Positions 1-64,000 of a stretch of DNA of 64,000 nucleotides are shown in pieces. Source of the DNA: an uncultured Pelagibacteraceae bacterium (lineage in GTDB: Bacteria > Pseudomonadota > Alphaproteobacteria > Pelagibacterales > Pelagibacteraceae). Position 1 is the stretch's first letter. Each line of letters begins with the position of its first letter. Both the position numbers and the translations under genes were made by a program. The stretch covers positions 1 through 64,000 of the forward strand of contig CACJRL010000003.1 in assembly GCA_902595815.1 (NCBI GenBank), written 5' to 3'. Under the pieces are notes generated by a model. It was not told where the DNA came from, ran no database searches, and saw only the letters and a list, made by a program, of their open reading frames with translations.

Positions 1-2
1 AT

Positions 3-428
3 GTTGCAATAAAGTCTATAAGTGAACAGAGAGATTTTGTTGTTAGTTCATCAAGTTTAAAAGAAGTTAGATCATTCTCTAGAGAAGTATTTGAAAAAGT
101 AAATATAAATCAAGATTTAAAAGATGAATTGGTGCTAGCAATAGCAGAAGCAGCACAAAATATTGTTAAACATGCCTATCAAGGTGAAGATACTGATGAC
201 AAAATGGAAATTAAAATTTCACTTGAAAAAGGACATCTTGAGATTGGTTTTTTTGATAAAGGAAGACCAGTTGAAGAAAAAAATGTAAGACACAGAAAAA
301 TTGATGATATTAAACCAGGTGGATTAGGAACTTTTTTTATTCAACAAATAATGGACGCTGTTGTTTTTAAAGAAGGTGAGAAGCCTTGGATAAATCATTT
401 AGTCTTAACTAAAAATTTAAACTCTTAA
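3..428 (+). CDS. Anti-sigma factor-like serine kinase (RsbW-type HATPase), 5' truncated by window
   Basis: The frame is open from base 3, so the gene starts before the window and only the C-terminal 141 codons are seen. The first internal TTG at 129 is not a credible start because similar-looking protein sequence precedes it. The visible part has the N-box of a GHKL ATPase (AEAAQNIVKHAY), a G1-like DKGRP segment and a Gly-rich GGLGTFFIQQIMD lid, which fits the HATPase_c_2 RsbW/SpoIIAB family. Such proteins bind sigma factors or phosphorylate STAS anti-anti-sigma proteins. A GAF-SpoIIE phosphatase at 26203 is a plausible antagonist. The stop overlaps the convergent pilC-like gene by 4 bases. 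The family assignment is good; the target is unknown. Confidence 0.75.
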   Translation, partial: VAIKSISEQRDFVVSSSSLKEVRSFSREVFEKVNINQDLKDELVLAIAEAAQNIVKHAYQGEDTDDKMEIKISLEKGHLEIGFFDKGRPVEEKNVRHRKIDDIKPGGLGTFFIQQIMDAVVFKEGEKPWINHLVLTKNLNS

Positions 429-1666
429 CCTCCAATAATTGCACCAACATTAAAGATTGGTGAATACATGGCAATCATCAATCCACCAATCATTGTTCCC
501 ATAAATACAATCATTATTGGTTCGATCAAACTAGACATATTATCTACTGCTGTATCAAACTCCTCTTCATAGTAAGAAGATACAGAAGTAAACATTTCAT
601 CTAAATTTCCCGTTTGTTCACCAACTGAAATTAATTGACTAAATGTTGGAGGAAAAACTGGTTCTTTTAAAAATAATTTTGTAAGTGTGTCTCCTGAAAA
701 AACTCCCTTTTTAACATTTTCTAATGCTTGAGTTACAACATCGTTATTACTTACTTGTTTAGCGATTTCTATACTTTCTAAAAGGTTTACTCCTGCTGCG
801 CTAAGATTACCCATTATTAATGCAATTCTAGCAATCAATGATTTTAAAATCATGTCTCCAAATACAGGCATCTTTAAAACTCGTTGATGCCACTTGTATC
901 TAATTGCAGGAATTTTAGTTGTAGTATATTTGAATATCACAAAACCTATTATTGATACTATTCCAAGTGTTAGTCCACCAGCACCTCTCATAAAATTACT
1001 TGCATTCATAATGACAGCTGTTGGGGTAGGTAATGCAACACCCATTCCCTCATACATTTCAGCAAATACTGGAACAACTTTAATTAACATGAACACCATG
1101 ACAGTTATCGCAACCGTAAACATCACTACTGGATAAGTTAATGCACTTTTAATTTTCTTTTTAACTTTTTCTCTTTTTTCTAATGAATCTACTAATTTTA
1201 AGAGGAAATCATCAAGTTTACCGCTGGCCTCTCCAGCTTTAATCAAATTTATATAAATATTATCAAATATCTTTGGATATTTTTCAAAACATTTAGAAAG
1301 AGTTATACCGCCTTCTAAACTTTTTCTAATATCTTCAATAATTTCTTTCAAAGTAGGGTGTTCTATTTGGTCTCTAAGCATCGTTAAAACATTTAAAATT
1401 GGCAAGCCTGCTTTTACCATTGTTGCAAATTGCTTAGAGAAAAGCATTACATCCGCTGGAGTGACTTTTTTCTTACCAAAAGAAAAGCCGCTTTTTTTGC
1501 CCTTTTCTTTTTCAGCTTTTTTCTTTTTAACTTTGATTAAGTTTGTAATTATTATTTTTTGTTCTTTAAGTTTAAAAGAGGCTTCTTCTTGATTTATAGC
1601 CTCTATTTCACCTTCAATATATTTACCTGCAGATATTCCTTTATAAGAAAAAGTTTCGGCTGACAT
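425..1666 (-). CDS. pilC: Type IV pilus / type II secretion inner-membrane platform protein PilC (GspF family)
   Basis: This 413-aa protein has the two repeated T2SSF domains (about 75-198 and 278-400), each holding the conserved GEASGxLD / GEQTGNLDEMF segment. Predicted membrane spans lie at about 178-201, 231-247 and 382-402. The N-terminal 70 residues form a basic cytoplasmic region. PilC is the platform on which the PilB and PilT motors act. The gene is last in the minus-strand pilus operon, 3 bases after pilB, and its 3' end overlaps the convergent anti-sigma-like gene. Length and context support a pilus role; a type II secretion role cannot be excluded from this protein alone. Confidence 0.93.
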   Translation of the reverse strand: MSAETFSYKGISAGKYIEGEIEAINQEEASFKLKEQKIIITNLIKVKKKKAEKEKGKKSGFSFGKKKVTPADVMLFSKQFATMVKAGLPILNVLTMLRDQIEHPTLKEIIEDIRKSLEGGITLSKCFEKYPKIFDNIYINLIKAGEASGKLDDFLLKLVDSLEKREKVKKKIKSALTYPVVMFTVAITVMVFMLIKVVPVFAEMYEGMGVALPTPTAVIMNASNFMRGAGGLTLGIVSIIGFVIFKYTTTKIPAIRYKWHQRVLKMPVFGDMILKSLIARIALIMGNLSAAGVNLLESIEIAKQVSNNDVVTQALENVKKGVFSGDTLTKLFLKEPVFPPTFSQLISVGEQTGNLDEMFTSVSSYYEEEFDTAVDNMSSLIEPIMIVFMGTMIGGLMIAMYSPIFNVGAIIGG

Positions 1667-1669
1667 TTG

Positions 1670-3418
1670 CTACTCCATAGAGAGAACTCTATCATACTCT
1701 CTAAAATTAAGATCACCTGTTAGAATTAATTCTCTTCCCATATCTTGCATTGTCCTAAACCCTTCATTTGAAGCAATTTCTTTAAGCTCAGGGGTTGTTG
1801 CTTTTCTTAGGATTGCCTCTTTAATTGGTTTTGTAACATTTAAAATTTCATAAATACCCATTCTACCTTTATAGCCAGTATCTTTACATTTAGGACAGCC
1901 ACTACCCTTTTGAACTTTTGCCCTTGAAGCCTGTTCAACTGTAAATCCCAAATCAGCTAAAGCCTTAGGTGTTATGTCTTCATCTGGCACTCTACATTCT
2001 GAGCAGGTTTTTCTTGCTAATCTTTGTGCCAAAACAAGTGAAACGGCTGCACTAATCAAATAATCGGGTGTTCCCATGTTTTGTAACCTTGTAATGGTAC
2101 TTGGTGCATCATTAGTGTGAAGTGTGCTAAATACCAAGTGACCTGTTAAGGCTGCTTTCAATCCAATATCAACTGTTTCTTTATCCCTCATCTCACCAAC
2201 TAGAATTATTTCTGGGTCTTGTCTTAAAAAAGATCTCAGGGCAGTAGAAAAGTTAAAACCAATATCATCTTTAATTTGAACTTGTCCAACACCATCCAAT
2301 TCATATTCGACAGGATCTTCCGCAGTTAAAATATTTAGGTGAGGTTTAGAAACTTCTTTTAAAATACTATAAAGTGTTGTTGTTTTACCTGATCCAGTAG
2401 GACCTGTTACAAGAACTAAACCTTGTGTTCCATGAATTGCTTTTCTTAAATTTTTTAGATCCGTTTCCTCAAAATTTAGTTGCTCTAAACTAATATCTCC
2501 AGCATCTTTATTAAGAACCCTCATTACTATTCTTTCATTAGTTGCTGTTGGTAAAATCGAAAGACGAAGATCAACTACTTTGCCATCAATTTTAAAAGGT
2601 ATTGCTCCATCCTGAGGCAATCTTCTCTCAGCAATATCTAGCTTACCCATTATTTTAAATCTTGTGACTACTGCACCATAGTTTGAATGAAGAAATTTTT
2701 TGAATTGTTCTTGCTCTTGTAGAATTCCGTCAAGTCTATATCTAACTCTTGAAGTAAATCTATATGGTTCAATATGAATATCAGATACTCCTGATTTAAT
2801 TGCTTCTGCTACTACAGCTGTACTAAATTTTATAACCTCAGACTCGTTTTCAATAGCTTCAATATCTTCTTCAGGTGGTTTGTCTAAAACTTCAGCTTGT
2901 TCATCAACATCGTAATCAAAAGTTTTAGTTTTTTCAGCATTTGTTTGTCTGATATCAGATATAGTTCTTTCACCATCAGCTAAGAGTTTATCAACGAAAC
3001 TAGAAATATCTGAAACTTTAGCTGCATGAAGCTCAATATCCATTTTTGTTATAGTTCTCAAATTCCTCATCAAACTTAATTTGGAAATATCTGAGATTGC
3101 TATATGCAAAACTTTGCCTTCGATTTTGAAAGGCGCAATAAAATTCATATTGATATAATTAGAAGGAAGCACTGCTTTTAGCTCATCAGTTACCTCAACT
3201 TTTGATAAATCAATCACATCTAAAGATTGATCTTTAACGAGAAGATCTAAAATCTTTTCTTCATCAGTCAGGTTTAGTTCGAAGACAGCATCTAACTGAG
3301 ATTTTTCACCATCCCCTGATATCTTTTTAATCTCAGCTAAATCTTTTCCAGAAATAATATCTTGGTCAATTAAGATATTAATCAAGTTTATTTCAGATTC
3401 TCTACTTATATTAATCAT
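1670..3418 (-). CDS. pilB: Type IV pilus assembly ATPase PilB (GspE family)
   Basis: This 582-aa secretion ATPase powers pilus extension. An N-terminal MshE-N-like domain (about 45-140) precedes the motor. Visible motifs are Walker A GPTGSGKT (339-346), the Asp box TAEDPVEYE (from 365), Walker B ILVGEMRD (405-412), the His box GHLVFSTLHTNDA (426-438) and a zinc-binding pair of CxxC motifs (C472/C475 and C508/C511) typical of PilB/GspE and absent from PilT. Its start abuts the stop of the secretin gene (shared base 3418), so the two are probably translationally coupled. A separate PilT gene in the divergent operon supports the assignment as the extension motor. Confidence 0.95.
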   Translation of the reverse strand: MINISRESEINLINILIDQDIISGKDLAEIKKISGDGEKSQLDAVFELNLTDEEKILDLLVKDQSLDVIDLSKVEVTDELKAVLPSNYINMNFIAPFKIEGKVLHIAISDISKLSLMRNLRTITKMDIELHAAKVSDISSFVDKLLADGERTISDIRQTNAEKTKTFDYDVDEQAEVLDKPPEEDIEAIENESEVIKFSTAVVAEAIKSGVSDIHIEPYRFTSRVRYRLDGILQEQEQFKKFLHSNYGAVVTRFKIMGKLDIAERRLPQDGAIPFKIDGKVVDLRLSILPTATNERIVMRVLNKDAGDISLEQLNFEETDLKNLRKAIHGTQGLVLVTGPTGSGKTTTLYSILKEVSKPHLNILTAEDPVEYELDGVGQVQIKDDIGFNFSTALRSFLRQDPEIILVGEMRDKETVDIGLKAALTGHLVFSTLHTNDAPSTITRLQNMGTPDYLISAAVSLVLAQRLARKTCSECRVPDEDITPKALADLGFTVEQASRAKVQKGSGCPKCKDTGYKGRMGIYEILNVTKPIKEAILRKATTPELKEIASNEGFRTMQDMGRELILTGDLNFREYDRVLSME

Positions 3419-4968
3419 TATAAAATTCTTGGTGCAATAAATACTAAAAGCTCATCTAGATTATCAGAGTTTGCTTTGCCTTTAAAGAGATTGCCTATCA
3501 CAGGCATATTTCCTATTGCAGGAACTTGATTTTTGTTATTTGCAATCACATTTTTCTTAATACCACCAATTACAACTATATCTCCATCTGCAACTAGTAA
3601 TTTAGTTACAATTTCCATTTTATTAATCGGAGGTTCGTCAGATGAAGCTGTTCTATTTGGTGTATCGTTATTCACTTGAATAGTGAGTAGAACATTTCCA
3701 TCACCAATGATGCTCGGGGTTACTTCTAATTTTAAAGCCGCTTCTTTAAAAGAAGTTGATGTAGTCCCGTCAGATGTAGTTTGGTAAGGAATTTCCTCAC
3801 CTTGAGTAACTGTTGCAACTTGATTATCTAAAGTGAATACCTTTGGATTTGAAATTGTTTTACCCATACCCATGCTTTCTAGTGCAGTAATCTCTGCTTT
3901 TAAAACTCCTGAGCCTGTTCTTCTTAAAATACCTATTCCACTTGTTGCTCCAGTTACTGGAAAATTAGATATTGTATCTGAAACACTGCCTAATGCGGCA
4001 CCATCGCCCGGCACAGTACCAAGCTCACTTCCTGAGCTAGTTCCTGTAACACCTCCAGTAACATTTCCTGCTCTATTATAATACCCACCAAGTCTAGCAC
4101 CTAAAGCTCTTTCAAAATCTGAATTCGCTTCTACTATAAAAGCTTCAATTAAAACTTGTTTTGTTCTTATATCAATTTCTTTAATAACTTTATCTACAAC
4201 ATCTAAGTCTTTTTCTTTACCTCTTACTATTATTGATCTAGTTGTGACTTCTTCTGTTATTTGTATTGGAGTGTAAGAACTTTCTCCTGTAGTAGATGTA
4301 AATAATTCTTCAATTGTGGCTTTTGCTTGCTTCGGTGTTATATAATAAAGTCTAAATATCTCTGAATATATTGGTTCAACACTGTCCTCTAATTCAACTT
4401 TCTTTTTTACAGCTTGCGCCCTTTCAGATTTATAAGTTTCTTGAGCAGTTAAAGTTTCTGGTGAGTGTACTCTTATTAAATTACTTGCAACATCCACATC
4501 AGATGCATAATTTTTCATATCTAACAAAGCCTGAAAAGCTTTATCCCATGGTACATCAATTAATTCTGCAGATATAGCTCCAGCTACTTCATCTCCAACT
4601 AAAACATTAATTTCTCCAATTTTACCCATTAATTTCATAGTTTCTTTATAATCTAAGTTTTTAAATTTAAGTGTTACTCTTTGTTTTAGTAATGGGTAGT
4701 CGTCTGGAATAATTAAATAATTTCTTTGAGCTTCAGAAGATATTTTTTTTCTTTTGCCTAATTTTTTTCCATCTCCTTCAATAGGTTTAGGTCCCATTTC
4801 AAGAGTTTTTGATATTTCTGATTGTCCTGATTTTACAACATCTTTATTTTTTATAAGGGGAACATTGTGTTTAAAAGGCTTGTCATATTTTTTCATATTT
4901 TGACATGCGTTAAGCACAAACAAAAATAAAACTAAACCAATATATGTAGATATTTTTTTAATAATCAT
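3418..4968 (-). CDS. Outer-membrane secretin, lipoprotein form (MshL/PilQ-like)
   Basis: This 516-aa secretin should form the outer-membrane pore for the pilus. A signal peptide ends in the lipobox LNAC, giving an acylated Cys22, so it looks self-targeting as a lipoprotein. A short STN-like domain (about 98-170) and a Secretin_N ring domain (about 205-275) precede the C-terminal secretin domain, which carries the GEEIPYQT segment. It is shorter than typical PilQ and shows no AMIN peptidoglycan-binding repeats, which makes it resemble MshL. The protein ends in LLVFIAPRIL, a usual secretin terminus. It overlaps the upstream PilP-like gene by 11 bases. Confidence 0.9.
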   Translation of the reverse strand: MIIKKISTYIGLVLFLFVLNACQNMKKYDKPFKHNVPLIKNKDVVKSGQSEISKTLEMGPKPIEGDGKKLGKRKKISSEAQRNYLIIPDDYPLLKQRVTLKFKNLDYKETMKLMGKIGEINVLVGDEVAGAISAELIDVPWDKAFQALLDMKNYASDVDVASNLIRVHSPETLTAQETYKSERAQAVKKKVELEDSVEPIYSEIFRLYYITPKQAKATIEELFTSTTGESSYTPIQITEEVTTRSIIVRGKEKDLDVVDKVIKEIDIRTKQVLIEAFIVEANSDFERALGARLGGYYNRAGNVTGGVTGTSSGSELGTVPGDGAALGSVSDTISNFPVTGATSGIGILRRTGSGVLKAEITALESMGMGKTISNPKVFTLDNQVATVTQGEEIPYQTTSDGTTSTSFKEAALKLEVTPSIIGDGNVLLTIQVNNDTPNRTASSDEPPINKMEIVTKLLVADGDIVVIGGIKKNVIANNKNQVPAIGNMPVIGNLFKGKANSDNLDELLVFIAPRIL

Positions 4969-5407
4969 CTGCCTCTCTTAATTGATTATTAAAATCAATA
5001 ATCATATATTTACCGTCATCTTTTTTAAAGATAGCTTCTGTTAATCTTAAATCAACTAATTGAATTGGTCCTAAATATTGACCAAGTGTAAGAGTTAAAA
5101 CTTCTCCTCCAGAATTAACTAATGAAATATAACTATGATCTTTACCTGAAATCAAACCTACTAATTTAAAATTATATAAGCTCAATTCATTTTCTTGCTC
5201 TTCTTCTGGTATATTTCCTGACATCGAGCTAGTTCCTTCATTGCCAGCAAATGGATCATTTAAAGGAACTTCGTCTTCTTCTTGTAATTCTTTAGCGATT
5301 TCTTTTGCAGCGTCTAACACTTCTTGTTTTTGATCATGATTATCTGCAAAAGAAGTTTTCGATATTAAAAGAAATATTAATATGAATAATATTTTAGAAA
5401 AATTCAT
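4958..5407 (-). CDS. pilP: PilP-like pilus assembly periplasmic protein
   Basis: This 149-aa secreted protein has an N-terminal signal (cleavage near SFA/DN), an acidic linker (about 27-75) and a C-terminal beta domain starting at LSLYNFKLVGLISG. The form Y-x-F-x-L-V-G-x-I is the PilP HR-domain signature. PilP links the PilN-PilO complex to the secretin. There is no lipobox, whereas many PilP proteins are lipoproteins; here the secretin itself carries the lipid anchor. It lies between pilO (14-base overlap) and the secretin gene (11-base overlap), the classical pilMNOPQ order. The name rests on position and this motif. Confidence 0.78.
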   Translation of the reverse strand: MNFSKILFILIFLLISKTSFADNHDQKQEVLDAAKEIAKELQEEDEVPLNDPFAGNEGTSSMSGNIPEEEQENELSLYNFKLVGLISGKDHSYISLVNSGGEVLTLTLGQYLGPIQLVDLRLTEAIFKKDDGKYMIIDFNNQLREADDY

Positions 5408-6032
5408 TTGGTAACCCTACAATTGTTAATTCTCCAGTTGCAACTATCGCTCCAGTTGAATCGTTTTGTACTACACTTATAGTCTCTTTGTCAAAATTTA
5501 ACATTTTATTCTGTCTAGACACTGCTCTTTTAAACTTAATGTAACCTAAGAAATTTCCCTTAATTTCATAATCTACTGGAATTTTGTAATACGAGACCAT
5601 TTCTTTTGTCAGATTATTTTCTGCTTGGTCTGTGACCCCACCTTTTAAGACTGGCTTTGGTTTTTTCTTTTCAATTTTAGAAATCACAAGACCATTTACT
5701 GCAGCGTATTTACTAAGGCTCTGATATAGATCTTCAACTTCAGCTTTTGAATGAAATAAAGTTGATGTTTTTTCAAAGTCAGGTTTCATTTTTTTAATTC
5801 TTGCCTTGAAAGTAATTATCTCATTTTCAAATTGCGCAATTTCATTTTGCTTTAAAATTTTGTCATTGTATTTTGCTTTTCTTTCTTTAACCATGGGATT
5901 TAAAATGATGTAGTAAATAATTAAAAATAATACGATTGCTCCAAAACCAGAGCCGAATTTAATTAAAGTTTTCTTTTCAACAGAAGCTAGCTTCTGTTTT
6001 AAATCATCCATTGTAATATTTTTTAAATCCAT
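5394..6032 (-). CDS. pilO: PilO-like pilus assembly protein
   Basis: From the ATG at 6032 the protein has 212 residues. This start is chosen because it has a GGAGAG ribosome binding site and overlaps the stop of the PilM-PilN gene as TAATG; a reading extended by 7 codons to 6053 is less likely. A single membrane span (about 26-45) follows a short cytoplasmic tail. A coiled-coil region (about 48-95) and a ferredoxin-like periplasmic domain complete the PilO layout. PilO pairs with PilN in the inner membrane to form the alignment complex. Sequence similarity is weak, as usual in this family, so the call relies on architecture and gene order. Confidence 0.82.
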   Translation of the reverse strand: MDLKNITMDDLKQKLASVEKKTLIKFGSGFGAIVLFLIIYYIILNPMVKERKAKYNDKILKQNEIAQFENEIITFKARIKKMKPDFEKTSTLFHSKAEVEDLYQSLSKYAAVNGLVISKIEKKKPKPVLKGGVTDQAENNLTKEMVSYYKIPVDYEIKGNFLGYIKFKRAVSRQNKMLNFDKETISVVQNDSTGAIVATGELTIVGLPNEFF

Positions 6033-7750
6033 TAAACGCTCTCCAATACACAAGCTATTTTAAAGCCCTTCATAGTTTGCGAATTTTGCTGTTCACTAGG
6101 TAATGTCATGCTCGCTAAAGATGCTTGCGATATAAGCTTCTTATTATTTAAATTACTAATGAGTTTTAAAATGTCTTGATCGCTAAATGCTGTTCCTTCG
6201 ATTATAACTAGGTCTGCCCCATTATATTCTATAGAATTAAACTTAACTCTTTTAGGCACTGCTGATGCAATTTGAGCCAAAACTCTGAAACTTACAGTTT
6301 TATTTGACTTAATTGATTTGCTAAGTTCTAAAGATTTTAAAATTACCCCAATTTCTTTAGCATATTTATTCTTCTCTAAAGTTCTTAATTCATGAGTTTG
6401 AACAATTTCATCGTAATCTACAATTTTTTTATTTAAATCAGTTATTTGCCAAAATGCAAAACCAAAAAGTACAATGTATATAACTGCAACAATTCCAACA
6501 ACTCCTTTGAATGCAAAATTTGAAAAAGCTTTAGCTTTTTTTTGCGCAATCATATTTTCTCTATTAGGCAATAAGTTTATATTCTTAACTGCAGTCACAA
6601 ATTTATAATAACCAAATACGTCAAGTTTTCTAAATGCCAGTCCCATCACAGTTGAAAAATATGAACGATTATCAATTTTTATGTCATTTTCTAATTGAGC
6701 TGGAATTTTAATTCCTTCAAATGGGTCAAATAGATTATATCCAGTATTGACCATATTTTTTCTAAAGCTGCCTAAGTAATCTTCTACATTTTGCAAATTA
6801 GATACTACTTTTAAGTTTCTAATCCTTTTTTCATATTTCTGTTCAAAATCCTGCACAGCTTGTTTAACTTGAGTCATGTATCTTCTTACTAAAGCGTCCA
6901 TTTCCTCTTGGTTATTACTTTCTTGGAGTGTTTTTCTATCCTGTGATCTTATAAAAATATCCGTTATGATTGGATTGTTCTCATATAGTATCATTACATA
7001 ATTCTCATCTAAACCAAATTCCAAAACTGCTGTTAAATTAGAATCTTCAATGGATCCTGCAATTTGATTAATTTGATCTACTGCAGATTTTAGTGCAAAA
7101 CATTTAACATCAATAATTACTGCATTAAGCCCACCTTTTTTAATAATATCTGTGTAGCTATTTATGTCTGATAGCTTTGAAGCCACAAATAAAATATCCA
7201 TAGTATTTCCAGTTTTGTCTCTATTAATTACTTGATGAAAAATAGAATAATCATTTAAATTATCAGTTAACTGAACTAAATTTTCCCATAATGAGTCTGT
7301 ATCTATTGCTTTTTTTAATTCTTCATCAGTCATTAAAGGTGCAGTAACTACTCTTATGATCGCGCTAGTAACTGGAATTGCTATTGCAGCATTTGTTGTT
7401 GTAATTTTCGATTTTTGTAAAGCTAATTTTAATTCATCAGCGACCTTATCTGGATTTTCTAAAACTGTTCCATTTTCAGGTATGCCTTCAAATTTATGTA
7501 CATAAAATCTATCTAATACCCATTGATTAGCCTTGTTACTTGAAACTTGTGATAATCTTATTTCATTAGATGTTAATTCAACACCTAAAATCTCTTCTCC
7601 TTTTATAGCTTGCTTGCCTAGCCTCTTTTTTAAAAATTTATCAAAAAATCCTTCTTTCTTCTTTTTGCCATCAGCTGCCTGAGGAACTGGAGGTGTATTG
7701 CCCTGTTCTTTACTTTTCTTTTTGAATATGTTTGCAAAAGGATTTTTCAT
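6032..7750 (-). CDS. PilM-PilN fusion protein of the type IV pilus alignment complex
   Basis: This 572-aa protein joins two components that are normally separate. Residues about 52-345 form an actin-like PilM domain (GVELTSNEIRL at the start, paired beta segments at 184-190 and 210-217). Residues 391-395 are INLLP, the conserved N-terminal motif by which PilN docks into PilM, followed by the only membrane span (about 412-434), a coiled coil and a ferredoxin-like PilN periplasmic domain. A lysine-rich, probably disordered tail (1-50) precedes PilM. It is first in the operon and is transcribed divergently from pilT. The open frame is continuous, so a missed stop codon is not the explanation. 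Confidence 0.85.
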   Translation of the reverse strand: MKNPFANIFKKKSKEQGNTPPVPQAADGKKKKEGFFDKFLKKRLGKQAIKGEEILGVELTSNEIRLSQVSSNKANQWVLDRFYVHKFEGIPENGTVLENPDKVADELKLALQKSKITTTNAAIAIPVTSAIIRVVTAPLMTDEELKKAIDTDSLWENLVQLTDNLNDYSIFHQVINRDKTGNTMDILFVASKLSDINSYTDIIKKGGLNAVIIDVKCFALKSAVDQINQIAGSIEDSNLTAVLEFGLDENYVMILYENNPIITDIFIRSQDRKTLQESNNQEEMDALVRRYMTQVKQAVQDFEQKYEKRIRNLKVVSNLQNVEDYLGSFRKNMVNTGYNLFDPFEGIKIPAQLENDIKIDNRSYFSTVMGLAFRKLDVFGYYKFVTAVKNINLLPNRENMIAQKKAKAFSNFAFKGVVGIVAVIYIVLFGFAFWQITDLNKKIVDYDEIVQTHELRTLEKNKYAKEIGVILKSLELSKSIKSNKTVSFRVLAQIASAVPKRVKFNSIEYNGADLVIIEGTAFSDQDILKLISNLNNKKLISQASLASMTLPSEQQNSQTMKGFKIACVLESV

Positions 7751-7824
7751 AATTTTTTTTTTAGATTTTAACTATATACTCAACTTTTACTAGAATAAAA
7801 ACTTAGTTATCCAGTTTGGGGCAT

Positions 7825-7856
7825 TTAGTAAAATTAATTGGTAAATTATGTATAAT
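7825..7856 (+). promoter_or_regulatory. Possible promoter upstream of pilT
   Basis: The 125-base gap between the divergent PilM-PilN and pilT genes holds a perfect -10 hexamer TATAAT at 7851-7856, 20 bases before the chosen pilT ATG. The best -35 candidate, TTAGTA at 7825, has a long 20-base spacer, so the call is tentative. The same gap must also hold the promoter for the minus-strand pilus operon. Confidence 0.35.
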
Positions 7857-7875
7857 TTATAGTAAATATATAAGT

Positions 7876-8892
7876 ATGTTTGAAAAGTTAGAAGAGCTTG
7901 CAAAAAATAATAAAAAAATATCTGATTTCCACATTAGATCGGGCTCCCCATTAGCCTATAGGCAAACAGGTGAAATTATAAAAGTCGAAGAAGTAATGGT
8001 AACGGCCCAAGATTTAAAAGATTTATTGTCAATGAATTGCAATGAGCATGAACTTAATAAGTTTGATAAAACACATGAACTTGATACCTCGGTTACATTA
8101 AGTGGACTAAGATTTAGAGCAAATTTTTACAAAACTATAAATGGGCCTGCATGCGTTTGTAGAAGAGTAGAAAGTAAAATTCCTGATATGGATCAATTTA
8201 ACTTACCACAAGCTCTATATGATATTGTAGATTTTCATAAAGGATTGGTTTTGGTCACAGGTCCAACTGGATCTGGAAAATCTACGACTCTTGCAGCAAT
8301 TGTAAATGAAATAAATAAAACACGAACAGCAAATATTATTACTGTTGAGGACCCAGTTGAATTCATTCATAAGGATAATAAAAGTATTGTTTCACATCGA
8401 GAAGTTGGAAAACAAACTGAAACTTTTGCTGCTGCATTGAAAGCTGCTTTAAGAGAAGATCCCGATGTAATTTTGGTTGGAGAAATGCGAGACCTTGAAA
8501 CAATAAGTTTGGCATTAACTGCTGCTGAAACAGGTCATTTAGTTTTTGGAACATTGCACACAAGTGGAGCTCCAAGTACTATAAACAGAATAATTGATGT
8601 ATTTCCACCTGAGCAACAAGAGCAAATTAGAGCACAAATTTCTACATCATTAAAAATGGTTGTTACTCAAAGATTACTTAAAACAAGAGATGGGATGGGT
8701 AGAGTTGGCGCATTTGAAATAATGAAATGCACAGCACCAATTCAAAATTTAATAAGAGAAGCAAAAATTCACCAAATTCCAAGTATTATGCAAACTGCTG
8801 TAAGAGATGGAATGATTACTATGGAGAAATCTCTTGAAGAATTAGCAAAATCTGGGAAGATAGATCCCGGTGCAGCAAGATCAGAACATTAA
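7876..8892 (+). CDS. pilT: Type IV pilus retraction ATPase PilT
   Basis: Starting at the ATG at 7876 the protein has 338 residues, the usual PilT length; an upstream TTG at 7816 would add an unconserved tail. Motifs are Walker A GPTGSGKST (129-137), the Asp box TVEDPVEF (156-163), Walker B VILVGEMRD (198-206), the His box GHLVFGTLHTSGAPSTINR (220-238) and a variant of the PilT AIRNLIRE retraction motif, here PIQNLIREAK (288-297). There are no CxxC zinc motifs, unlike PilB. PilT powers pilus retraction. It heads the plus-strand operon, and its 3' end overlaps the next prepilin gene by 23 bases. Confidence 0.95.
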   Translation: MFEKLEELAKNNKKISDFHIRSGSPLAYRQTGEIIKVEEVMVTAQDLKDLLSMNCNEHELNKFDKTHELDTSVTLSGLRFRANFYKTINGPACVCRRVESKIPDMDQFNLPQALYDIVDFHKGLVLVTGPTGSGKSTTLAAIVNEINKTRTANIITVEDPVEFIHKDNKSIVSHREVGKQTETFAAALKAALREDPDVILVGEMRDLETISLALTAAETGHLVFGTLHTSGAPSTINRIIDVFPPEQQEQIRAQISTSLKMVVTQRLLKTRDGMGRVGAFEIMKCTAPIQNLIREAKIHQIPSIMQTAVRDGMITMEKSLEELAKSGKIDPGAARSEH

Positions 8893-9520
8893 AGGTTTTA
8901 CTATTTTAGAATTGCTAGTTGTTATAACAATTGTAGCAATTGTATCAGCTGTTGGTTATCCAAATTTTATGAAGTGGAGAGAAGATAGAGAGATACGTGC
9001 TGCAATGGAGTCAGCAGCAACAATGTTATCTTCAATTAATAATTTATCACAAAGAGGCAATTTCCCTTTTGTTCAATTAAAAATTACACCTAATGGAACA
9101 ACTAATACAACAATAACAAGTAAAGGTATGAATGTTAAAACTTTATCTACAAGATTAAATAGTGGGAGTGTAATTGATTGCAGTTTAACAAATAGTGGTT
9201 ATTGGGATAATCATTTGGTAGATAAAACCACAAAAAATGTATCAACACATATAAATGCTGAGGGCTCAGTTTGTTTTTCGCAGGATGGCACTCATTACAA
9301 AACTTTAGGTAAATTAAATTCAAATGTAAATGTTACTGTAGAAGGTAGGATTACTAATCAATATTTAATCATTTGTTCTACATCTAATGCATCAGGCAGT
9401 GGCAAATGTCCCACCAATCAAGCAGATGGTTTGAAACAACCCGCATATTTGGTAGAGTGGACAAGATTTGGTAACATAAGCAAATTTAAATGGAGTGGTA
9501 GTGGTTGGAATAGACAATAA
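8870..9520 (+). CDS. FimT/GspH-like minor prepilin
   Basis: This 216-aa protein starts at a GTG inside pilT. It has a class III prepilin signal: short leader MQQDQNIKG, then cleavage before F10, with Glu at mature position +5 (FTILELLVVI) and a hydrophobic N-terminal helix. The body is rich in Asn, Ser and Thr and holds several cysteines. Its place as first of four pilin-like genes fits the FimT/FimU minor pilin position in pil operons. PilD at 25264 should process it. FimT proteins in some bacteria bind DNA for uptake; there is no direct sign of that here. Confidence 0.8.
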   Translation: MQQDQNIKGFTILELLVVITIVAIVSAVGYPNFMKWREDREIRAAMESAATMLSSINNLSQRGNFPFVQLKITPNGTTNTTITSKGMNVKTLSTRLNSGSVIDCSLTNSGYWDNHLVDKTTKNVSTHINAEGSVCFSQDGTHYKTLGKLNSNVNVTVEGRITNQYLIICSTSNASGSGKCPTNQADGLKQPAYLVEWTRFGNISKFKWSGSGWNRQ

Positions 9521-10091
9521 AATTAAAAAAGGTGAAAAGGGAATGACATTGCTTGAGGCACTTGTCTCAACTGCAATAATAGGAATTGGTTTTGTTGCTG
9601 TTTTTCAAATGGTAAACTATTCAGTCCAATCTATAGATGTGTCTGGTGAAAGAACAAAAGCTAATTATTTAGTTTCAATGGTAGCAGAAGATCTTATTTC
9701 AGAAAAAGAGTCTAATTCTCCTACAAAAGACGTCAAATTCATGGATTACTTAATAAGTAATAAGAATAGCTCAAATTCATCATGGAGAATGGGATCATGT
9801 TCATCGGGATCGAGTACCACAGGAAATTTTACTAATGCTGCTCAAAATAAATTTAAAAAGTGGGATGATCGTTTCTCGACTCGAAGAATTAAATGTAAAG
9901 GAGCACAAGATATAAAATATCTAAAAGTTTTTGATATTTGCAACAATAATGCCAGTGGGAATAATTGTACTTATAATAATACAAGAAATTATAGTGGCAC
10001 AGGAATATATGAAAAATGGATTGTTGGAAAAATGGAGGTCAATCTTAATAGTGGTAAAAAGAAAAAGTTTTTATATTTCCAGATCGATTAA
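9501..10091 (+). CDS. PilV-like minor prepilin
   Basis: The mature N-terminus MTLLEALVSTAIIGIGFVAV has Glu at +5 and follows KKGEKG, a prepilin peptidase site. An ATG at the cleavage site itself would remove the leader, so an upstream start is needed. GTG at 9501 is favoured because GGAG lies 5 bases before it; GTG at 9495 is also possible. The product is about 196 aa. The start lies inside the preceding fimT-like gene, showing tight coupling. PilV-family minor pilins join PilW, PilX and PilY1 in the priming complex at the pilus tip. Confidence 0.8.
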   Translation: MVGIDNKIKKGEKGMTLLEALVSTAIIGIGFVAVFQMVNYSVQSIDVSGERTKANYLVSMVAEDLISEKESNSPTKDVKFMDYLISNKNSSNSSWRMGSCSSGSSTTGNFTNAAQNKFKKWDDRFSTRRIKCKGAQDIKYLKVFDICNNNASGNNCTYNNTRNYSGTGIYEKWIVGKMEVNLNSGKKKKFLYFQID

Positions 10092-10930
10092 TGAAAAAAA
10101 AATTATCTAATATTGCTGGTGTTACATTAATTGAAATTCTTATTGGGATATTGATTTCAGTAATAATGATGGGAGCAATGTTCACATCTTATACTGTAGT
10201 TAATAACACATACTCTCAAGTTACTGATCGAGCAAAAATTTCAACTGCTGGAAGAGACGTTGTTGGAATGATTATGAGAGATGTTAGAAACGCTGGTTTT
10301 AAATATTTTGGAGATAATATTAAAACAACTAATGCTCATGCTCCAATTCTCATTACCAAAAGCTCAAATTTCAATACTAGCTGTGATAAAATAGATATTG
10401 TCTATGGTGGTGTGAATTACAATGCCACTAGAAATCCTAAATATCAGTATGAAAGATTTAAAGTAACTTATGAATGTAAAGCTTCAACAATTCCAGATAA
10501 AACTTCACCTAAACTAAGTGGCGGCGGTTATCCACCAATAAAAGCTTTTGCAATTTATAAAACTAAAGTTAAATGGAATAACACCTCGAATAGTTGGGAT
10601 AATCCATCAACTGATGGAAATGATGCAACTTATCCATCGCAGTTGATAGTAGATTATATAGTTGATTTAATATTTAATCCAATTGATGAAACTGGAGTTT
10701 TAATAAGCCCGCCTCCAACTCCCACAAATTCCAATAAAGATAAATTATATAAAATTAAAACTATTGATATCGCAATGACAGTAAGATCAACAAAAGATTT
10801 TTTTAGAACATCTAAAGTTAGAAAAGTATTAGCGATGATTGATAAAAAAAGAGACAAATCAAAAACTGATAAATATTTAAGAGATACTATTGTAGTAACG
10901 GCTCATGCTAGAAATTTAGGATTAGAATAA
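10091..10930 (+). CDS. pilW: PilW-like minor prepilin
   Basis: This 279-aa prepilin has leader MKKKLSNIAG, then mature VTLIEILIGILISVIMMGAM with Glu at +5. The size, larger than the neighbours, and the central RDVRNAGF segment (after GRDVVGMIMRDV) are typical of PilW, where an R-x-A-G-F motif is commonly conserved. It overlaps the previous stop by one base (TAATG) and meets the next start the same way. It is expected to be an inner-membrane pilin subunit of the PilVWX-Y1 tip complex. Confidence 0.85.
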   Translation: MKKKLSNIAGVTLIEILIGILISVIMMGAMFTSYTVVNNTYSQVTDRAKISTAGRDVVGMIMRDVRNAGFKYFGDNIKTTNAHAPILITKSSNFNTSCDKIDIVYGGVNYNATRNPKYQYERFKVTYECKASTIPDKTSPKLSGGGYPPIKAFAIYKTKVKWNNTSNSWDNPSTDGNDATYPSQLIVDYIVDLIFNPIDETGVLISPPPTPTNSNKDKLYKIKTIDIAMTVRSTKDFFRTSKVRKVLAMIDKKRDKSKTDKYLRDTIVVTAHARNLGLE

Positions 10931-11604
10931 TGAAAAAAAACGAACAAGGATTTGCATTAGTGTTATCATTAGTTTTGATGTTAGCAATGTCATTAATGGG
11001 TGGAGCTTTAATTGTTATTTCAGCAGGAGATCACCGTAGCAATAATAAGAGTGATGAATACCAGCAAACTTTCTATGTCGCAGAAACAGCTTTGATCGAG
11101 GGTGAAAAATATGTTCTTAATAAATTTTTAGGGCCTTGGAATACATCTAACCATAAAAGAGATACTTCAAAAAGAGCTTTACCAGCTAACCAAACCTCTG
11201 TTTGGAACGGCGCAATGACAAAAAAAAATTATACAACAAGTGACAGCTTCTATTTTAATACTAGTACAAATTGTTATCAAAGTTTCTCAGAAATAGACAA
11301 AAGTACTCTTAAAGTTGTTGCATCCGAAAGTTGGAATTTTGGAAAAGTCTTAAGAGACAGTTTTAATACTAATGCATCAAACCAAGAAAAAACTGAAGCT
11401 GAGAGATTGCAGTCTTATTATTACGAGTTTTTTATATCGAGAATTGGAGCTGCACCTTTTAGAGGATACGGATCAAGCGTTAAAAAAGGCGCTACAGACA
11501 AAGGAAACGACGGAATGGCCTATAGAGTTTATGGTTGTGGTATAAAAAAAGATGAAGACAGAATGATTGTGGCACTAGAGAGCACTATTGTTCTTCCAAA
11601 ATAA
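10930..11604 (+). CDS. pilX: PilX-like minor prepilin
   Basis: This 224-aa protein has leader MKKNEQG followed by FALVLSLVLMLAMSLMGGAL. It lacks Glu at +5, a feature seen in PilX/GspK-type tip pseudopilins. The segment DEYQQTFYVAETALIEGE matches the common PilX pattern in which an AE-x-A-L-x-x-A/GE helix follows the membrane helix. A C-terminal VYGCGIKKDEDRMIVALESTIVL strand region fits PilX. Its TAATG junction with pilW and its position before the pilY1 gene support the name. Confidence 0.82.
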   Translation: MKKNEQGFALVLSLVLMLAMSLMGGALIVISAGDHRSNNKSDEYQQTFYVAETALIEGEKYVLNKFLGPWNTSNHKRDTSKRALPANQTSVWNGAMTKKNYTTSDSFYFNTSTNCYQSFSEIDKSTLKVVASESWNFGKVLRDSFNTNASNQEKTEAERLQSYYYEFFISRIGAAPFRGYGSSVKKGATDKGNDGMAYRVYGCGIKKDEDRMIVALESTIVLPK

Positions 11605-11618
11605 TTGTTAATAATAAA

Positions 11619-11648
11619 TTAATTTTGAGACAAAAATAAAGGTATAAT
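11619..11648 (+). promoter_or_regulatory. Possible internal promoter before the 184-aa secreted protein
   Basis: The 63-base gap after pilX contains TATAAT preceded by GG (11643-11648), with TTAATT at 11619-11624 and an 18-base spacer. This could give the secreted protein, PilY1 and the adhesin a transcript of their own. The -35 match is weak. Confidence 0.35.
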
Positions 11649-11667
11649 GTATTAATTATAACTAATT

Positions 11668-12222
11668 ATGAAAAGACTAGTCCAATTTTTTATAATCTTC
11701 TTTCTATTTTCGGTACCTGCGAATGCTGCGTGTGATTTTATGATTAAAATTGGTGAGAAAGGCACAAAAGTATTTGAAAAGTTTGCAATTCCTCTGCCTG
11801 GTTTTAAAGGAATGTGGTACTTGCCCGTTCAATCTCCAGAGGTTTGTCCAAATGATAATTTAAATGAAAATATTGCAGTAGAATATGTATTTTTAGGAGA
11901 TAAACATGAACAAGCTAAATTAGCAGCTATAAGAATGATTGTCCTTAATGATGGAAATAATACTGAAAATAATAAATTAACATTAATGAAATATGCTAAA
12001 AAAGTTTACGGAGATTTTGATACTGGTCAAAATCCTGAAATATTCAACAGCTATAATATTTGGGAAAACGGACAAAGTATTGTTATCTACAAAAGAATGT
12101 TAGATGCAAATGATTTAATTGAAGAAGAAATTATGATTACAAATTTGGAATATGATAAAAAACTAGGTTTATTCTTTAATGAAATTGAAGCAGAAGCAGA
12201 AGGATTTGATAAGAAGGAATAA
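11668..12222 (+). CDS. Secreted protein of unknown function in the pilus operon
   Basis: This 184-aa protein has a clear signal peptide (MKRLVQFFIIFFLFSVPANA, cut before Ala21) and a small mature domain with two cysteines (CDFM near the start and EVCPND) that could form a disulfide. The rest is mixed alpha/beta with an acidic C-terminus. I do not recognise the family. It lies between pilX and pilY1 and ends in a TAATG junction with pilY1, so it is probably made with the tip complex and could be a periplasmic chaperone or partner of PilY1. That role is inferred from position only. Confidence 0.7.
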   Translation: MKRLVQFFIIFFLFSVPANAACDFMIKIGEKGTKVFEKFAIPLPGFKGMWYLPVQSPEVCPNDNLNENIAVEYVFLGDKHEQAKLAAIRMIVLNDGNNTENNKLTLMKYAKKVYGDFDTGQNPEIFNSYNIWENGQSIVIYKRMLDANDLIEEEIMITNLEYDKKLGLFFNEIEAEAEGFDKKE

Positions 12223-15200
12223 TGAATAAGATAAAAATTTTACTATTTAAAATTTTATTTGCTTTAATATTTTTAAGTAACTCAAGTTACTCAAAAAATA
12301 TTCCACCAGGTTCAGGGATTGGTGATGTTCCCGCAAATATATTAATCTTACTCGATAAATCTGGAAGTATGAGTATACGTATGACTAGTGGATCCGGATT
12401 TATGTATCCTTACGCTTCAGCAGCTGATAGCAGTGGAGATCTTTATATTGGACAATACTGGCGTTATGGGATTAAAAAATTCAATTACTCTACTGCAACT
12501 GTAGATACAACTTTTGCATCTAATGGAACATATGTGGGCTCTGGTAGTTGTAGAAGTTATTATCCTTTAAATATGAAAATTCATAATGGATATTTATATG
12601 TAGCTTCTTATTATGATCACAGAGTTTTCAGAGTAAATGTATCTACTGGGGCATGTGACTGGACTAGTAGTATTAGATATCCAAGAAATATAGCTATTGA
12701 TACTGGTAACAACATTCTTTATGCAAGTGGGATTTATGGAAATGCGGTCGTTCGAAATTTATCTACAAATACAAATATAAATTGTTCTTGGTCTGGTAAT
12801 TTAAATAGTCAAACCAGATATGGTTCAATGGCTGTAGATGCTTCTGGAAATAACTTTTACAGCATAAATTACAGTAGGATGTATAGATTTCCAATAAATC
12901 AGTCTACAAGATGCCCAAATACAAATTACTCAGCAATATGGAATTGGGGTGGAAGTTATGCTTTTGGAATGGATAATCATCCTTCTGATGATAATGTTTT
13001 TTATTTAAACAATTATTTTGCTCACAGAGTTGAAAAAATAACACTAAATTCATCAAAAAATAATATTCAATCTAGAACGACAGCAGGAAGATGTTGTACA
13101 GGTAAGTCATCATCAACAAATATTAGAATGTATTACCCATGGGGTTTATCAGTAGATAAAACAAATAATAGAGTGATAAGTACTACATATTATAAAATGT
13201 CAGTGCATGCACTTGACCTCAACCTAGGTTTTTTAAAAGAATTTGGGGGATCCTCTGGAACTAGAATGGACGGTGCTAAAGAAGCAATCAAAGCAATTGT
13301 TACTGACTCATCATTAACAGCGGGTGTAAACTTTGGATATGCATATTGGTCATCTGGTGGTGCGGGATTTAGTAATTGGTTCGGAAATATTACAACAGGA
13401 AGAGCTAATCCCTGTAATTCTCGAGCATGCTTAAAAGTAAGAGTTCATAAACAAGGTGCATCTAGGATAAACCAAATAATTGGAAGTTTAAACCCTGGTG
13501 GTGGAACAAATGCCGATGATTGGGCTAGAATTGCTGAAGATTATTATCTAAGCGGTAGATTTTCTCCAATTGATAAAAATTTATCTTGTCAAAATAGCTA
13601 TCTATTGGTTATTGGTGATGGTGATTGGTACAATCATAATAGAGCTCAAAGTAGAGTTGTCAAACTTCTAAACCAACACAAAATTAAAACTTTTACCGTT
13701 GCATTTGGTGGAGGGTTATCAAGTAATGGTATTAGAAACTTCAGAAGAATGGCCCAAGCGGGTGGAACTAATGATGTTATAATTGCAAACACAACAGCAT
13801 CGCTTAAATCACAATTAAAAGCAGCGATATCACAGGTTATTGCATCTAAACTATCTTTTACTGCTCCTGCAATTACAGCTACTATAGAAAAAGGTGGATC
13901 ATTATACCAAGCACAGTTTGATTATATCCAAAATAAAGAATGGCAAGGTAAATTAACAAGAACAAAATTAAATCCAGATGGAAGTTTAGATCTTAATGAT
14001 AAAGGAAATTGGGATGCTTCAGACAAACTTGAAAAAAGAACAAGTGCTAGAAAAATATGGAGCCAAGTGCCTGGGGTAGATTATAGAACAAATTATAATA
14101 ACTTTGTTGATACTAATTGGAGTTCAATAAACACGCTATTTGAGACAACAGGAAATGAAGTTGCTGGATATCATAATAAAACTGATAGTCCATCAAATAC
14201 ACAAAGATGTAAAAATGTTGCTTCAGTCAAAGATGCTGTCAGTGGTGTTAATGAGGATGATATTAAAGGACTAATTAATTTTATTAGAGGTAAAGACTAT
14301 TTTGATTACGATGGTGATTGTAATTTAACTGAGAAAAGACCTAAGGCATTGGGAGATATATATCATTCTGAGTTGGTGGTTATTGGAAATCCAGAAGCCG
14401 AAACTGCATTTGTTGGTTCCAATCAAGAATCTTATTGGAGATCTATTAAAGGATATGATGCATGGGCAGCTTCTGTAAAAAGAGATGAAATCATTTATGT
14501 TGGTGCCAATGATGGAATGCTTCATGCATTCAATGCATCAAATGGAGAAGAAGAATGGGCATTCGTTCCACCATTGTTAGCCGCATCTTTCCCAAGCATG
14601 GTTAATGTTAATTTAAATAGATCTGTTGGTGGTTCAAATGCAATTTATGGTGTAGATGGATCGCTGGTTGCACACGATATGTATTTCAAAAGCGCATTTG
14701 ACAGCTCTAAACAGTGGCATACTATTTTAATGGTTCCATATGGTAGAGGTGGTGGAGGTTTCTCCGTTTTAGATGTAACTAATCCTAAGAAACCTTTGCA
14801 TCTATACTCAGTTTTGAACGATAAAACTAGACGTGAAGTTCATGTAATGGATCATAATGGAACTATAAATACTTATGATTATATCCCAACATCATGGCCA
14901 TTAAGCCAAATGGCAGAGTCCATTGCAGTCGGTGCTAGTCAATCAACTGATTTTACTTGTAAGACAGATCAAAGCACTAAATGTCAAACACACAATGTTT
15001 GGACAATACCAAATGTAACTTTATCAAAATCAGATTTAAGAATAACAATAGATGATAAAAATTATACAAGCTTTAGTGTTGCTACTAATCTTCAAGGTAC
15101 TGAGATAAGATTAAATAGAAATTTAACTTATTATGGTGGCGATCCAGGGGATGCATCAAAATCAAGCACAAATATGGGTGTATATTTAAGACCAGGTTCT

Positions 15201-16313
15201 GTTAACACTGGTGTAACGTCACAACCAGAATATGATTATAGTCAACTTGGTGAAACATGGTCAGCACCTAGAATTTTAAGACTACCTAACAACGGTGCAG
15301 GAGATACAAATATTGAAGATGATATTTATGTAGCTGTGATGGGTGGAGGTTTTGGAACACAATACGAAGGAGTTGGCTCTAATTTAACTATAGTAAATCT
15401 TGAAGACACAAGTTTCCCAGGAAGAATTCTTAAATCTATCCCAATTGATGATTTAACAACTAATGATATTGTTAATTCTACTCCTGGTACACCAGTCGTT
15501 ATTACGCCTGATACAGCAAGAGGAGTGAATTATAGAGGAGCCTTAGTTTATATAAATGATTTAGAAGGAAAAATTACGAAGTTTAATTTAACTAATATGT
15601 CTGATGATGGTGCTGGAAGCGCTATTTCGTTGTATGATAGCACAACATTATTTACTGCAGGCTCTAATCAAACAAATGGTAGATATATGTATCATTCAAT
15701 GGATGCAACAATTGGTCAAACAACAAACTCGCTGTGGTTATATACTGGTACTGGTGACTATGAAAGAATTGGATCTACTAATAAAGGAACAGAAAATTTA
15801 ATGCTGGGAATTAGTGATCCGCATTACCCAGCTTACAGAGATGTAGCTGTTGCAACTAAAGCATCAGATTTAACAAATTGTAAAAATACAACTAAAGATA
15901 CTACGGGAGCTAAATGTCCTCAAACTCCTAAAGATGTCGGATGGTATATAACCTTAGATGATTTCCAAAAAGTTACAGCAGAGCCAACTGTATCTAGTGG
16001 ATTAGTATATTTTCCGATATATAAACCTAGCTCATCAGTTAATAAATGTAGCTTAGGCGATGCATTTATTTGTGGAGTAGATGATGAATGTGGAACAAAT
16101 GTATCAAATAAACTTGGATCATTTAGGAATAAAAAAGATACTTGCATGTATGTAGGTCAGGGTGTTTTATCTAGAATAGTAGTTTATGCTAACAAGTTAT
16201 TTGCAAATATTGCAGGTCAATCAACGAATGCACAGAAGAAAGATTTAGTTGTGCTTGATGCAGCAGCTGGAGGCACTTCTAGTTACAGAAGTTCTTGGAG
16301 ACAGAACTATTAA
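12222..16313 (+). CDS. pilY1: PilY1-like tip adhesin with a split vWA domain and C-terminal beta-propeller
   Basis: This 1363-aa secreted protein has a signal peptide (1-24). A von Willebrand A domain starts with the MIDAS motif DKSGS (45-49), is interrupted by about 280 residues of NHL/propeller-like repeats (about 60-340: repeated DxxGNxxY and LYVASYxxHRVFRV segments), then resumes at MDGAKEAIKAI (349) with the MIDAS Thr in GGTNADD (427-433) and a VIGDGDW strand. The C-terminal half (about 700-1350) is the PilY1/PilC propeller, with YVGANDGMLHAFNASNGEEEWAF and YINDLEGKITKFNLTN blades. PilY1 proteins prime pilus assembly and act in adhesion and surface sensing. No coding break is seen. Confidence 0.9.
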   Translation: MNKIKILLFKILFALIFLSNSSYSKNIPPGSGIGDVPANILILLDKSGSMSIRMTSGSGFMYPYASAADSSGDLYIGQYWRYGIKKFNYSTATVDTTFASNGTYVGSGSCRSYYPLNMKIHNGYLYVASYYDHRVFRVNVSTGACDWTSSIRYPRNIAIDTGNNILYASGIYGNAVVRNLSTNTNINCSWSGNLNSQTRYGSMAVDASGNNFYSINYSRMYRFPINQSTRCPNTNYSAIWNWGGSYAFGMDNHPSDDNVFYLNNYFAHRVEKITLNSSKNNIQSRTTAGRCCTGKSSSTNIRMYYPWGLSVDKTNNRVISTTYYKMSVHALDLNLGFLKEFGGSSGTRMDGAKEAIKAIVTDSSLTAGVNFGYAYWSSGGAGFSNWFGNITTGRANPCNSRACLKVRVHKQGASRINQIIGSLNPGGGTNADDWARIAEDYYLSGRFSPIDKNLSCQNSYLLVIGDGDWYNHNRAQSRVVKLLNQHKIKTFTVAFGGGLSSNGIRNFRRMAQAGGTNDVIIANTTASLKSQLKAAISQVIASKLSFTAPAITATIEKGGSLYQAQFDYIQNKEWQGKLTRTKLNPDGSLDLNDKGNWDASDKLEKRTSARKIWSQVPGVDYRTNYNNFVDTNWSSINTLFETTGNEVAGYHNKTDSPSNTQRCKNVASVKDAVSGVNEDDIKGLINFIRGKDYFDYDGDCNLTEKRPKALGDIYHSELVVIGNPEAETAFVGSNQESYWRSIKGYDAWAASVKRDEIIYVGANDGMLHAFNASNGEEEWAFVPPLLAASFPSMVNVNLNRSVGGSNAIYGVDGSLVAHDMYFKSAFDSSKQWHTILMVPYGRGGGGFSVLDVTNPKKPLHLYSVLNDKTRREVHVMDHNGTINTYDYIPTSWPLSQMAESIAVGASQSTDFTCKTDQSTKCQTHNVWTIPNVTLSKSDLRITIDDKNYTSFSVATNLQGTEIRLNRNLTYYGGDPGDASKSSTNMGVYLRPGSVNTGVTSQPEYDYSQLGETWSAPRILRLPNNGAGDTNIEDDIYVAVMGGGFGTQYEGVGSNLTIVNLEDTSFPGRILKSIPIDDLTTNDIVNSTPGTPVVITPDTARGVNYRGALVYINDLEGKITKFNLTNMSDDGAGSAISLYDSTTLFTAGSNQTNGRYMYHSMDATIGQTTNSLWLYTGTGDYERIGSTNKGTENLMLGISDPHYPAYRDVAVATKASDLTNCKNTTKDTTGAKCPQTPKDVGWYITLDDFQKVTAEPTVSSGLVYFPIYKPSSSVNKCSLGDAFICGVDDECGTNVSNKLGSFRNKKDTCMYVGQGVLSRIVVYANKLFANIAGQSTNAQKKDLVVLDAAAGGTSSYRSSWRQNY

Positions 16314-16325
16314 TCATTAAAAATA

Positions 16326-18974
16326 ATGAAAAAGATTTTACTAAGTATAGTCTTCTTTTTTTTATTTAGTTCAGTTGGCTATGCTGGCCCATGTTTAACA
16401 ACCATTGCTAGTGCATCAACCAATCAATTGGCTTGTGCAGATGATGATATTTTACATGTTACTTCTGCTGGTTCAATTACTTACAATAATCATAAAGCTG
16501 TTGATCTAGAGGATGAAACTGGAGTTCAGATTACAAATGATGGAACAATTGAAACAGAAGATGGAACTAATAAACAAAAAGCAATTCATGCTCAATCATC
16601 TTTAAATACAACAATTACAAATAATGGAACTATCAACTCAGACAATAATGAAGGAATTTATATAGATTACGCAGAAAATATAACAATCACAAACAATGCT
16701 GGTGCCACTATTAGCGCTGAAGCAGGAAATGCGATTGAGGGTCGAAATGTTGGTTGGTGTGATAAGGCTGGTAATAATGAAAATTGTCAATCTAGTTTAT
16801 CTTCTTCGGGCTCTACTGAAGTTGGGCTGATATTGCATAATCACGGTATGATTAGCGCAACACAAGGAACAATTTTGTTAGGCACTGGAGGAGGAGGTTC
16901 ACCACGAAGTCGAGGTGTTAAAATTTATAACTATGATGGAGGAACAATTAAATCTACATCAGGTAATAACCCAATTATCGGAAAATATCTTACAGATAGT
17001 GAAATTATAAATTATGAGGGAGGAACAATCGAGAGTGCAGGTAGATATGGTATACTAGCTGAATATGGATCAAATATTACAATAGATAATCGTGGAACAA
17101 TAACTTCAGATAGAAATACTATCTATTGTAGAGAGTGCTCTGGAATTACATTTACAAATTCAGGAACGATCAGCTCAACAAATACAGGTACTAATACAGG
17201 CACGGTTCTTATTGATAGACAAGGAGACAGTGACGACGCTCATACAATTACAAATAGTGGAACTATAGAGTCGGCGTTTGGAGCAGCTATACAAGTAGCT
17301 AGGAACACGGGTGGAACAACTATCGAAAATACCGGAACAATAACATCATCAACAGCTACTATTGGAGCTGCTAGAACAAAGAACCTTACTATAAATAATC
17401 ATGGTACGATTAAATCAACAGGTGAGAATAATCAAAATCACTTTGGAATTGGATTTGGAAACGACTCAACATCTGTAGAAGCTGGTGAAAATGTTGTTCT
17501 AAATAATTTTGGAACTATTAGTGCAATTAATGGTGATGCAGATGGAATTAAAATTGGAGATTATCACGCTAATAAAAACTTTAATGGCTTAACCATAAAT
17601 AACTCAGGAACTATTTCAGGAGGTGACAATTCTATTGTTATGGCAAATTCAAATAACACAGGATTAGAAATAGTTACTAAAGGTGAAGGTACATATGTTG
17701 GTGAAATTGAATTAAATAGTACCACTACTACAATGACATTAGATTGTAGTATTTCAAAAGATCAAAAAATAGAAATTCATAACAAAACTAATATGGTTGT
17801 CACAGATAATCTTTGTGGAAATGATACCTATGAAATATTAGATAGCAACAGCGATGCAGATGCAGATAATTCAGAAACAAATGGTTTCTTATATGTTTAT
17901 GGTGAAGATCTAGATATTGATAGCCATAATAAAAAATATAGATCAGAAATATTTTTATCTAATTTAAATGATATTTTTAATTCAGTTTCAAAAGAAAAAA
18001 AATCTAGTGGATATTATTCTGTAAAAAAAAGAGACAATATTTATGAAAATGAAACAACAGGGATAACTGGAGACTTTAAAATTGAAAATGATAATTTTAC
18101 ACCGTTTTTAAGTTATTCTAGCCAGCAAGCAAAATTTAATAATGGAGAGGCTTTAGATAGTGAAAATTTAGCTATTGGTTTAAAAAAAGAAATTGATTAC
18201 GAGAAATTTAAATTTTCTGTCGTTTCAATTTTTGGGTTAACTCAAAATAAATATTTAGATCTTGAAACTGAAACACAACAAACAATTTTAAAAGAAAATC
18301 TAGGTCAGTTTGCTGCTGTAAATTATAAAACATCTAAAGAAATAGAAATTGATGATAGTCAAAGTTTAAATATTGAAGTAGATGGTAAATATGGTTTAAG
18401 AAGACTTCCAACTTACTTAACATCTTTTACAGATGGAGATCTTTCAGTTGATGATGCTGTTGATCAAGTATTATCAGGTGGATTTAATGTTGAGTATTCA
18501 AAATCTTTTGAAAATGGCTTCGTTCTTAAGCCATATACAGGCCTATCTTTAAATCAAACTTTGAGTGAAAAGATTGACATTGTTGCAGACGGTGAAAGAA
18601 AAGATATGGCCCATTATATGGATGATGATTTAGCTGTAAAAGCTGGTTTAAATATTAGCAAAAATACTGATAATTTCGGCCTAAACTTTAATCTAGAATT
18701 TAATGAACAGAATGGACTTAAAGACAGCCAAGTAAGTATTTCATTAACTAAAGTAATTCAGAATAATATTAGCAAAAAAATAGAGGGTCTACCTATTGAT
18801 CCAGAACTAGAAAAATTATTTGATCAATTACAATTAGCTAAAGAAAATGAGAGATTGGCTGAGATAAGTGGTAGAGCAGTTGAAGAGAATAGAATAATGA
18901 AAGAAATGATTATTCAGTTGATAAAAGAAAATAATAAACTCAAGACTGAAAGAAATCTTTTATTAAAAAACTAA
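16326..18974 (+). CDS. Autotransporter-like adhesin with C-terminal coiled-coil extension
   Basis: This 882-aa protein starts 12 bases after pilY1. It has a signal peptide (cut near GYA/GPC) and a passenger (about 25-490) made of repeated ITNNGTI / INNSGTIS units spaced about 20-30 residues, the pattern of a right-handed beta-helix. Residues about 590-812 alternate polar and hydrophobic residues in beta-barrel style (FTPFLSYSSQQAKF, VLKPYTGLSLNQTL), like an autotransporter barrel. Unlike normal autotransporters the barrel is not terminal: about 70 residues follow, largely Glu/Lys/Leu-rich helix (LQLAKENERLAEISG to the end), a likely coiled coil. Surface export is probable; the ligand is unknown. 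The 3' end overlaps the convergent tgpA-like gene by 12 bases. Confidence 0.75.
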   Translation: MKKILLSIVFFFLFSSVGYAGPCLTTIASASTNQLACADDDILHVTSAGSITYNNHKAVDLEDETGVQITNDGTIETEDGTNKQKAIHAQSSLNTTITNNGTINSDNNEGIYIDYAENITITNNAGATISAEAGNAIEGRNVGWCDKAGNNENCQSSLSSSGSTEVGLILHNHGMISATQGTILLGTGGGGSPRSRGVKIYNYDGGTIKSTSGNNPIIGKYLTDSEIINYEGGTIESAGRYGILAEYGSNITIDNRGTITSDRNTIYCRECSGITFTNSGTISSTNTGTNTGTVLIDRQGDSDDAHTITNSGTIESAFGAAIQVARNTGGTTIENTGTITSSTATIGAARTKNLTINNHGTIKSTGENNQNHFGIGFGNDSTSVEAGENVVLNNFGTISAINGDADGIKIGDYHANKNFNGLTINNSGTISGGDNSIVMANSNNTGLEIVTKGEGTYVGEIELNSTTTTMTLDCSISKDQKIEIHNKTNMVVTDNLCGNDTYEILDSNSDADADNSETNGFLYVYGEDLDIDSHNKKYRSEIFLSNLNDIFNSVSKEKKSSGYYSVKKRDNIYENETTGITGDFKIENDNFTPFLSYSSQQAKFNNGEALDSENLAIGLKKEIDYEKFKFSVVSIFGLTQNKYLDLETETQQTILKENLGQFAAVNYKTSKEIEIDDSQSLNIEVDGKYGLRRLPTYLTSFTDGDLSVDDAVDQVLSGGFNVEYSKSFENGFVLKPYTGLSLNQTLSEKIDIVADGERKDMAHYMDDDLAVKAGLNISKNTDNFGLNFNLEFNEQNGLKDSQVSISLTKVIQNNISKKIEGLPIDPELEKLFDQLQLAKENERLAEISGRAVEENRIMKEMIIQLIKENNKLKTERNLLLKN

Positions 18975-20858
18975 CTTTAAAACTTTTATAAAACTTATTT
19001 GGTTGTTTGAATAGATCTGCTTTTCGTAAAATTTAAAGAAATTTTTATATTTTGTTTTATCTTTTTCCATCAGTTTGAGATAAATCTCTTGGATAGTATC
19101 CGAATTTTTTATTTGAAGTTTTCTTTTTTTTCCAAAAAGAATGAGGGCCAATTTTAGCCTCATCAATTTAATTGAATTGAAATTATATAATAATTTTATG
19201 CTTACAAATAATAATATTGGTAAAAATATCCAAACAATGACTTTTGAAAAATTTAAACTTAATAATTCTTTTATAAAATTTTTTCTTTCGTTATCGTCAT
19301 ATGATAGTAAATGTTGAGTCCATACAAAATCAACATAGTTAAAATAAAAATTCATTATTTTGAAAAAATTATTAGAAAATATCGAACTTGAAAATTTATC
19401 ATTATTTAAAAAATAATTATTAAATGAGTTTCTAATATTAGAATTAGGTATTGCTCTAGTTGGATCAATTCTAACCCACCCTCTTTCATCAAACCAAACT
19501 TCTGCCCAGGCATGAGTATCTTTTTGTTTAAATTGGAAAAAATTCCCTATCTCATTTAAATCTCCACCATAGTAACCTGTAACTATCCTACTTGGAATTT
19601 GTGCTAATCTTGTAAGCAACACAAACATTCCTGCATAATATTCGCAGTATCCTTCTTTAGAATTAAAGAAAAAGTTTTCATATTTATTATTTGAGTTTAT
19701 CAGAGGACTAAGGTTATAAAAATATGATCCATCAGAAAATCTTTTATAAATTTTTTCAATGAATTCTTCTTTAGTGCTCACATTATTTTTATCTACCCAT
19801 TCTTTTATTTTTGGTGATATGTTTTCTGGTAACAAGGTATAATAATTTTTAATTTTGTTATCTAAAGAATAATCAGATTTATTCATTCTAAATATTAATT
19901 TCTTCTTTCTATCAATTAGTTCCCTACTTGCAAAAGATTGGTTAAAATAATCTTTTGTAATTTGAATATCATTAGTGATTAATTTTGAGTTTTTTAAACT
20001 TGGTATCCATTTTTTTTTATATGGTTCTAATATAATCTGATAATTTTTATTTAAATCCTCATCACCATTTATTCTTATGGAATTTTTAAATTCACTAAAA
20101 AGATAGTAACTTGAGGAAGGTCTCCAAGATTGATCTTTTTCCATGTAATCAAAGATTTTGACCCTAAAATAAAGATCCTCCTTCTTAAAATTGTTATTTA
20201 TTAGGGTAAAAACTTCTTCATCTGAGTTCGAAAACTGGCTAAATGAACCAAGATCTATGCTATCTGGAATACCTACTGAACTTGCAGATGAATCAAATAA
20301 TCTGAAATTTACTTCTGCCCTTGGAAATACAAGATAAAAAATAATAATAATCGGAAATATACTAAGACCAAATCCTAAATATTTTAAAATATTTTTTAAA
20401 CTGAAATCGAGAATTTCCTTTTGTTGAATAAGATACATGTTAACAACTAAAAGTATCAGGATTAAAAACGAATTTAATGTACTCAATATATCTTGACCCT
20501 TAATTAAACTTGCTACTGCAATAATCATAGAGATTAAATTAAATGACAAAAGATTATTTTTATTGTTGAGTTCTGAAAACTTTATAATCAGCAAAACTCC
20601 AAGACAATTTAGAAAAAATTCCTCGGACAAAACATATTGATTAAGGATCAACTGAATATACAGAGCTCCCAAAGCAAATATTCCAACCACTATAGACTTA
20701 AACTTTAAGTGTATTTTCGAAAAAACAAAACTTAAAATAAATAAAGTGCCCCAAAATATTTTATTAGTTAATAGTAAATCTGTAGATAATGAAATTAAGC
20801 AAAAGAATAGTGTAACATAAGTAAGAAGACTAATATTTTGCGATTTAATTTTTAACAT
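18963..20858 (-). CDS. TgpA-like membrane transglutaminase
   Basis: This 631-aa protein has about six N-terminal membrane spans (to about 178, DUF3488-like), a periplasmic region with a transglutaminase core, one more span (about 545-563) and a short cytoplasmic tail. The catalytic triad is visible: Cys405 in EGYCEYYAGMF, His449 in DTHAWAEVWF and Asp465 in RIDPT. It ends the MoxR-DUF58-TgpA operon and overlaps the DUF58 gene by 14 bases. In other bacteria TgpA is linked to envelope integrity and can be essential; its substrate is not established. Its position between two autotransporters may be chance or may reflect surface-protein processing. Confidence 0.85.
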   Translation of the reverse strand: MLKIKSQNISLLTYVTLFFCLISLSTDLLLTNKIFWGTLFILSFVFSKIHLKFKSIVVGIFALGALYIQLILNQYVLSEEFFLNCLGVLLIIKFSELNNKNNLLSFNLISMIIAVASLIKGQDILSTLNSFLILILLVVNMYLIQQKEILDFSLKNILKYLGFGLSIFPIIIIFYLVFPRAEVNFRLFDSSASSVGIPDSIDLGSFSQFSNSDEEVFTLINNNFKKEDLYFRVKIFDYMEKDQSWRPSSSYYLFSEFKNSIRINGDEDLNKNYQIILEPYKKKWIPSLKNSKLITNDIQITKDYFNQSFASRELIDRKKKLIFRMNKSDYSLDNKIKNYYTLLPENISPKIKEWVDKNNVSTKEEFIEKIYKRFSDGSYFYNLSPLINSNNKYENFFFNSKEGYCEYYAGMFVLLTRLAQIPSRIVTGYYGGDLNEIGNFFQFKQKDTHAWAEVWFDERGWVRIDPTRAIPNSNIRNSFNNYFLNNDKFSSSIFSNNFFKIMNFYFNYVDFVWTQHLLSYDDNERKNFIKELLSLNFSKVIVWIFLPILLFVSIKLLYNFNSIKLMRLKLALILFGKKRKLQIKNSDTIQEIYLKLMEKDKTKYKNFFKFYEKQIYSNNQISFIKVLKLVF

Positions 20859-21765
20859 TTGAAATATACTTTAAAATTTTATTTAGAGAGTTTTTATTTT
20901 CGTTTAAATGGAACACATTATCTTTGTGTTTAAGGGTTAGATTTAGCCTTTTTGTGAAATAATAATCTAAAATGAAAACTGAATAACCTAATAATTTCTC
21001 AAATTCTATATGATTGTATTTATTTAAATCTAGGATTGATTTTTTTGAATCTTTAAAAGACTTAAATTCTTTTACAAATTTTTTATCCCCAATAGTTGAT
21101 TTTTTCCAAGCGATTTTTGAGTAACTATCTCCTTTCTTGTATTCATCTATACCATCAAATTCATCAGAATTATTATTTTGGTGAATTTTAAATTCTTGTA
21201 ATAATTCTTGATTAGGAATTAATTTTTGTGGAAATACATATACTTTACTCAAAGGTTGATAATTGATTTTTGTCCTTATTATTCCAAATGGATATATCGA
21301 TTTTAAAATTATTTTATTTAAAGAATAGACGCCCCTTTTGTCATAATTATATTTTATATTAAATTCTTTTATTTTATCTGATAAATTAAAATTTTGTAAT
21401 ATTGATTTATTGATCTCTAAATCGATATTTAATTTTTTTTCTTTTGCATCATTAATTATCTTAAAGTTTATATGTTCTGTTTTGTTTGCCTCAACTAAGT
21501 ATTCTGTTAGAAAATTTATTCTTAAATTGTTAATATTTTGATGTGAGATAAAAATTGAAATAAAGAAAATAAAGAAAATAACAATTGAAATAAGAAGTCC
21601 TGAGTTATTTTCATAAAATACAGATATTAAAAAGCAAAAAAATACAAACAGTCCTGATAATAGTCCTTGAAGATTGGGATATATGTAAACTTTATTTTTT
21701 TTTTTAAGATTGATTAAATTTTTAAAGTCTAAGTTCGTTAACCTCTGTACTAACTGATTAACCAT
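20845..21765 (-). CDS. DUF58 domain protein
   Basis: This 306-aa protein has two adjacent membrane spans (about 32-75), then a beta-rich region and the DUF58 signature DEFDGIDEYKKGDSYSKIAWKKS, equivalent to the family pattern E-F-x-G-x-R-x-Y-x-x-G-D-x-x-x-x-I-x-W. DUF58 proteins almost always sit between a MoxR ATPase and a transglutaminase or vWA protein and are thought to be their adaptors. Here it overlaps MoxR by 8 bases and TgpA by 14 bases, so the three are one transcription unit. The biochemical role is unknown. Confidence 0.83.
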   Translation of the reverse strand: MVNQLVQRLTNLDFKNLINLKKKNKVYIYPNLQGLLSGLFVFFCFLISVFYENNSGLLISIVIFFIFFISIFISHQNINNLRINFLTEYLVEANKTEHINFKIINDAKEKKLNIDLEINKSILQNFNLSDKIKEFNIKYNYDKRGVYSLNKIILKSIYPFGIIRTKINYQPLSKVYVFPQKLIPNQELLQEFKIHQNNNSDEFDGIDEYKKGDSYSKIAWKKSTIGDKKFVKEFKSFKDSKKSILDLNKYNHIEFEKLLGYSVFILDYYFTKRLNLTLKHKDNVFHLNENKNSLNKILKYISNVKN

Positions 21766-22642
21766 TCTTTATTTTAATTTTTTGAAGTATTTCCTCATTA
21801 ATGAAGCTCATCTTATCTTCCTGATTAAGAAATTTAATTCTATGTCTTAATATGTAAGGCAAAGTTTCCTTAATATCTTGATGAGTTACATAATCTTTTT
21901 CATGAATAATTGCCCAACCCTTAGCTAAATCTAAGATTTGCTTTAAACATCTTGCAGAAATATAAATTTTTTGATCAAGCGTTTGAATTACATGCTCTAT
22001 TTCAACAACATATTTATAAATTTCATCTTTTATGGTTAGCTGATCTTTTTTTTGTTTGATTGTCTCCCAATCAACAGCTTTTGATGAAGTACCATTTAAT
22101 TTACTTGTATTTTTTAACATCAAAATTTTATCGTTTTCATTTAGATCAGATAAAGAAAATGAAATCATAAATCTATCAAGCTGGGAATCTGGTAAAGAAC
22201 TTGTGCCTGAAGAATCCATAGGATTTTGAGTAGCAATAACAAAAAATGGTTCTGGCAGTTTATAACTTTCACCATCTATAGAAACATTTTTTTCTTCCAT
22301 TGCCTCTAAAAATGCACTTTGCGATTTCGGACTTCCACGATTAAGTTCATCAGCTAAAACTATATTTGTAAAAATTGGACCTTGTTGAAAGTTTAACTTC
22401 CCATCTGAAAGAATATTAAATCCAAGAATATCACTGGGTAATAAATCAGATGTAAACTGTATCCTTTTAAAGTTAAGACCAAGATTTTGAGTAATAGCTT
22501 TTGCAAATGTAGTTTTACCTGATCCAGGATAATCTTCTATTAAAATACTTCCTTCAGAAACAATTGCAGCTAACGTCAAAGTAATTTTATCTGTATTAGA
22601 AATTATGATTTTAGATGTATTGGTTATTATTTTATTAAACAT
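21758..22642 (-). CDS. moxR: MoxR-family AAA+ ATPase
   Basis: This 294-aa AAA+ protein has Walker A DYPGSGKTT (from 37), a MoxR-type Walker B and sensor region VLADELNRGSPKSQSAFLEAMEE, a sensor 1 ATQNP motif (FVIATQNPMD) and an arginine-finger region LPDSQLDRFM. MoxR ATPases act as chaperones that activate partner complexes. It is first in the three-gene moxR-DUF58-tgpA operon, so it most likely remodels that membrane complex. Its length is close to the family norm (about 310 aa). Confidence 0.92.
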   Translation of the reverse strand: MFNKIITNTSKIIISNTDKITLTLAAIVSEGSILIEDYPGSGKTTFAKAITQNLGLNFKRIQFTSDLLPSDILGFNILSDGKLNFQQGPIFTNIVLADELNRGSPKSQSAFLEAMEEKNVSIDGESYKLPEPFFVIATQNPMDSSGTSSLPDSQLDRFMISFSLSDLNENDKILMLKNTSKLNGTSSKAVDWETIKQKKDQLTIKDEIYKYVVEIEHVIQTLDQKIYISARCLKQILDLAKGWAIIHEKDYVTHQDIKETLPYILRHRIKFLNQEDKMSFINEEILQKIKIKNG

Positions 22643-22650
22643 GATTTTGA

Positions 22651-25230
22651 TTATAAAGGTTTTCTTAAATAAATTGAAAAATTATTATTAAAAGCATCAT
22701 CACTACTTCTATAGTGCTCATATGATGCATTTATGGTTAAATTATTGTTGAGTCTTGCCCCAATTCCTAAATTCAACAATAAATGCTCAGAATTTTGATC
22801 ACCTAAAGCATTACTAAAAATTTCAGAGGAATTATTAATATAATAAGCCTCTGATACCGAATTAATTGTTTTATCTTTTCCTAATTCAAATTTTAAAGAT
22901 GGTTCAAATATACCTTTTTCATTCTCAATGACTTTACTTAAATTTAAACCTGCAGATAGTGATGCGCTTTTAACATTTTGTTTTTTGTAACTTACAGCTG
23001 TTCCATCACCTGTTTCTGTATATGCCTTTAGTTGGGTAAATCCTAAATCAAGTCTAGAATAATAATTTAAATTTCTACCTACAATTTCAACATCAGGTTC
23101 TAACAAATAAGTAAAGCTTCCAAAGAGTTGGTTTCCTTTTCTATCTCCTTTATTTTTTCCACTTGTAACATCTCTGCTTAAATCTATATCCATTTCTCCA
23201 ATTCCAGCAACCATTTCGAAAAATCTTTTGTCTTCAATTTTAAAACTTGTGTAATTCATAATACTTATTGTGGCAGCATCCATATTTGCTTCATTGCTAC
23301 CTACTTCAGTTTCTTGCCATGATTTATTGATTGCAAAACCAATAGTCTTATCTTCATTTATTTTCTTATCAATTCCAAAAGTAATTCCATCACTATGGAT
23401 ATCTTGACCTAAATTCCCATCTTGCTGCCCTATTCTACCAAATGATATACTGCCTTCACTCCAAACCCCCCATTTCTCTGTCTCTTTTTCTTTTTTAAGT
23501 AGTTTTGCAGAAAGTGAATTTATTTGTTGAGCTAATAGTTGATTATCAAAGTTCATAGCTAATCTTATGTTTTGATTTGAGGAATTTTTATTTGTAGATC
23601 TTATATAATTCATTCTTCCTGAAATTCTATTTAACGACTGGTTTAAAGAATTTATAGCAGCTACGGTTTGATTTTTTGTAAGAGTTTTTACAGTTTCATT
23701 AAAAACTTCACCAGGTTTTGTAGAAAAATTTAAAGTAGTTTTGCTCGATATACCTGCATAAGAATTTCCAGCAGTATCATCAAAAGCACTAGCATCTATT
23801 AAAATATAATAATCAATATCGCCTGTTAAATCTGTGCTTGGATTAATAGTAATTGCTGTTGAACCGCTACCACTGACTTCGGCTCCAGTCACATCAATTG
23901 TTTCAATAGTGCTGTCATCAGAAGTTCTTTTTATAGTAATATTTCCACTTTCAGCATCAACCGCCTCACTAAAAGTTAGAACTATATTTGCATTTATCGC
24001 AACTTCTGTTGCATTATCAGATGGACTTGAAGATGATAGAGTTGGAGCATCATTATCAAAATTTGTAACAACTAAATTCCAATTCGTGCTTCCTGAGGAC
24101 GTTTCTGTAAGTGTCCAATTGAACTTTCCATTTGTTACAGTTACTGTTCCTGTAGAGCCAGCAGTAAATCTACTAGAAGAAACTCCTGTTATTACAGACG
24201 TATAAGTTCCAGCTGATAAAGCAGAATCTGTGCTAATACTAAAAGTAGTTGCACCATTTTGCAGATCAACAGCTAGCTTTCCATAATCAGTTGTGCTGTT
24301 TGCTAGGAAGACGTAATTTACAGGCAGATAACCTTCCAATTTCAAAGCATCATTTCCTCCTTGATCATTTGTTAGAGATTCAAGACCTACATTAGTTGTG
24401 ACTATTAAATCATGATTGCTTGAACCGCTTGATATAGTTCCTTTATTTATAATTATGTTTCCATTAGAACTATTATCGCCAATATTATAAATTGCATCCC
24501 CTGTAGCAGAGATAGTGCCAGTGTTAGTAATAGTAACATCGTTTACATTATTAATTTCAAAGCCATTTCCTCCTGTTGCGCTGATTGTCCCAGAATTTGT
24601 AATAGTGCCAGCTGAATTGTCAGTTCCTGATGAATATATGTAAAGAGTATTTGCTCTTCCAGAAATGGTGCCAGAATTTATTATTGTTCCTGCATTAGCA
24701 TGTTGACCAAAATTTATTGTTCTATCTTTTGAAGAAGTAATACTTCCAGAATTATTAATTGTTACAGTACCAAAAGAAGGGTGTAATTTAATAGTATCTG
24801 CACGTTCAGATTCTATTGTTCCACTATTTACAATAGATACAGTACCCCTTGATTGTTGCAATGAAAGTGCTGAACCAGGACTATTGGCACTATCACTCAC
24901 CGATACTGTTCCAGAATTGTCTATACTAAAATCTGTAGATTGATCTGCTTCAATTCCTTTAGTTGTTCCAATAATTGTGCCGTTATTAGTTATAGTAGTC
25001 GAGCCTGTTGAAAAAGTATGACCTTCTAATTCTACAGGTTCTGCAGCACTTGTATCGACAGTAACATCTGCATTAACAGTAAGTGTGTCATTGTTTGACA
25101 TAACAATTTGACTAGAATGATTAGATGAAATTGTTATATCTTCAGCTTTGCTAATATTTAAAAATATTTTATTATTTATAATTAAGCAAAAAATTATTAA
25201 AAAATACCTCATACTTTTATACTTAAACAT
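22651..25230 (-). CDS. Autotransporter adhesin with beta-helix, SbsA Ig-like domain and terminal barrel
   Basis: This 859-aa protein has a signal peptide (an internal ATG at 25212, before RYFLIIFCLII, is an equally good start). A repeat passenger follows with many TITNSGTI-type units (about 60-280). An Ig-like domain of the SbsA/Big_5 type comes next (about 395-505, SSSSPSDNATEVAINANIVL, ITFSEAVD-like, ending FSTKPG). The rest is an autotransporter barrel (about 580-859) that ends in FSIYLRKPL at the C-terminus, the canonical position. It lies just before the MoxR gene on the same strand. The passenger resembles that of the adhesin at 16326, although the barrels differ. Confidence 0.82.
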   Translation of the reverse strand: MFKYKSMRYFLIIFCLIINNKIFLNISKAEDITISSNHSSQIVMSNNDTLTVNADVTVDTSAAEPVELEGHTFSTGSTTITNNGTIIGTTKGIEADQSTDFSIDNSGTVSVSDSANSPGSALSLQQSRGTVSIVNSGTIESERADTIKLHPSFGTVTINNSGSITSSKDRTINFGQHANAGTIINSGTISGRANTLYIYSSGTDNSAGTITNSGTISATGGNGFEINNVNDVTITNTGTISATGDAIYNIGDNSSNGNIIINKGTISSGSSNHDLIVTTNVGLESLTNDQGGNDALKLEGYLPVNYVFLANSTTDYGKLAVDLQNGATTFSISTDSALSAGTYTSVITGVSSSRFTAGSTGTVTVTNGKFNWTLTETSSGSTNWNLVVTNFDNDAPTLSSSSPSDNATEVAINANIVLTFSEAVDAESGNITIKRTSDDSTIETIDVTGAEVSGSGSTAITINPSTDLTGDIDYYILIDASAFDDTAGNSYAGISSKTTLNFSTKPGEVFNETVKTLTKNQTVAAINSLNQSLNRISGRMNYIRSTNKNSSNQNIRLAMNFDNQLLAQQINSLSAKLLKKEKETEKWGVWSEGSISFGRIGQQDGNLGQDIHSDGITFGIDKKINEDKTIGFAINKSWQETEVGSNEANMDAATISIMNYTSFKIEDKRFFEMVAGIGEMDIDLSRDVTSGKNKGDRKGNQLFGSFTYLLEPDVEIVGRNLNYYSRLDLGFTQLKAYTETGDGTAVSYKKQNVKSASLSAGLNLSKVIENEKGIFEPSLKFELGKDKTINSVSEAYYINNSSEIFSNALGDQNSEHLLLNLGIGARLNNNLTINASYEHYRSSDDAFNNNFSIYLRKPL

Positions 25231-25263
25231 TTTTGATTAAATAGTTCTAGAGACTGTTTGTCA

Positions 25264-26034
25264 TTAAAATCCTGAAAATAAAAGTGATTTAAAGATATTA
25301 TCAAAAAAAAGATAAACTAATGTTCCAATAATTATGTATGGTCCAAAAGGAATTTGTGAAGAAAGTGATTTTGAATTTTTCAACAAACTTGGAATAACAC
25401 TTAATAAAGCTATTACAGAAGATAAAAATATTATAAAAGGTATTGATATCCATCCAAACCAAAAACCAATTGCTGACAAAAGTTTTGCATCTCCTAAACC
25501 CATGCCCTCTTTTTTTCTAATTTGTTTATAGAAATAAATTATAGACCAAATAATCAAGTAACCAAAAATTCCTCCAATTAGGGAATTAATATAGTTTGGG
25601 AAAATTGGATTTAAATTTGGATCAAAAGATTTTATAAAACCAATTATCATCAGAGAAAAAGTTAATACATTAGGAATGATGTAATGTTTTAGGTCTATGA
25701 AGAAAATTATTATAAGAGATAACCCTAAAATTAAAAAAAATAAGGTAGTTAGGCTAATACCAAATAAATAATAAATCCCCAAAAAACAAATAATTGTAAT
25801 TAGCTCAACTATTAAATACTGAGGTGAAATTTTTTTTCTACAACTTCTACATTTGCCGTTTAAAAATAGAAATGAAATTATGGGAATATTGTCTTTCCAA
25901 GTAATTAATTTTTTACAGTTTGGACAAAATGATCTTCCTGATACAACCCCTTTACCTTTAGGGAGTCTATAAATACAAACATTTGCAAAACTGCCCCAAA
26001 GACCCGCAAGAACAATTACAAATATTAGATCCAC
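25264..26034 (-). CDS. pilD: Prepilin peptidase / N-methyltransferase PilD
   Basis: This 256-aa membrane protein has the bifunctional PilD layout. An N-terminal methylase domain carries two CxxC motifs (FCPNCKKLI and KCRSCRKKI), and about eight membrane spans hold the two catalytic aspartates in FIDLKHYIIPN and GMGLGDAKLL. It cleaves and N-methylates the prepilins encoded at 8870-11604. The start is GTG. It is separated from the pilus operons by the autotransporter and MoxR genes but is the only prepilin peptidase in view. Confidence 0.94.
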   Translation of the reverse strand: MDLIFVIVLAGLWGSFANVCIYRLPKGKGVVSGRSFCPNCKKLITWKDNIPIISFLFLNGKCRSCRKKISPQYLIVELITIICFLGIYYLFGISLTTLFFLILGLSLIIIFFIDLKHYIIPNVLTFSLMIIGFIKSFDPNLNPIFPNYINSLIGGIFGYLIIWSIIYFYKQIRKKEGMGLGDAKLLSAIGFWFGWISIPFIIFLSSVIALLSVIPSLLKNSKSLSSQIPFGPYIIIGTLVYLFFDNIFKSLLFSGF

Positions 26035-26159
26035 AGAAACTGATTATAATTTAATGTTTGATGTTATGTGAATTAACCCATCAATTACATACTGAACCAT
26101 TAGTACGGCATCCTGAAGGTGGATGTATAAATTAGGTGTATTAATTATAATCTCCATTG

Positions 26160-26189
26160 TTGAAAAATTTATCAAAAATTGCTTAAAAT
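26160..26189 (+). promoter_or_regulatory. Sigma-70-like promoter for the GAF-SpoIIE phosphatase gene
   Basis: TTGAAA (26160-26165) and TAAAAT (26184-26189) are separated by 18 bases, and the ATG follows 13 bases after the -10 box. The transcript would have almost no leader, and no clear ribosome binding site is present. Confidence 0.5.
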
Positions 26190-26202
26190 ACTAGTTAAAT
26201 AA

Positions 26203-27492
26203 ATGTTTCTATTTAAATCAAAAAAACCGATCGAACCTAAAAAAGAAGCCGAACAAGTTAATGTCGACTTAGAACTTGTCACAAAAATGAATCAAGACTT
26301 TGCTTTATCTCTTGATTTAAACGACACCCTAATGAATGCATTGCGGGTAATAATTGCAAGACTGAATGCAGAAGCTGCAAACATTTTTCTAATAAATGAG
26401 CAAAAGAAAAAGTTTGAATGTATTGCATCACTTCATCAAGATTATTTGGATGAATACGAATTAGATCTAAAAGATGGTGTTATGGGTAAAGCTGTTCAGC
26501 AAAGAAAGTGTATTCGTGTAGGAAATGTTAGAAAAGATGTAAGAGAAATCGCAGAGTTTTATTTTGATTTAGATAATAAAACAAATTTTACAACATACTC
26601 AGTTTTATGCTCTCCTTTGATTGCAGCAAATGAATGTATTGGTGTAATACACTGCTTAAATAAAAAAACTGAAGATAAATTATTTATAGAAGATGACAGA
26701 AAACTTTTAGAAACACTATCTGCTCCTGCAGCACTAGCAATTAGAAATGCAAAGATGGCAAAAGAGATGGTAGAGAAAAATAAAATACAGAAAGAAGTAG
26801 AAATTGTTGGAGAAATTCAAAGATCTTTATTATCTAAGAACAAAGAGAAAGATTTTCCTATTTCAGGGATAAATATACCAGCAAAAGTAGTCTCCGGGGA
26901 TTTTTATAATTTTTCAGATTTAGGAGATGGAAAATATGGTTTTGGGGTTGCTGATGTATCTGGAAAAGGGATTAAATCATCTTTGTTGATGTCAAAAGCA
27001 TCCAGTCTTTATAGATGTTTAAGTAAAACTAATCTTTCAGCATCAGATTTATTATTTCAATTAAATAATGAAATATGTGAAACTATTTCAAGAGGTATGT
27101 TTGTTACAATGTTAATTGGAATATACGATTCAAACAAAAAAGAATTACTATTATCAAGTGCAGGTCATGAACCTCCATTAATTTTATCTGCTGATGGAAC
27201 ATTTAGTAATTTTTCTGAGGCTGGTCCCCCTTTAGGTATAATGCCTAAAACGAAATATCCCGAGCACACCATACCTTTTGAAAATAGCTCAATGTACATT
27301 TTTACAGATGGAATTACAGAGATAAAAAATCCAAATGGGGAAATGTTAGGATCAGAAGGTTTTGAAAATTATATTAAAAAATACCAGTCAACTGCGATAA
27401 ACGAAAGACTTAAAACAATGATTGATGATATTCTTGGTGCTGGACACATACAAAAAGATGATTTAACAATTGTCGCTATAGACGGAAAATAA
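26203..27492 (+). CDS. GAF-domain PP2C/SpoIIE-type serine phosphatase (RsbU-like)
   Basis: This 429-aa protein has a GAF sensor domain (about 35-185, with ANIFLINEQ and VLCSPLIAANECIGVIHCLNKK), a short helix (about 190-210) and a SpoIIE PP2C domain (about 215-428). Metal-binding motifs are visible in SGDFYNF, FGVADVSGKGIKSSLL and FTDGITEIKN. Such phosphatases dephosphorylate STAS anti-anti-sigma proteins, opposing RsbW kinases. The RsbW-like gene at the left edge of the window is a candidate antagonist; no STAS protein is visible here. The gene is monocistronic and converges with rodA (stops adjacent). Confidence 0.88.
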   Translation: MFLFKSKKPIEPKKEAEQVNVDLELVTKMNQDFALSLDLNDTLMNALRVIIARLNAEAANIFLINEQKKKFECIASLHQDYLDEYELDLKDGVMGKAVQQRKCIRVGNVRKDVREIAEFYFDLDNKTNFTTYSVLCSPLIAANECIGVIHCLNKKTEDKLFIEDDRKLLETLSAPAALAIRNAKMAKEMVEKNKIQKEVEIVGEIQRSLLSKNKEKDFPISGINIPAKVVSGDFYNFSDLGDGKYGFGVADVSGKGIKSSLLMSKASSLYRCLSKTNLSASDLLFQLNNEICETISRGMFVTMLIGIYDSNKKELLLSSAGHEPPLILSADGTFSNFSEAGPPLGIMPKTKYPEHTIPFENSSMYIFTDGITEIKNPNGEMLGSEGFENYIKKYQSTAINERLKTMIDDILGAGHIQKDDLTIVAIDGK

Positions 27493-28623
27493 CTAATAAA
27501 CTGATATTTGTTCCTGATTATATATTTTACAACTCATAACAATACTCATTCCCAACATAATAGATAACAAAGATGATCCACCATAAGACATTATAGGTAA
27601 TGGTGCACCAACAATTGGTAACATTCCTAAAACCATTGCTATATTAACAAATACGTATAAAAAAATTGCTGTAGCAAAACCAAAACAGTATAATTTTGCA
27701 AAGAAGCTCCTTGAGACTAGTCCAACATTTATTATTCTATAAATTAATAATATGTATAAAAATAAAAGTATAATTGACCCAAGAAATCCAAACTCTTCTG
27801 AAAAAAGTGTAAATATAAAGTCGGTGTGTTTTTCGGGTAAAAACTCAAGATAACTTTGAGTTCCTTTTAAATATCCTTTTCCAAAAAAACCGCCAGATCC
27901 AATAGCTATTTTAGATTGAATTATTTGATATCCAGCTCCCAAAGGATCTCTATCAGGATTAAAGAAAGTTAGAATTCTTGACTTTTGATAAGGTTTTAAA
28001 ATGGATATAGCAAAAGGCAAAGATACTAATAATAACAATCCTGAATAAACAAAATATTTAATATTAAGACCTGCCAGCCATATTATAGCAATTCCACTTC
28101 CTGCAATTAAAATAGAAGTTCCTAAATCAGGCTGCTGAATTACAAGATAACAAGGAATTATTAAAAGTATAATTGGTTGAATTAAAAACTTATAGCTTTG
28201 AATATCTGAGCTTTGAATTCTATGATAATATCTTGCAAAACATATTATCACAGCAATCTTCATTAATTCTGAGGGTTGTAAATTTAAAAAGTATAAGTTT
28301 ATCCATCTTGTTGCACCAGATGCTGAAATTCCAAAAAATAAAACTGTTATTAATAAAACTAATCCTACAATATAAAATAAGTAAGCATTTTTATACCATG
28401 TTGAAACTCTCACAAAAGATAAAGCCAAAAATAAACTAAAAAATACGGATAATCTAATTATATGATTTTTTGTGTAAAAAGAAAATTTACCTCCTTCAGT
28501 AGAGTAAATTGCAAATACACTAATTGATCCTATAGCAATTATTAGTAAGATTAATAAATAATCAATAGATCTTAATTTATCTAAAAAACTATAATTGCTA
28601 GCTTGTATTCTCTCTCTTAACAT
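27493..28623 (-). CDS. rodA: Peptidoglycan glycosyltransferase RodA
   Basis: This 376-aa SEDS-family protein has about ten membrane spans and the conserved segments SGATRWINLYFLNLQPSELMK, FFGKGYLKGTQSYLEFLPEKHTDFIFTLFSEEFGF and PIMSYGGSSLLSIMLG. RodA polymerises glycan strands for lateral wall growth together with PBP2, encoded directly upstream with a one-base overlap. The length matches the family, and the LPEKHTDFIF and YGGSS motifs separate RodA from unrelated membrane proteins. It is last in the mreBCD-mrdA-rodA order. Confidence 0.95.
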   Translation of the reverse strand: MLRERIQASNYSFLDKLRSIDYLLILLIIAIGSISVFAIYSTEGGKFSFYTKNHIIRLSVFFSLFLALSFVRVSTWYKNAYLFYIVGLVLLITVLFFGISASGATRWINLYFLNLQPSELMKIAVIICFARYYHRIQSSDIQSYKFLIQPIILLIIPCYLVIQQPDLGTSILIAGSGIAIIWLAGLNIKYFVYSGLLLLVSLPFAISILKPYQKSRILTFFNPDRDPLGAGYQIIQSKIAIGSGGFFGKGYLKGTQSYLEFLPEKHTDFIFTLFSEEFGFLGSIILLFLYILLIYRIINVGLVSRSFFAKLYCFGFATAIFLYVFVNIAMVLGMLPIVGAPLPIMSYGGSSLLSIMLGMSIVMSCKIYNQEQISVY

Positions 28624-30572
28624 TATGCTAAACTTGTATTTCCATTATTAAATTGTTCTCGTAATTTATGTCTATCAATAATTCTTTTAATTAATTTACT
28701 TGCAAGTGGAGCTGCAGCTTTACTTCCAGAGCCTCCATGTTCAATAATTACACTTATTGCATATCTTGGATCCTTGTATGGAGCAAAAGCTACATATAAT
28801 GCATGATCTCTTTTTTTGTATTCAATTTGATCAGTATCTAAATCTAGTTCTCTATCAAGATCGGTAATTCTTCTTACCTGTGATGTTCCAGTTTTCCCAG
28901 CAAATTGATACTTAGGATCGTCGTATCTAGATTTGTATGAAGTTCCATATTGTTCATTTGTAGAACCGAACATTGCATCTAATACAAAATTAATATTAGA
29001 CTTTTTGTGATACATTCTCTGATAAGTTTCAATATTTATATCATCTAAGTAATTTCTTTCATGCAAAGGGAAATTAGATTGATCTATTTTAATTTTATTT
29101 ATTATATCCTTATAATTTATAGTTTCATCTTTAATTATATGAGGTTTTATTTTATATCCTCCATTTGCAAGATGTGCGGTCATTAGACAAAGTTGAAGCG
29201 GTGTAGTCTGTATATAACCTTGTCCTATACCATTGATGACAGTTTCTCCTAAATACCAACTTTGCTCTAATGCACGTCTCTTCCATTTAGTATCAGGAAC
29301 CAATCCATTTTTTTCATCATTATAAACTTCTCCAAGTACATTGGTTCCAAGTCCATACCTTTTTGCAATTATAGATAATTTATCAACACCAAGTAATCTT
29401 GCCATTTCATAAAAATATATATCACAAGATTGTTTGATGGCATTTCTGAGCTTCATGTACCCATGGCCCTCTTTTTTCCAACAATGATATTTTACTCCAT
29501 ATAGTTCGTATGGATGCTTATGACCTTTGCATCTTATTGTTTTATTAGGATCTAATATTCCATACTCTAGAGCTGCAAGGGCAACTAATGGCTTGAAAGT
29601 TGAGCCAGGAGAATAAAGTCCTGCAATTGACTTATTTATTAGGGGTTTTAAGGGATTATTTCTAATTTCTTGCCAATCTTTCTGATTAATTCCGTGTGTA
29701 AATTTGTTTGGATCATATGTTGGTGATGACGCCATCGCAACAACTTCTCCAGTAAATATGTCCATTGCACATATTGAACCTGCTTTTCCTTTTAACAACT
29801 CTTGGGCATATTTTTGAATTTCTATATCTATTGTTAAGTTTACTTTATTGCCCTGCCTTTCTTTGATGTAGTCTATTTGGCTTATTCTTTTTCCAGATGC
29901 ATTAACTTCATATCTTTTTATACCGTAGTTACCTATTAACATTTTTTCTTGTGAATTTTCTATTCCATATTTTCCTACTTTTAAACCTGGAACAAAATTT
30001 TCTTTTATCTCAGGTTTTTCAAGATCTTTTGGACTAACATCACCAACATAACCAACTATATGTACCAAATCATTTGCGTAAGGATAAAATCTAGATGTTG
30101 ATAGTACAGGTTTTGCACCTTCTAATTCATGTAAATATAAGTTAATTTTTGAGAATTGTTCCCAAGTTAAATTATCTGAAACTACTAGTGTATCCCAAGG
30201 TTTTAATCTTTCTTTTTTTTTATATAATTTTTGAACTTGAAACTTATCTAATCCAATTATATTTTTGATTTTAAATATTGTTACATCAAAATCATTTATT
30301 TCATCTAATATTAAGTGTAATTGAAACACTCTATCGTTACTCGCTAAAACTTTATTAAAGTTATCTACAATTATCCCTCGCTGTGGAGGAGTTTTCCATT
30401 CACGGATCCTATTTTTATCAGATAAAATTTCGTATTTTTCTCTATCAGAAATTTGTAAATTGTATAATCTTGAAGATATACCTGCAAAAAGTAAGATTTT
30501 TGCTGCAGCTAATATAAACATCCTCCTTGTTATAACTCTACCTTTTTCTATGTTTCTTCCTCTATTCAGCAT
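28623..30572 (-). CDS. mrdA: Penicillin-binding protein 2 (elongasome transpeptidase)
   Basis: This 649-aa class B PBP has one N-terminal membrane span (about 17-36), a pedestal domain (about 60-240) and a transpeptidase domain. The active-site motifs are STFK (324-327), SCD in the position of SxN, and KTGTSQ near the C-terminus. It cross-links peptidoglycan during rod elongation with RodA and MreBCD, all encoded in this array. The gene overlaps mreD by 11 bases. Confidence 0.95.
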   Translation of the reverse strand: MLNRGRNIEKGRVITRRMFILAAAKILLFAGISSRLYNLQISDREKYEILSDKNRIREWKTPPQRGIIVDNFNKVLASNDRVFQLHLILDEINDFDVTIFKIKNIIGLDKFQVQKLYKKKERLKPWDTLVVSDNLTWEQFSKINLYLHELEGAKPVLSTSRFYPYANDLVHIVGYVGDVSPKDLEKPEIKENFVPGLKVGKYGIENSQEKMLIGNYGIKRYEVNASGKRISQIDYIKERQGNKVNLTIDIEIQKYAQELLKGKAGSICAMDIFTGEVVAMASSPTYDPNKFTHGINQKDWQEIRNNPLKPLINKSIAGLYSPGSTFKPLVALAALEYGILDPNKTIRCKGHKHPYELYGVKYHCWKKEGHGYMKLRNAIKQSCDIYFYEMARLLGVDKLSIIAKRYGLGTNVLGEVYNDEKNGLVPDTKWKRRALEQSWYLGETVINGIGQGYIQTTPLQLCLMTAHLANGGYKIKPHIIKDETINYKDIINKIKIDQSNFPLHERNYLDDINIETYQRMYHKKSNINFVLDAMFGSTNEQYGTSYKSRYDDPKYQFAGKTGTSQVRRITDLDRELDLDTDQIEYKKRDHALYVAFAPYKDPRYAISVIIEHGGSGSKAAAPLASKLIKRIIDRHKLREQFNNGNTSLA

Positions 30573-31083
30573 GTTCTTGTTTTAAACCTAGTAAATAAAT
30601 TTGATTAAATATTTTTGCTACTGCTGGATAAATTAAAAATGAAAAAAAGGCTGTTGACATTAAAGCCCCATAACTAATATTTTTATCAAAGAAAATTGCT
30701 AATACTGTAAAATGAATTGAGCTTACAATTAATATTGCGATAAAAAATAATATCCAATCATAAATTAAATTAGGAACTAGAGTCCTTGTCCTGAAAAAAG
30801 ACGCAATAACACATAGTAAAAGATAATTTATTGATGAAACACCTATTGGTAGATTTTGTACAACATCATTAATAACACCTGCGAAAAAAATAAGTCCATA
30901 ACCAAGCATTTCAGGCTTTCTTAAAACCCAATAGAAAACAATTAAGTGAACAAAATTGAAAGATATGTTAATTTTAAAAATATTGAATGAAAATGAGTAG
31001 CCAGTTAAAGCAAAGAAAAACAATAAAATAATTGGAAAACTATTTAGTAAAAATTGATAAAATTTTATATCTCCTCTAGCCAT
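30562..31083 (-). CDS. mreD: Rod shape-determining protein MreD
   Basis: This 173-aa, highly hydrophobic protein has five to six membrane spans. The segment YGLIFFAGVINDVVQNLPIGVSSINYLLL matches the MreD pattern G-x-x-x-D-x-x-x-x-x-P-x-G. MreD links the MreB cytoskeleton and MreC to the elongasome. It lies between mreC (adjacent) and mrdA (overlapping), the conserved order. Confidence 0.9.
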   Translation of the reverse strand: MARGDIKFYQFLLNSFPIILLFFFALTGYSFSFNIFKINISFNFVHLIVFYWVLRKPEMLGYGLIFFAGVINDVVQNLPIGVSSINYLLLCVIASFFRTRTLVPNLIYDWILFFIAILIVSSIHFTVLAIFFDKNISYGALMSTAFFSFLIYPAVAKIFNQIYLLGLKQEHAE

Positions 31084-31920
31084 TTACTTATTTACCTGTA
31101 CATAATTAAGTTGATTTAAGTTGCTAAAAAACTTCACATACTTTTTATTATCTTGAATTATTATTTTTCCAACAGGAATAGATGCTGGAATTGTACCATC
31201 TGAACCTGAAGTATATACAATTTCATTCTCTTTTATCTCATTTTCTTTCGGTAGGTATTCTAGTTCTGCGTATTCATCATTCCCATTTCCTGAGAGTATT
31301 GCATTGATGCCGCTTGGCTCAATAACGATTGGGATTTTGCTATTAAGGTCGTTAGCCAGTAATACTCTTGAACTTAAAAAGTTAACATTTACAACCTTTC
31401 CAATGTAATATAGTCGATCTTTAACAGCTGATCCTAATTTAACTCCGTTTTTTTGACCTTTATTAATTATCAAAGACTTTAAATAGGGACTTTGTTTATC
31501 CAATAAAATCTTTGTTAACATATACTCTTTGGAAAAGAGATCTCTTTCCTCTATCAATTTTTTTAGAAGGGCATTCTCTGATTTATAATAATCAACTTCT
31601 TTTCTCAGTGAGTCAAGATCTAAGTTCTTATCTCTTAAAGCTGAAAACTCTTCATACATACTCATATGATCTTGAAAGAGGTAGTATTTGTCTTTTACAT
31701 ATTTAAATGGGCTAGATACGACATATGAACCTCTAAATATTATATCTTTTGTAATAGACCTAAATTGATTGACTGGACCAGTTTTAAAATACTCTAATGA
31801 TAAAACTAGAATAGATATAATTAATAGAGTAAATAAAGAAAACTTTTGTCTGTTTCCTTTTTTTAAAAATGCTGAACGAATAGCAATAATAAAATCATCT
31901 CTACTCGACTCTGTTGACAT
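31084..31920 (-). CDS. mreC: Rod shape-determining protein MreC
   Basis: This 278-aa protein has a short cytoplasmic tail, one membrane span (about 27-46), a coiled coil (about 85-118, EEFSALRDKNLDLDSLRKEVDYYKSENA region) and a periplasmic beta domain with LIINKGQKNGVKLGSAV and VYTSGSDGTIPASIPVGKI, the typical MreC barrel motifs. MreC is the periplasmic scaffold that activates PBP2-RodA. It sits 5 bases after mreB and directly before mreD. Confidence 0.94.
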   Translation of the reverse strand: MSTESSRDDFIIAIRSAFLKKGNRQKFSLFTLLIISILVLSLEYFKTGPVNQFRSITKDIIFRGSYVVSSPFKYVKDKYYLFQDHMSMYEEFSALRDKNLDLDSLRKEVDYYKSENALLKKLIEERDLFSKEYMLTKILLDKQSPYLKSLIINKGQKNGVKLGSAVKDRLYYIGKVVNVNFLSSRVLLANDLNSKIPIVIEPSGINAILSGNGNDEYAELEYLPKENEIKENEIVYTSGSDGTIPASIPVGKIIIQDNKKYVKFFSNLNQLNYVQVNK

Positions 31921-31925
31921 AATAT

Positions 31926-32957
<1,032 letters not shown>

Positions 32958-32961
32958 TTAA

Positions 32962-34536
32962 CTATATTCCTTTCACTTTTTGATGTTTAATATTTTGAGA
33001 TGGTGCTTTTTTCTCACGTTTTATAAGCATTTTATTTAATGCATTTAAATATGCGTTTGCTGATGCAACTAAAGTGTCTGTGTCAGCTGATTGGCCTACT
33101 GTAGTCCTGTCATTTTCCTCAATTTTTACACTGACAGTTGCTTGAGCATCTGTACCTTCTGTTACTGCATGTACTTGATATAGGGATAATTTTACATCAT
33201 GAGGAAATAATTTTTTTATACATTTAAATATTGCATCAACTGGTCCATCTCCTGTTTCGGTTGTATTTTTAATATCACCATAAACATCTAATGTCATTTC
33301 AGCTTTTTGTGGTTCTCCTGTGCCAGCAAATACTTTTAAAGATTTTAGATTAATCGCATTTATTTTATTATCTACAATTAAACTATCATCAACTAAAGCT
33401 ACTATATCCTCATCATAAATATGTTTTTTTTTATCAGCTAAAACCTTAAATTTTCCGAAAGCAGCTTGGATAATATCATCTGTAAGATCTGAATAACCTA
33501 AGTCAGATAACTTATCTTTAAAAGCATGTCGTCCTGAATGTTTGCCCATAACAAGTGAGGTTTTCTTAACACCTACGCTCTCTGGAGTCATGATTTCATA
33601 AGTTTCTCTATTCTTTAACATTCCATCTTGATGAATTCCCGACTCATGAGCAAAAGCGTTTTTCCCAACTATTGCTTTATTAAATTGAACTGGAAAACCA
33701 GTAGCATTTGAAACTATTTTAGAGGCTTTGCTAATTAATTCTGTTTTAATACCTGTATTATATGGCATCAAATCATTTCTTGTTTTAATTGCCATAACTA
33801 CTTCTTCTAATGCAGCATTTCCTGCTCTTTCACCTATTCCATTTATTGTACACTCTATTTGTCTCACACCTTCAGAAACTCCTGCTAATGCATTTGCTAC
33901 AGCTAAGCCAAGATCATTGTGACAGTGTGCGGATAATATTGCTTTATCTATATTTGGAACATTATTTTTTAAGTGTTTAATTGTTTTTGCAAATTCTTCA
34001 GGTATAGAATATCCAACTGTATCTGGAATATTTATTGTTTTAGCTCCACAATTAATTGCAAGCTCAACTGTTTTACACATGAAATCCATATCAGTTCTTG
34101 TTCCATCCTCACATGACCATTCAACATCATCAGTAAAATTTCTTGCATAAGTAACACTTTCTTTAATTGCATCCAAAACCTGCTCATTTGTCATTTCAAG
34201 TTTGTGTTTCATATGTAATGGACTAGTTGAAATAAAAGTGTGGATTCTAAATCTTGGAGCATGTTTTAGAGACTCGTGACATGCATCAATATCTTTTTTT
34301 AATGCTCTTGAAAGACCACATGGAATCGAGTTTTTCATTATTTTGCTTATTTCAGATACAGCTTCAAAGTCTCCGGGGGAAGCAATTGGAAATCCTGCTT
34401 CAACAATGTCTATTCCCATTTCATCAAATACTCTTGAAATTTGTATTTTTTCCTCAACACTCATAGACGCACCTGGCGATTGTTCACCATCACGCATTGT
34501 TGTATCAAATATGTATAATTTTTCTTTGTCTGACAT
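32962..34536 (-). CDS. leuA: 2-Isopropylmalate synthase
   Basis: This 524-aa enzyme condenses acetyl-CoA and 2-oxoisovalerate in the first committed step of leucine synthesis. The N-terminal TIM-barrel has [13 protein letters not shown], the HMGL-type [18 protein letters not shown] metal-binding His pair and [15 protein letters not shown]. The linker holds [15 protein letters not shown]-terminal LeuA regulatory domain (about 395-505, typical of leucine feedback control) is complete. It follows ilvC with an 85-base gap holding a hairpin. The length is normal for the long LeuA type. Confidence 0.96.
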
Positions 34537-34587
34537 TGTAATTTTTTAGCTCGAGCATAATACATGCTCTCGCTCAGATTGCAAAAT

Positions 34588-34611
34588 AAATTGGGAAATT
34601 TAACCCAATTT
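34588..34611 (-). terminator. Hairpin between ilvC and leuA
   Basis: In transcript orientation, arms AAATTGGG and CCCAATTT flank an 8-base AT-rich loop, then TATTTTGC follows. It resembles a weak intrinsic terminator after ilvC. A second small hairpin (GAGCAT...ATGCTC) lies closer to leuA. Partial termination or an attenuation role is possible. Confidence 0.45.
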
Positions 34612-34621
34612 TAACATGTAG

Positions 34622-35662
<1,041 letters not shown>

Positions 35663-36211
35663 TTATTTAAATATATCTGCACCTCTTGTCATAGCTACGG
35701 CTCCTGTTCTTGAAACACTCACCAATCCAAATTTTTTCAAATCCTTTGACATTTTGTCTATTTCTCGTCTTAAAGCTGTTATTTGAATAACATTCGATTT
35801 TTTTGTTTTGTCTAGTAATACAGGATTATATTTTTTACAAGCTTTCAATGCGCCTTCTAATTTATTATTTGGACCAACAATTTTAAATAATGCCATCTCC
35901 TTAAAAATGACTGCTTTATCTTCTCTTTTAAAATCTGCAACCTTATGAACGGGAACAAGTTTTTTCAATTGAAGTTTAATTTGATTAACAACTTGTGGTG
36001 TTCCTGTAGTTACAATTGTTATCCTTGATATCTTTAACTTTTCGTCAACTTGGGCAACTGCTAAAGACTCAATATTATAACCTCTACCAGAAAATAGACC
36101 GACTACTCTAGCTAATACACCAGCTTCATTGTCGACCCAAACGACTATAATATGTGTATCAAATTTTTCTTTTTTATTTGAAAAACTATACGCTGATTTT
36201 GAATTAGGCAT
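35663..36211 (-). CDS. ilvH: Acetolactate synthase small regulatory subunit
   Basis: This 182-aa protein has an N-terminal ACT domain (about 18-95; IIVVWVDNEAGVLARVVGLFSGRGYNIESLAVA) and a C-terminal IlvH domain ending FGLVSVSRTGAVAMTRG. It activates the IlvI catalytic subunit and confers valine feedback. It overlaps ilvI by one base (TAATG). The size is normal for the family. Confidence 0.96.
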   Translation of the reverse strand: MPNSKSAYSFSNKKEKFDTHIIVVWVDNEAGVLARVVGLFSGRGYNIESLAVAQVDEKLKISRITIVTTGTPQVVNQIKLQLKKLVPVHKVADFKREDKAVIFKEMALFKIVGPNNKLEGALKACKKYNPVLLDKTKKSNVIQITALRREIDKMSKDLKKFGLVSVSRTGAVAMTRGADIFK

Positions 36212-37977
36212 TAAACTAAGGATTTACCTTTGCCAGTAATCTTTTTACCTTCTTGATCTTTGGGCCCTAAAATCATCTGATTATGAGGCTTTCCTGATGG
36301 TATCATTGGAAAACAATTTTCAACTTTATCAACCATACAATCAAATATTACAGGTCTATTTGTATTCAGCATTTCAATAATTTTATCGTCTAACTCTTCT
36401 GGTGTTTTTGCTCTTATACCAACACAGTTATATGCTTCCGCTAATTTAACGAAATCGGGTAGAGCAGCAGTATAACTTTCAGAATAGTTTTTATCATGTA
36501 AAAGTTCTTGCCATTGTCTAACCATACCCATGTATTGATTATTCAATATAAATATTTTAATTGGAAGGTTGTATTGTACAGCTGTAGACATTTCCTGAAT
36601 TGTCATTAATACTGAAGCCTCTCCTGCAATATCAATAACTAATTTTTTTGGATGAGCAACTTGTACACCTACTGCTGCTGGTAATCCATATCCCATAGTA
36701 CCTAAACCACCAGATGTCATCCAACGATTTGGTTTGTTAAATTTATAATGTTGCGCAGCCCACATCTGATGCTGCCCTACTTCAGTTGTAATGTAGGAAT
36801 CTTTATCTTTAGTTAATTCATATAATCTTTCAATCGCATACTGAGGTTTTATAGTTTCTACACTTCCGATATAATCTAAAGATCTAACTGACCTCCATTT
36901 TTGGATTTTTTCCCACCACTTAGAAGTTTTTTGTTTATTTGATTTTAAAAATTTTGATTTTTTTTGCTTTAAACTTTTTAAAGTAGATGAAAGAACATTT
37001 TTTACATCTCCTACAATAGCTAAATCAACTTTAACATTTTTATTAATAGATGATGGATCAATATCAATATGAACTTTTTTTGATTTTGGTGAAAATTCAT
37101 CTATTTTTCCCGTTATCCTATCGTCAAAACGTGCCCCAATATTAATCATTAAATCACAGTCGTGCATTGCATTATTTGCTTCATAAGTTCCATGCATACC
37201 CAACATTCCTAAAAATTGATTATCATCACCTGGGAAAGATCCTAATCCCTGTAAAGTTGAAGTAATAGGAAAACCTGTTGCATAAACAAGTTCCCTTAAA
37301 AGTTCACTAGCCCTAGGTCCAGAGTTAATCACTCCACCACCAGTATAAAAAATAGGTTTTGAAGATTTGCTCATTAAATCAATTAACTGATCAATACTAT
37401 TTTGATTAAAATGGTTGTGAGATTTACCATTTAATTTATTTTCTTTTTTGGGTTTCTTATATTTTGTTTTTTGAAATTGAATATCTTTTGGTATATCGAC
37501 TAAAACTGGTCCTGGTCTACCTGTAGTTGCAACTTCAAATGCTTTATGTATTGTTTCAGCTAAATCATTTATATCTTTGACTAACCAATTATGTTTAGTG
37601 CAAGGTCTGGTTATTCCAGTTGTATCACATTCTTGAAATGCGTCTGTACCAATTAAATGAGTGGGAACTTGTCCAGATATACAAACTAATGGAATTGAAT
37701 CCATATATGCATCTGTCAAAGCTGTAACTACATTTGTTGCACCTGGACCTGAGGTTACTAAAATAACACCAGGTTTACCTGATGATCTTGCATATCCTTC
37801 TGCTGCATGACCAGCACCTTGTTCATGTCTAACCAAAACATGTTTGATTGATTTAAAATTCTGTAATTCGTCATAAATTGGTAGGACTGCACCTCCTGGA
37901 TAACCAAAAATATGATCAACGTTTTGATCCTCCATACACTTAAATACAATTTCAGCGCCTGAGTATAATTTTGACAT
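36211..37977 (-). CDS. ilvI: Acetolactate synthase large catalytic subunit
   Basis: This 588-aa ThDP enzyme makes acetolactate from pyruvate. It has the ThDP pyrimidine domain with the catalytic Glu in VRHEQGAGHAAEGYARSSG, the central domain and the C-terminal ThDP/Mg domain (TSGGLGTMGYGLPAAVGVQ; NNQYMGMVRQWQELLHD). The usual GDG/GDA start of the Mg-binding motif reads GEA here (DIAGEASVLMTIQEM), a conservative Asp-to-Glu change. It is followed directly by ilvH. The product could also be named IlvB. Confidence 0.95.
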   Translation of the reverse strand: MSKLYSGAEIVFKCMEDQNVDHIFGYPGGAVLPIYDELQNFKSIKHVLVRHEQGAGHAAEGYARSSGKPGVILVTSGPGATNVVTALTDAYMDSIPLVCISGQVPTHLIGTDAFQECDTTGITRPCTKHNWLVKDINDLAETIHKAFEVATTGRPGPVLVDIPKDIQFQKTKYKKPKKENKLNGKSHNHFNQNSIDQLIDLMSKSSKPIFYTGGGVINSGPRASELLRELVYATGFPITSTLQGLGSFPGDDNQFLGMLGMHGTYEANNAMHDCDLMINIGARFDDRITGKIDEFSPKSKKVHIDIDPSSINKNVKVDLAIVGDVKNVLSSTLKSLKQKKSKFLKSNKQKTSKWWEKIQKWRSVRSLDYIGSVETIKPQYAIERLYELTKDKDSYITTEVGQHQMWAAQHYKFNKPNRWMTSGGLGTMGYGLPAAVGVQVAHPKKLVIDIAGEASVLMTIQEMSTAVQYNLPIKIFILNNQYMGMVRQWQELLHDKNYSESYTAALPDFVKLAEAYNCVGIRAKTPEELDDKIIEMLNTNRPVIFDCMVDKVENCFPMIPSGKPHNQMILGPKDQEGKKITGKGKSLV

Positions 37978-38018
37978 TCAGACAATCTAGCTGAAGTTGT
38001 GCTAATAGGTCAAGCAAT

Positions 38019-38939
38019 CTATGCTGATTTAGGAAATTTTTTTAAATATGATTTAAGAGTATTAAATTTTATTTTTTGCCAGTCAGACATTTGTCCTCTT
38101 GCCCAAGTGGACTGTCTCTTAGCATATTGCCTTGTTTTTATTGATATTTTTTCTTTCAGTTCAGTAAGATCTATTCTTTTGTCGAGATATTCTTTAATCT
38201 CACTTAAACCAATAACTTTATTAGATGACAAATCTTTCTTTACTCTTAACTTATAAAACCTCTTAGCCTCTTCTATTGCTCCATCTCTTATCATTTCATT
38301 TGTTCTTATAGAAATTCTTTCGATTAACTTCTCTCTAGGATAATCGATATGTAGCTTTATAAAGCTGTCCTGATTAAAATCAGAGTATGTTTCACTGTAC
38401 CAATCAAACAAAGATTTATTTGTAAACTTTTTTACTTCATAGGCTCTTATTGATCTTTGAGAATCATTTTTGTTAATTTTTTTTTTGCAAAGTGGGTCTA
38501 GCTTAATAAGCTCTGAATAAAATTTAATTTGTCCTATTTTTGATTGTTTTTTTCTTATTCTATTTCGAATAGTGAGTGGAATGTCGGGAATTTTAACAAT
38601 ACCATCGATAAGCGCTTTAAAATATAAACCTGTACCACCAACAAGAATTGGGATTTTATTTTTCTTCTTAATATTATCAATTTTTAACTTGGCGTCCTTT
38701 AGCCAATTTCCTGTGGAATAATTATTTTTTACACTTTTAAATCCATATAAATGATGTTTTATATTTTTTAAATCATTTTGCTGTGGTCTTGCTGTAAGAA
38801 TTTTTAATTCTTTAAATATTTGCATACTATCTGCATTTATAACTTCTCCATTTATTTTTTTTGCAAGCTGTATAGCAAATTTTGATTTTCCGGATGCTGT
38901 TGGTCCTGAAATAAGAATTATTTTGGACTTTAAGTCCAT
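38019..38939 (-). CDS. miaA: tRNA dimethylallyltransferase MiaA
   Basis: This 306-aa enzyme transfers dimethylallyl to A37 of tRNAs reading UNN codons. It has the P-loop ISGPTASGKSKFA (residues 9-21), NADSMQIFKELKILTARPQ and LVGGTGLYFKALIDG, and ends with TRQYAKRQSTWARGQ, all MiaA signatures. It starts exactly where degP ends. Miscoding control of the downstream ilv/leu genes by tRNA modification is possible in principle, but nothing here shows it. Confidence 0.95.
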   Translation of the reverse strand: MDLKSKIILISGPTASGKSKFAIQLAKKINGEVINADSMQIFKELKILTARPQQNDLKNIKHHLYGFKSVKNNYSTGNWLKDAKLKIDNIKKKNKIPILVGGTGLYFKALIDGIVKIPDIPLTIRNRIRKKQSKIGQIKFYSELIKLDPLCKKKINKNDSQRSIRAYEVKKFTNKSLFDWYSETYSDFNQDSFIKLHIDYPREKLIERISIRTNEMIRDGAIEEAKRFYKLRVKKDLSSNKVIGLSEIKEYLDKRIDLTELKEKISIKTRQYAKRQSTWARGQMSDWQKIKFNTLKSYLKKFPKSA

Positions 38940-40342
38940 TAATTTAGTTTAACACCAATATATCTTCTTTGGTTATTATTATTGTAAATTGCAATAAGTA
39001 AACTTTTATCATTACCTTTTAGAGCTAGTTTTACAATGTTATCTAAATCTCCAATGGTGTTGATCTTTTTCTTTTGCGCTTCAACAATAATGTTATTTAC
39101 TTGAAGATAATTTACTGGGCTATCTTTATCAATTTCTGTGATAACTAATCCTGTTGTATTGTTTGGTAAATTTCTTTCTTTAATATCATCTTTATTTAGC
39201 AATCTCACTTTTATTTTTAAACCATCTATTGTATTTTCTTTTGGTTTTTCTGTTACTAGACCTTGGGATTTAAAGTCTTCAGATGTTTCTAGTCTTCCAA
39301 GTATAATTTCCTTAGTTATTTCCCTTTTATTTCTCCAAACTTTTAATTTTACTTTTTTTCCAACTTCAGTTTCTGCAACTATTCTCGGAAGTTCACTCAT
39401 TTCATTAATTTTTTTACCATCAAATTCTAAAATTATGTCTCCAGCTTTAATTCCTCCTTTGTCTGATGGACTATTTTCAGCTACACTTGCAACAAGTGCT
39501 CCTCTTGGTTCATCTAATTTTTCAACATCTGCAATATCTTTTGTGACTGTTTGAATTCTAACACCTAGCCATCCTCTTTTAGTTTCACCAAATTCAATTA
39601 ATTGATTAATTACTTTTTGAGCACTATTAGAAGGAATTGCAAAACCAATTCCAATTGAACCAGATTGACCTAAAATTGCAGTATTAATTCCAACTACATC
39701 TCCATTCATGTTAAACAATGGACCTCCTGAATTACCTTGGTTTATAGATGCATCAGTTTGAATGTAGTCTTCATATCTAGAAAGGCCGATACTTCTGTTT
39801 CTTGCAGAGATTATTCCTGCAGTAACCGTTCCACCTAAACCAAATGGATTTCCAATTGCAATAACCCAATCACCAATTCTTGCAGTATCAGAGTCTCCAA
39901 ATTTAACTGGGGTAAATTTCTGATCAGACTCTATTTGAAGAACTGCCAAATCCATACCAGGGTCAGCTCCAATTACTTTAGCCTTTATATTTTTTTCACC
40001 ATTAACTCTAACAAAAACATCTTCTGCACCCTGTATCACGTGATTATTTGTTATAACAATTCCTTTTTCATCAATAATAAAACCTGATCCAAGGGCACTT
40101 GTCTGTCTCTTTTGAGGAGTTCCATAATCTTTAAACATATCTTCAAAAGGCGAGCCTGGAGGAAATTCAAATGGAAATGGATTAGATCTTGTGGTTACTG
40201 TTGTTGTAGTCGAGATATTTACTACTGACGGCATTAATTTTTCAGCAAGATCTGCAAAAGATGCAGGCATACTTGCTGCGTTAGTAGTATTTTGAATATT
40301 AATTGAAAATAATATAAGTAATATAATCTTTATGAATCTCAT
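38939..40342 (-). CDS. degP: Periplasmic serine protease DegP/DegQ (Do family)
   Basis: Starting at the ATG at 40342 (overlapping the DUF2065 stop as ATGA; an upstream TTG at 40357 is less likely), the protein has 467 residues. A signal peptide precedes a trypsin-like domain with the triad His in ITNNHVIQGA, Asp in GMDLAVLQI and Ser in GNSGGPLFN. Two PDZ domains follow (about 260-350 and 375-465). It is the envelope quality-control protease-chaperone. It lies next to hflKC, another membrane proteolysis module. Confidence 0.95.
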   Translation of the reverse strand: MRFIKIILLILFSINIQNTTNAASMPASFADLAEKLMPSVVNISTTTTVTTRSNPFPFEFPPGSPFEDMFKDYGTPQKRQTSALGSGFIIDEKGIVITNNHVIQGAEDVFVRVNGEKNIKAKVIGADPGMDLAVLQIESDQKFTPVKFGDSDTARIGDWVIAIGNPFGLGGTVTAGIISARNRSIGLSRYEDYIQTDASINQGNSGGPLFNMNGDVVGINTAILGQSGSIGIGFAIPSNSAQKVINQLIEFGETKRGWLGVRIQTVTKDIADVEKLDEPRGALVASVAENSPSDKGGIKAGDIILEFDGKKINEMSELPRIVAETEVGKKVKLKVWRNKREITKEIILGRLETSEDFKSQGLVTEKPKENTIDGLKIKVRLLNKDDIKERNLPNNTTGLVITEIDKDSPVNYLQVNNIIVEAQKKKINTIGDLDNIVKLALKGNDKSLLIAIYNNNNQRRYIGVKLN

Positions 40343-40524
40343 CTTTTTAAGTACCAAATAATAAAAAAGCCAATCAACGCAAATATTAATCCACCAGTTC
40401 TTAGTTGATTATCAGTGGCTTCTTTTAACTTCATTATCATATTTTTCATTTTTGATGGAAATATGGCGTAAAGAATACCTTCAATAAAAAGGAATAGACC
40501 AAATGCAATGATCAATTCTCTCAT
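40339..40524 (-). CDS. DUF2065 small membrane protein
   Basis: This 61-aa protein has two membrane helices (about 4-22 and 43-58) joined by a basic loop with AIFPSKMKNMI and QLRTGGLIFALIGFFIIW, the DUF2065 pattern. DUF2065 genes are commonly found beside hflC and degP in proteobacteria, as here. The function is unknown. It overlaps the start of degP. Confidence 0.85.
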   Translation of the reverse strand: MRELIIAFGLFLFIEGILYAIFPSKMKNMIMKLKEATDNQLRTGGLIFALIGFFIIWYLKR

Positions 40525-40529
40525 TAAAT

Positions 40530-41399
40530 TTACTCTACTTTTTGATCAATATTTCCGAAAAATTTAAAAAATTCACTGTCTGGTGAAAGTATCATTGAGG
40601 TCTCACCGCCGATTAAAGCTTTTTGGTATGCCTGCATAGCTCTATAAAATGCAAAAAATTCAGGATCCTGTCCAAAGGCATCAGCAAAAATCTTGTTTTT
40701 CAAACCATCACCTTCACCCTTCATAATCTCAGATTTTTTTTGTGCATCTGCAAGTATCACGGTTACTTCTTTGTCAGCTGTTGAGGTAATTGTTACTGCC
40801 ATCTCCGCACCTTTTGCTCTAAATTCTTTTGCCTCTCTTTCCCTTTCAGTTTGCATTCTTCTAAAAATTGCATCACTGTTTGCTTGAGGAAGGTCTGCTC
40901 TTTTAATTCTAACATCAACAATACTAATACCAAAATTTTCTGCTTCATTATTTACACCTTCTTGAATTAGTGACATCTGTTTTGTTCTGTCTTCAGATAA
41001 AAGTGTTTGTAATTCTTGTTGACCAAGGACATTTCTTATTCTTGAATTTATAATTGTTGCCAGTCTTGATCTTGCAACTCTCTCATTTCCAACAGATATG
41101 TAAAATTTAAGAGGATCAATTATTTGAAATCTTGCAAAAGCATCGACGATAAGTCTTTTTTGGTCTGATGCAATTACTTCTTCCGGTGGTGTATCAAGAT
41201 TTAAAATTCTTTTATCTAAAAATACAACGTTTTGTATGAATGGAATTTTAAAATTAATTCCAGGTTTTGATATGATTCTTTTAGGATCACCAAATTGAAG
41301 AACAATGGCTTGATTAACCTCTTTGACAATAAAAACTGAAAAGTAAATTGTTGCAGCAATTAGTATGATTATTGGTAGTAAAAATTTTCCAGCTTTCAT
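40530..41399 (-). CDS. hflC: HflC, band-7/SPFH modulator of FtsH
   Basis: This 289-aa protein has an N-terminal membrane anchor (about 8-27) and an SPFH domain (VNQAIVLQFGDPKRIISKPGINFKIPF; VDAFARFQIIDPLKFY; RIRNVLGQQ), then an Ala/Glu-rich helix (about 180-235). HflC and HflK form a cage around the FtsH protease. It starts one base after the hflK stop. Confidence 0.96.
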   Translation of the reverse strand: MKAGKFLLPIIILIAATIYFSVFIVKEVNQAIVLQFGDPKRIISKPGINFKIPFIQNVVFLDKRILNLDTPPEEVIASDQKRLIVDAFARFQIIDPLKFYISVGNERVARSRLATIINSRIRNVLGQQELQTLLSEDRTKQMSLIQEGVNNEAENFGISIVDVRIKRADLPQANSDAIFRRMQTEREREAKEFRAKGAEMAVTITSTADKEVTVILADAQKKSEIMKGEGDGLKNKIFADAFGQDPEFFAFYRAMQAYQKALIGGETSMILSPDSEFFKFFGNIDQKVE

Positions 41400-41400
41400 T

Positions 41401-42492
41401 TTAATTAGTTCCTGTTTTTAATTCTTGTAATGGTAGATATGGCACTACACCTTCACCTGAATTTTTGTCGATTATTATTTTATTAATATCAGCTAATACT
41501 TCTTCCATTGTTTCAAGATACATTCTTTCTTGAGTTACTTTTTTGGCTTTTGCATACTCATTATAAATTGATAAAAATCTACTAGCTTCTCCTTCTGCCT
41601 TAGCAACAACTTCTTTTTTATAAGCTTCTGCTGCTTGGAGAATTTTTGCTGCCTCTCCTCGTGCTCTTGGAATTACATCGTTTGCATATGCTTCTGCTTC
41701 ATTCTTTGATCTTTCCATATCTGCTCTTGCAGCTTGGACATCTCTGAATGCATCTATAACTTGATCTGGTGGATCGGCTTTTTGAGTTTGAACTTGAGTA
41801 ATTTGAATTCCACTTGTGTATTCATCTAAAATTTCTTGAATTATTTCTTGAGTATCAGCTTCTATAATAGATCTACCTTCAGTCAGAATTGGTTGAATAT
41901 CAGATCTTGCAATAACCTCTCTCATAGCTGTTTCAGCAGCTGCTTTAACTGTTCCTTCTGGATCTTGAATTTTAAATAAAAAATTACCAGCATCTTTAAT
42001 TACCCAAAATACTGAAAAATCTATGTTAACTATGTTTTCATCACCTGTTAACATTAAACTTTCTTCTGGAACATCTGCAACCCCACCTGAGGAAAATCCG
42101 CTATCTCTTTCAGACCTAAATCCAATATCCATTCTATTAACTTTTGTAACTTTTGGAGTTAGTACATTTTCAATTGGAAAAGGAAGATGATAATTTAATC
42201 CAGGTTGAGTAGTTTTAACAAATTTTCCAAATCTTAATACAACGCCTTGTTCATCTGGTAAAACTCTATAAAGACCACTCAAAGTCCAAACAATTACGAG
42301 AATTATAAGACCAATTATTATTGGCTTAGCACCGCCTTTACCGCCACCTAAAAATCTATTTATTATTGATTGTAGTTTACTTATAACTTCATCAATATTT
42401 GGCGGAGTAGGACCTTTTCTAAATCCACCATTTCCACTACCACCTCCACCTGGAGGTGTTCCCCATGGGCTTTGATTTCTAAAATCACTCAT
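41401..42492 (-). CDS. hflK: HflK, band-7/SPFH modulator of FtsH
   Basis: This 363-aa protein has a Gly/Pro-rich N-terminus (GGGGSGNGGF), one membrane span (about 57-75), the SPFH domain (LPDEQGVVLRFGKFVKTTQPGLNYHLPFPIE) and a long helix with DAFRDVQAARADMERSKNEAEAYANDVIPRARGEAAK, typical of HflK. It leads the hflK-hflC-DUF2065-degP group and is divergent from mrp. Confidence 0.96.
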   Translation of the reverse strand: MSDFRNQSPWGTPPGGGGSGNGGFRKGPTPPNIDEVISKLQSIINRFLGGGKGGAKPIIIGLIILVIVWTLSGLYRVLPDEQGVVLRFGKFVKTTQPGLNYHLPFPIENVLTPKVTKVNRMDIGFRSERDSGFSSGGVADVPEESLMLTGDENIVNIDFSVFWVIKDAGNFLFKIQDPEGTVKAAAETAMREVIARSDIQPILTEGRSIIEADTQEIIQEILDEYTSGIQITQVQTQKADPPDQVIDAFRDVQAARADMERSKNEAEAYANDVIPRARGEAAKILQAAEAYKKEVVAKAEGEASRFLSIYNEYAKAKKVTQERMYLETMEEVLADINKIIIDKNSGEGVVPYLPLQELKTGTN

Positions 42493-42497
42493 AATAC

Positions 42498-42515
42498 GAC
42501 ACTCTATATAGTGTC
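42498..42515. promoter_or_regulatory. Inverted repeat between divergent hflK and mrp
   Basis: GACACT and AGTGTC are perfect 6-base arms around CTATAT, placed within the 54-base gap between the two divergent start codons. It could be an operator shared by both promoters, or a chance palindrome. Confidence 0.35.
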
Positions 42516-42546
42516 TTTATTAGTAAAAACAAGGTAATGGTAAATT

Positions 42547-43371
42547 ATGGACAATAAAAAAGTAGGTTTAAGTGACACAACAAAGGCGAAAACTGAGCCA
42601 AAAACCTTTAGAAGGAACCCGATTATTGGAACAAAGTTTACAATTGCAATCTCAAGTGCAAAAGGGGGTGTTGGAAAGTCAACATTTGCCTCGAATCTTG
42701 CTTTGGCATTAAAAAAAATGGGCTTAAATGTCGGTTTACTTGATGCAGATATATATGGACCATCGCTTCCAAAATTATTCTCAATAAATGAAAAACCTGA
42801 AAGTGATGGGCAAAATTTAAAGCCAATTTTAAAATATGGAATTCAATGTATGTCCATAGGATTTTTAACAGAAGAGCAAACACCAATGATTTGGCGAGGT
42901 CCAATGGTAATTTCTGCGATAAAAACTTTTACACAAAAAGTTTTGTGGAAAAATTTAGATTTTTTAATTGTTGATATGCCACCAGGAACTGGTGATACAC
43001 AATTGACTTTTGCGCAAGAAATTAACATGGATGGAGTAATAATTATATCTACACCGCAAGAGATAGCATTACAGGATGTAAAACGTGGAATAAGGATGTT
43101 TGATAAACTTAAAGTAAAAATATTAGGACTTATAGATAATATGAGTCATTTCATTGGAGATGATGGAAAAAAGTATGCAATTTTTGGCGAAGGAGGTGTC
43201 AAAAAGACTGCTGAAGAATTTAAAAAAGATTTTATGGGTGAAATACCAATTGATCCTGAAGTTGGAAAGCAAGGAGATTTAGGTTTGCCGATAGTAGAAA
43301 GCAAGCCAGAGCATGAGATATCTAAAATATATTTTAAGTTTGCTGAAAAAATTAAATCAATTTATCTTTAA
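42547..43371 (+). CDS. mrp: Mrp/ApbC-family P-loop ATPase (iron-sulfur carrier)
   Basis: This 274-aa protein has the deviant Walker [11 protein letters not shown] (from 38), [30 protein letters not shown] and [20 protein letters not shown]. Mrp proteins carry Fe-S clusters to target enzymes. The CxxC usually found after NMSxFI in Mrp/NBP35 proteins is replaced by GDDG. It also lacks the N-terminal DUF59 domain of longer Mrp proteins. It converges with thyX, overlapping it by 20 bases. Confidence 0.92.
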
Positions 43372-44299
43372 GATCAAATGCTTCCATAAGTTCGTTCCAT
43401 TCTCTTTTCGATAAACCTGTGTCATCGATAGAAACATTTTCACCTTTTATAAGTTTTTGAATAATAAATTTTCCTTTTGCAGAAACTTCGGTTCCACCAA
43501 CCCTATAATCCATAAAAGCTTCATAAGTTATTGGTACCCATTTTTTTACAGTATCAAGCATAGCATCTGCGTAAGCTCTAATTTCGTACTGAGCGTGATG
43601 ATCTGCCCTAAGTCTCAAAAAATTCATAAGATTTAATAAATCTGTTTTCCAATACCATTGAGTGTAAGTATTTAGTGTTAAGTTCATTCTAGCAAGCTCT
43701 CTTGCTAAACCTACAGCATTTTCATCTATGGTTGATCCATCATATCTTTCATTAAGCATAGTTTCATAATTATTATAAGTTTGTTCAGCATCTCCTTTTA
43801 ATAAATTCAAAACTTTTTTTGCTTTTTCTCCATCTAAAATATCACCTCTTCCTTGTCTATTACTTTGTGATTGAGCAGCAAGATGTTGGGGGTCAGGTAG
43901 ATAAAATTCTTTATCTAAAATCGAGTATCTTGCTGAGTATTCATTTACATTAGCGGTTCTATGTCTAATCCATTGTCTAGCTATAAATATTGGTAGCTTT
44001 ACATGATATTTTATTTCACACATTTCAAAAGGAGTACTATGCCAATGTCTCATTAAATATTTGATTAAACCAGAGTCAGTGGAAACTTTTTTTGTGCCTT
44101 TTCCATAAGAAACTCTTGCTGATTGAACTACAGAGGAATCATCACCCATATAGTCAACAACCCTAATAAAACCATGGTCTAATATTGGAATTGCATCGTA
44201 CAGAATTTTTTCAAGTTCTGGCGCAGTCACTCTTTTTGTTGAATTTTGCTGAGATTGTTGGTCTTTTATTTCTTTTATTTGTTCGTCGGTTAACTTCAT
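43352..44299 (-). CDS. thyX: Flavin-dependent thymidylate synthase ThyX
   Basis: This 315-aa enzyme makes dTMP using FAD and NADPH with methylene-tetrahydrofolate. The ThyX signature is present as [15 protein letters not shown]. The conserved RQWIRHR start and the C-terminal [21 protein letters not shown] are also seen. It is about 60-80 residues longer than the common 220-250-aa ThyX, with extra N-terminal residues, a form found in alphaproteobacteria. It is transcribed away from ssrA. Confidence 0.96.
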
Positions 44300-44309
44300 G
44301 AATAATTTA

Positions 44310-44337
44310 TTGAATCTATTGAGTTTGGTTTTATATT
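44310..44337 (+). promoter_or_regulatory. Promoter for the tmRNA gene
   Basis: TTGAAT (44310-44315) and TATATT (44332-44337) have a 16-base spacer and lie just before the first structured element of the acceptor piece (GTTGG TTTT CCAAC hairpin at 44344-44357). The placement fits a tmRNA promoter. Confidence 0.55.
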
Positions 44338-44343
44338 ATTAAT

Positions 44344-44602
44344 GTTGGTTTTCCAACTATGACGATAAACGAATTTCGTAATAACCATTACGGACGTGGG
44401 GGCAGTACCCACCACCTCCACCATTTTCAACTTATGGGGGTGAATTAGGATCGACGGGTGACTAAAAGTTATTCTTTCGTTCGGTATTGTTCCGCCGTGA
44501 AGGGCTAATTTATAAATGCTAACGAAAGTTACGCACTTGCAGCTTAATTAATTTATTAATTAAGTTACGGGGTTTGGGGCACCTGGCAACAGAACGCCCC
44601 CC
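44344..44602 (+). ncRNA. ssrA: Circularly permuted (two-piece) tmRNA
   Basis: The acceptor half comes first: T-arm GTGGG-GGCAGTA-CCCAC (44396-44412), acceptor strand CACCTCC (44413-44419), discriminator A and an encoded CCA at 44421-44423. After a 12-base spacer that should be removed, the 5' half begins GGGGGTG (44436-44442), which pairs with CACCTCC over 7 bases with one G-U. The conserved tmRNA start (GAATTAGGATCGACGGG) follows. The tag frame runs 44518-44547 and reads ANESYALAA then stop, with GCT as resume codon. A G-rich/C-rich pairing near the end (44576-44600) is probably the last helix. The outer boundaries are approximate. The order is that of alphaproteobacterial permuted ssrA. Confidence 0.9.
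44588..44600 (+). repeat. attL core in ssrA
   Basis: AACAGAACGCCCC lies within the terminal part of the tmRNA coding piece and is identical to the 13 bases at 59360. Identity extends to GG three bases upstream (15 of 16 positions), so insertion keeps the end of the RNA gene nearly intact. Confidence 0.8.
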
Positions 44603-44641
44603 TAAAATTAAATTCTCTTTAATCCACGCGACAAATTGTAT

Positions 44642-44693
44642 TTTACGCAACTAAGAACTCCACTAAGAACTACTAAGAACTAAATTGCGTAAA
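44642..44693 (+). repeat. Three ACTAAGAACT repeats inside an inverted repeat (probable integrase arm sites)
   Basis: Copies lie at 44650-44659, 44662-44671 and 44672-44681. A perfect 9-base inverted repeat, TTTACGCAA (44642-44650) and TTGCGTAAA (44685-44693), encloses them. Two more copies lie at the other end of the island. This fits accessory binding sites for the integrase or a directionality factor. Confidence 0.65.
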
Positions 44694-45150
44694 TATTTTT
44701 TTAAAAATAATTCAATTTCGTAAGTCAAAACTCTTATAAATACTTTTAGATAGATTTAATGAGTATTTAAAAAATAACATTTAAATGCGTATGCTGAAGT
44801 TATCTTAAACTTCTATCTATCGGTAAATACCATGTCTGATGACAACAATTATGGGTCACCGAAGTAATGAAAAGAAAACATTACGGGATATTTATGATGT
44901 TTTGATACCAAGTGAGCAATGACTTACCTGTCAACTCACAATCAATTTAAATGCAACTATATTTGTGTTTAAGTGATGCGTTGTTTTACGAAAGTAAAAG
45001 AGAACTGAATAGAGATTATCGCACAACTGGGTCTCGTAGTAATTCAGAATATAGGTCTATGCAATACGATATACGCAAGACAAAACCTCTTGTTCTGTGA
45101 AGCAAGAGGTATGTCTAAACAAAAACAATTCCGCAAGAAAGAGGTACCAG
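44694..45150. other. Left-end region without a recognisable gene
   Basis: About 460 bases between the integrase-type repeats and the first small gene contain no long frame. I see short overlapping frames on the plus strand: 44851-44922 (23 aa, MGHRSNEKKTLRD start) joined by ATGA to 44919-44972 (17 aa). They have no clear ribosome binding sites. Near the right edge, at 45085-45110, is a strong hairpin, ACCTCTTG pairing with CAAGAGGT, extended by TTC/GAA inside. A structured untranslated RNA or leader is possible. Confidence 0.4.
45085..45110 (+). promoter_or_regulatory. Leader hairpin upstream of the small-gene pair
   Basis: An 8-base perfect stem (ACCTCTTG/CAAGAGGT) is extended by TTC/GAA around a TGT loop with one bulged G. 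It lies 40 bases before the ribosome binding site of the 43-aa gene. No U-run follows, so it is not a standard terminator. Confidence 0.4.
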
Positions 45151-45282
45151 ATGAACAAGATTAAACAACTAATCCAGAAACTAGAAAGAGAAAAAGAACC
45201 AATAGATAAACTAATGTTACTCCAACAGATGAATAAAGAACTAGAACTAATTAAAAAAGACTTACTTAAGAAGATTAAATGA
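45151..45282 (+). CDS. Small Lys/Glu-rich protein of unknown function
   Basis: The ATG at 45151 has an AGAGG ribosome binding site 6 bases upstream, so I prefer it to an upstream start that would run through the hairpin. The 43-aa product (MNKIKQLIQKLEREKE start) is predicted to be one long amphipathic helix, probably a coiled coil. Its stop overlaps the next start as ATGA. No family is recognised. Its position near the left end of the island makes a role in excision or replication control conceivable, but nothing in the sequence shows it. Confidence 0.5.
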   Translation: MNKIKQLIQKLEREKEPIDKLMLLQQMNKELELIKKDLLKKIK

Positions 45283-45530
45283 AACTAGATAACACAATTA
45301 AAAACATATTAAGTTCAAAAGAAGCAGAAACTGAATATGAAGAATTATTATCTAACTTTAGTATTTTAAATAATGACGAATTAAAAGACGCAAGAACTGC
45401 TATTCTTGGTGATTATATTAACTCTAGTTTTCATATTAGAAGAATTACCAAGTATGCAAATGCAATTATTAATCAGTTAATGAATAATAAAGATTACAAA
45501 GTCAAAAAGACTAAAGTTGAAATCTATTAA
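45279..45530 (+). CDS. Small protein of unknown function
   Basis: This 83-aa, mostly helical protein (SSKEAETEYEELLSNFSIL, NDELKDARTAILGDYINSSF) is coupled by an ATGA overlap to the 43-aa gene before it. It has no signal peptide, membrane span or cysteine. I recognise no domain. The pair forms a tiny operon at the left end of the island. Confidence 0.55.
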   Translation: MKLDNTIKNILSSKEAETEYEELLSNFSILNNDELKDARTAILGDYINSSFHIRRITKYANAIINQLMNNKDYKVKKTKVEIY

Positions 45531-45658
45531 ATCTGCGTCTGGAGTGGTGATTTATTCAAATACGATAGATATTACTTATTTTTGATATTCATTAAAATTT
45601 GAATACTCCTAGTCAGTTTGCCAACTATAACAAACACACTTTTAAAAAGGAAAATACA

Positions 45659-45829
45659 ATGTGGTCAGTTACAAGAGAAAATTTAGACAAAACTCGTAAA
45701 ATCAATGTCAACTTTACAATAGACAAACATCTATACGAACAATTTAAAAAAGTTGCACAAAAAGATATGCGTAAATACTCAAATATCGTGGAAGGCAGTA
45801 TTCGTAGGTATGTGCGTTCAAAATTATAG
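45659..45829 (+). CDS. Small ribbon-helix-helix-like protein
   Basis: From the ATG at 45659, preceded by AAAAAGGA at good spacing, the product is 56 aa. An upstream TTG at 45599 would add 20 unlikely residues. The pattern RKINVNFTIDKHLYEQFKKVAQKDMRKYSNIVEGSIRRYVRSKL fits an MetJ/Arc-type ribbon-helix-helix: a short beta strand with alternating residues, then two helices. Such proteins are DNA-binding regulators. It could control island genes or serve as a recombination directionality factor; the target is unknown. Confidence 0.6.
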   Translation: MWSVTRENLDKTRKINVNFTIDKHLYEQFKKVAQKDMRKYSNIVEGSIRRYVRSKL

Positions 45830-46156
45830 TTTTTTTATTTTATTTTTTATTCTTTTGAAATCTTCTTCAACTTTATATAATTCTTGTTCTGCTTTACTCC
45901 TGATATAATTTTCATCTATTTTGGTTATAGTTATTTTAGATGGTTGAGTATCAAAACAAATTTCATCTTCAACTTTTGGTTTTCCATCTGTAAGAAAATA
46001 TGCTTCTAAGAACTTTTGAATTTGTTTCTGTTGATGAACAAACTTATAAAAATTCCCCATTGGATTTAAACTTTTAGATAGTGGTTTTCTTTTAAAACTA
46101 TAATGAACTTTATAGTCTTGGACTACAATTGCAGAGTAACATAGTTGATTTTTCAT
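45824..46156 (-). CDS. Hypothetical protein of the island
   Basis: This 110-aa protein has a strong ribosome binding site (AAGGAG, 5 bases before ATG on the minus strand). The N-terminal half is basic and aromatic (YKVHYSFKRKPLSKS, FYKFVHQQKQIQKFLEAYF) and the C-terminus is a charged helix. The 3' end overlaps the convergent ribbon-helix-helix gene by 6 bases. No family is recognised and no signal peptide or membrane span is seen. Confidence 0.55.
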   Translation of the reverse strand: MKNQLCYSAIVVQDYKVHYSFKRKPLSKSLNPMGNFYKFVHQQKQIQKFLEAYFLTDGKPKVEDEICFDTQPSKITITKIDENYIRSKAEQELYKVEEDFKRIKNKIKKL

Positions 46157-46181
46157 TTTTCTCCTTTAGCGTTATTATTTT

Positions 46182-46313
46182 ATGTCTGAAGCAAGTAGAG
46201 TTATTTCTAAATCACAGACATTTTTAATATATCATATTAAAAATATTTTACCAGTCCTTGAAAAACAAAAAATTGTTCCCAAATATAATATTGTTAACCT
46301 TCTTAAAAAATAA
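46182..46313 (+). CDS. Possible 43-aa protein
   Basis: ATG at 46182 opens a 43-aa frame (MSEASRVISKSQTFLIYHIK start) ending at TAA 46313, filling most of the gap before the next gene. The composition looks protein-like, with a hydrophobic-basic helix. No ribosome binding site is visible, so the call is weak. Confidence 0.3.
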   Translation: MSEASRVISKSQTFLIYHIKNILPVLEKQKIVPKYNIVNLLKK

Positions 46314-46330
46314 AAAACTCAATTACATTT

Positions 46331-46666
46331 ATGGACAAAACTAATCTACCGAAAGGTTGGAAATACGAAATATTTGATGAAATAGAAAATCCAATCGCAA
46401 AATATTATTCATCATTAACTGATTATGGAGATATGATTAAATTCTCCAATATTACACTTCCTAAAACTAGCAATATATTTGCTGAATTTGATGACTACAT
46501 AAACATCAAAAAAGAAGACTTAAAAGGAATTACTTTTGAACAACTATTGTTCTATTTAAAAAACATTGAACCAAAAGAAAAACAATCAAAAAAAGATTGT
46601 TTAATTCAATTGTTAAATAAAAATCAAATCAAATATGAGGAAGGATTGTGGGATGAAGCAATTTAA
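46331..46666 (+). CDS. Hypothetical protein of the island
   Basis: This 111-aa acidic protein ends in a helix-extended-helix-like segment (LKGITFEQLLFYLKNIEPKEKQSKKDCLIQLLNKNQI) that resembles SAP or LEM-type nucleic acid binding folds by pattern only. It overlaps the following gene by 14 bases, suggesting co-expression. No catalytic motif is recognised. Confidence 0.5.
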   Translation: MDKTNLPKGWKYEIFDEIENPIAKYYSSLTDYGDMIKFSNITLPKTSNIFAEFDDYINIKKEDLKGITFEQLLFYLKNIEPKEKQSKKDCLIQLLNKNQIKYEEGLWDEAI

Positions 46667-47006
46667 TATGGTTGATTGTAATCTTGAGAAAAGTACTGAC
46701 TTAAAAATCCTAAACTTTAACTCTAATTATATCAGTATGTTAATTGTTACTGAGAAATCTTATGTCTATGCAGAAAAGTACTACAAAAATCGTGAACTAC
46801 AATCTTGTTTAACAATAGAAATATTTAAAGAACAAAGAAGAACAGAAGTAAATTATCATCGTGTTAAATATTTAATATTTTCAAATCTAGTTGAATATAA
46901 TGAATTTGATGAAGCAGAATTTCTAAACACTTTAAGAAAAAAAAGAATTTATTTTCATAGATGGTATGAAAAAGGTGGGGTAATTAATACTTCGACGCAA
47001 TTATGA
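46653..47006 (+). CDS. Hypothetical protein of the island
   Basis: The ATG at 46653 follows AGGAAGG and is preferred over an ATG at 46635, which lies upstream of that ribosome binding site. The 117-aa product is alpha/beta with many Tyr, Arg and Lys residues (YVYAEKYYKNRELQSC, NYHRVKYLIFSN). It overlaps the previous gene and lies 43 bases before the probable restriction endonuclease, so it may be in that operon. I do not recognise a family. Confidence 0.5.
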   Translation: MKQFNMVDCNLEKSTDLKILNFNSNYISMLIVTEKSYVYAEKYYKNRELQSCLTIEIFKEQRRTEVNYHRVKYLIFSNLVEYNEFDEAEFLNTLRKKRIYFHRWYEKGGVINTSTQL

Positions 47007-47049
47007 TGATAAATTGGATTTTCTTAAATAACTTTGCTAGATTTCTTAT

Positions 47050-48438
47050 GTGTCAAACACTAATGATAATCTTTGGATTTTATTTGAAGAAAGACCTAAG
47101 GTAGAGGTAATAAAAAAAATTCTTCAAATTTATGCTGAGGATAATGACCATAAAATTGATGCAAAAAATATTAAAATTAGACCTATTTTTAAAAATAACA
47201 ATTTTCAATTCTGTTACGAGATAGAAAATTGTAAAATTTCTAACATAGAAAAAATATCTTTATTTTTAGTTAGCGGTTATTCAAGTTTTGTAGATTTCTT
47301 ACTTTTTAAATCAAAAACAAAACCACCAGAAAATGATAATCTTAAAAACTGCCTATATGGCATAGAAGAAACTAAAACAGATAGTTCGGAATCCAGAAAT
47401 ACTGCCGCTGGTCAACGAGGCACTAAATTTATTTTTTTAGATTATTTCAAACTTTTATCATCTAACTCAGACTTAAAAAAATTAATGATGTACAATAATT
47501 TAGATACTCAAAATGAAGTTGAAGCGGAGTCTGTTAAATTCATTAAAAGATGTTTAATTACAAATGGTATTAAATTTTATGGAGATTATTCTGATAATTA
47601 TAAAAAATTTCAAAATATTGATGATCTAATAAACTCAAAAAATAATTTAAGACAACCACCTAAAGGAAATACTCCTGTAAGATTAATAAAAAAAAATGAT
47701 ATTATTGAAATTTCAGGAATTCTCTCAAAACCTAGCACTAAAGGAAATATAGGACACGATCCTAATCAAGGTCAATTAATTACAATTTCAGACACATTAA
47801 GAAAATTAGGTTGGCAAAAAAAAATTCTAATAACTAAACATAAGGTTAAACAAAATTATATTAACAAAGCACGAGGCAATAAATTTATGTTTGCAATGAA
47901 AATTTTAAATATGGAACTTGAAAAAATAGACACTCCTCAAATAAATATTCCAAAAAATTATTGGTACTATGAAAATACTGGAGAAAAAGTTGCTTCAATT
48001 TTGTTACACTTAATTTGTAATTATTTAAATTTTAAATCAATTTATGAAAATCATGCTGGATCAGAAAGAGGTTATTTTTATACCCCAAATAGAACTGAAA
48101 TAGTGGTTAATAAAAAATATAATGGTGAAAATATTAACTTACCAGATTATGTTTTTTCTGATGAAGAAACTAAAACTATTTTTATTTGTGAAGGTGAAAT
48201 GTTTAGTAATTATAAAAAAGGGATAGAACAATTAGAGGGTTTTGATCTTTTTATTAATCTATATATAAAAAAATATTTTCCTAAATATACAATAATTAAA
48301 TCAATAATATTGTCAGATGCAAATTCTAATCAATGTTTAGATAAAACAATCTTTCAATTAAATAAAAATGGTCAAATTGTTCATGGGAATAGTTTACCAA
48401 AAAAAATTATTGAATTTTTAAATGGAAATCATAATTAA
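47050..48438 (+). CDS. Probable type II restriction endonuclease
   Basis: This 462-aa protein starts at GTG. Two nuclease-like signatures are seen: CLYGIEETKTDSSESRNTAAGQRGTKF (about 105-131), with acidic residues and Lys after a strand, and LPDYVFSDEETKTIFICEGEMFSNYKKG (about 362-389), which has the PD-(D/E)XK arrangement of PD, then a strand ending in E-x-E. Two DNA methyltransferases lie nearby on the other strand and a second PD-(D/E)XK gene overlaps its end. This fits a restriction enzyme. I cannot name a recognition site. The fold assignment is inference from motif and context. Confidence 0.65.
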   Translation: MSNTNDNLWILFEERPKVEVIKKILQIYAEDNDHKIDAKNIKIRPIFKNNNFQFCYEIENCKISNIEKISLFLVSGYSSFVDFLLFKSKTKPPENDNLKNCLYGIEETKTDSSESRNTAAGQRGTKFIFLDYFKLLSSNSDLKKLMMYNNLDTQNEVEAESVKFIKRCLITNGIKFYGDYSDNYKKFQNIDDLINSKNNLRQPPKGNTPVRLIKKNDIIEISGILSKPSTKGNIGHDPNQGQLITISDTLRKLGWQKKILITKHKVKQNYINKARGNKFMFAMKILNMELEKIDTPQINIPKNYWYYENTGEKVASILLHLICNYLNFKSIYENHAGSERGYFYTPNRTEIVVNKKYNGENINLPDYVFSDEETKTIFICEGEMFSNYKKGIEQLEGFDLFINLYIKKYFPKYTIIKSIILSDANSNQCLDKTIFQLNKNGQIVHGNSLPKKIIEFLNGNHN

Positions 48439-48946
48439 AAAAGATTTAATTAAAGAAGCACTAGAATATGCTCAATTATCAAAATCTTTTACTTCCGATA
48501 CACATGATTTTCATGAAGGTGGTTTAAATGCCAAACAAAGAAAAATGTTTGAGGGAAAACTAGGCGAAAAAGGCGTTAAACAATTTTTTATTGCAAACAA
48601 TATCAATTTTAAAGAAGATGAAAGTAGTCATAAAGATGCTGATGAATATGACTTTATTATTTTTGGTACTTCGCAAAAGTATTTTGTAGATATTAAAACC
48701 AGAACTCAAAAATTTCACATAAGAACTTTAGAAATGGTAAAACAACTAAAAAGAAAAAAAATAGATATTTACATTTCAGTAAAATTAACAAATCAAAAAA
48801 ATGATTATAAAATTAAGATTATTGGTTGGTGTACAAAGCAAGATATTTTAAAAATTAATAGAATAGAAAATAATGGATATTTAGATAACTATGTAATGTT
48901 TGATAATGAATTAAGAAATATCAATGATTTAAAATCATTCTTTTAA
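48422..48946 (+). CDS. PD-(D/E)XK nuclease-like protein
   Basis: This 174-aa protein has the fold signature GKLGEKGVKQFF (helix with conserved Glu), DADEYDFIIFG (motif II Asp) and YFVDIKTRTQ, giving D...D-I-K, close to the archetypal PD-(D/E)XK active site. The gene overlaps the preceding probable restriction enzyme by 17 bases. It may be a second nuclease subunit or an accessory nuclease. It converges with the methyltransferase gene, overlapping by 12 bases. Confidence 0.65.
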   Translation: MEIIIKKDLIKEALEYAQLSKSFTSDTHDFHEGGLNAKQRKMFEGKLGEKGVKQFFIANNINFKEDESSHKDADEYDFIIFGTSQKYFVDIKTRTQKFHIRTLEMVKQLKRKKIDIYISVKLTNQKNDYKIKIIGWCTKQDILKINRIENNGYLDNYVMFDNELRNINDLKSFF

Positions 48947-50068
48947 TTTTTTTCTGAAAAACATTATATATTGATGAAGTTGATTAGAAACAAAACTATG
49001 AGGGTACCCATAAGGATATAAATTAATGGACTCATCTGCCCAAATTTTCATACCAATATAATTTAAACCTTCAATTTTATTTATTTCTTCAATTAAATCT
49101 GAGTGTAATAAATTAGTTTTACCTTCTTTAGGTTGTAGATCTTTAATGAATACAACATAATGTCCCCTATCTTTTAAATAAGGCATTGAATATTTAATTG
49201 TTTCAATGAATTTTTCTCTAAATTCAATCCAATTCATATTTCCAAGATCTTTTTTATTTTTTGTAAATGGAGTTGCGTCTGTAGATTGATTTTTTTTTAT
49301 TGCTTCTCCAGTTTTTTCTCTATTCATCATATCTCCATATGGAGGGTCTATTGCAATTAATGAAAATTTTTTATTATTTAAATATTCTTCAATAAGTTTT
49401 TTGTTTTTAAGCACCTCTATACAATCACCTTTTATTGTAGTTTGTTCTTTCAGTTTTAATTCTTTATTTGCTTTTTTATATGCACTAATAAATTTTGAAC
49501 TTAAATCTATTCCTAGAGCATTTCTATTTGACAATGACGCTCCTAACAATGTTCCGCCAACGCCCATAAAATAATCTAAAATATGTTCATTTTCTTTTGT
49601 GAAAAATTTTATTATATCCCTCATCAATTGAGGTGGTTTAGGTGATGGATGTATCTTTCTTATATGATGAGCATATCCCTCTTCACCAGAAGTTAAATAT
49701 CTTGTGTTAATTACTGATCTTAAAAAATAACTCCACTCATTCCCTGCTAAATCATTTAACTTATTATCAAGATGAAATTTTTGACCATTTTTAGTTAAAA
49801 TAACTTTTTTTGAATTACCAACTACTTTGCAATCTTTCAAATTTTTCTTAATCCAGTTAGGCATCTTGTTGATTTGTTCCTTACTGAGAATTTTTAAATC
49901 ATATTTTTTTTCAAGAAGGTCTAATTGTTCTTTTCTTTTTTTATTTTTATCTCTTTTTTTTAATTCATTAACTTTTCTTAAAATTTCTTTGCTTAATTCA
50001 TCAATATCTTTATTTGATAATTTACTTTTTAATATTTCTTGAAGTTTTTTTTTATCAATTAAATTCAT
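48935..50068 (-). CDS. DNA methyltransferase (N4/N6 type, PF01555-like)
   Basis: This 377-aa protein has an N-terminal Lys-rich coiled region (1-70), then a motif X-like HPSPKPPQLMRDIIKFF, motif I as LDYFMGVGGTLLGA, LGIDLSSKF (motif II), GDCIEVL (motif III) and motif IV as AIDPPYGDMM. The order X-I-IV is normal for alpha or gamma class amino-methyltransferases. It should methylate adenine or cytosine N4 to protect the host from the adjacent nuclease. It starts in the stop of the second methyltransferase (TAATG), so the two are cotranscribed. Confidence 0.85.
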   Translation of the reverse strand: MNLIDKKKLQEILKSKLSNKDIDELSKEILRKVNELKKRDKNKKRKEQLDLLEKKYDLKILSKEQINKMPNWIKKNLKDCKVVGNSKKVILTKNGQKFHLDNKLNDLAGNEWSYFLRSVINTRYLTSGEEGYAHHIRKIHPSPKPPQLMRDIIKFFTKENEHILDYFMGVGGTLLGASLSNRNALGIDLSSKFISAYKKANKELKLKEQTTIKGDCIEVLKNKKLIEEYLNNKKFSLIAIDPPYGDMMNREKTGEAIKKNQSTDATPFTKNKKDLGNMNWIEFREKFIETIKYSMPYLKDRGHYVVFIKDLQPKEGKTNLLHSDLIEEINKIEGLNYIGMKIWADESINLYPYGYPHSFVSNQLHQYIMFFRKKLKE

Positions 50069-51087
50069 TATTTTTTATCTATTATATGAATAAGTTCATA
50101 AAGTTTATGTTTATTATTCATTTTTTTATCTTTTTTATACCTTCTGTAATCAATTCTGTATTTTTTAAAAAGTTTTTTTGAATATTTTTTCAGCAACTTT
50201 TCTAATTTTTTTTCAGTTATAATTCCTTCTGAGTTATAACTTAATATGATGTACTTAAAATTTGCATTTTCAACTAAACTTTCCAAAGCATCTTCGGCAA
50301 AAGATTTATTACAAAAATTAGATTTTTGATTTTTGTACTCTCTAATACCAGTCTTGCCTCTAATGATCGGGTCATCATATTTTGCAATTGTTTCTAGCAA
50401 ATGGTAATTTGGTAAATATTGCCTACTATTATAAGGAGGATCTAGATAAAGTATATCGCCTTCAATTTTTTTTATTAATTTATTACAATCCTCATTATAA
50501 CTTTTGTTATTTTTTTTATTATCAATAATATTTAAAGGTTTTAATTCAATTTTTTTATAACTTCTTTTGTCCCAATTTTTCAAATATGCACCATAAGTTC
50601 CTGCTATATTGGAAACAAATGGAGTTGCTTCAATCACCAGAGATACTAAGTAAAAATATTCAAGATCATTAATCTTTTTTTCACTTAACCATTTTTCAAA
50701 ATTAATTCTTAAACCATCAATTAATTTTGCATTTTCTTTAGATAAATATTTCCTATTTTCTTTTCCTCCGGGTGAATAATTTTTAAATACAAAACCATTA
50801 TGTGAAATATTCAGATTATTAAGATGTTCTTCAATTTCTGAACTTATTTTTAAATTTTTAAAATTTGGTTTATTGTTTAATTCCAAATACGATTTTTGAA
50901 GGCAATAAGAAAAGTACAAAAGATCGTTAGATATTATTTTATATTTATTTTTAAAGTATTGAGAAACTATTGTTGTTCCAGAAAAAATATCACAAAAAGT
51001 ATCTAACTTATCATAATTTATAATATTTTGACTTATCGCGTAATCAATATTTTTAAGAAGTAATCTTTTAGAACCTATAAATCTCAT
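50068..51087 (-). CDS. DNA adenine methyltransferase (D12/Dam class)
   Basis: This 339-aa protein has FIGSKRLLLKNI (motif X, residues 3-14), FCDIFSGTTIVSQYF (motif I), and ILYLDPPYNSRQYLPNYHLLETI (motif IV DPPY), the pattern of D12-class N6-adenine methyltransferases. The C-terminus is strongly basic, which fits DNA binding. It is the second methyltransferase of the cluster. Two different enzymes would be expected if the recognition sequence is asymmetric. It is 26 bases downstream of the nuclease-helicase gene. Confidence 0.87.
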   Translation of the reverse strand: MRFIGSKRLLLKNIDYAISQNIINYDKLDTFCDIFSGTTIVSQYFKNKYKIISNDLLYFSYCLQKSYLELNNKPNFKNLKISSEIEEHLNNLNISHNGFVFKNYSPGGKENRKYLSKENAKLIDGLRINFEKWLSEKKINDLEYFYLVSLVIEATPFVSNIAGTYGAYLKNWDKRSYKKIELKPLNIIDNKKNNKSYNEDCNKLIKKIEGDILYLDPPYNSRQYLPNYHLLETIAKYDDPIIRGKTGIREYKNQKSNFCNKSFAEDALESLVENANFKYIILSYNSEGIITEKKLEKLLKKYSKKLFKKYRIDYRRYKKDKKMNNKHKLYELIHIIDKK

Positions 51088-51113
51088 AATTTATAAATAT
51101 ACCTTAATAAATC

Positions 51114-54100
51114 TTAAATCTTATAATTTAAAAATTTAAAAAAATTATTCATTAGTTTTATGTGATCTAAGTTTTTTGGCGAAGTATCTAATAATTTTGG
51201 GTTAAAAAGAATTATTGAAGCAACCTGTGCTCTAGAAATTGCAACATTTAATCTATTTCTACTAAAAAAGAATTCTTTATTTCTAGGTAGGGAATCATTA
51301 TCTGATGAAGTCATAGAAATAATAGTTATTGGTGCTTCTTGTCCCTGAAATTTGTCAATAGTTCCTACTCTAGGACTCTTAATCTTTGCTTCTTCTAATT
51401 TAGAAATTAAGAGATTAACTTGTGTATTGTATGGACTAATAATTAGAAAATCATCAACGGTTAATTTTCTTTTTTTACCATTATCATCAAAATCACTTCC
51501 TATTAATTGTTGCATTAAATCTTTTACCACTTCAAACTCTTCAATACTTGTTTGAACATTATTTTTATGATCCATTTGGATGTAGTGAATTCCATCTTTT
51601 TTAATTAAAGATTTTTTGTCAAATTTAATTATTCTCTGATCTGTTCTTTCATCACAGACTAGTCTTTCTTCATAAAAATTTGATGAAATAAAATCATTTA
51701 TTTTTGAATTTAATCTATAAGTTTTATTTAAAAATATTCCTCTATCTTCTGGAATTGTGTCTTTACCTTCTAAAAGATAATCTAAAATTGATTGACCGGA
51801 CTCGTTAGGATGTGTTCCTCTTATTGGTTGTCCTAATTGATTTTGGTCTCCTATTAAAACTATATTTTTTGCTATATTACCTATGCTAATTAAATCTGCT
51901 AAACTTACTTGTCCTGCCTCATCAATAAAAAGATAATCAATTTTCTCATCATAAAATGTACTTGCAAAATGATATTTGGTACCTGCAAATATCTGTCCGG
52001 TATTTTCTTCTTTTAAAGCGTCCATAAATACAGGATCTTTTTCATAAGTTTTTATAAACTCTCCATCAAAAACTGTATCCTCGTCCTCTAAATTTCCTCT
52101 TTTATATCCCTCAAACATAAATTTTTTCTCTTTTGCCATATCTTCAACTCTTTGAAGTAAGTTATGAATTACTTTGTGAGATAAACCAGTAATCGCAATC
52201 TTTTTATTTTGTTTTAATAATTCTATAATTGCATTAGATGCTTGAAAGGTTTTGCCAGTTCCAGGAGGTCCTTGAATATAAATATAACTATCCTCTAAAT
52301 CAGAAATAATTTTAGGAATTTCTTTACTAAAATCGTTAGATTTAATTATTTTTTCTCCAGTTTTTATTCCTTTAATATTTGGATGTTTTTTTTCAAGAAA
52401 GTCATTAAGTGCTTTATATTTTTTTTCATTATTAATTAATGTGTCAATAAATTTGTAAGTATTTAAAATGAGTTTAGTATTTGCTCTTGGTTTATCAGGT
52501 CCAATTGATAATAATTTTGGCAATAATCCTTGAGATTTGCCTCTCTTTAATAAAACTTCTTTTTTTTCATAATCAATATCTATAATTGTGCCCGCATAAT
52601 CATTTTGTTCAATATCATGATTATTTGCAATTACAGTTTTTTTACTTTTTCTTAATTTAAAATCCTGATCTTCAAATTTATATGAATATAGTAACGATCT
52701 TTTATCAGTAGTAGGTTCGCCATTTGACTTCATGTTTCCTATGCACTCAGGGTCATCAATTAATTCTTCGTCAGATTTTGTCCGTCTGTCAAAAAATTCT
52801 CTCCATGCAGGTTTGTCTTCACGATTATAAAAACCTATAATGTCAGTCATTAATTGTTTTATTTGTTTATTTTTAATTTTAGATTTTTCAACTTTATCTT
52901 GGTAAGTAATCATATCCACTTCCCAATCTCTTAGTTTCATTTCACTATCCTTTTTTTGTGAAACAAACCAAGATGTTTCTGAAGGTTTAATGTCCAACAA
53001 CCATTTATGAAGTTGGTAAGTAGAATTGCAATCTTGTTTATTGTAACTTTCTATCTCATCTAAAAAGTTTTGATCCTGAGTTTCTAACCATTCTATATAG
53101 TATTCTTGAGATGCATCTCCCCTTTGAACATCACCTTCTCTTTTAAACTTATAAAATTTTTCAACATTTTTAAGTGAGTAACTATTTTCTGAAATGAAAA
53201 GTCCTTGTCTATTTACCTCTAATAAATTTACAAATTTATCTAAGTTTAAATAGTGATCATATTCAATACCCTTGACTTTGTGAAATGAAGTTAGTTTTAA
53301 TAACGCAGTAATCTCATATGAACCATAATGATAAATTTTTGAGTTTGGATACTTTTTAAAATGAGATTTAGTAAAATCAAAAAATTTAACTAAGTTTTTC
53401 TTTTCTTCTTCTTTGCTATGAGACCATAATGCCTCAAATTTCTCTTTTCCATTTTCTATATAATAAATTCCGAATAAATATTCCAAACCTCCTGGATAGA
53501 TATGATCTTCAACACTTTCTATATCAAAGTACAAATCACATTCTGATGGTTCAGGTAATAAATTAAAACCTTTTATGCCATTTAAATTATTAGGATTTGG
53601 TTGGTGAATTGGGACATTTGTTTTTTCATACTCTTTTTGAAGTTTTGCTTGAGTGATTAACTTGTGTGATATTTCTTTTCTAAAACCTTTCAGAATTTTC
53701 TCTGGATTTTGTTTTGAAAGTTTAGTTGCTGTATCAATTTTAAGTTCTAGTAGTTTTTTTAAATGTACTTTAGTTAATCCACCAATTTGATTAAGATTAT
53801 CTTCTTTAATCCAGATTTTTTCGCATTCTTCTTGCCATTCGCAAGTACTACAAAAACTACACTTCTCCGGTCTTTGTTTATCTACTCCGTTACCGACAAA
53901 CTTCTCGTAATTTTCTCTATGAATTTTAAAAAACTCATTAACCTGATTTACCTGAATATCTTCCCTAACCATATTCTTTAAAACAATAGTAAATCTTTTT
54001 GGAAGAATACCTTGAGTATTCTCTAACATATATGTGTACATTCCTAATTGAATAATGTGATCTGGTTTTGGTTTATTTGAATATTTTGTGTCAATTACCT

Positions 54101-54476
54101 CATAACTATAATCACCAAATTTTGACTTCAGTTCTTTATTGATTATTAAAAAATCAAATTCTCCTGTCCATTTATCTTTCTTTAACCAACCACCATAAAT
54201 AATTTCCCAACCTTCCCTCATTGCTTGAATTGTTTTTGAGATCTTTTCTTCTCTAGTTAAATCAGACTTTTTTAAGTCTAATACTTTCTTGTGTGATTTT
54301 TTAAGTTCTTTTAGATAATCTTTTTCATGTTGATTACCTTTTTCAAATCTTAATTTGTCATTAATATTAAGTTCAATTTTTTTAAGATTTAATTTTTTTT
54401 CATTAATTTCATTAAAAATTATATACTTACAACCTAAGTATTTTTTTAACATTGTTGGAGAAAAAAGATTTTTCAT
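51114..54476 (-). CDS. RecB-like nuclease / DEDD exonuclease / SF1 helicase fusion (TM0106-like)
   Basis: This 1120-aa protein has three parts. Residues 1-225 form a Cas4/RecB-like PD-(D/E)XK nuclease with GEFDFLI (Asp108) and VIDTKYS (Asp129, Lys131), and cysteines C16, C206, C209, C212 and C218 that could bind a 4Fe-4S cluster. Residues about 310-495 resemble a DEDD RNase H-like exonuclease, with YFDIES (Asp318, Glu320 region) and NKQDCNSTY. Residues about 715-1120 form an SF1B helicase with Walker A GPPGTGKT (736-743), FIDEAGQ (851-857), GTIDKFQGQE and LNVAISRA. It probably processes DNA ends. It leads the operon with both methyltransferases, which suggests a defence role. Confidence 0.85.
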   Translation of the reverse strand: MKNLFSPTMLKKYLGCKYIIFNEINEKKLNLKKIELNINDKLRFEKGNQHEKDYLKELKKSHKKVLDLKKSDLTREEKISKTIQAMREGWEIIYGGWLKKDKWTGEFDFLIINKELKSKFGDYSYEVIDTKYSNKPKPDHIIQLGMYTYMLENTQGILPKRFTIVLKNMVREDIQVNQVNEFFKIHRENYEKFVGNGVDKQRPEKCSFCSTCEWQEECEKIWIKEDNLNQIGGLTKVHLKKLLELKIDTATKLSKQNPEKILKGFRKEISHKLITQAKLQKEYEKTNVPIHQPNPNNLNGIKGFNLLPEPSECDLYFDIESVEDHIYPGGLEYLFGIYYIENGKEKFEALWSHSKEEEKKNLVKFFDFTKSHFKKYPNSKIYHYGSYEITALLKLTSFHKVKGIEYDHYLNLDKFVNLLEVNRQGLFISENSYSLKNVEKFYKFKREGDVQRGDASQEYYIEWLETQDQNFLDEIESYNKQDCNSTYQLHKWLLDIKPSETSWFVSQKKDSEMKLRDWEVDMITYQDKVEKSKIKNKQIKQLMTDIIGFYNREDKPAWREFFDRRTKSDEELIDDPECIGNMKSNGEPTTDKRSLLYSYKFEDQDFKLRKSKKTVIANNHDIEQNDYAGTIIDIDYEKKEVLLKRGKSQGLLPKLLSIGPDKPRANTKLILNTYKFIDTLINNEKKYKALNDFLEKKHPNIKGIKTGEKIIKSNDFSKEIPKIISDLEDSYIYIQGPPGTGKTFQASNAIIELLKQNKKIAITGLSHKVIHNLLQRVEDMAKEKKFMFEGYKRGNLEDEDTVFDGEFIKTYEKDPVFMDALKEENTGQIFAGTKYHFASTFYDEKIDYLFIDEAGQVSLADLISIGNIAKNIVLIGDQNQLGQPIRGTHPNESGQSILDYLLEGKDTIPEDRGIFLNKTYRLNSKINDFISSNFYEERLVCDERTDQRIIKFDKKSLIKKDGIHYIQMDHKNNVQTSIEEFEVVKDLMQQLIGSDFDDNGKKRKLTVDDFLIISPYNTQVNLLISKLEEAKIKSPRVGTIDKFQGQEAPITIISMTSSDNDSLPRNKEFFFSRNRLNVAISRAQVASIILFNPKLLDTSPKNLDHIKLMNNFFKFLNYKI

Positions 54477-54565
54477 TTTTGAGTTTACTGAGTGTAAATT
54501 TGTAAAACTTTTATTTCAAGATATATAAACAAAATTTTACCACAAATTAATTTTAAATATCAAAA

Positions 54566-54745
54566 ATGATAAGTAATTTTTTTAATTGGTGTGTTTATGT
54601 TCTAGAGATAATAGGTGACTTAACTGGTATGGGATATGAATTAGCAAATATAGTAATATTTGTTATTCTACAACCTGCTCTAATACTATTATTTTTTGTT
54701 CTTTGGATATTGGAAAAGAAAAAAAATAATAAAATGAAATTCTAA
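54566..54745 (+). CDS. Small membrane protein with one hydrophobic helix
   Basis: ATG at 54566 opens a 59-aa frame: an amphipathic N-terminus (MISNFFNWCVYVLEIIGDLTGMGYE), a transmembrane helix (NIVIFVILQPALILLFFVLW) and a Lys-rich tail. I recall similar short proteins with this W-C-x-Y-V-L-x-x-I-G-D-x-T-G-x-x-Y-E pattern in marine bacteria, but no function is known to me. It stands alone between the minus-strand nuclease-helicase and the 122-aa gene. The gap of about 90 bases before it has room for a promoter. Confidence 0.65.
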   Translation: MISNFFNWCVYVLEIIGDLTGMGYELANIVIFVILQPALILLFFVLWILEKKKNNKMKF

Positions 54746-54792
54746 TAGCGTTATTGTTGCAAATGCGTCTATAACAATTGTTGAAAAACCTT

Positions 54793-55152
54793 TTAAAATT
54801 CTATCTTTGTACCAAATAAAATATTTAATTCTTTAATTAAGTCTTTAAAATTCTTAGGATAACTTTCGTGTCCCTCAATATGTTTTGCTTCGCCTTTTCT
54901 ATTTCTAAGTTTCAATTGCCATTGATAACCGTCTAAAATCTCATATTTTGGATTATAACTATTCTTCCATTTCCATATTCCAATTTGCTCAATTCTGTCC
55001 CAAAAAGATAAAATTTTATAATCAGGTACATCAACAATCTTCTCATTTTCATTAATGACTACCCTGCCTTTATTGTTTTCTAATAGTTCCACACTTTCAG
55101 GAGGCATCATTGAAAAACCGCTATAGAAAATAACTTCCTTTTTATTGGTCAT
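54793..55152 (-). CDS. Hypothetical protein
   Basis: From the ATG at 55152 (ATGACCAATAA overlap with the preceding gene; an ATG at 55161 adds three residues) the product is 119 aa. It has several Trp and Tyr residues (SFWDRIEQIGIWKWKNSY, GYQWQLKLRNRKG) and ends in a helix, DLIKELNILFGTKIEF. No domain is recognised and no membrane span is seen. Its coupling to the larger upstream gene suggests a joint function. Confidence 0.6.
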   Translation of the reverse strand: MTNKKEVIFYSGFSMMPPESVELLENNKGRVVINENEKIVDVPDYKILSFWDRIEQIGIWKWKNSYNPKYEILDGYQWQLKLRNRKGEAKHIEGHESYPKNFKDLIKELNILFGTKIEF

Positions 55153-55942
55153 AATTATCATTTAAAAAATGTGCCATTATTTCTGCTTCATCATTTTTAA
55201 AAACTGCCAATTGTGCTTGTTTTGGGTCTCTAACCAATAAATTTTTATGTGAATTCATGTTCCAAAAATTAACACTTCTCCATACAAAACACATTGCTTT
55301 ATTTTCGTTAACTCTTTTTTGAATATATTCATTAACTAATCTTTTGGTTAATTTACTTGATGGTAAATTATAAAGTTCGTCATTAGGTTTATTACAGGAA
55401 TGATAAGCAATAGATTCCACTACACACACAGATTGTTTTACATGCTCATAATTCTTTATAGAAGATTGATTATTAAGACTTGTTAAATATTTTGATATTT
55501 TAGATATTCTTCCTTTATTAGACCAATATCTAAAACCACCAGTGTTTATTGCTTCATCTTTAAGACAAGTAAAAGTCTTTGAATTTAAATTCAAATTTTC
55601 TTGTAATAATTCAATATATTTTCCATCTTCTATCTCATCAATATAATCACCTGTATGAAAACCAGGGTTTCCCATTAGAATATAAATTTTAGCATTTTCT
55701 ACATCACCAAAAAAAGGAACTACAAAAAGATTATTTAAAATCTTATTTTTATTTTGTTTATCATTTACAAATTTTTCTCTAGTTTTATCTGACTTTAAAT
55801 CTCTTCCATATTTTTTTCTTAGTTCTTCTATAGAAATTTCTAAACAATACTTTTGCTTATTTTGACCTAAAAAGATTTCGTCTTCAGGATGAAGTTTGTA
55901 TGGATTATACTCAGACCAAAAATTTTTCAGTTCTGAAATCAC
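55142..55942 (-). CDS. Hypothetical protein, possibly uracil-DNA-glycosylase-like fold
   Basis: This 266-aa protein starts at GTG in the stop of the GIY-YIG gene (TAGTG). Residues about 85-105 read KIYILMGNPGFHTGDYIDE, a strand followed by G-N-P-G, which resembles motif 1 of uracil-DNA glycosylases. A conserved-looking segment, MCFVWRSVNFW, lies near the C-terminus. The resemblance is short, so the fold is a guess. It is part of an operon with the GIY-YIG gene and the 119-aa gene. Confidence 0.55.
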   Translation of the reverse strand: MISELKNFWSEYNPYKLHPEDEIFLGQNKQKYCLEISIEELRKKYGRDLKSDKTREKFVNDKQNKNKILNNLFVVPFFGDVENAKIYILMGNPGFHTGDYIDEIEDGKYIELLQENLNLNSKTFTCLKDEAINTGGFRYWSNKGRISKISKYLTSLNNQSSIKNYEHVKQSVCVVESIAYHSCNKPNDELYNLPSSKLTKRLVNEYIQKRVNENKAMCFVWRSVNFWNMNSHKNLLVRDPKQAQLAVFKNDEAEIMAHFLNDNYDQ

Positions 55943-56550
55943 TATTTTTCAGAAACTAAATCTCTTAAAGTTCTTCCTTGATAACACCAATAACCTGCAC
56001 CTTGAACTTGACCCCAATCATAACCCATCTCATTTGTAATTAATAATGCCGAACCTGATAAAGAAGTTTCTTTACCTCTAAAAATCACTTTGCCATCATC
56101 TGCAACTTCACAAGTAATATTTTCATCTTTAGAAAAAGTGAGTGTTGTTCCTTTAGCAATTCCTAAAATTCCAAAGTAATCAATTCTTCCTCTTCTTTTT
56201 CTTGCATTATCTAATGCTTGTTTATCCTGTGGTGTTTCAACTACATCTTCAGTAGGCGTAACATTTTTACCACCCATTACTTCTGCGATTTCTAAAATTG
56301 CTTTTGCTTGCTCTGGTGATGTATTAAAAAACTCTCTATTTTGTCTTACTCTTTTATCGTCTAGACCTTCGTGTATTTTCTTTTCAATTACTTTTGCATC
56401 TTGAACTTCAACTGCATAATAACACTCAAAAGGAAGTGGAGTTGAAGTATTATCCAATTCTCTCATTCTTCTTTCTAAATTATCTGTAATACCAATCTTA
56501 ATAGTATCTGGCATAGATTGGTTGGTAAGGATGTAAACTATTTTAGACAT
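55942..56550 (-). CDS. GIY-YIG (T5orf172/MUG113-like) nuclease-domain protein
   Basis: This 202-aa protein starts MSKIVYILTNQSMPDTIKIGITDNLERRMRELD, which holds the Y-I-L and K-I-G-I-T strands and the Arg/Glu helix of a GIY-YIG fold of the T5orf172 type. Residues about 125-200 (YFGILGIAKGTTLTFSKDENI; WGQVQGAGYWCYQGRTL) resemble the DUF4357/RAMA-like C-terminal domains that often follow such nucleases. The protein may cut or bind DNA. It leads the three-gene minus-strand operon and lies 21 bases after the serine recombinase gene on the same strand. Confidence 0.75.
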   Translation of the reverse strand: MSKIVYILTNQSMPDTIKIGITDNLERRMRELDNTSTPLPFECYYAVEVQDAKVIEKKIHEGLDDKRVRQNREFFNTSPEQAKAILEIAEVMGGKNVTPTEDVVETPQDKQALDNARKRRGRIDYFGILGIAKGTTLTFSKDENITCEVADDGKVIFRGKETSLSGSALLITNEMGYDWGQVQGAGYWCYQGRTLRDLVSEK

Positions 56551-56571
56551 TCAATAGTTTAAAATTAAAAC

Positions 56572-57234
56572 TTAAAAATGTCTATTATGGTCTCTATTTA
56601 AAATCTTATGAACTTGCGGAAAATATATTCTTTTTCCATACTTATTCTTAATTTCATCAGATATTTGACGATACCCTAGTCCTGATTTTCTAAGACTAAT
56701 CATAGACTGCAACATCTTAAATTCTTTATCATCTGGGATTAATTTATTGTCTTTATCTACTTTATAACCAAACTCAGAATAACCACCTAAGTACCGTCTT
56801 TCTTGTTTTGCTATTTCTTTACTTGCTTTAATTCTCTCAGAAATATTTGTTCTTTCTATTTCTGCTAATGAAGCAAGAATAGTAATAAACACTTTAGAAA
56901 CTCCATCAGTATGCACATTGCCAATATCAGTAATACAAAGTTGATTATGTGATTTTTTAAAATCTTCTACTAACTGCAATGTTTGAAGAACTGACCTTGA
57001 TAATCTATCTAATCTACTAACAATTAATCTTCCATTAGACCCAAGTTCTTTTAAAACTTTTTGAAATACTTTTCTTTTTCTAAACTCTACTCCACCAGAA
57101 ACTATTTCAGAATAAACTTTATCAATTTTAAAACCATGAAGTTCAGAAAATGCTCTACATCTTTTTTCTTGTGTGTCTAAAGATGTGCCATTTAAACTTT
57201 CAATATGTGAAACTCGGATGTAAGCAATGTTCAT
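56572..57234 (-). CDS. Serine recombinase (resolvase/invertase family)
   Basis: This 220-aa protein has the catalytic serine in AYIRVSH (Ser9), the family motif SRLDRLSRSVLQTLQLVEDF, and ILASLAEIERTNISERIKASKE linking to a C-terminal helix-turn-helix (GLGYRQISDEIKNKYGKRIYFPQVHKIL). The size fits a resolvase/invertase rather than a large integrase. It may invert or resolve DNA within the island. It is divergent from the integrase operon across a 253-base gap. Confidence 0.9.
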   Translation of the reverse strand: MNIAYIRVSHIESLNGTSLDTQEKRCRAFSELHGFKIDKVYSEIVSGGVEFRKRKVFQKVLKELGSNGRLIVSRLDRLSRSVLQTLQLVEDFKKSHNQLCITDIGNVHTDGVSKVFITILASLAEIERTNISERIKASKEIAKQERRYLGGYSEFGYKVDKDNKLIPDDKEFKMLQSMISLRKSGLGYRQISDEIKNKYGKRIYFPQVHKILNRDHNRHF

Positions 57235-57296
57235 GGTTGGAATGGTAATGATGAAAATTAAAATGGCAAAAAAAATTTCTGGAATTCAAACCAGCA

Positions 57297-57325
57297 TTGA
57301 CATTTTTAAAGGGTTGTGATATATT
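57297..57325 (+). promoter_or_regulatory. Strong sigma-70 promoter of the integrase operon
   Basis: TTGACA (57297-57302) and TATATT (57320-57325) are separated by exactly 17 bases, the best consensus promoter I saw in the window. The transcript would have a leader of about 155 bases before the first gene at 57488. Confidence 0.75.
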
Positions 57326-57378
57326 AATAATATAGAGAAACACTACAAAATCCTAAATTCTCTATAGGACTTCACACT

Positions 57379-57405
57379 ATGGCAGACGCAAACACAAATG
57401 CTTAA
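57379..57405 (+). CDS. Possible 8-aa leader peptide
   Basis: ATG at 57379 opens MADANTNA then stop, in the leader of the integrase operon, 48 bases after the likely transcription start region. The stop lies inside a 20-base palindrome. A GGAC six to nine bases upstream is a weak ribosome site. It is only a candidate. Confidence 0.25.
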   Translation: MADANTNA

Positions 57406-57413
57406 GCATTTGT
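57394..57413. promoter_or_regulatory. Perfect 20-base palindrome in the integrase-operon leader
   Basis: ACAAATGCTTAAGCATTTGT is perfectly self-complementary. It lies about 70 bases after the -10 box and before the first gene. It is a good candidate operator for an island repressor or a site for the adjacent serine recombinase; as RNA it would form a hairpin. Confidence 0.5.
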
Positions 57414-57487
57414 AAATATAAACTAATTAATTTTGGTAACAGGATAGGTGTGTCTGATGTTTTGTTGCTAGAGAAAGTGAAGAAAAA

Positions 57488-57811
57488 ATGAAAAATAAGG
57501 AAGAAGAAAAATACATAAATGATTTTGGTGCTGAGCACATTGAATTCATTGCTGAACAATTTTCTGGTCGTGCAGAAAAAGATTTAGATAAATTCATAGA
57601 TTTAAGAGAAAACGAGTGGGAAGATAATCAGTTAATTCTTATGAACACTCTAGGTTTTTTATCTGAAATTTATGATGAAAGTGATGAAATGGAAAAAGAA
57701 AGAAGAGTTGTTTTAAAAACAACATTAGAAAAACTTTCTCGTTGGTATCAATTTGAAAAGAGAAAACAAGAACGATTAGATTATGAAAGAATAAATGGAG
57801 GAATAGTATAA
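57488..57811 (+). CDS. Small acidic helical protein of the integrase operon
   Basis: This 107-aa protein is strongly acidic in its first part and almost fully helical (AEHIEFIAEQFSGRAEKDLDKFIDL, YDESDEMEKERRVVLKTTLEKLSRWYQFEKRKQERLDYERI). Its stop overlaps the next ATG by one base. I recognise no family. With the 76-aa gene it precedes the integrase, a place where excision or partner control factors are often encoded. Confidence 0.6.
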   Translation: MKNKEEEKYINDFGAEHIEFIAEQFSGRAEKDLDKFIDLRENEWEDNQLILMNTLGFLSEIYDESDEMEKERRVVLKTTLEKLSRWYQFEKRKQERLDYERINGGIV

Positions 57812-58041
57812 TGAAAATATCTATTGAATTAGAAAAATCATTTTCAGACAAACTTGATGGGATGATTAAAGAGATAGAATACAACATACAAAAAAAGATG
57901 TCTGTTGAAGATTTGGCAAAGTATAAGAAGTATCCATTTCTCGCTACTTCTAAATCTGAAATCGTTGAAAGTTTAATTGGCGAAATTAAACTATCAACAG
58001 ATTTAAGACAAAGAATAATCAATCAACTATCAGAAGAATAA
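57811..58041 (+). CDS. Small protein of the integrase operon, possible DNA-binding or regulatory
   Basis: This 76-aa protein starts in the stop of the previous gene (TAATG). The N-terminal MKISIELEKSFSDKLDGMIKEIE has a short strand then a helix, vaguely ribbon-helix-helix-like, and LATSKSEIVESLIGEIKLSTDLRQRII continues as helices. No catalytic motif is present. A strong hairpin follows the gene. A role as an integrase partner is inferred from position. Confidence 0.55.
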   Translation: MKISIELEKSFSDKLDGMIKEIEYNIQKKMSVEDLAKYKKYPFLATSKSEIVESLIGEIKLSTDLRQRIINQLSEE

Positions 58042-58051
58042 AGTGAAATAT

Positions 58052-58085
58052 ATTGGTTCCCGCTTGAATAAAAGTGGGAACCAAT
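58052..58085 (+). terminator. Hairpin between the small genes and the integrase
   Basis: ATTGGTTCCCGCTT and AAGTGGGAACCAAT pair over 14 positions with one G-T mismatch, around GAATAA. It ends 17 bases before the integrase ATG and has no U-run. It could be a terminator, could reduce integrase translation, or could be a protein-binding site. Confidence 0.5.
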
Positions 58086-58102
58086 TAGCATAAAATTCAT
58101 TA

Positions 58103-59305
58103 ATGCCGAAAATACTAGAACAAAAAAAAATAGATAAGTACCCCATAAAACTTTTTAAGTATGTAAGAAGTCCATATTGGTGGTTTAGTTTCTTTGTTCA
58201 TAAATCATATTCAGCAAATGGAATGGAATATCAATCTTCAAAACTTAAAGATGTAAAAAAGGCAGAAGTATATTCAATTTCATATTTTAAGAAATTTAAC
58301 TTTGAAAAATATGAAAACTTTAAAACAAAACTAATACAAGATTTTCACAAAGATATTGCAGTTCCATACTTTAATGTCAGAAAACTAACAAATGAAAAAA
58401 GATATAAAAAAGAACTGGGTCAGTATAATAATGAAATACTTCCTCTATTTAAGGACATTGATTATTCAAATACTAGTGAAGTAGAAGAAAAAGTCAGTCA
58501 GTTATTTTATAATCTGAAAATCAAAGGTCTCGCAGTTGCAACTTGTAGAAATTACAAAATCATTATTTCTAACATGTTTAAAAAAGCACTTATGAATAAC
58601 AATATTCCATTTGATGTAATGCCAGAGTTTCCTAAACTTACAGGCAATTCAATTAGAAGACTTGCTTACTCTCCAAAAGAAACCAAACAAATAATCAACG
58701 CATTTAGAGATGAATACAGAACTAGAGAAGATATGTTTTATGATGAAGAAGCAGATTTTCTTTGCATGTTAAAATCTGCAGGTTTTAGACCTGGATTAGA
58801 ACTATTGAGAATTAAAAGAAATCATATTGGTTTTATTAATGACCCACTAAATCCTAATAAACCAATTATGAAAGTAACATTATTAGAAACAAAAAAAGAT
58901 AGACATACTCAAACCGTAGCAGATTGGTTTAGAGATGATGTATACCCAAGAATAGTTAATAGATACCCTAATGCCTCAGAACATGACTATCTGTTTTTTC
59001 CAAATGAAGAAAATAGACAAAAACTATTTAATAGAATTAGAAAGAACTTTATTAGAATATCAGACAAGATTGGTCTCTATGATGTGAATGGTCAAAAAAG
59101 ACCTATCTATACTTTCAGACATTCATTTATCTCAAATAGAAGAAGTAAAGAAGTTGACCCTAATATTGTTGCAATTCACTCAAACACTAGTGTCGCAATG
59201 ATTAATAAACACTACCAAGATTTATCAGATGATAATTTAGTAAATATCCATAATCAATTATATCCAGAAAGAACCAGAAAACAGAAAAGTACTAAGAACT
59301 ACTAA
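58103..59305 (+). CDS. int: Tyrosine recombinase / integrase
   Basis: This 400-aa integrase has an N-terminal SAM-like binding region (about 85-180) and a catalytic domain. Arg lies in KSAGFRPGLELLRI, Lys in TLLETKKDRHTQ, the H/Y-x-x-R motif in YTFRHSFIS (with Tyr in place of the first His), His in AIHSNTSVAMINKHY, and the nucleophile Tyr in the same segment. The gene ends 55 bases before attR, and its last codons are made of the ACTAAGAACT repeat. It should catalyse integration into ssrA. Confidence 0.9.
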   Translation: MPKILEQKKIDKYPIKLFKYVRSPYWWFSFFVHKSYSANGMEYQSSKLKDVKKAEVYSISYFKKFNFEKYENFKTKLIQDFHKDIAVPYFNVRKLTNEKRYKKELGQYNNEILPLFKDIDYSNTSEVEEKVSQLFYNLKIKGLAVATCRNYKIIISNMFKKALMNNNIPFDVMPEFPKLTGNSIRRLAYSPKETKQIINAFRDEYRTREDMFYDEEADFLCMLKSAGFRPGLELLRIKRNHIGFINDPLNPNKPIMKVTLLETKKDRHTQTVADWFRDDVYPRIVNRYPNASEHDYLFFPNEENRQKLFNRIRKNFIRISDKIGLYDVNGQKRPIYTFRHSFISNRRSKEVDPNIVAIHSNTSVAMINKHYQDLSDDNLVNIHNQLYPERTRKQKSTKNY

Positions 59306-59310
59306 GAACA
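59291..59310 (+). repeat. Two tandem ACTAAGAAC(T) repeats at the right end (probable arm sites)
   Basis: Copies at 59291-59300 and 59301-59310 (last base A) match the repeats at 44662-44681 over 19 consecutive bases in the same orientation. They overlap the stop codon of the integrase gene. Confidence 0.65.
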
Positions 59311-59359
59311 AAGTTTCAAAAAGTCTTATTTTCTAATATATTCCTTAAAAGATGCGGGA

Positions 59360-59372
59360 AACAGAACGCCCC
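59360..59372 (+). repeat. attR core
   Basis: AACAGAACGCCCC is identical to the 13 bases at the 3' end of ssrA. It lies 55 bases after the integrase stop and 18 bases before the tRNA-Leu gene, marking the right end of the island. Confidence 0.8.
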
Positions 59373-59390
59373 TCAATAAATATTTGTTTT

Positions 59391-59476
59391 TGGTGCGGTC
59401 AGAGAGACTCGAACTCTCATGGGCTTGGCCCACACGGCCCTCAACCGTGCCTGTCTACCAGTTTCAGCATGACCGC
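59391..59476 (-). tRNA. tRNA-Leu (GAG)
   Basis: Read on the minus strand, acceptor GCGGTCA pairs with TGACCGC, discriminator A and an encoded CCA follow. The anticodon arm is CACGG-TTGAGGG-CCGTG with anticodon GAG. A long variable arm (GGGC-CAA-GCCC) marks class II tRNA-Leu, and the T-arm is GAGAG-TTCGAGT-CTCTC. It lies directly outside the island; the island uses ssrA, not this tRNA, as its site. Confidence 0.95.
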
Positions 59477-59534
59477 ATGTTATGCGGCAGATTAAATGAA
59501 TGACAATTCTATTTCAAGTTGATAAGTTTTTTTT

Positions 59535-60524
59535 ATGGAATTTACTAGTGAAATAAAAAAAGCAACAAACTCAATTTATAACAAAGTATCAAAAAAAATT
59601 CCGGAGATAGAGTGGGCTACACATGCACCTTACATTTATAAAATTAATAAATTAAAGAAAGAGAAGAATGCAGTAATTCTTGCCCACAATTATCAAACAC
59701 CAGAAATTTATCACGGCATTTCAGATTTTTCTGCGGATTCTTTAGCATTAGCGGTAGAGGCTGCAAAAACAAAAGCGGATATAATTGTAATGTGTGGAGT
59801 TCATTTTATGGCTGAAACTGCAAAATTAATGAGCCCTGAAAAAAAAGTTTTATTACCAGATATGAAGGCAGGCTGTTCACTGTCTTCGTCTATAACAGGC
59901 AATGATGTTAGAAATCTAAAAAAACAATATCCTGGTGTTCCAGTGGTCTCGTATGTAAATACATCTGCTGATGTTAAGGCTGAAACTGATGTTTGCTGTA
60001 CATCTGCGAATGCTGTAAAAATTGTAGAATCATTAGGAGTAAAAAAAGTTATATTTTTACCTGATGATTTTTTAGCGAAATATGTAGCATCACAAACTGA
60101 TATAGAAATTATTTCTTGGAAGGGAACTTGTGAAGTGCATGAACAATTCAATGATCAAGAAATTAATGATATTAGAAAAGCTAATCCAGGTATAAAAATA
60201 ATAGCCCATCCAGAATGTCCACCTGATGTGATACAAGCATCTGATTTTGCAGGTTCTACAAGTGGAATGATTAAATATGTAAGAGATAATCAACCAGAAA
60301 AAGTCATGATGGTTACAGAATGCTCAATGAGCGATAACGTACAAATTGATAATCCAAATGTTGAATTTATTAGACCATGTAATCTTTGTCCTCATATGAA
60401 AAGAATAACTTTGCCTAAAATATTAGATTGTTTAGAAAATGAAACTAACGAATTAATAATGGACAATGAGACAATCGAAAAAGCAAGAAAATCTGTAGAG
60501 AGAATGGCAGAAATAGGCAGATAA
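59535..60524 (+). CDS. nadA: Quinolinate synthase A
   Basis: This 329-aa enzyme condenses iminoaspartate with dihydroxyacetone phosphate to quinolinate. The three cluster cysteines are seen in MCGVHFMAETAKLMSP, DVCCTSANAVK and PCNLCPHMKRI. LAHNYQTPEIY and HPECPPDVIQASDFAGSTSGMI are family signatures. It is followed after 5 bases by nadC. No nadB (aspartate oxidase) gene is in the window. Confidence 0.96.
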   Translation: MEFTSEIKKATNSIYNKVSKKIPEIEWATHAPYIYKINKLKKEKNAVILAHNYQTPEIYHGISDFSADSLALAVEAAKTKADIIVMCGVHFMAETAKLMSPEKKVLLPDMKAGCSLSSSITGNDVRNLKKQYPGVPVVSYVNTSADVKAETDVCCTSANAVKIVESLGVKKVIFLPDDFLAKYVASQTDIEIISWKGTCEVHEQFNDQEINDIRKANPGIKIIAHPECPPDVIQASDFAGSTSGMIKYVRDNQPEKVMMVTECSMSDNVQIDNPNVEFIRPCNLCPHMKRITLPKILDCLENETNELIMDNETIEKARKSVERMAEIGR

Positions 60525-60529
60525 AATCT

Positions 60530-61366
60530 GTGTCTAAAATTCAATTAAGTAAAAATTTTATAAAATCATCATGTAAATTGGCTTTAAATGAGGACTTATA
60601 TCCATCAGGAGATATTACTTCAGAACTAATTGATAAAAATATTAAAAAAAAAGTAAAAATGATATGTAACCAAAATGGAATTTTAGGTGGTATAGATTTT
60701 GCTAAAGAGACCTTTAAATTAGTAGATAAAAAAATAAATTTTAAAAATAAAAAAAAAGATGGATCTCGAATCAAAAAAGGTGAGGTAGTCGCTACTATTG
60801 ATGGTAACCTAAGAAATATTTTAATTGGTGAAAGAGTGGCGTTAAATTTTGTTTCTCATATTTCTGGAATAGCAACAAAAACAAATATGTTTGTAAAAAA
60901 AGTTAGAAAAAAAACTAAAATATGCTGCACAAGAAAAACGACCCCAAATTTAAGAGTCATCCAAAAATATGCTGTAAAATTAGGTGGTGGAACAAACCAC
61001 AGATTTAACTTAAGTGATGAATACTTAATAAAAGATAACCATATAAGTTCTGAAAAAAATTTTGAAAATTTAATTCAAAAAGCCATTAAAAAGAAGGGAA
61101 GAAAAAAAATTACAGTTGAGGTTGATAATTTATCTCAGTTAAAGAGAATATTGGGTCTGAAATTTGATAGGATTTTATTAGATAATATGAGTTCAAAAAA
61201 TTTAAAAAAAGCAGTCAAAATGTCTAGGAAATTTTATGAAACTGAAGCATCAGGAGGAATTAACTTAAAGAATGTTAAAAATGTTTCATCTACTGGTGTA
61301 GATAGAATTTCCATAGGATCATTAACTCACTCAATTGATGCGTTAGACTTAAAATTAGAAATCTAA
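60530..61366 (+). CDS. nadC: Nicotinate-nucleotide pyrophosphorylase (quinolinate phosphoribosyltransferase)
   Basis: This 278-aa enzyme starts at GTG. It converts quinolinate and PRPP to nicotinate mononucleotide. It has LNEDLYPSGDITSELI, RVALNFVSHISGIATKT, CTRKTTPNLRVIQKYAVKLGGGTNHRFNLSDEYLIKDNH and ASGGINLKNVKNVSSTGVDRISIGSLTHS, all family signatures. It forms a two-gene operon with nadA and converges with the dikinase gene. Confidence 0.96.
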   Translation: MSKIQLSKNFIKSSCKLALNEDLYPSGDITSELIDKNIKKKVKMICNQNGILGGIDFAKETFKLVDKKINFKNKKKDGSRIKKGEVVATIDGNLRNILIGERVALNFVSHISGIATKTNMFVKKVRKKTKICCTRKTTPNLRVIQKYAVKLGGGTNHRFNLSDEYLIKDNHISSEKNFENLIQKAIKKKGRKKITVEVDNLSQLKRILGLKFDRILLDNMSSKNLKKAVKMSRKFYETEASGGINLKNVKNVSSTGVDRISIGSLTHSIDALDLKLEI

Positions 61367-61375
61367 AATTTAATT

Positions 61376-64000
61376 TTATTTTTTTAATTGAGCTTGAGCA
61401 GCAGCCAGTCTCGCAATAGGTACTCTATAAGGTGAACAGGATACATAATCTAAACCAGCTCGTGCACAAAAGTCGATACTTTTCGGATCACCTCCATGTT
61501 CGCCACATATACCGAGTTTGATTTTTTTGTTATTTTGTCTACCTTTTTTTGTTGCTATTTCTATCAAATCTCCAACTCCTTCATCTATAGAAACAAATGG
61601 ATCAATATCGAAAATTTTATTATCAATATAATCATTTAAAAACTTACCACTATCATCTCTGCTAATGCCAAAAGTTGTTTGTGTTAAGTCATTAGTTCCA
61701 AAACTAAAGAATTCTGCATGTCTAGATATATCATCTGCTTTGATTGCTGCTCTTGGGAGCTCAATCATTGTACCCACTAAAAAATTTAGTTTTGTTTTAG
61801 TTTTGTTTTCAACTTCTTTTGCAACTCTAATTACTAAATCTTTCATTATTTTTATTTCTGCTTCAGTAGATACCAAAGGTATCATGATCTCTGGAATAAT
61901 AGATTTTATCTTGAGTTTTTTACATTCAACTAAAGCATGAAAAATCGCTGTGCACTGCATCTCATATATCTCTGGGAATGATATACCTAATCTACAACCT
62001 CTATGACCGAGCATTGGATTTTGTTCATGAAGTTCTGTTATTCTACCCTCTAATTCTGAACTTTTGATGTTTAAAGCATTTGCTACATCGTTAATTTCTT
62101 TTTGATTTTTCGGTAAAAATTCATGAAGCGGTGGATCTAATAATCTAACTGTAACAGGTAGACCATTCATAATTTTAAAGATATCAATAAAATCCTTTTT
62201 TTGAAAAGGAAGTAGTTTGTTCAGGGCTCTAGCCCTATCTTCTTTTGATTTTGATAAAATCATTTCTCTTACAGATAAAATTCTCTCTTCATCAAAAAAC
62301 ATATGTTCTGTTCTACAAAGACCTATTCCTTCAGCTCCAAATTCTCTAGCAGTTTTACTATCAAGAGGTGTTTCAGAGTTAGTTCTAATTTTTAGTTTTC
62401 TAAATTTATCAGCCCAACTCATAAGTTTAGAAAAATCTCCCGAAATTTCAGGTTTAACAGTTTTAACTTCTCCTTTTATAATTCTACCAGTTGATCCATC
62501 AATTGTAATTAAATCACCTTCTTTAATTTCATTATTTTTTGTTTTAAAAATTTTATTTTGGTAATCTATCTCTATTTCACTTGAGCCAGATACACAAGGC
62601 CTACCCATTCCTCTTGCAACTACTGCAGCATGGCTAGTCATTCCTCCTCTTGCAGTAAGAATTCCTTTAGCTGCATGCATTCCATTTATATCTTCAGGTG
62701 ATGTTTCTACTCTTACTAGGATTGTATTTTGCATCATTCCATTTAATCTTTCAGCCTCATCAGATGTAAATACTACTTTTCCACTCGCTGCTCCAGGCGA
62801 AGCTGGAAGGCCTTTGGCTATTACATCTAAATTCGCTGTTTCATCTAAAGTTGGATGAAGCAAGGTATCTAATGAATTTGGTTGTACTCTAAGCACAGCC
62901 TCTTTTTTTGTGATGAGTTTTTCTCTTTCCATATCGACAGCAATTTTGACTGATGATTTTGCAGTTCTTTTTCCTGATCTAGTTTGTAACATCCACAACT
63001 TATTATTTTCTACTGTGAACTCCACATCCTGCATATCTTTATAATGTTTCTCCAGTTTTATAAGAATATTTTTTAGATTTTTGTAAACTCTAGGCATAGA
63101 CTCTTCCATTGAAAGGAATGTTTCTTTTGCATTTTTTCTAGCTTTCTTAGTTATATGTTGGGGCGTCCTTGTTCCTGCAACAACATCTTCTCCTTGAGCA
63201 TTTATTAAATATTCGCCATAGATTTCATTGATTCCATTGGATGGATTACGTGTAAATACAACGCCTGTCGCACAATCATCACCCATGTTGCCAAAAACCA
63301 TGGACTGAACATTTACAGCAGTTCCCCACTCTGAAGGAATATGATTTAATTTTCTATAGACCTTTGCTCTATTACTCTCCCATGACAAAAAGACTGCACT
63401 AATTGCACCTAGTAATTGTTCATTAATATTTTGAGGAAAATCCTTTTTGGTTTTTTCTTTTACAATATTTTTAAAGTCGTTAATCAATCCATCCCAGTCA
63501 TCTTCATCCAAATCAGTATCTAACAATACACCTTTTGTAAGTTTATAATTTTCAATAAGTTCTTCAAAATTATAACTTTCAACACCCATAACAACATTTG
63601 CATACATTTGTATAAATCTTCTATAACTATCTTTTGCAAATCTAATATTTGATGTTTTATTTGCTAAAGCAATAACAGTTTTGTCATTTAGTCCAAGATT
63701 TAAAATAGTATCCATCATTCCCGGCATGGATACTCTTGCGCCAGATCTTACAGATAATAATAAAGGATTTTTCAAATCTCCAAATTTTTTACCAGAATCT
63801 TTTTCAATATTTTTTAATTCTTTGTTTATTTCATTTATGATTTTAGGCTTTAATTTCTTTTTATTTTTATAAAATAAATCACAAACTTCAGTAGAAATCG
63901 TAAATCCAGGTGGGACAGGCAAACCCATCCTTCCCATTTCAGATAAATTTGCACCTTTGCCTCCTAAAATATTTTTTGGGTTTTTTATTTTTTTTGTGTC
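61376..64000 (-). CDS. ppdK: Pyruvate, phosphate dikinase, N-terminus beyond window
   Basis: The frame is open to the right window edge (21 codons beyond the first internal ATG at 63937), including NILGGKGANLSEMGRMG, the conserved start of PPDK, so only a few residues are missing. It interconverts pyruvate, ATP and phosphate with phosphoenolpyruvate. The nucleotide-binding domain, the phosphohistidine domain (LTARGGMTSHAAVVARGMGRPCVSG) and the C-terminal PEP domain (EFFSFGTNDLTQTTFGISRDD; LGICGEHGGDP) are complete. It is 3'-convergent with nadC. Confidence 0.96.
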   Translation of the reverse strand, partial: DTKKIKNPKNILGGKGANLSEMGRMGLPVPPGFTISTEVCDLFYKNKKKLKPKIINEINKELKNIEKDSGKKFGDLKNPLLLSVRSGARVSMPGMMDTILNLGLNDKTVIALANKTSNIRFAKDSYRRFIQMYANVVMGVESYNFEELIENYKLTKGVLLDTDLDEDDWDGLINDFKNIVKEKTKKDFPQNINEQLLGAISAVFLSWESNRAKVYRKLNHIPSEWGTAVNVQSMVFGNMGDDCATGVVFTRNPSNGINEIYGEYLINAQGEDVVAGTRTPQHITKKARKNAKETFLSMEESMPRVYKNLKNILIKLEKHYKDMQDVEFTVENNKLWMLQTRSGKRTAKSSVKIAVDMEREKLITKKEAVLRVQPNSLDTLLHPTLDETANLDVIAKGLPASPGAASGKVVFTSDEAERLNGMMQNTILVRVETSPEDINGMHAAKGILTARGGMTSHAAVVARGMGRPCVSGSSEIEIDYQNKIFKTKNNEIKEGDLITIDGSTGRIIKGEVKTVKPEISGDFSKLMSWADKFRKLKIRTNSETPLDSKTAREFGAEGIGLCRTEHMFFDEERILSVREMILSKSKEDRARALNKLLPFQKKDFIDIFKIMNGLPVTVRLLDPPLHEFLPKNQKEINDVANALNIKSSELEGRITELHEQNPMLGHRGCRLGISFPEIYEMQCTAIFHALVECKKLKIKSIIPEIMIPLVSTEAEIKIMKDLVIRVAKEVENKTKTKLNFLVGTMIELPRAAIKADDISRHAEFFSFGTNDLTQTTFGISRDDSGKFLNDYIDNKIFDIDPFVSIDEGVGDLIEIATKKGRQNNKKIKLGICGEHGGDPKSIDFCARAGLDYVSCSPYRVPIARLAAAQAQLKK

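Follow-up and report, generated by a model that had tools for sequence, protein, structure and literature searches.

Do three end-to-end genes of a Pelagibacterales (SAR11) genome, encoding a GIY-YIG nuclease, a 266-aa protein with a motif recalling uracil-DNA glycosylases (UDGs) and a short protein, constitute a single system directed against modified DNA, or are they separate genes that happen to adjoin? An earlier sequence-only reading of the window (the whole stretch of DNA analyzed, 64,000 nucleotides) described the three genes as coupled by overlaps and compared the association of a nuclease with a possible base-excision enzyme to systems that recognize modified DNA. The arrangement of the genes, the mobile element that carries them, the predicted folds of their products and the distribution of each family are considered below.

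Gene arrangement and overlaps

All three open reading frames (ORFs) are found on the minus strand where the sequence-only reading had placed them (Table 1), and both of the overlaps it described are present in the sequence. The junction between the GIY-YIG and 266-aa genes is TAGTG, with a 1-nt overlap, while that between the 266-aa and 122-aa genes is ATGACCAATAA, with an overlap of 20 nt. An in-frame ATG inside ATGACCAATAA offers an alternative start for the short ORF, which would then encode 119 aa; the 122-aa protein contains four Trp residues. These overlaps are ordinary for the window and not in excess of expectation: among mechanically chosen ORFs of at least 80 aa, 20 of the 40 co-directional neighbor pairs overlap, and when pairs of the island are set aside the count is 15 of 29.

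Table 1. Coordinates of the features discussed (positions in the window unless a locus is named)
Feature	Coordinates	Strand	Remarks
GIY-YIG nuclease (T5orf172), C-terminal domain RAMA-like	55942..56550	-	202 aa; PADLOC PDC-S57
266-aa protein, predicted UDG-like fold	55142..55942	-	GTG start; motif N92-P93-G94
122-aa protein, weakly DUF6438-like	54793..55161	-	122 aa from first ATG
Serine recombinase adjoining the trio	56572..57234	-	
RecB-like nuclease-helicase of the island	51114..54476	-	1120 aa
Two DNA methyltransferases of the island	48935..51087	-	N6_N4 type and D12 type
Integrase of the island	58103..59305	+	phrog_1 integrase, E 5.8e-9; no Pfam match
tmRNA gene, left end of the island	44328..44638	+	ARAGORN
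Left repeat GGCAACAGAACGCCCC	44585..44600	+	near-identical 16-bp repeat
Right repeat GGAAACAGAACGCCCC	59357..59372	+	near-identical 16-bp repeat
tRNA-Leu(gag)	59391-59476		
170-aa gene of other loci	L033 6704-7216; L034 8254-8766; L035 7934-8446		

The island at the tmRNA gene

The trio resides in an insert of 14.8 kb (44585-59372) located between the tmRNA gene and tRNA-Leu(gag), with a G+C content of 26.2% compared with 29.8% for the whole window. This insert is an integrase-bearing element inserted at the tmRNA gene, because it is bounded by 16-bp repeats and the site is uninterrupted in 11 of 29 relatives, where the flank matches overlap by approximately 16 bp. The comparison drew on 30 loci among the matches listed; once the window's own locus had been set aside, both flanks were compared with the remaining 29. 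Both flanks match in 12 of these relatives, including L052, in which about 640 bp separate the two matches; the right flank alone is matched in 17. The tRNA-Leu/nadA side itself has a match in 45 of the 46 genomes of the genus that were searched.

Another genome (L034, 8835-12203) encodes a copy of the island's nuclease-helicase with 90% identity, in the company of a GIY-YIG gene, an AlwI-type restriction enzyme and a gene that resembles a methyltransferase. In a search of 147 genomes of the order, 9, the window's own included, have a relative of the nuclease-helicase at E values up to 1e-100. A serine recombinase 33% identical to that of the window is encoded at 7346-8029 of L041, in the same stretch as a homologue of the 122-aa protein. 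In addition, a 59-aa membrane-type ORF (54566-54745, plus strand) lies between the 122-aa and helicase genes and resembles, by eye, two small ORFs that share 93% identity and are situated near GIY-YIG genes, one in L034 (7309-7485) and one in L036 (8197-8370).

The 266-aa protein

The 266-aa protein has no relevant match in Pfam, NCBIfam or PADLOC and a weak PHROG match only (E 0.0045), so that all four libraries leave its family without a name; one member of the family matches SduA in PADLOC (E 0.0034). The Pfam UDG model (PF03167) is absent at E values up to 1 for the protein itself and up to 10 for eight family sequences. When the family was compared by hhalign with 14 UDGs of the genus (motif-filtered ORFs out of 20 fetched UDG loci), the score of 19.7 was exceeded by 3 of 100 shuffles. 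Eight aligned sequences share the invariant residues N92-P93-G94, D99-Y100, W140, E176, Y180-H181-S182, R222 and W227, the first of which confirms as conserved the N-P-G of the G-N-P-G motif pointed out in the sequence-only reading.

A glycosylase fold had been set beforehand as a test of that reading, and the structural comparisons agree with it. The AlphaFold2 model, built on the 8-row alignment, has a pLDDT of 76.1 and a pTM of 0.80. In a Foldseek search of the PDB, the best 50 of 106 rows (E up to 10) are all uracil-DNA glycosylases, UdgX, MUG or TDG, with moderate scores (best E 0.019, TM about 0.3). VIA-align, applied to the Foldseek candidates, likewise assigns 50 of 50 among the matches listed to the UDG superfamily; its best match is 4zby, with rmsd 3.7 over 152 residues and a Z of 7.9, a range (below 8) that can reflect a common arrangement. 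Among viral models (BFVD), the matching rows include glycosylases (best E 0.16). A UDG-like fold is therefore probable for the model, and it is persuasive because no other fold occurs among the matches listed and because N92-P93-G94 comes after the core strand 86-90.

The first motif of the UDG superfamily consists of Asn, Asp or Glu beside Pro, after the first core strand, and a second, H-P-S-like motif lies near the C-terminus. The first is present in all eight sequences, whereas no invariant H-P-S follows R222 and W227 in their alignment. The first motif of MUG and TDG is of the N-P-G type, which is also the type found in the 266-aa protein. A predicted fold is thus what this protein has in common with family 4 UDGs and MUG/TDG; it differs from these members of PF03167 in that it lacks a match to the Pfam model and in that profile comparison with the UDGs of the genus does not rise above shuffles.

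The Brig glycosylases offer a further comparison. Brig1 (261 aa) is similar in size to the 266-aa protein, and its best structural match is reported to be the same structure, the S. tokodaii family-4 UDG 4zby, with a DALI Z of 9.2 (PMC11078745). Brig3 requires N50, E55, W100 and D127 for defense, and its core is likened to alkyladenine glycosylase in its own paper (PMC13160076). The order N-P, aromatic residue, acidic residue is common to both proteins (N92-P93, Y139-W140 and E176 against N50-P51, W100 and D127 of Brig3), with differences in the first motif (N-P-G versus N50-P51-S52) and in the spacing from Trp to the acidic residue (36 versus 27 positions). The 266-aa protein may work as a Brig glycosylase does. 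A literature search linking the UDG superfamily, anti-phage activity and modified bases together gave no match.

The neighborhoods of 266-aa homologues are diverse. A 559-aa protein encoded in a fecal contig deposited as phage (L007, 3580-5259) has a member of the family as its C-terminal portion. In a Brocadiaceae genome (L032, 5758-7582), genes for an AAA_21 ATPase and a DUF4276 protein come after the homologue and together resemble a defense module. One SAR11 homologue (L026) is situated among genes that appear core-like by eye, with no defense context there. A 304-aa protein with a GQNPG motif adjoins homologues in L027 (5784-6698), where it overlaps the end of the homologue, and in L028 (6719-7633), where it lies about 0.9 kb away; one copy scanned has no Pfam match and hhalign found nothing for it, and it possibly represents a second glycosylase-like family.

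The GIY-YIG protein and its C-terminal domain

The GIY-YIG protein matches T5orf172 (E 2.1e-20; 73.5 bits against a Pfam cut-off of 20) and, over nearly its full length (residues 2-201), the PADLOC candidate PDC-S57 (E 4.3e-69), on which no literature was found by name. R28, E56, H60 and E73 are invariant in seven sequences and are taken here to be the active-site positions. The structural model is poor (pLDDT 65, pTM 0.49); its PDB matches are led by GIY-YIG Slx1 enzymes, and a CcrM methyltransferase, found at E 0.89 and 1.9 among unrelated rows, carries little weight.

The C-terminal domain has no relevant Pfam match, and PF18755 (RAMA) is absent for six such domains at E values up to 10. 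Profile comparison with RAMA domains of genomes of the class nevertheless gives an hhalign score of 32.3 (probability 76%), compared with a maximum of 18.8 among 100 column-shuffled controls and with 11.6 for the reversed profile. The RAMA set came from 20 loci, one of which was cut out empty and another of which (L108) is an 18-residue fragment; without the empty row the score is still 32.3, and 100 new shuffles reach at most 19.9, the best of all 200. The domain thus appears to be RAMA-like, and the name is limited to this form because the Pfam RAMA model is unmatched. GIY-YIG-RAMA fusions are mentioned as possible readers of modified DNA in one paper, which also states that no confirmation could be obtained that MPND, a RAMA protein, prefers methylated DNA (PMC11037411). 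The wH-GIY-YIG modification-dependent nucleases described there similarly join a GIY-YIG nuclease to a candidate modified-DNA reader; in the present protein, by contrast, the candidate reader is RAMA-like and C-terminal, and cleavage of modified DNA is a prediction. The idea that the locus concerns modified DNA gains separate support because of this RAMA-like domain.

Relatives of the GIY-YIG protein are accompanied by an integrase, by restriction-modification genes or, in a phage, by a methyltransferase and an integrase. In three of the six other Pelagibacterales loci, the gene directly beside the GIY-YIG gene encodes a 170-aa protein, so a recurrent neighbor does exist, and it is not the 266-aa gene. 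Two scanned copies of the 170-aa gene have no Pfam match; by eye, its product is PD-(D/E)XK nuclease-like.

The 122-aa protein

The 122-aa protein has a weak, sub-threshold resemblance to DUF6438 (E 2.5e-4) and matches phrog_24571 (E 6.2e-7). A plasmid search with this protein gave no match. Our guess is that its gene is accessory and has no connection with the two larger ones.

Linkage and distribution of the three families

Profiles of all three families were run against the translations of 36 fetched loci, with flanks that vary, mostly between 4 and 7 kb, and that are shortened in some by contig ends (e.g., L040, L041 and L113). The 266-aa family occurs in 10 loci other than the window's (L026-L032, L006, L007 and L042), the GIY-YIG family in 13 distinct others (L033-L038, L113, of which L114 is a repeat, and L124-L129) and the 122-aa family in three (L039-L041). 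The sole fetched locus with at least two of the three families is L115, which is the window's own DNA: none of the 10 + 13 + 3 other loci holds two of them, and none of the families was detected in eight loci (L116-L123) fetched for the helicase. The trio is not a conserved unit in the loci examined, which goes against the conserved co-occurrence envisaged in the sequence-only reading, and a paired or three-part system was rejected on the grounds of this absent linkage. Together with the UDG-fold result, the absence of linkage therefore leaves the earlier hunch standing as two independent candidate genes, one with a predicted UDG-like fold and the other with a RAMA-like C-terminal domain, and not as one paired system.

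Genome surveys, in each of which the window's own genome is included, give the same picture. Among genomes sampled from the order, 4 of 297 carry the 266-aa gene and 4 of 294 the 122-aa gene; a full-length relative of the GIY-YIG protein is encoded in 7 of 294, or 13 of 294 when matches to the GIY-YIG part alone are counted, and the six genomes that matched over this part only (query residues 4-94 at most) were left out of the neighborhood comparison. Apart from the window's genome, no genome is common to two of these three lists, which come from samples that may not be identical and in which many genomes are incomplete.

The 266-aa family appears patchy at a broader scale as well, being found in 2 of 289 genomes of the class, the window's own included. 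A copy of the 266-aa gene with 86% identity is present in a genome of the same genus. Members of the family are spread over SAR11, Rhizobium, Gemmobacter, Hymenobacter and Brocadiaceae, and occur on a plasmid and also in a contig labelled as phage. Sequence searches of the PDB returned nothing relevant. When viral contigs were scanned with the 266-aa protein or with alignments of its family, no relative was detected. The same was true of the GIY-YIG protein used alone; its alignment retrieved one relative, and rescanning with that relative returned the same contig only.

Alternative explanations

Cooperation between the two larger proteins, in which the 266-aa protein would create abasic sites in modified phage DNA, the nuclease would cut there and the short gene would be accessory, finds support in overlaps of 1 and 20 nt that suggest co-transcription and in the features suited to modified DNA in both proteins. 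It is nonetheless very improbable, given that no second family occurs in any of the other loci, that half of the co-directional neighbor pairs of the window overlap anyway and that the recurrent neighbor of the GIY-YIG gene is the 170-aa gene. A false resemblance in the glycosylase-like model is quite unlikely: Z below 8, E 0.019, the 8-row alignment and the lack of support from sequence profiles speak for it, whereas neither PDB comparison contains another fold among the matches listed and the invariant N-P-G comes after the core strand.

If the fold is genuine, the 266-aa protein might still be a repair enzyme, or another protein of UDG fold acting on uracil or damaged bases, with no role in defense. 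The predicted fold itself and the homologue among apparent core genes in L026 are compatible with such a function, which is unlikely in view of the rare and patchy distribution and the occurrence of the family on plasmid and phage-labelled DNA; moreover, an ordinary Pfam UDG is present in 24 of 24 genomes of the genus examined, so repair would not need the rare 266-aa gene. For the GIY-YIG protein, the competing view is that of a homing-type or mobility nuclease belonging to the island or to phages, with no role in defense. Relatives of T5orf172 are indeed common in phages (108 matching records, mostly over the GIY-YIG part), and a paper about nuclease genes located at boundaries of phage exchange uses the name T5orf172 82 times (PMC10448857). 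The full-length PDC-S57 match and the RAMA-like domain point away from this role, which is considered somewhat unlikely.

Proposed functions and biological meaning

The explanation judged on balance probable is that the island holds independent cassettes: a Brig-like base-excision enzyme and a GIY-YIG–RAMA-like nuclease, both with putative catalysis, substrates and defense roles, and a DUF6438-like gene. By chance, these adjoin one another in an integrative element of 14.8 kb at the tmRNA gene. The genes, their overlaps, the island and the lack of linkage among the examined loci are established directly; both folds, the UDG-like and the GIY-YIG–RAMA-like, are supported by prediction. The GIY-YIG protein would work alone, its RAMA-like domain binding modified DNA and its GIY-YIG domain cutting it in a manner similar to type IV restriction. 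The 266-aa protein would also work alone, as a DNA glycosylase of the UDG fold that would flip an unusual base, probably one of phage DNA, out of the helix and excise it; the abasic sites left behind would stop replication, in the way reported for Brig1 and Brig3.

Of the three families, the 266-aa one deserves most attention: it is unnamed, has a predicted UDG-like fold and is patchily distributed. It is conceivable, though doubtful, that it represents a new, thinly spread branch of antiviral DNA glycosylases acting on a modified base of phage DNA; on that reading, base-excision immunity would exist in some of the most abundant bacteria of the ocean, and base-modified SAR11 phages would be implied. 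The island, through its insertion at the tmRNA gene, illustrates one route by which such genes enter a streamlined genome. Should the 266-aa family prove to be a defense glycosylase, base-excision immunity would extend beyond the Brig proteins into streamlined marine bacteria, and unusual bases would be predicted in the phages of those hosts, where they could be searched for.
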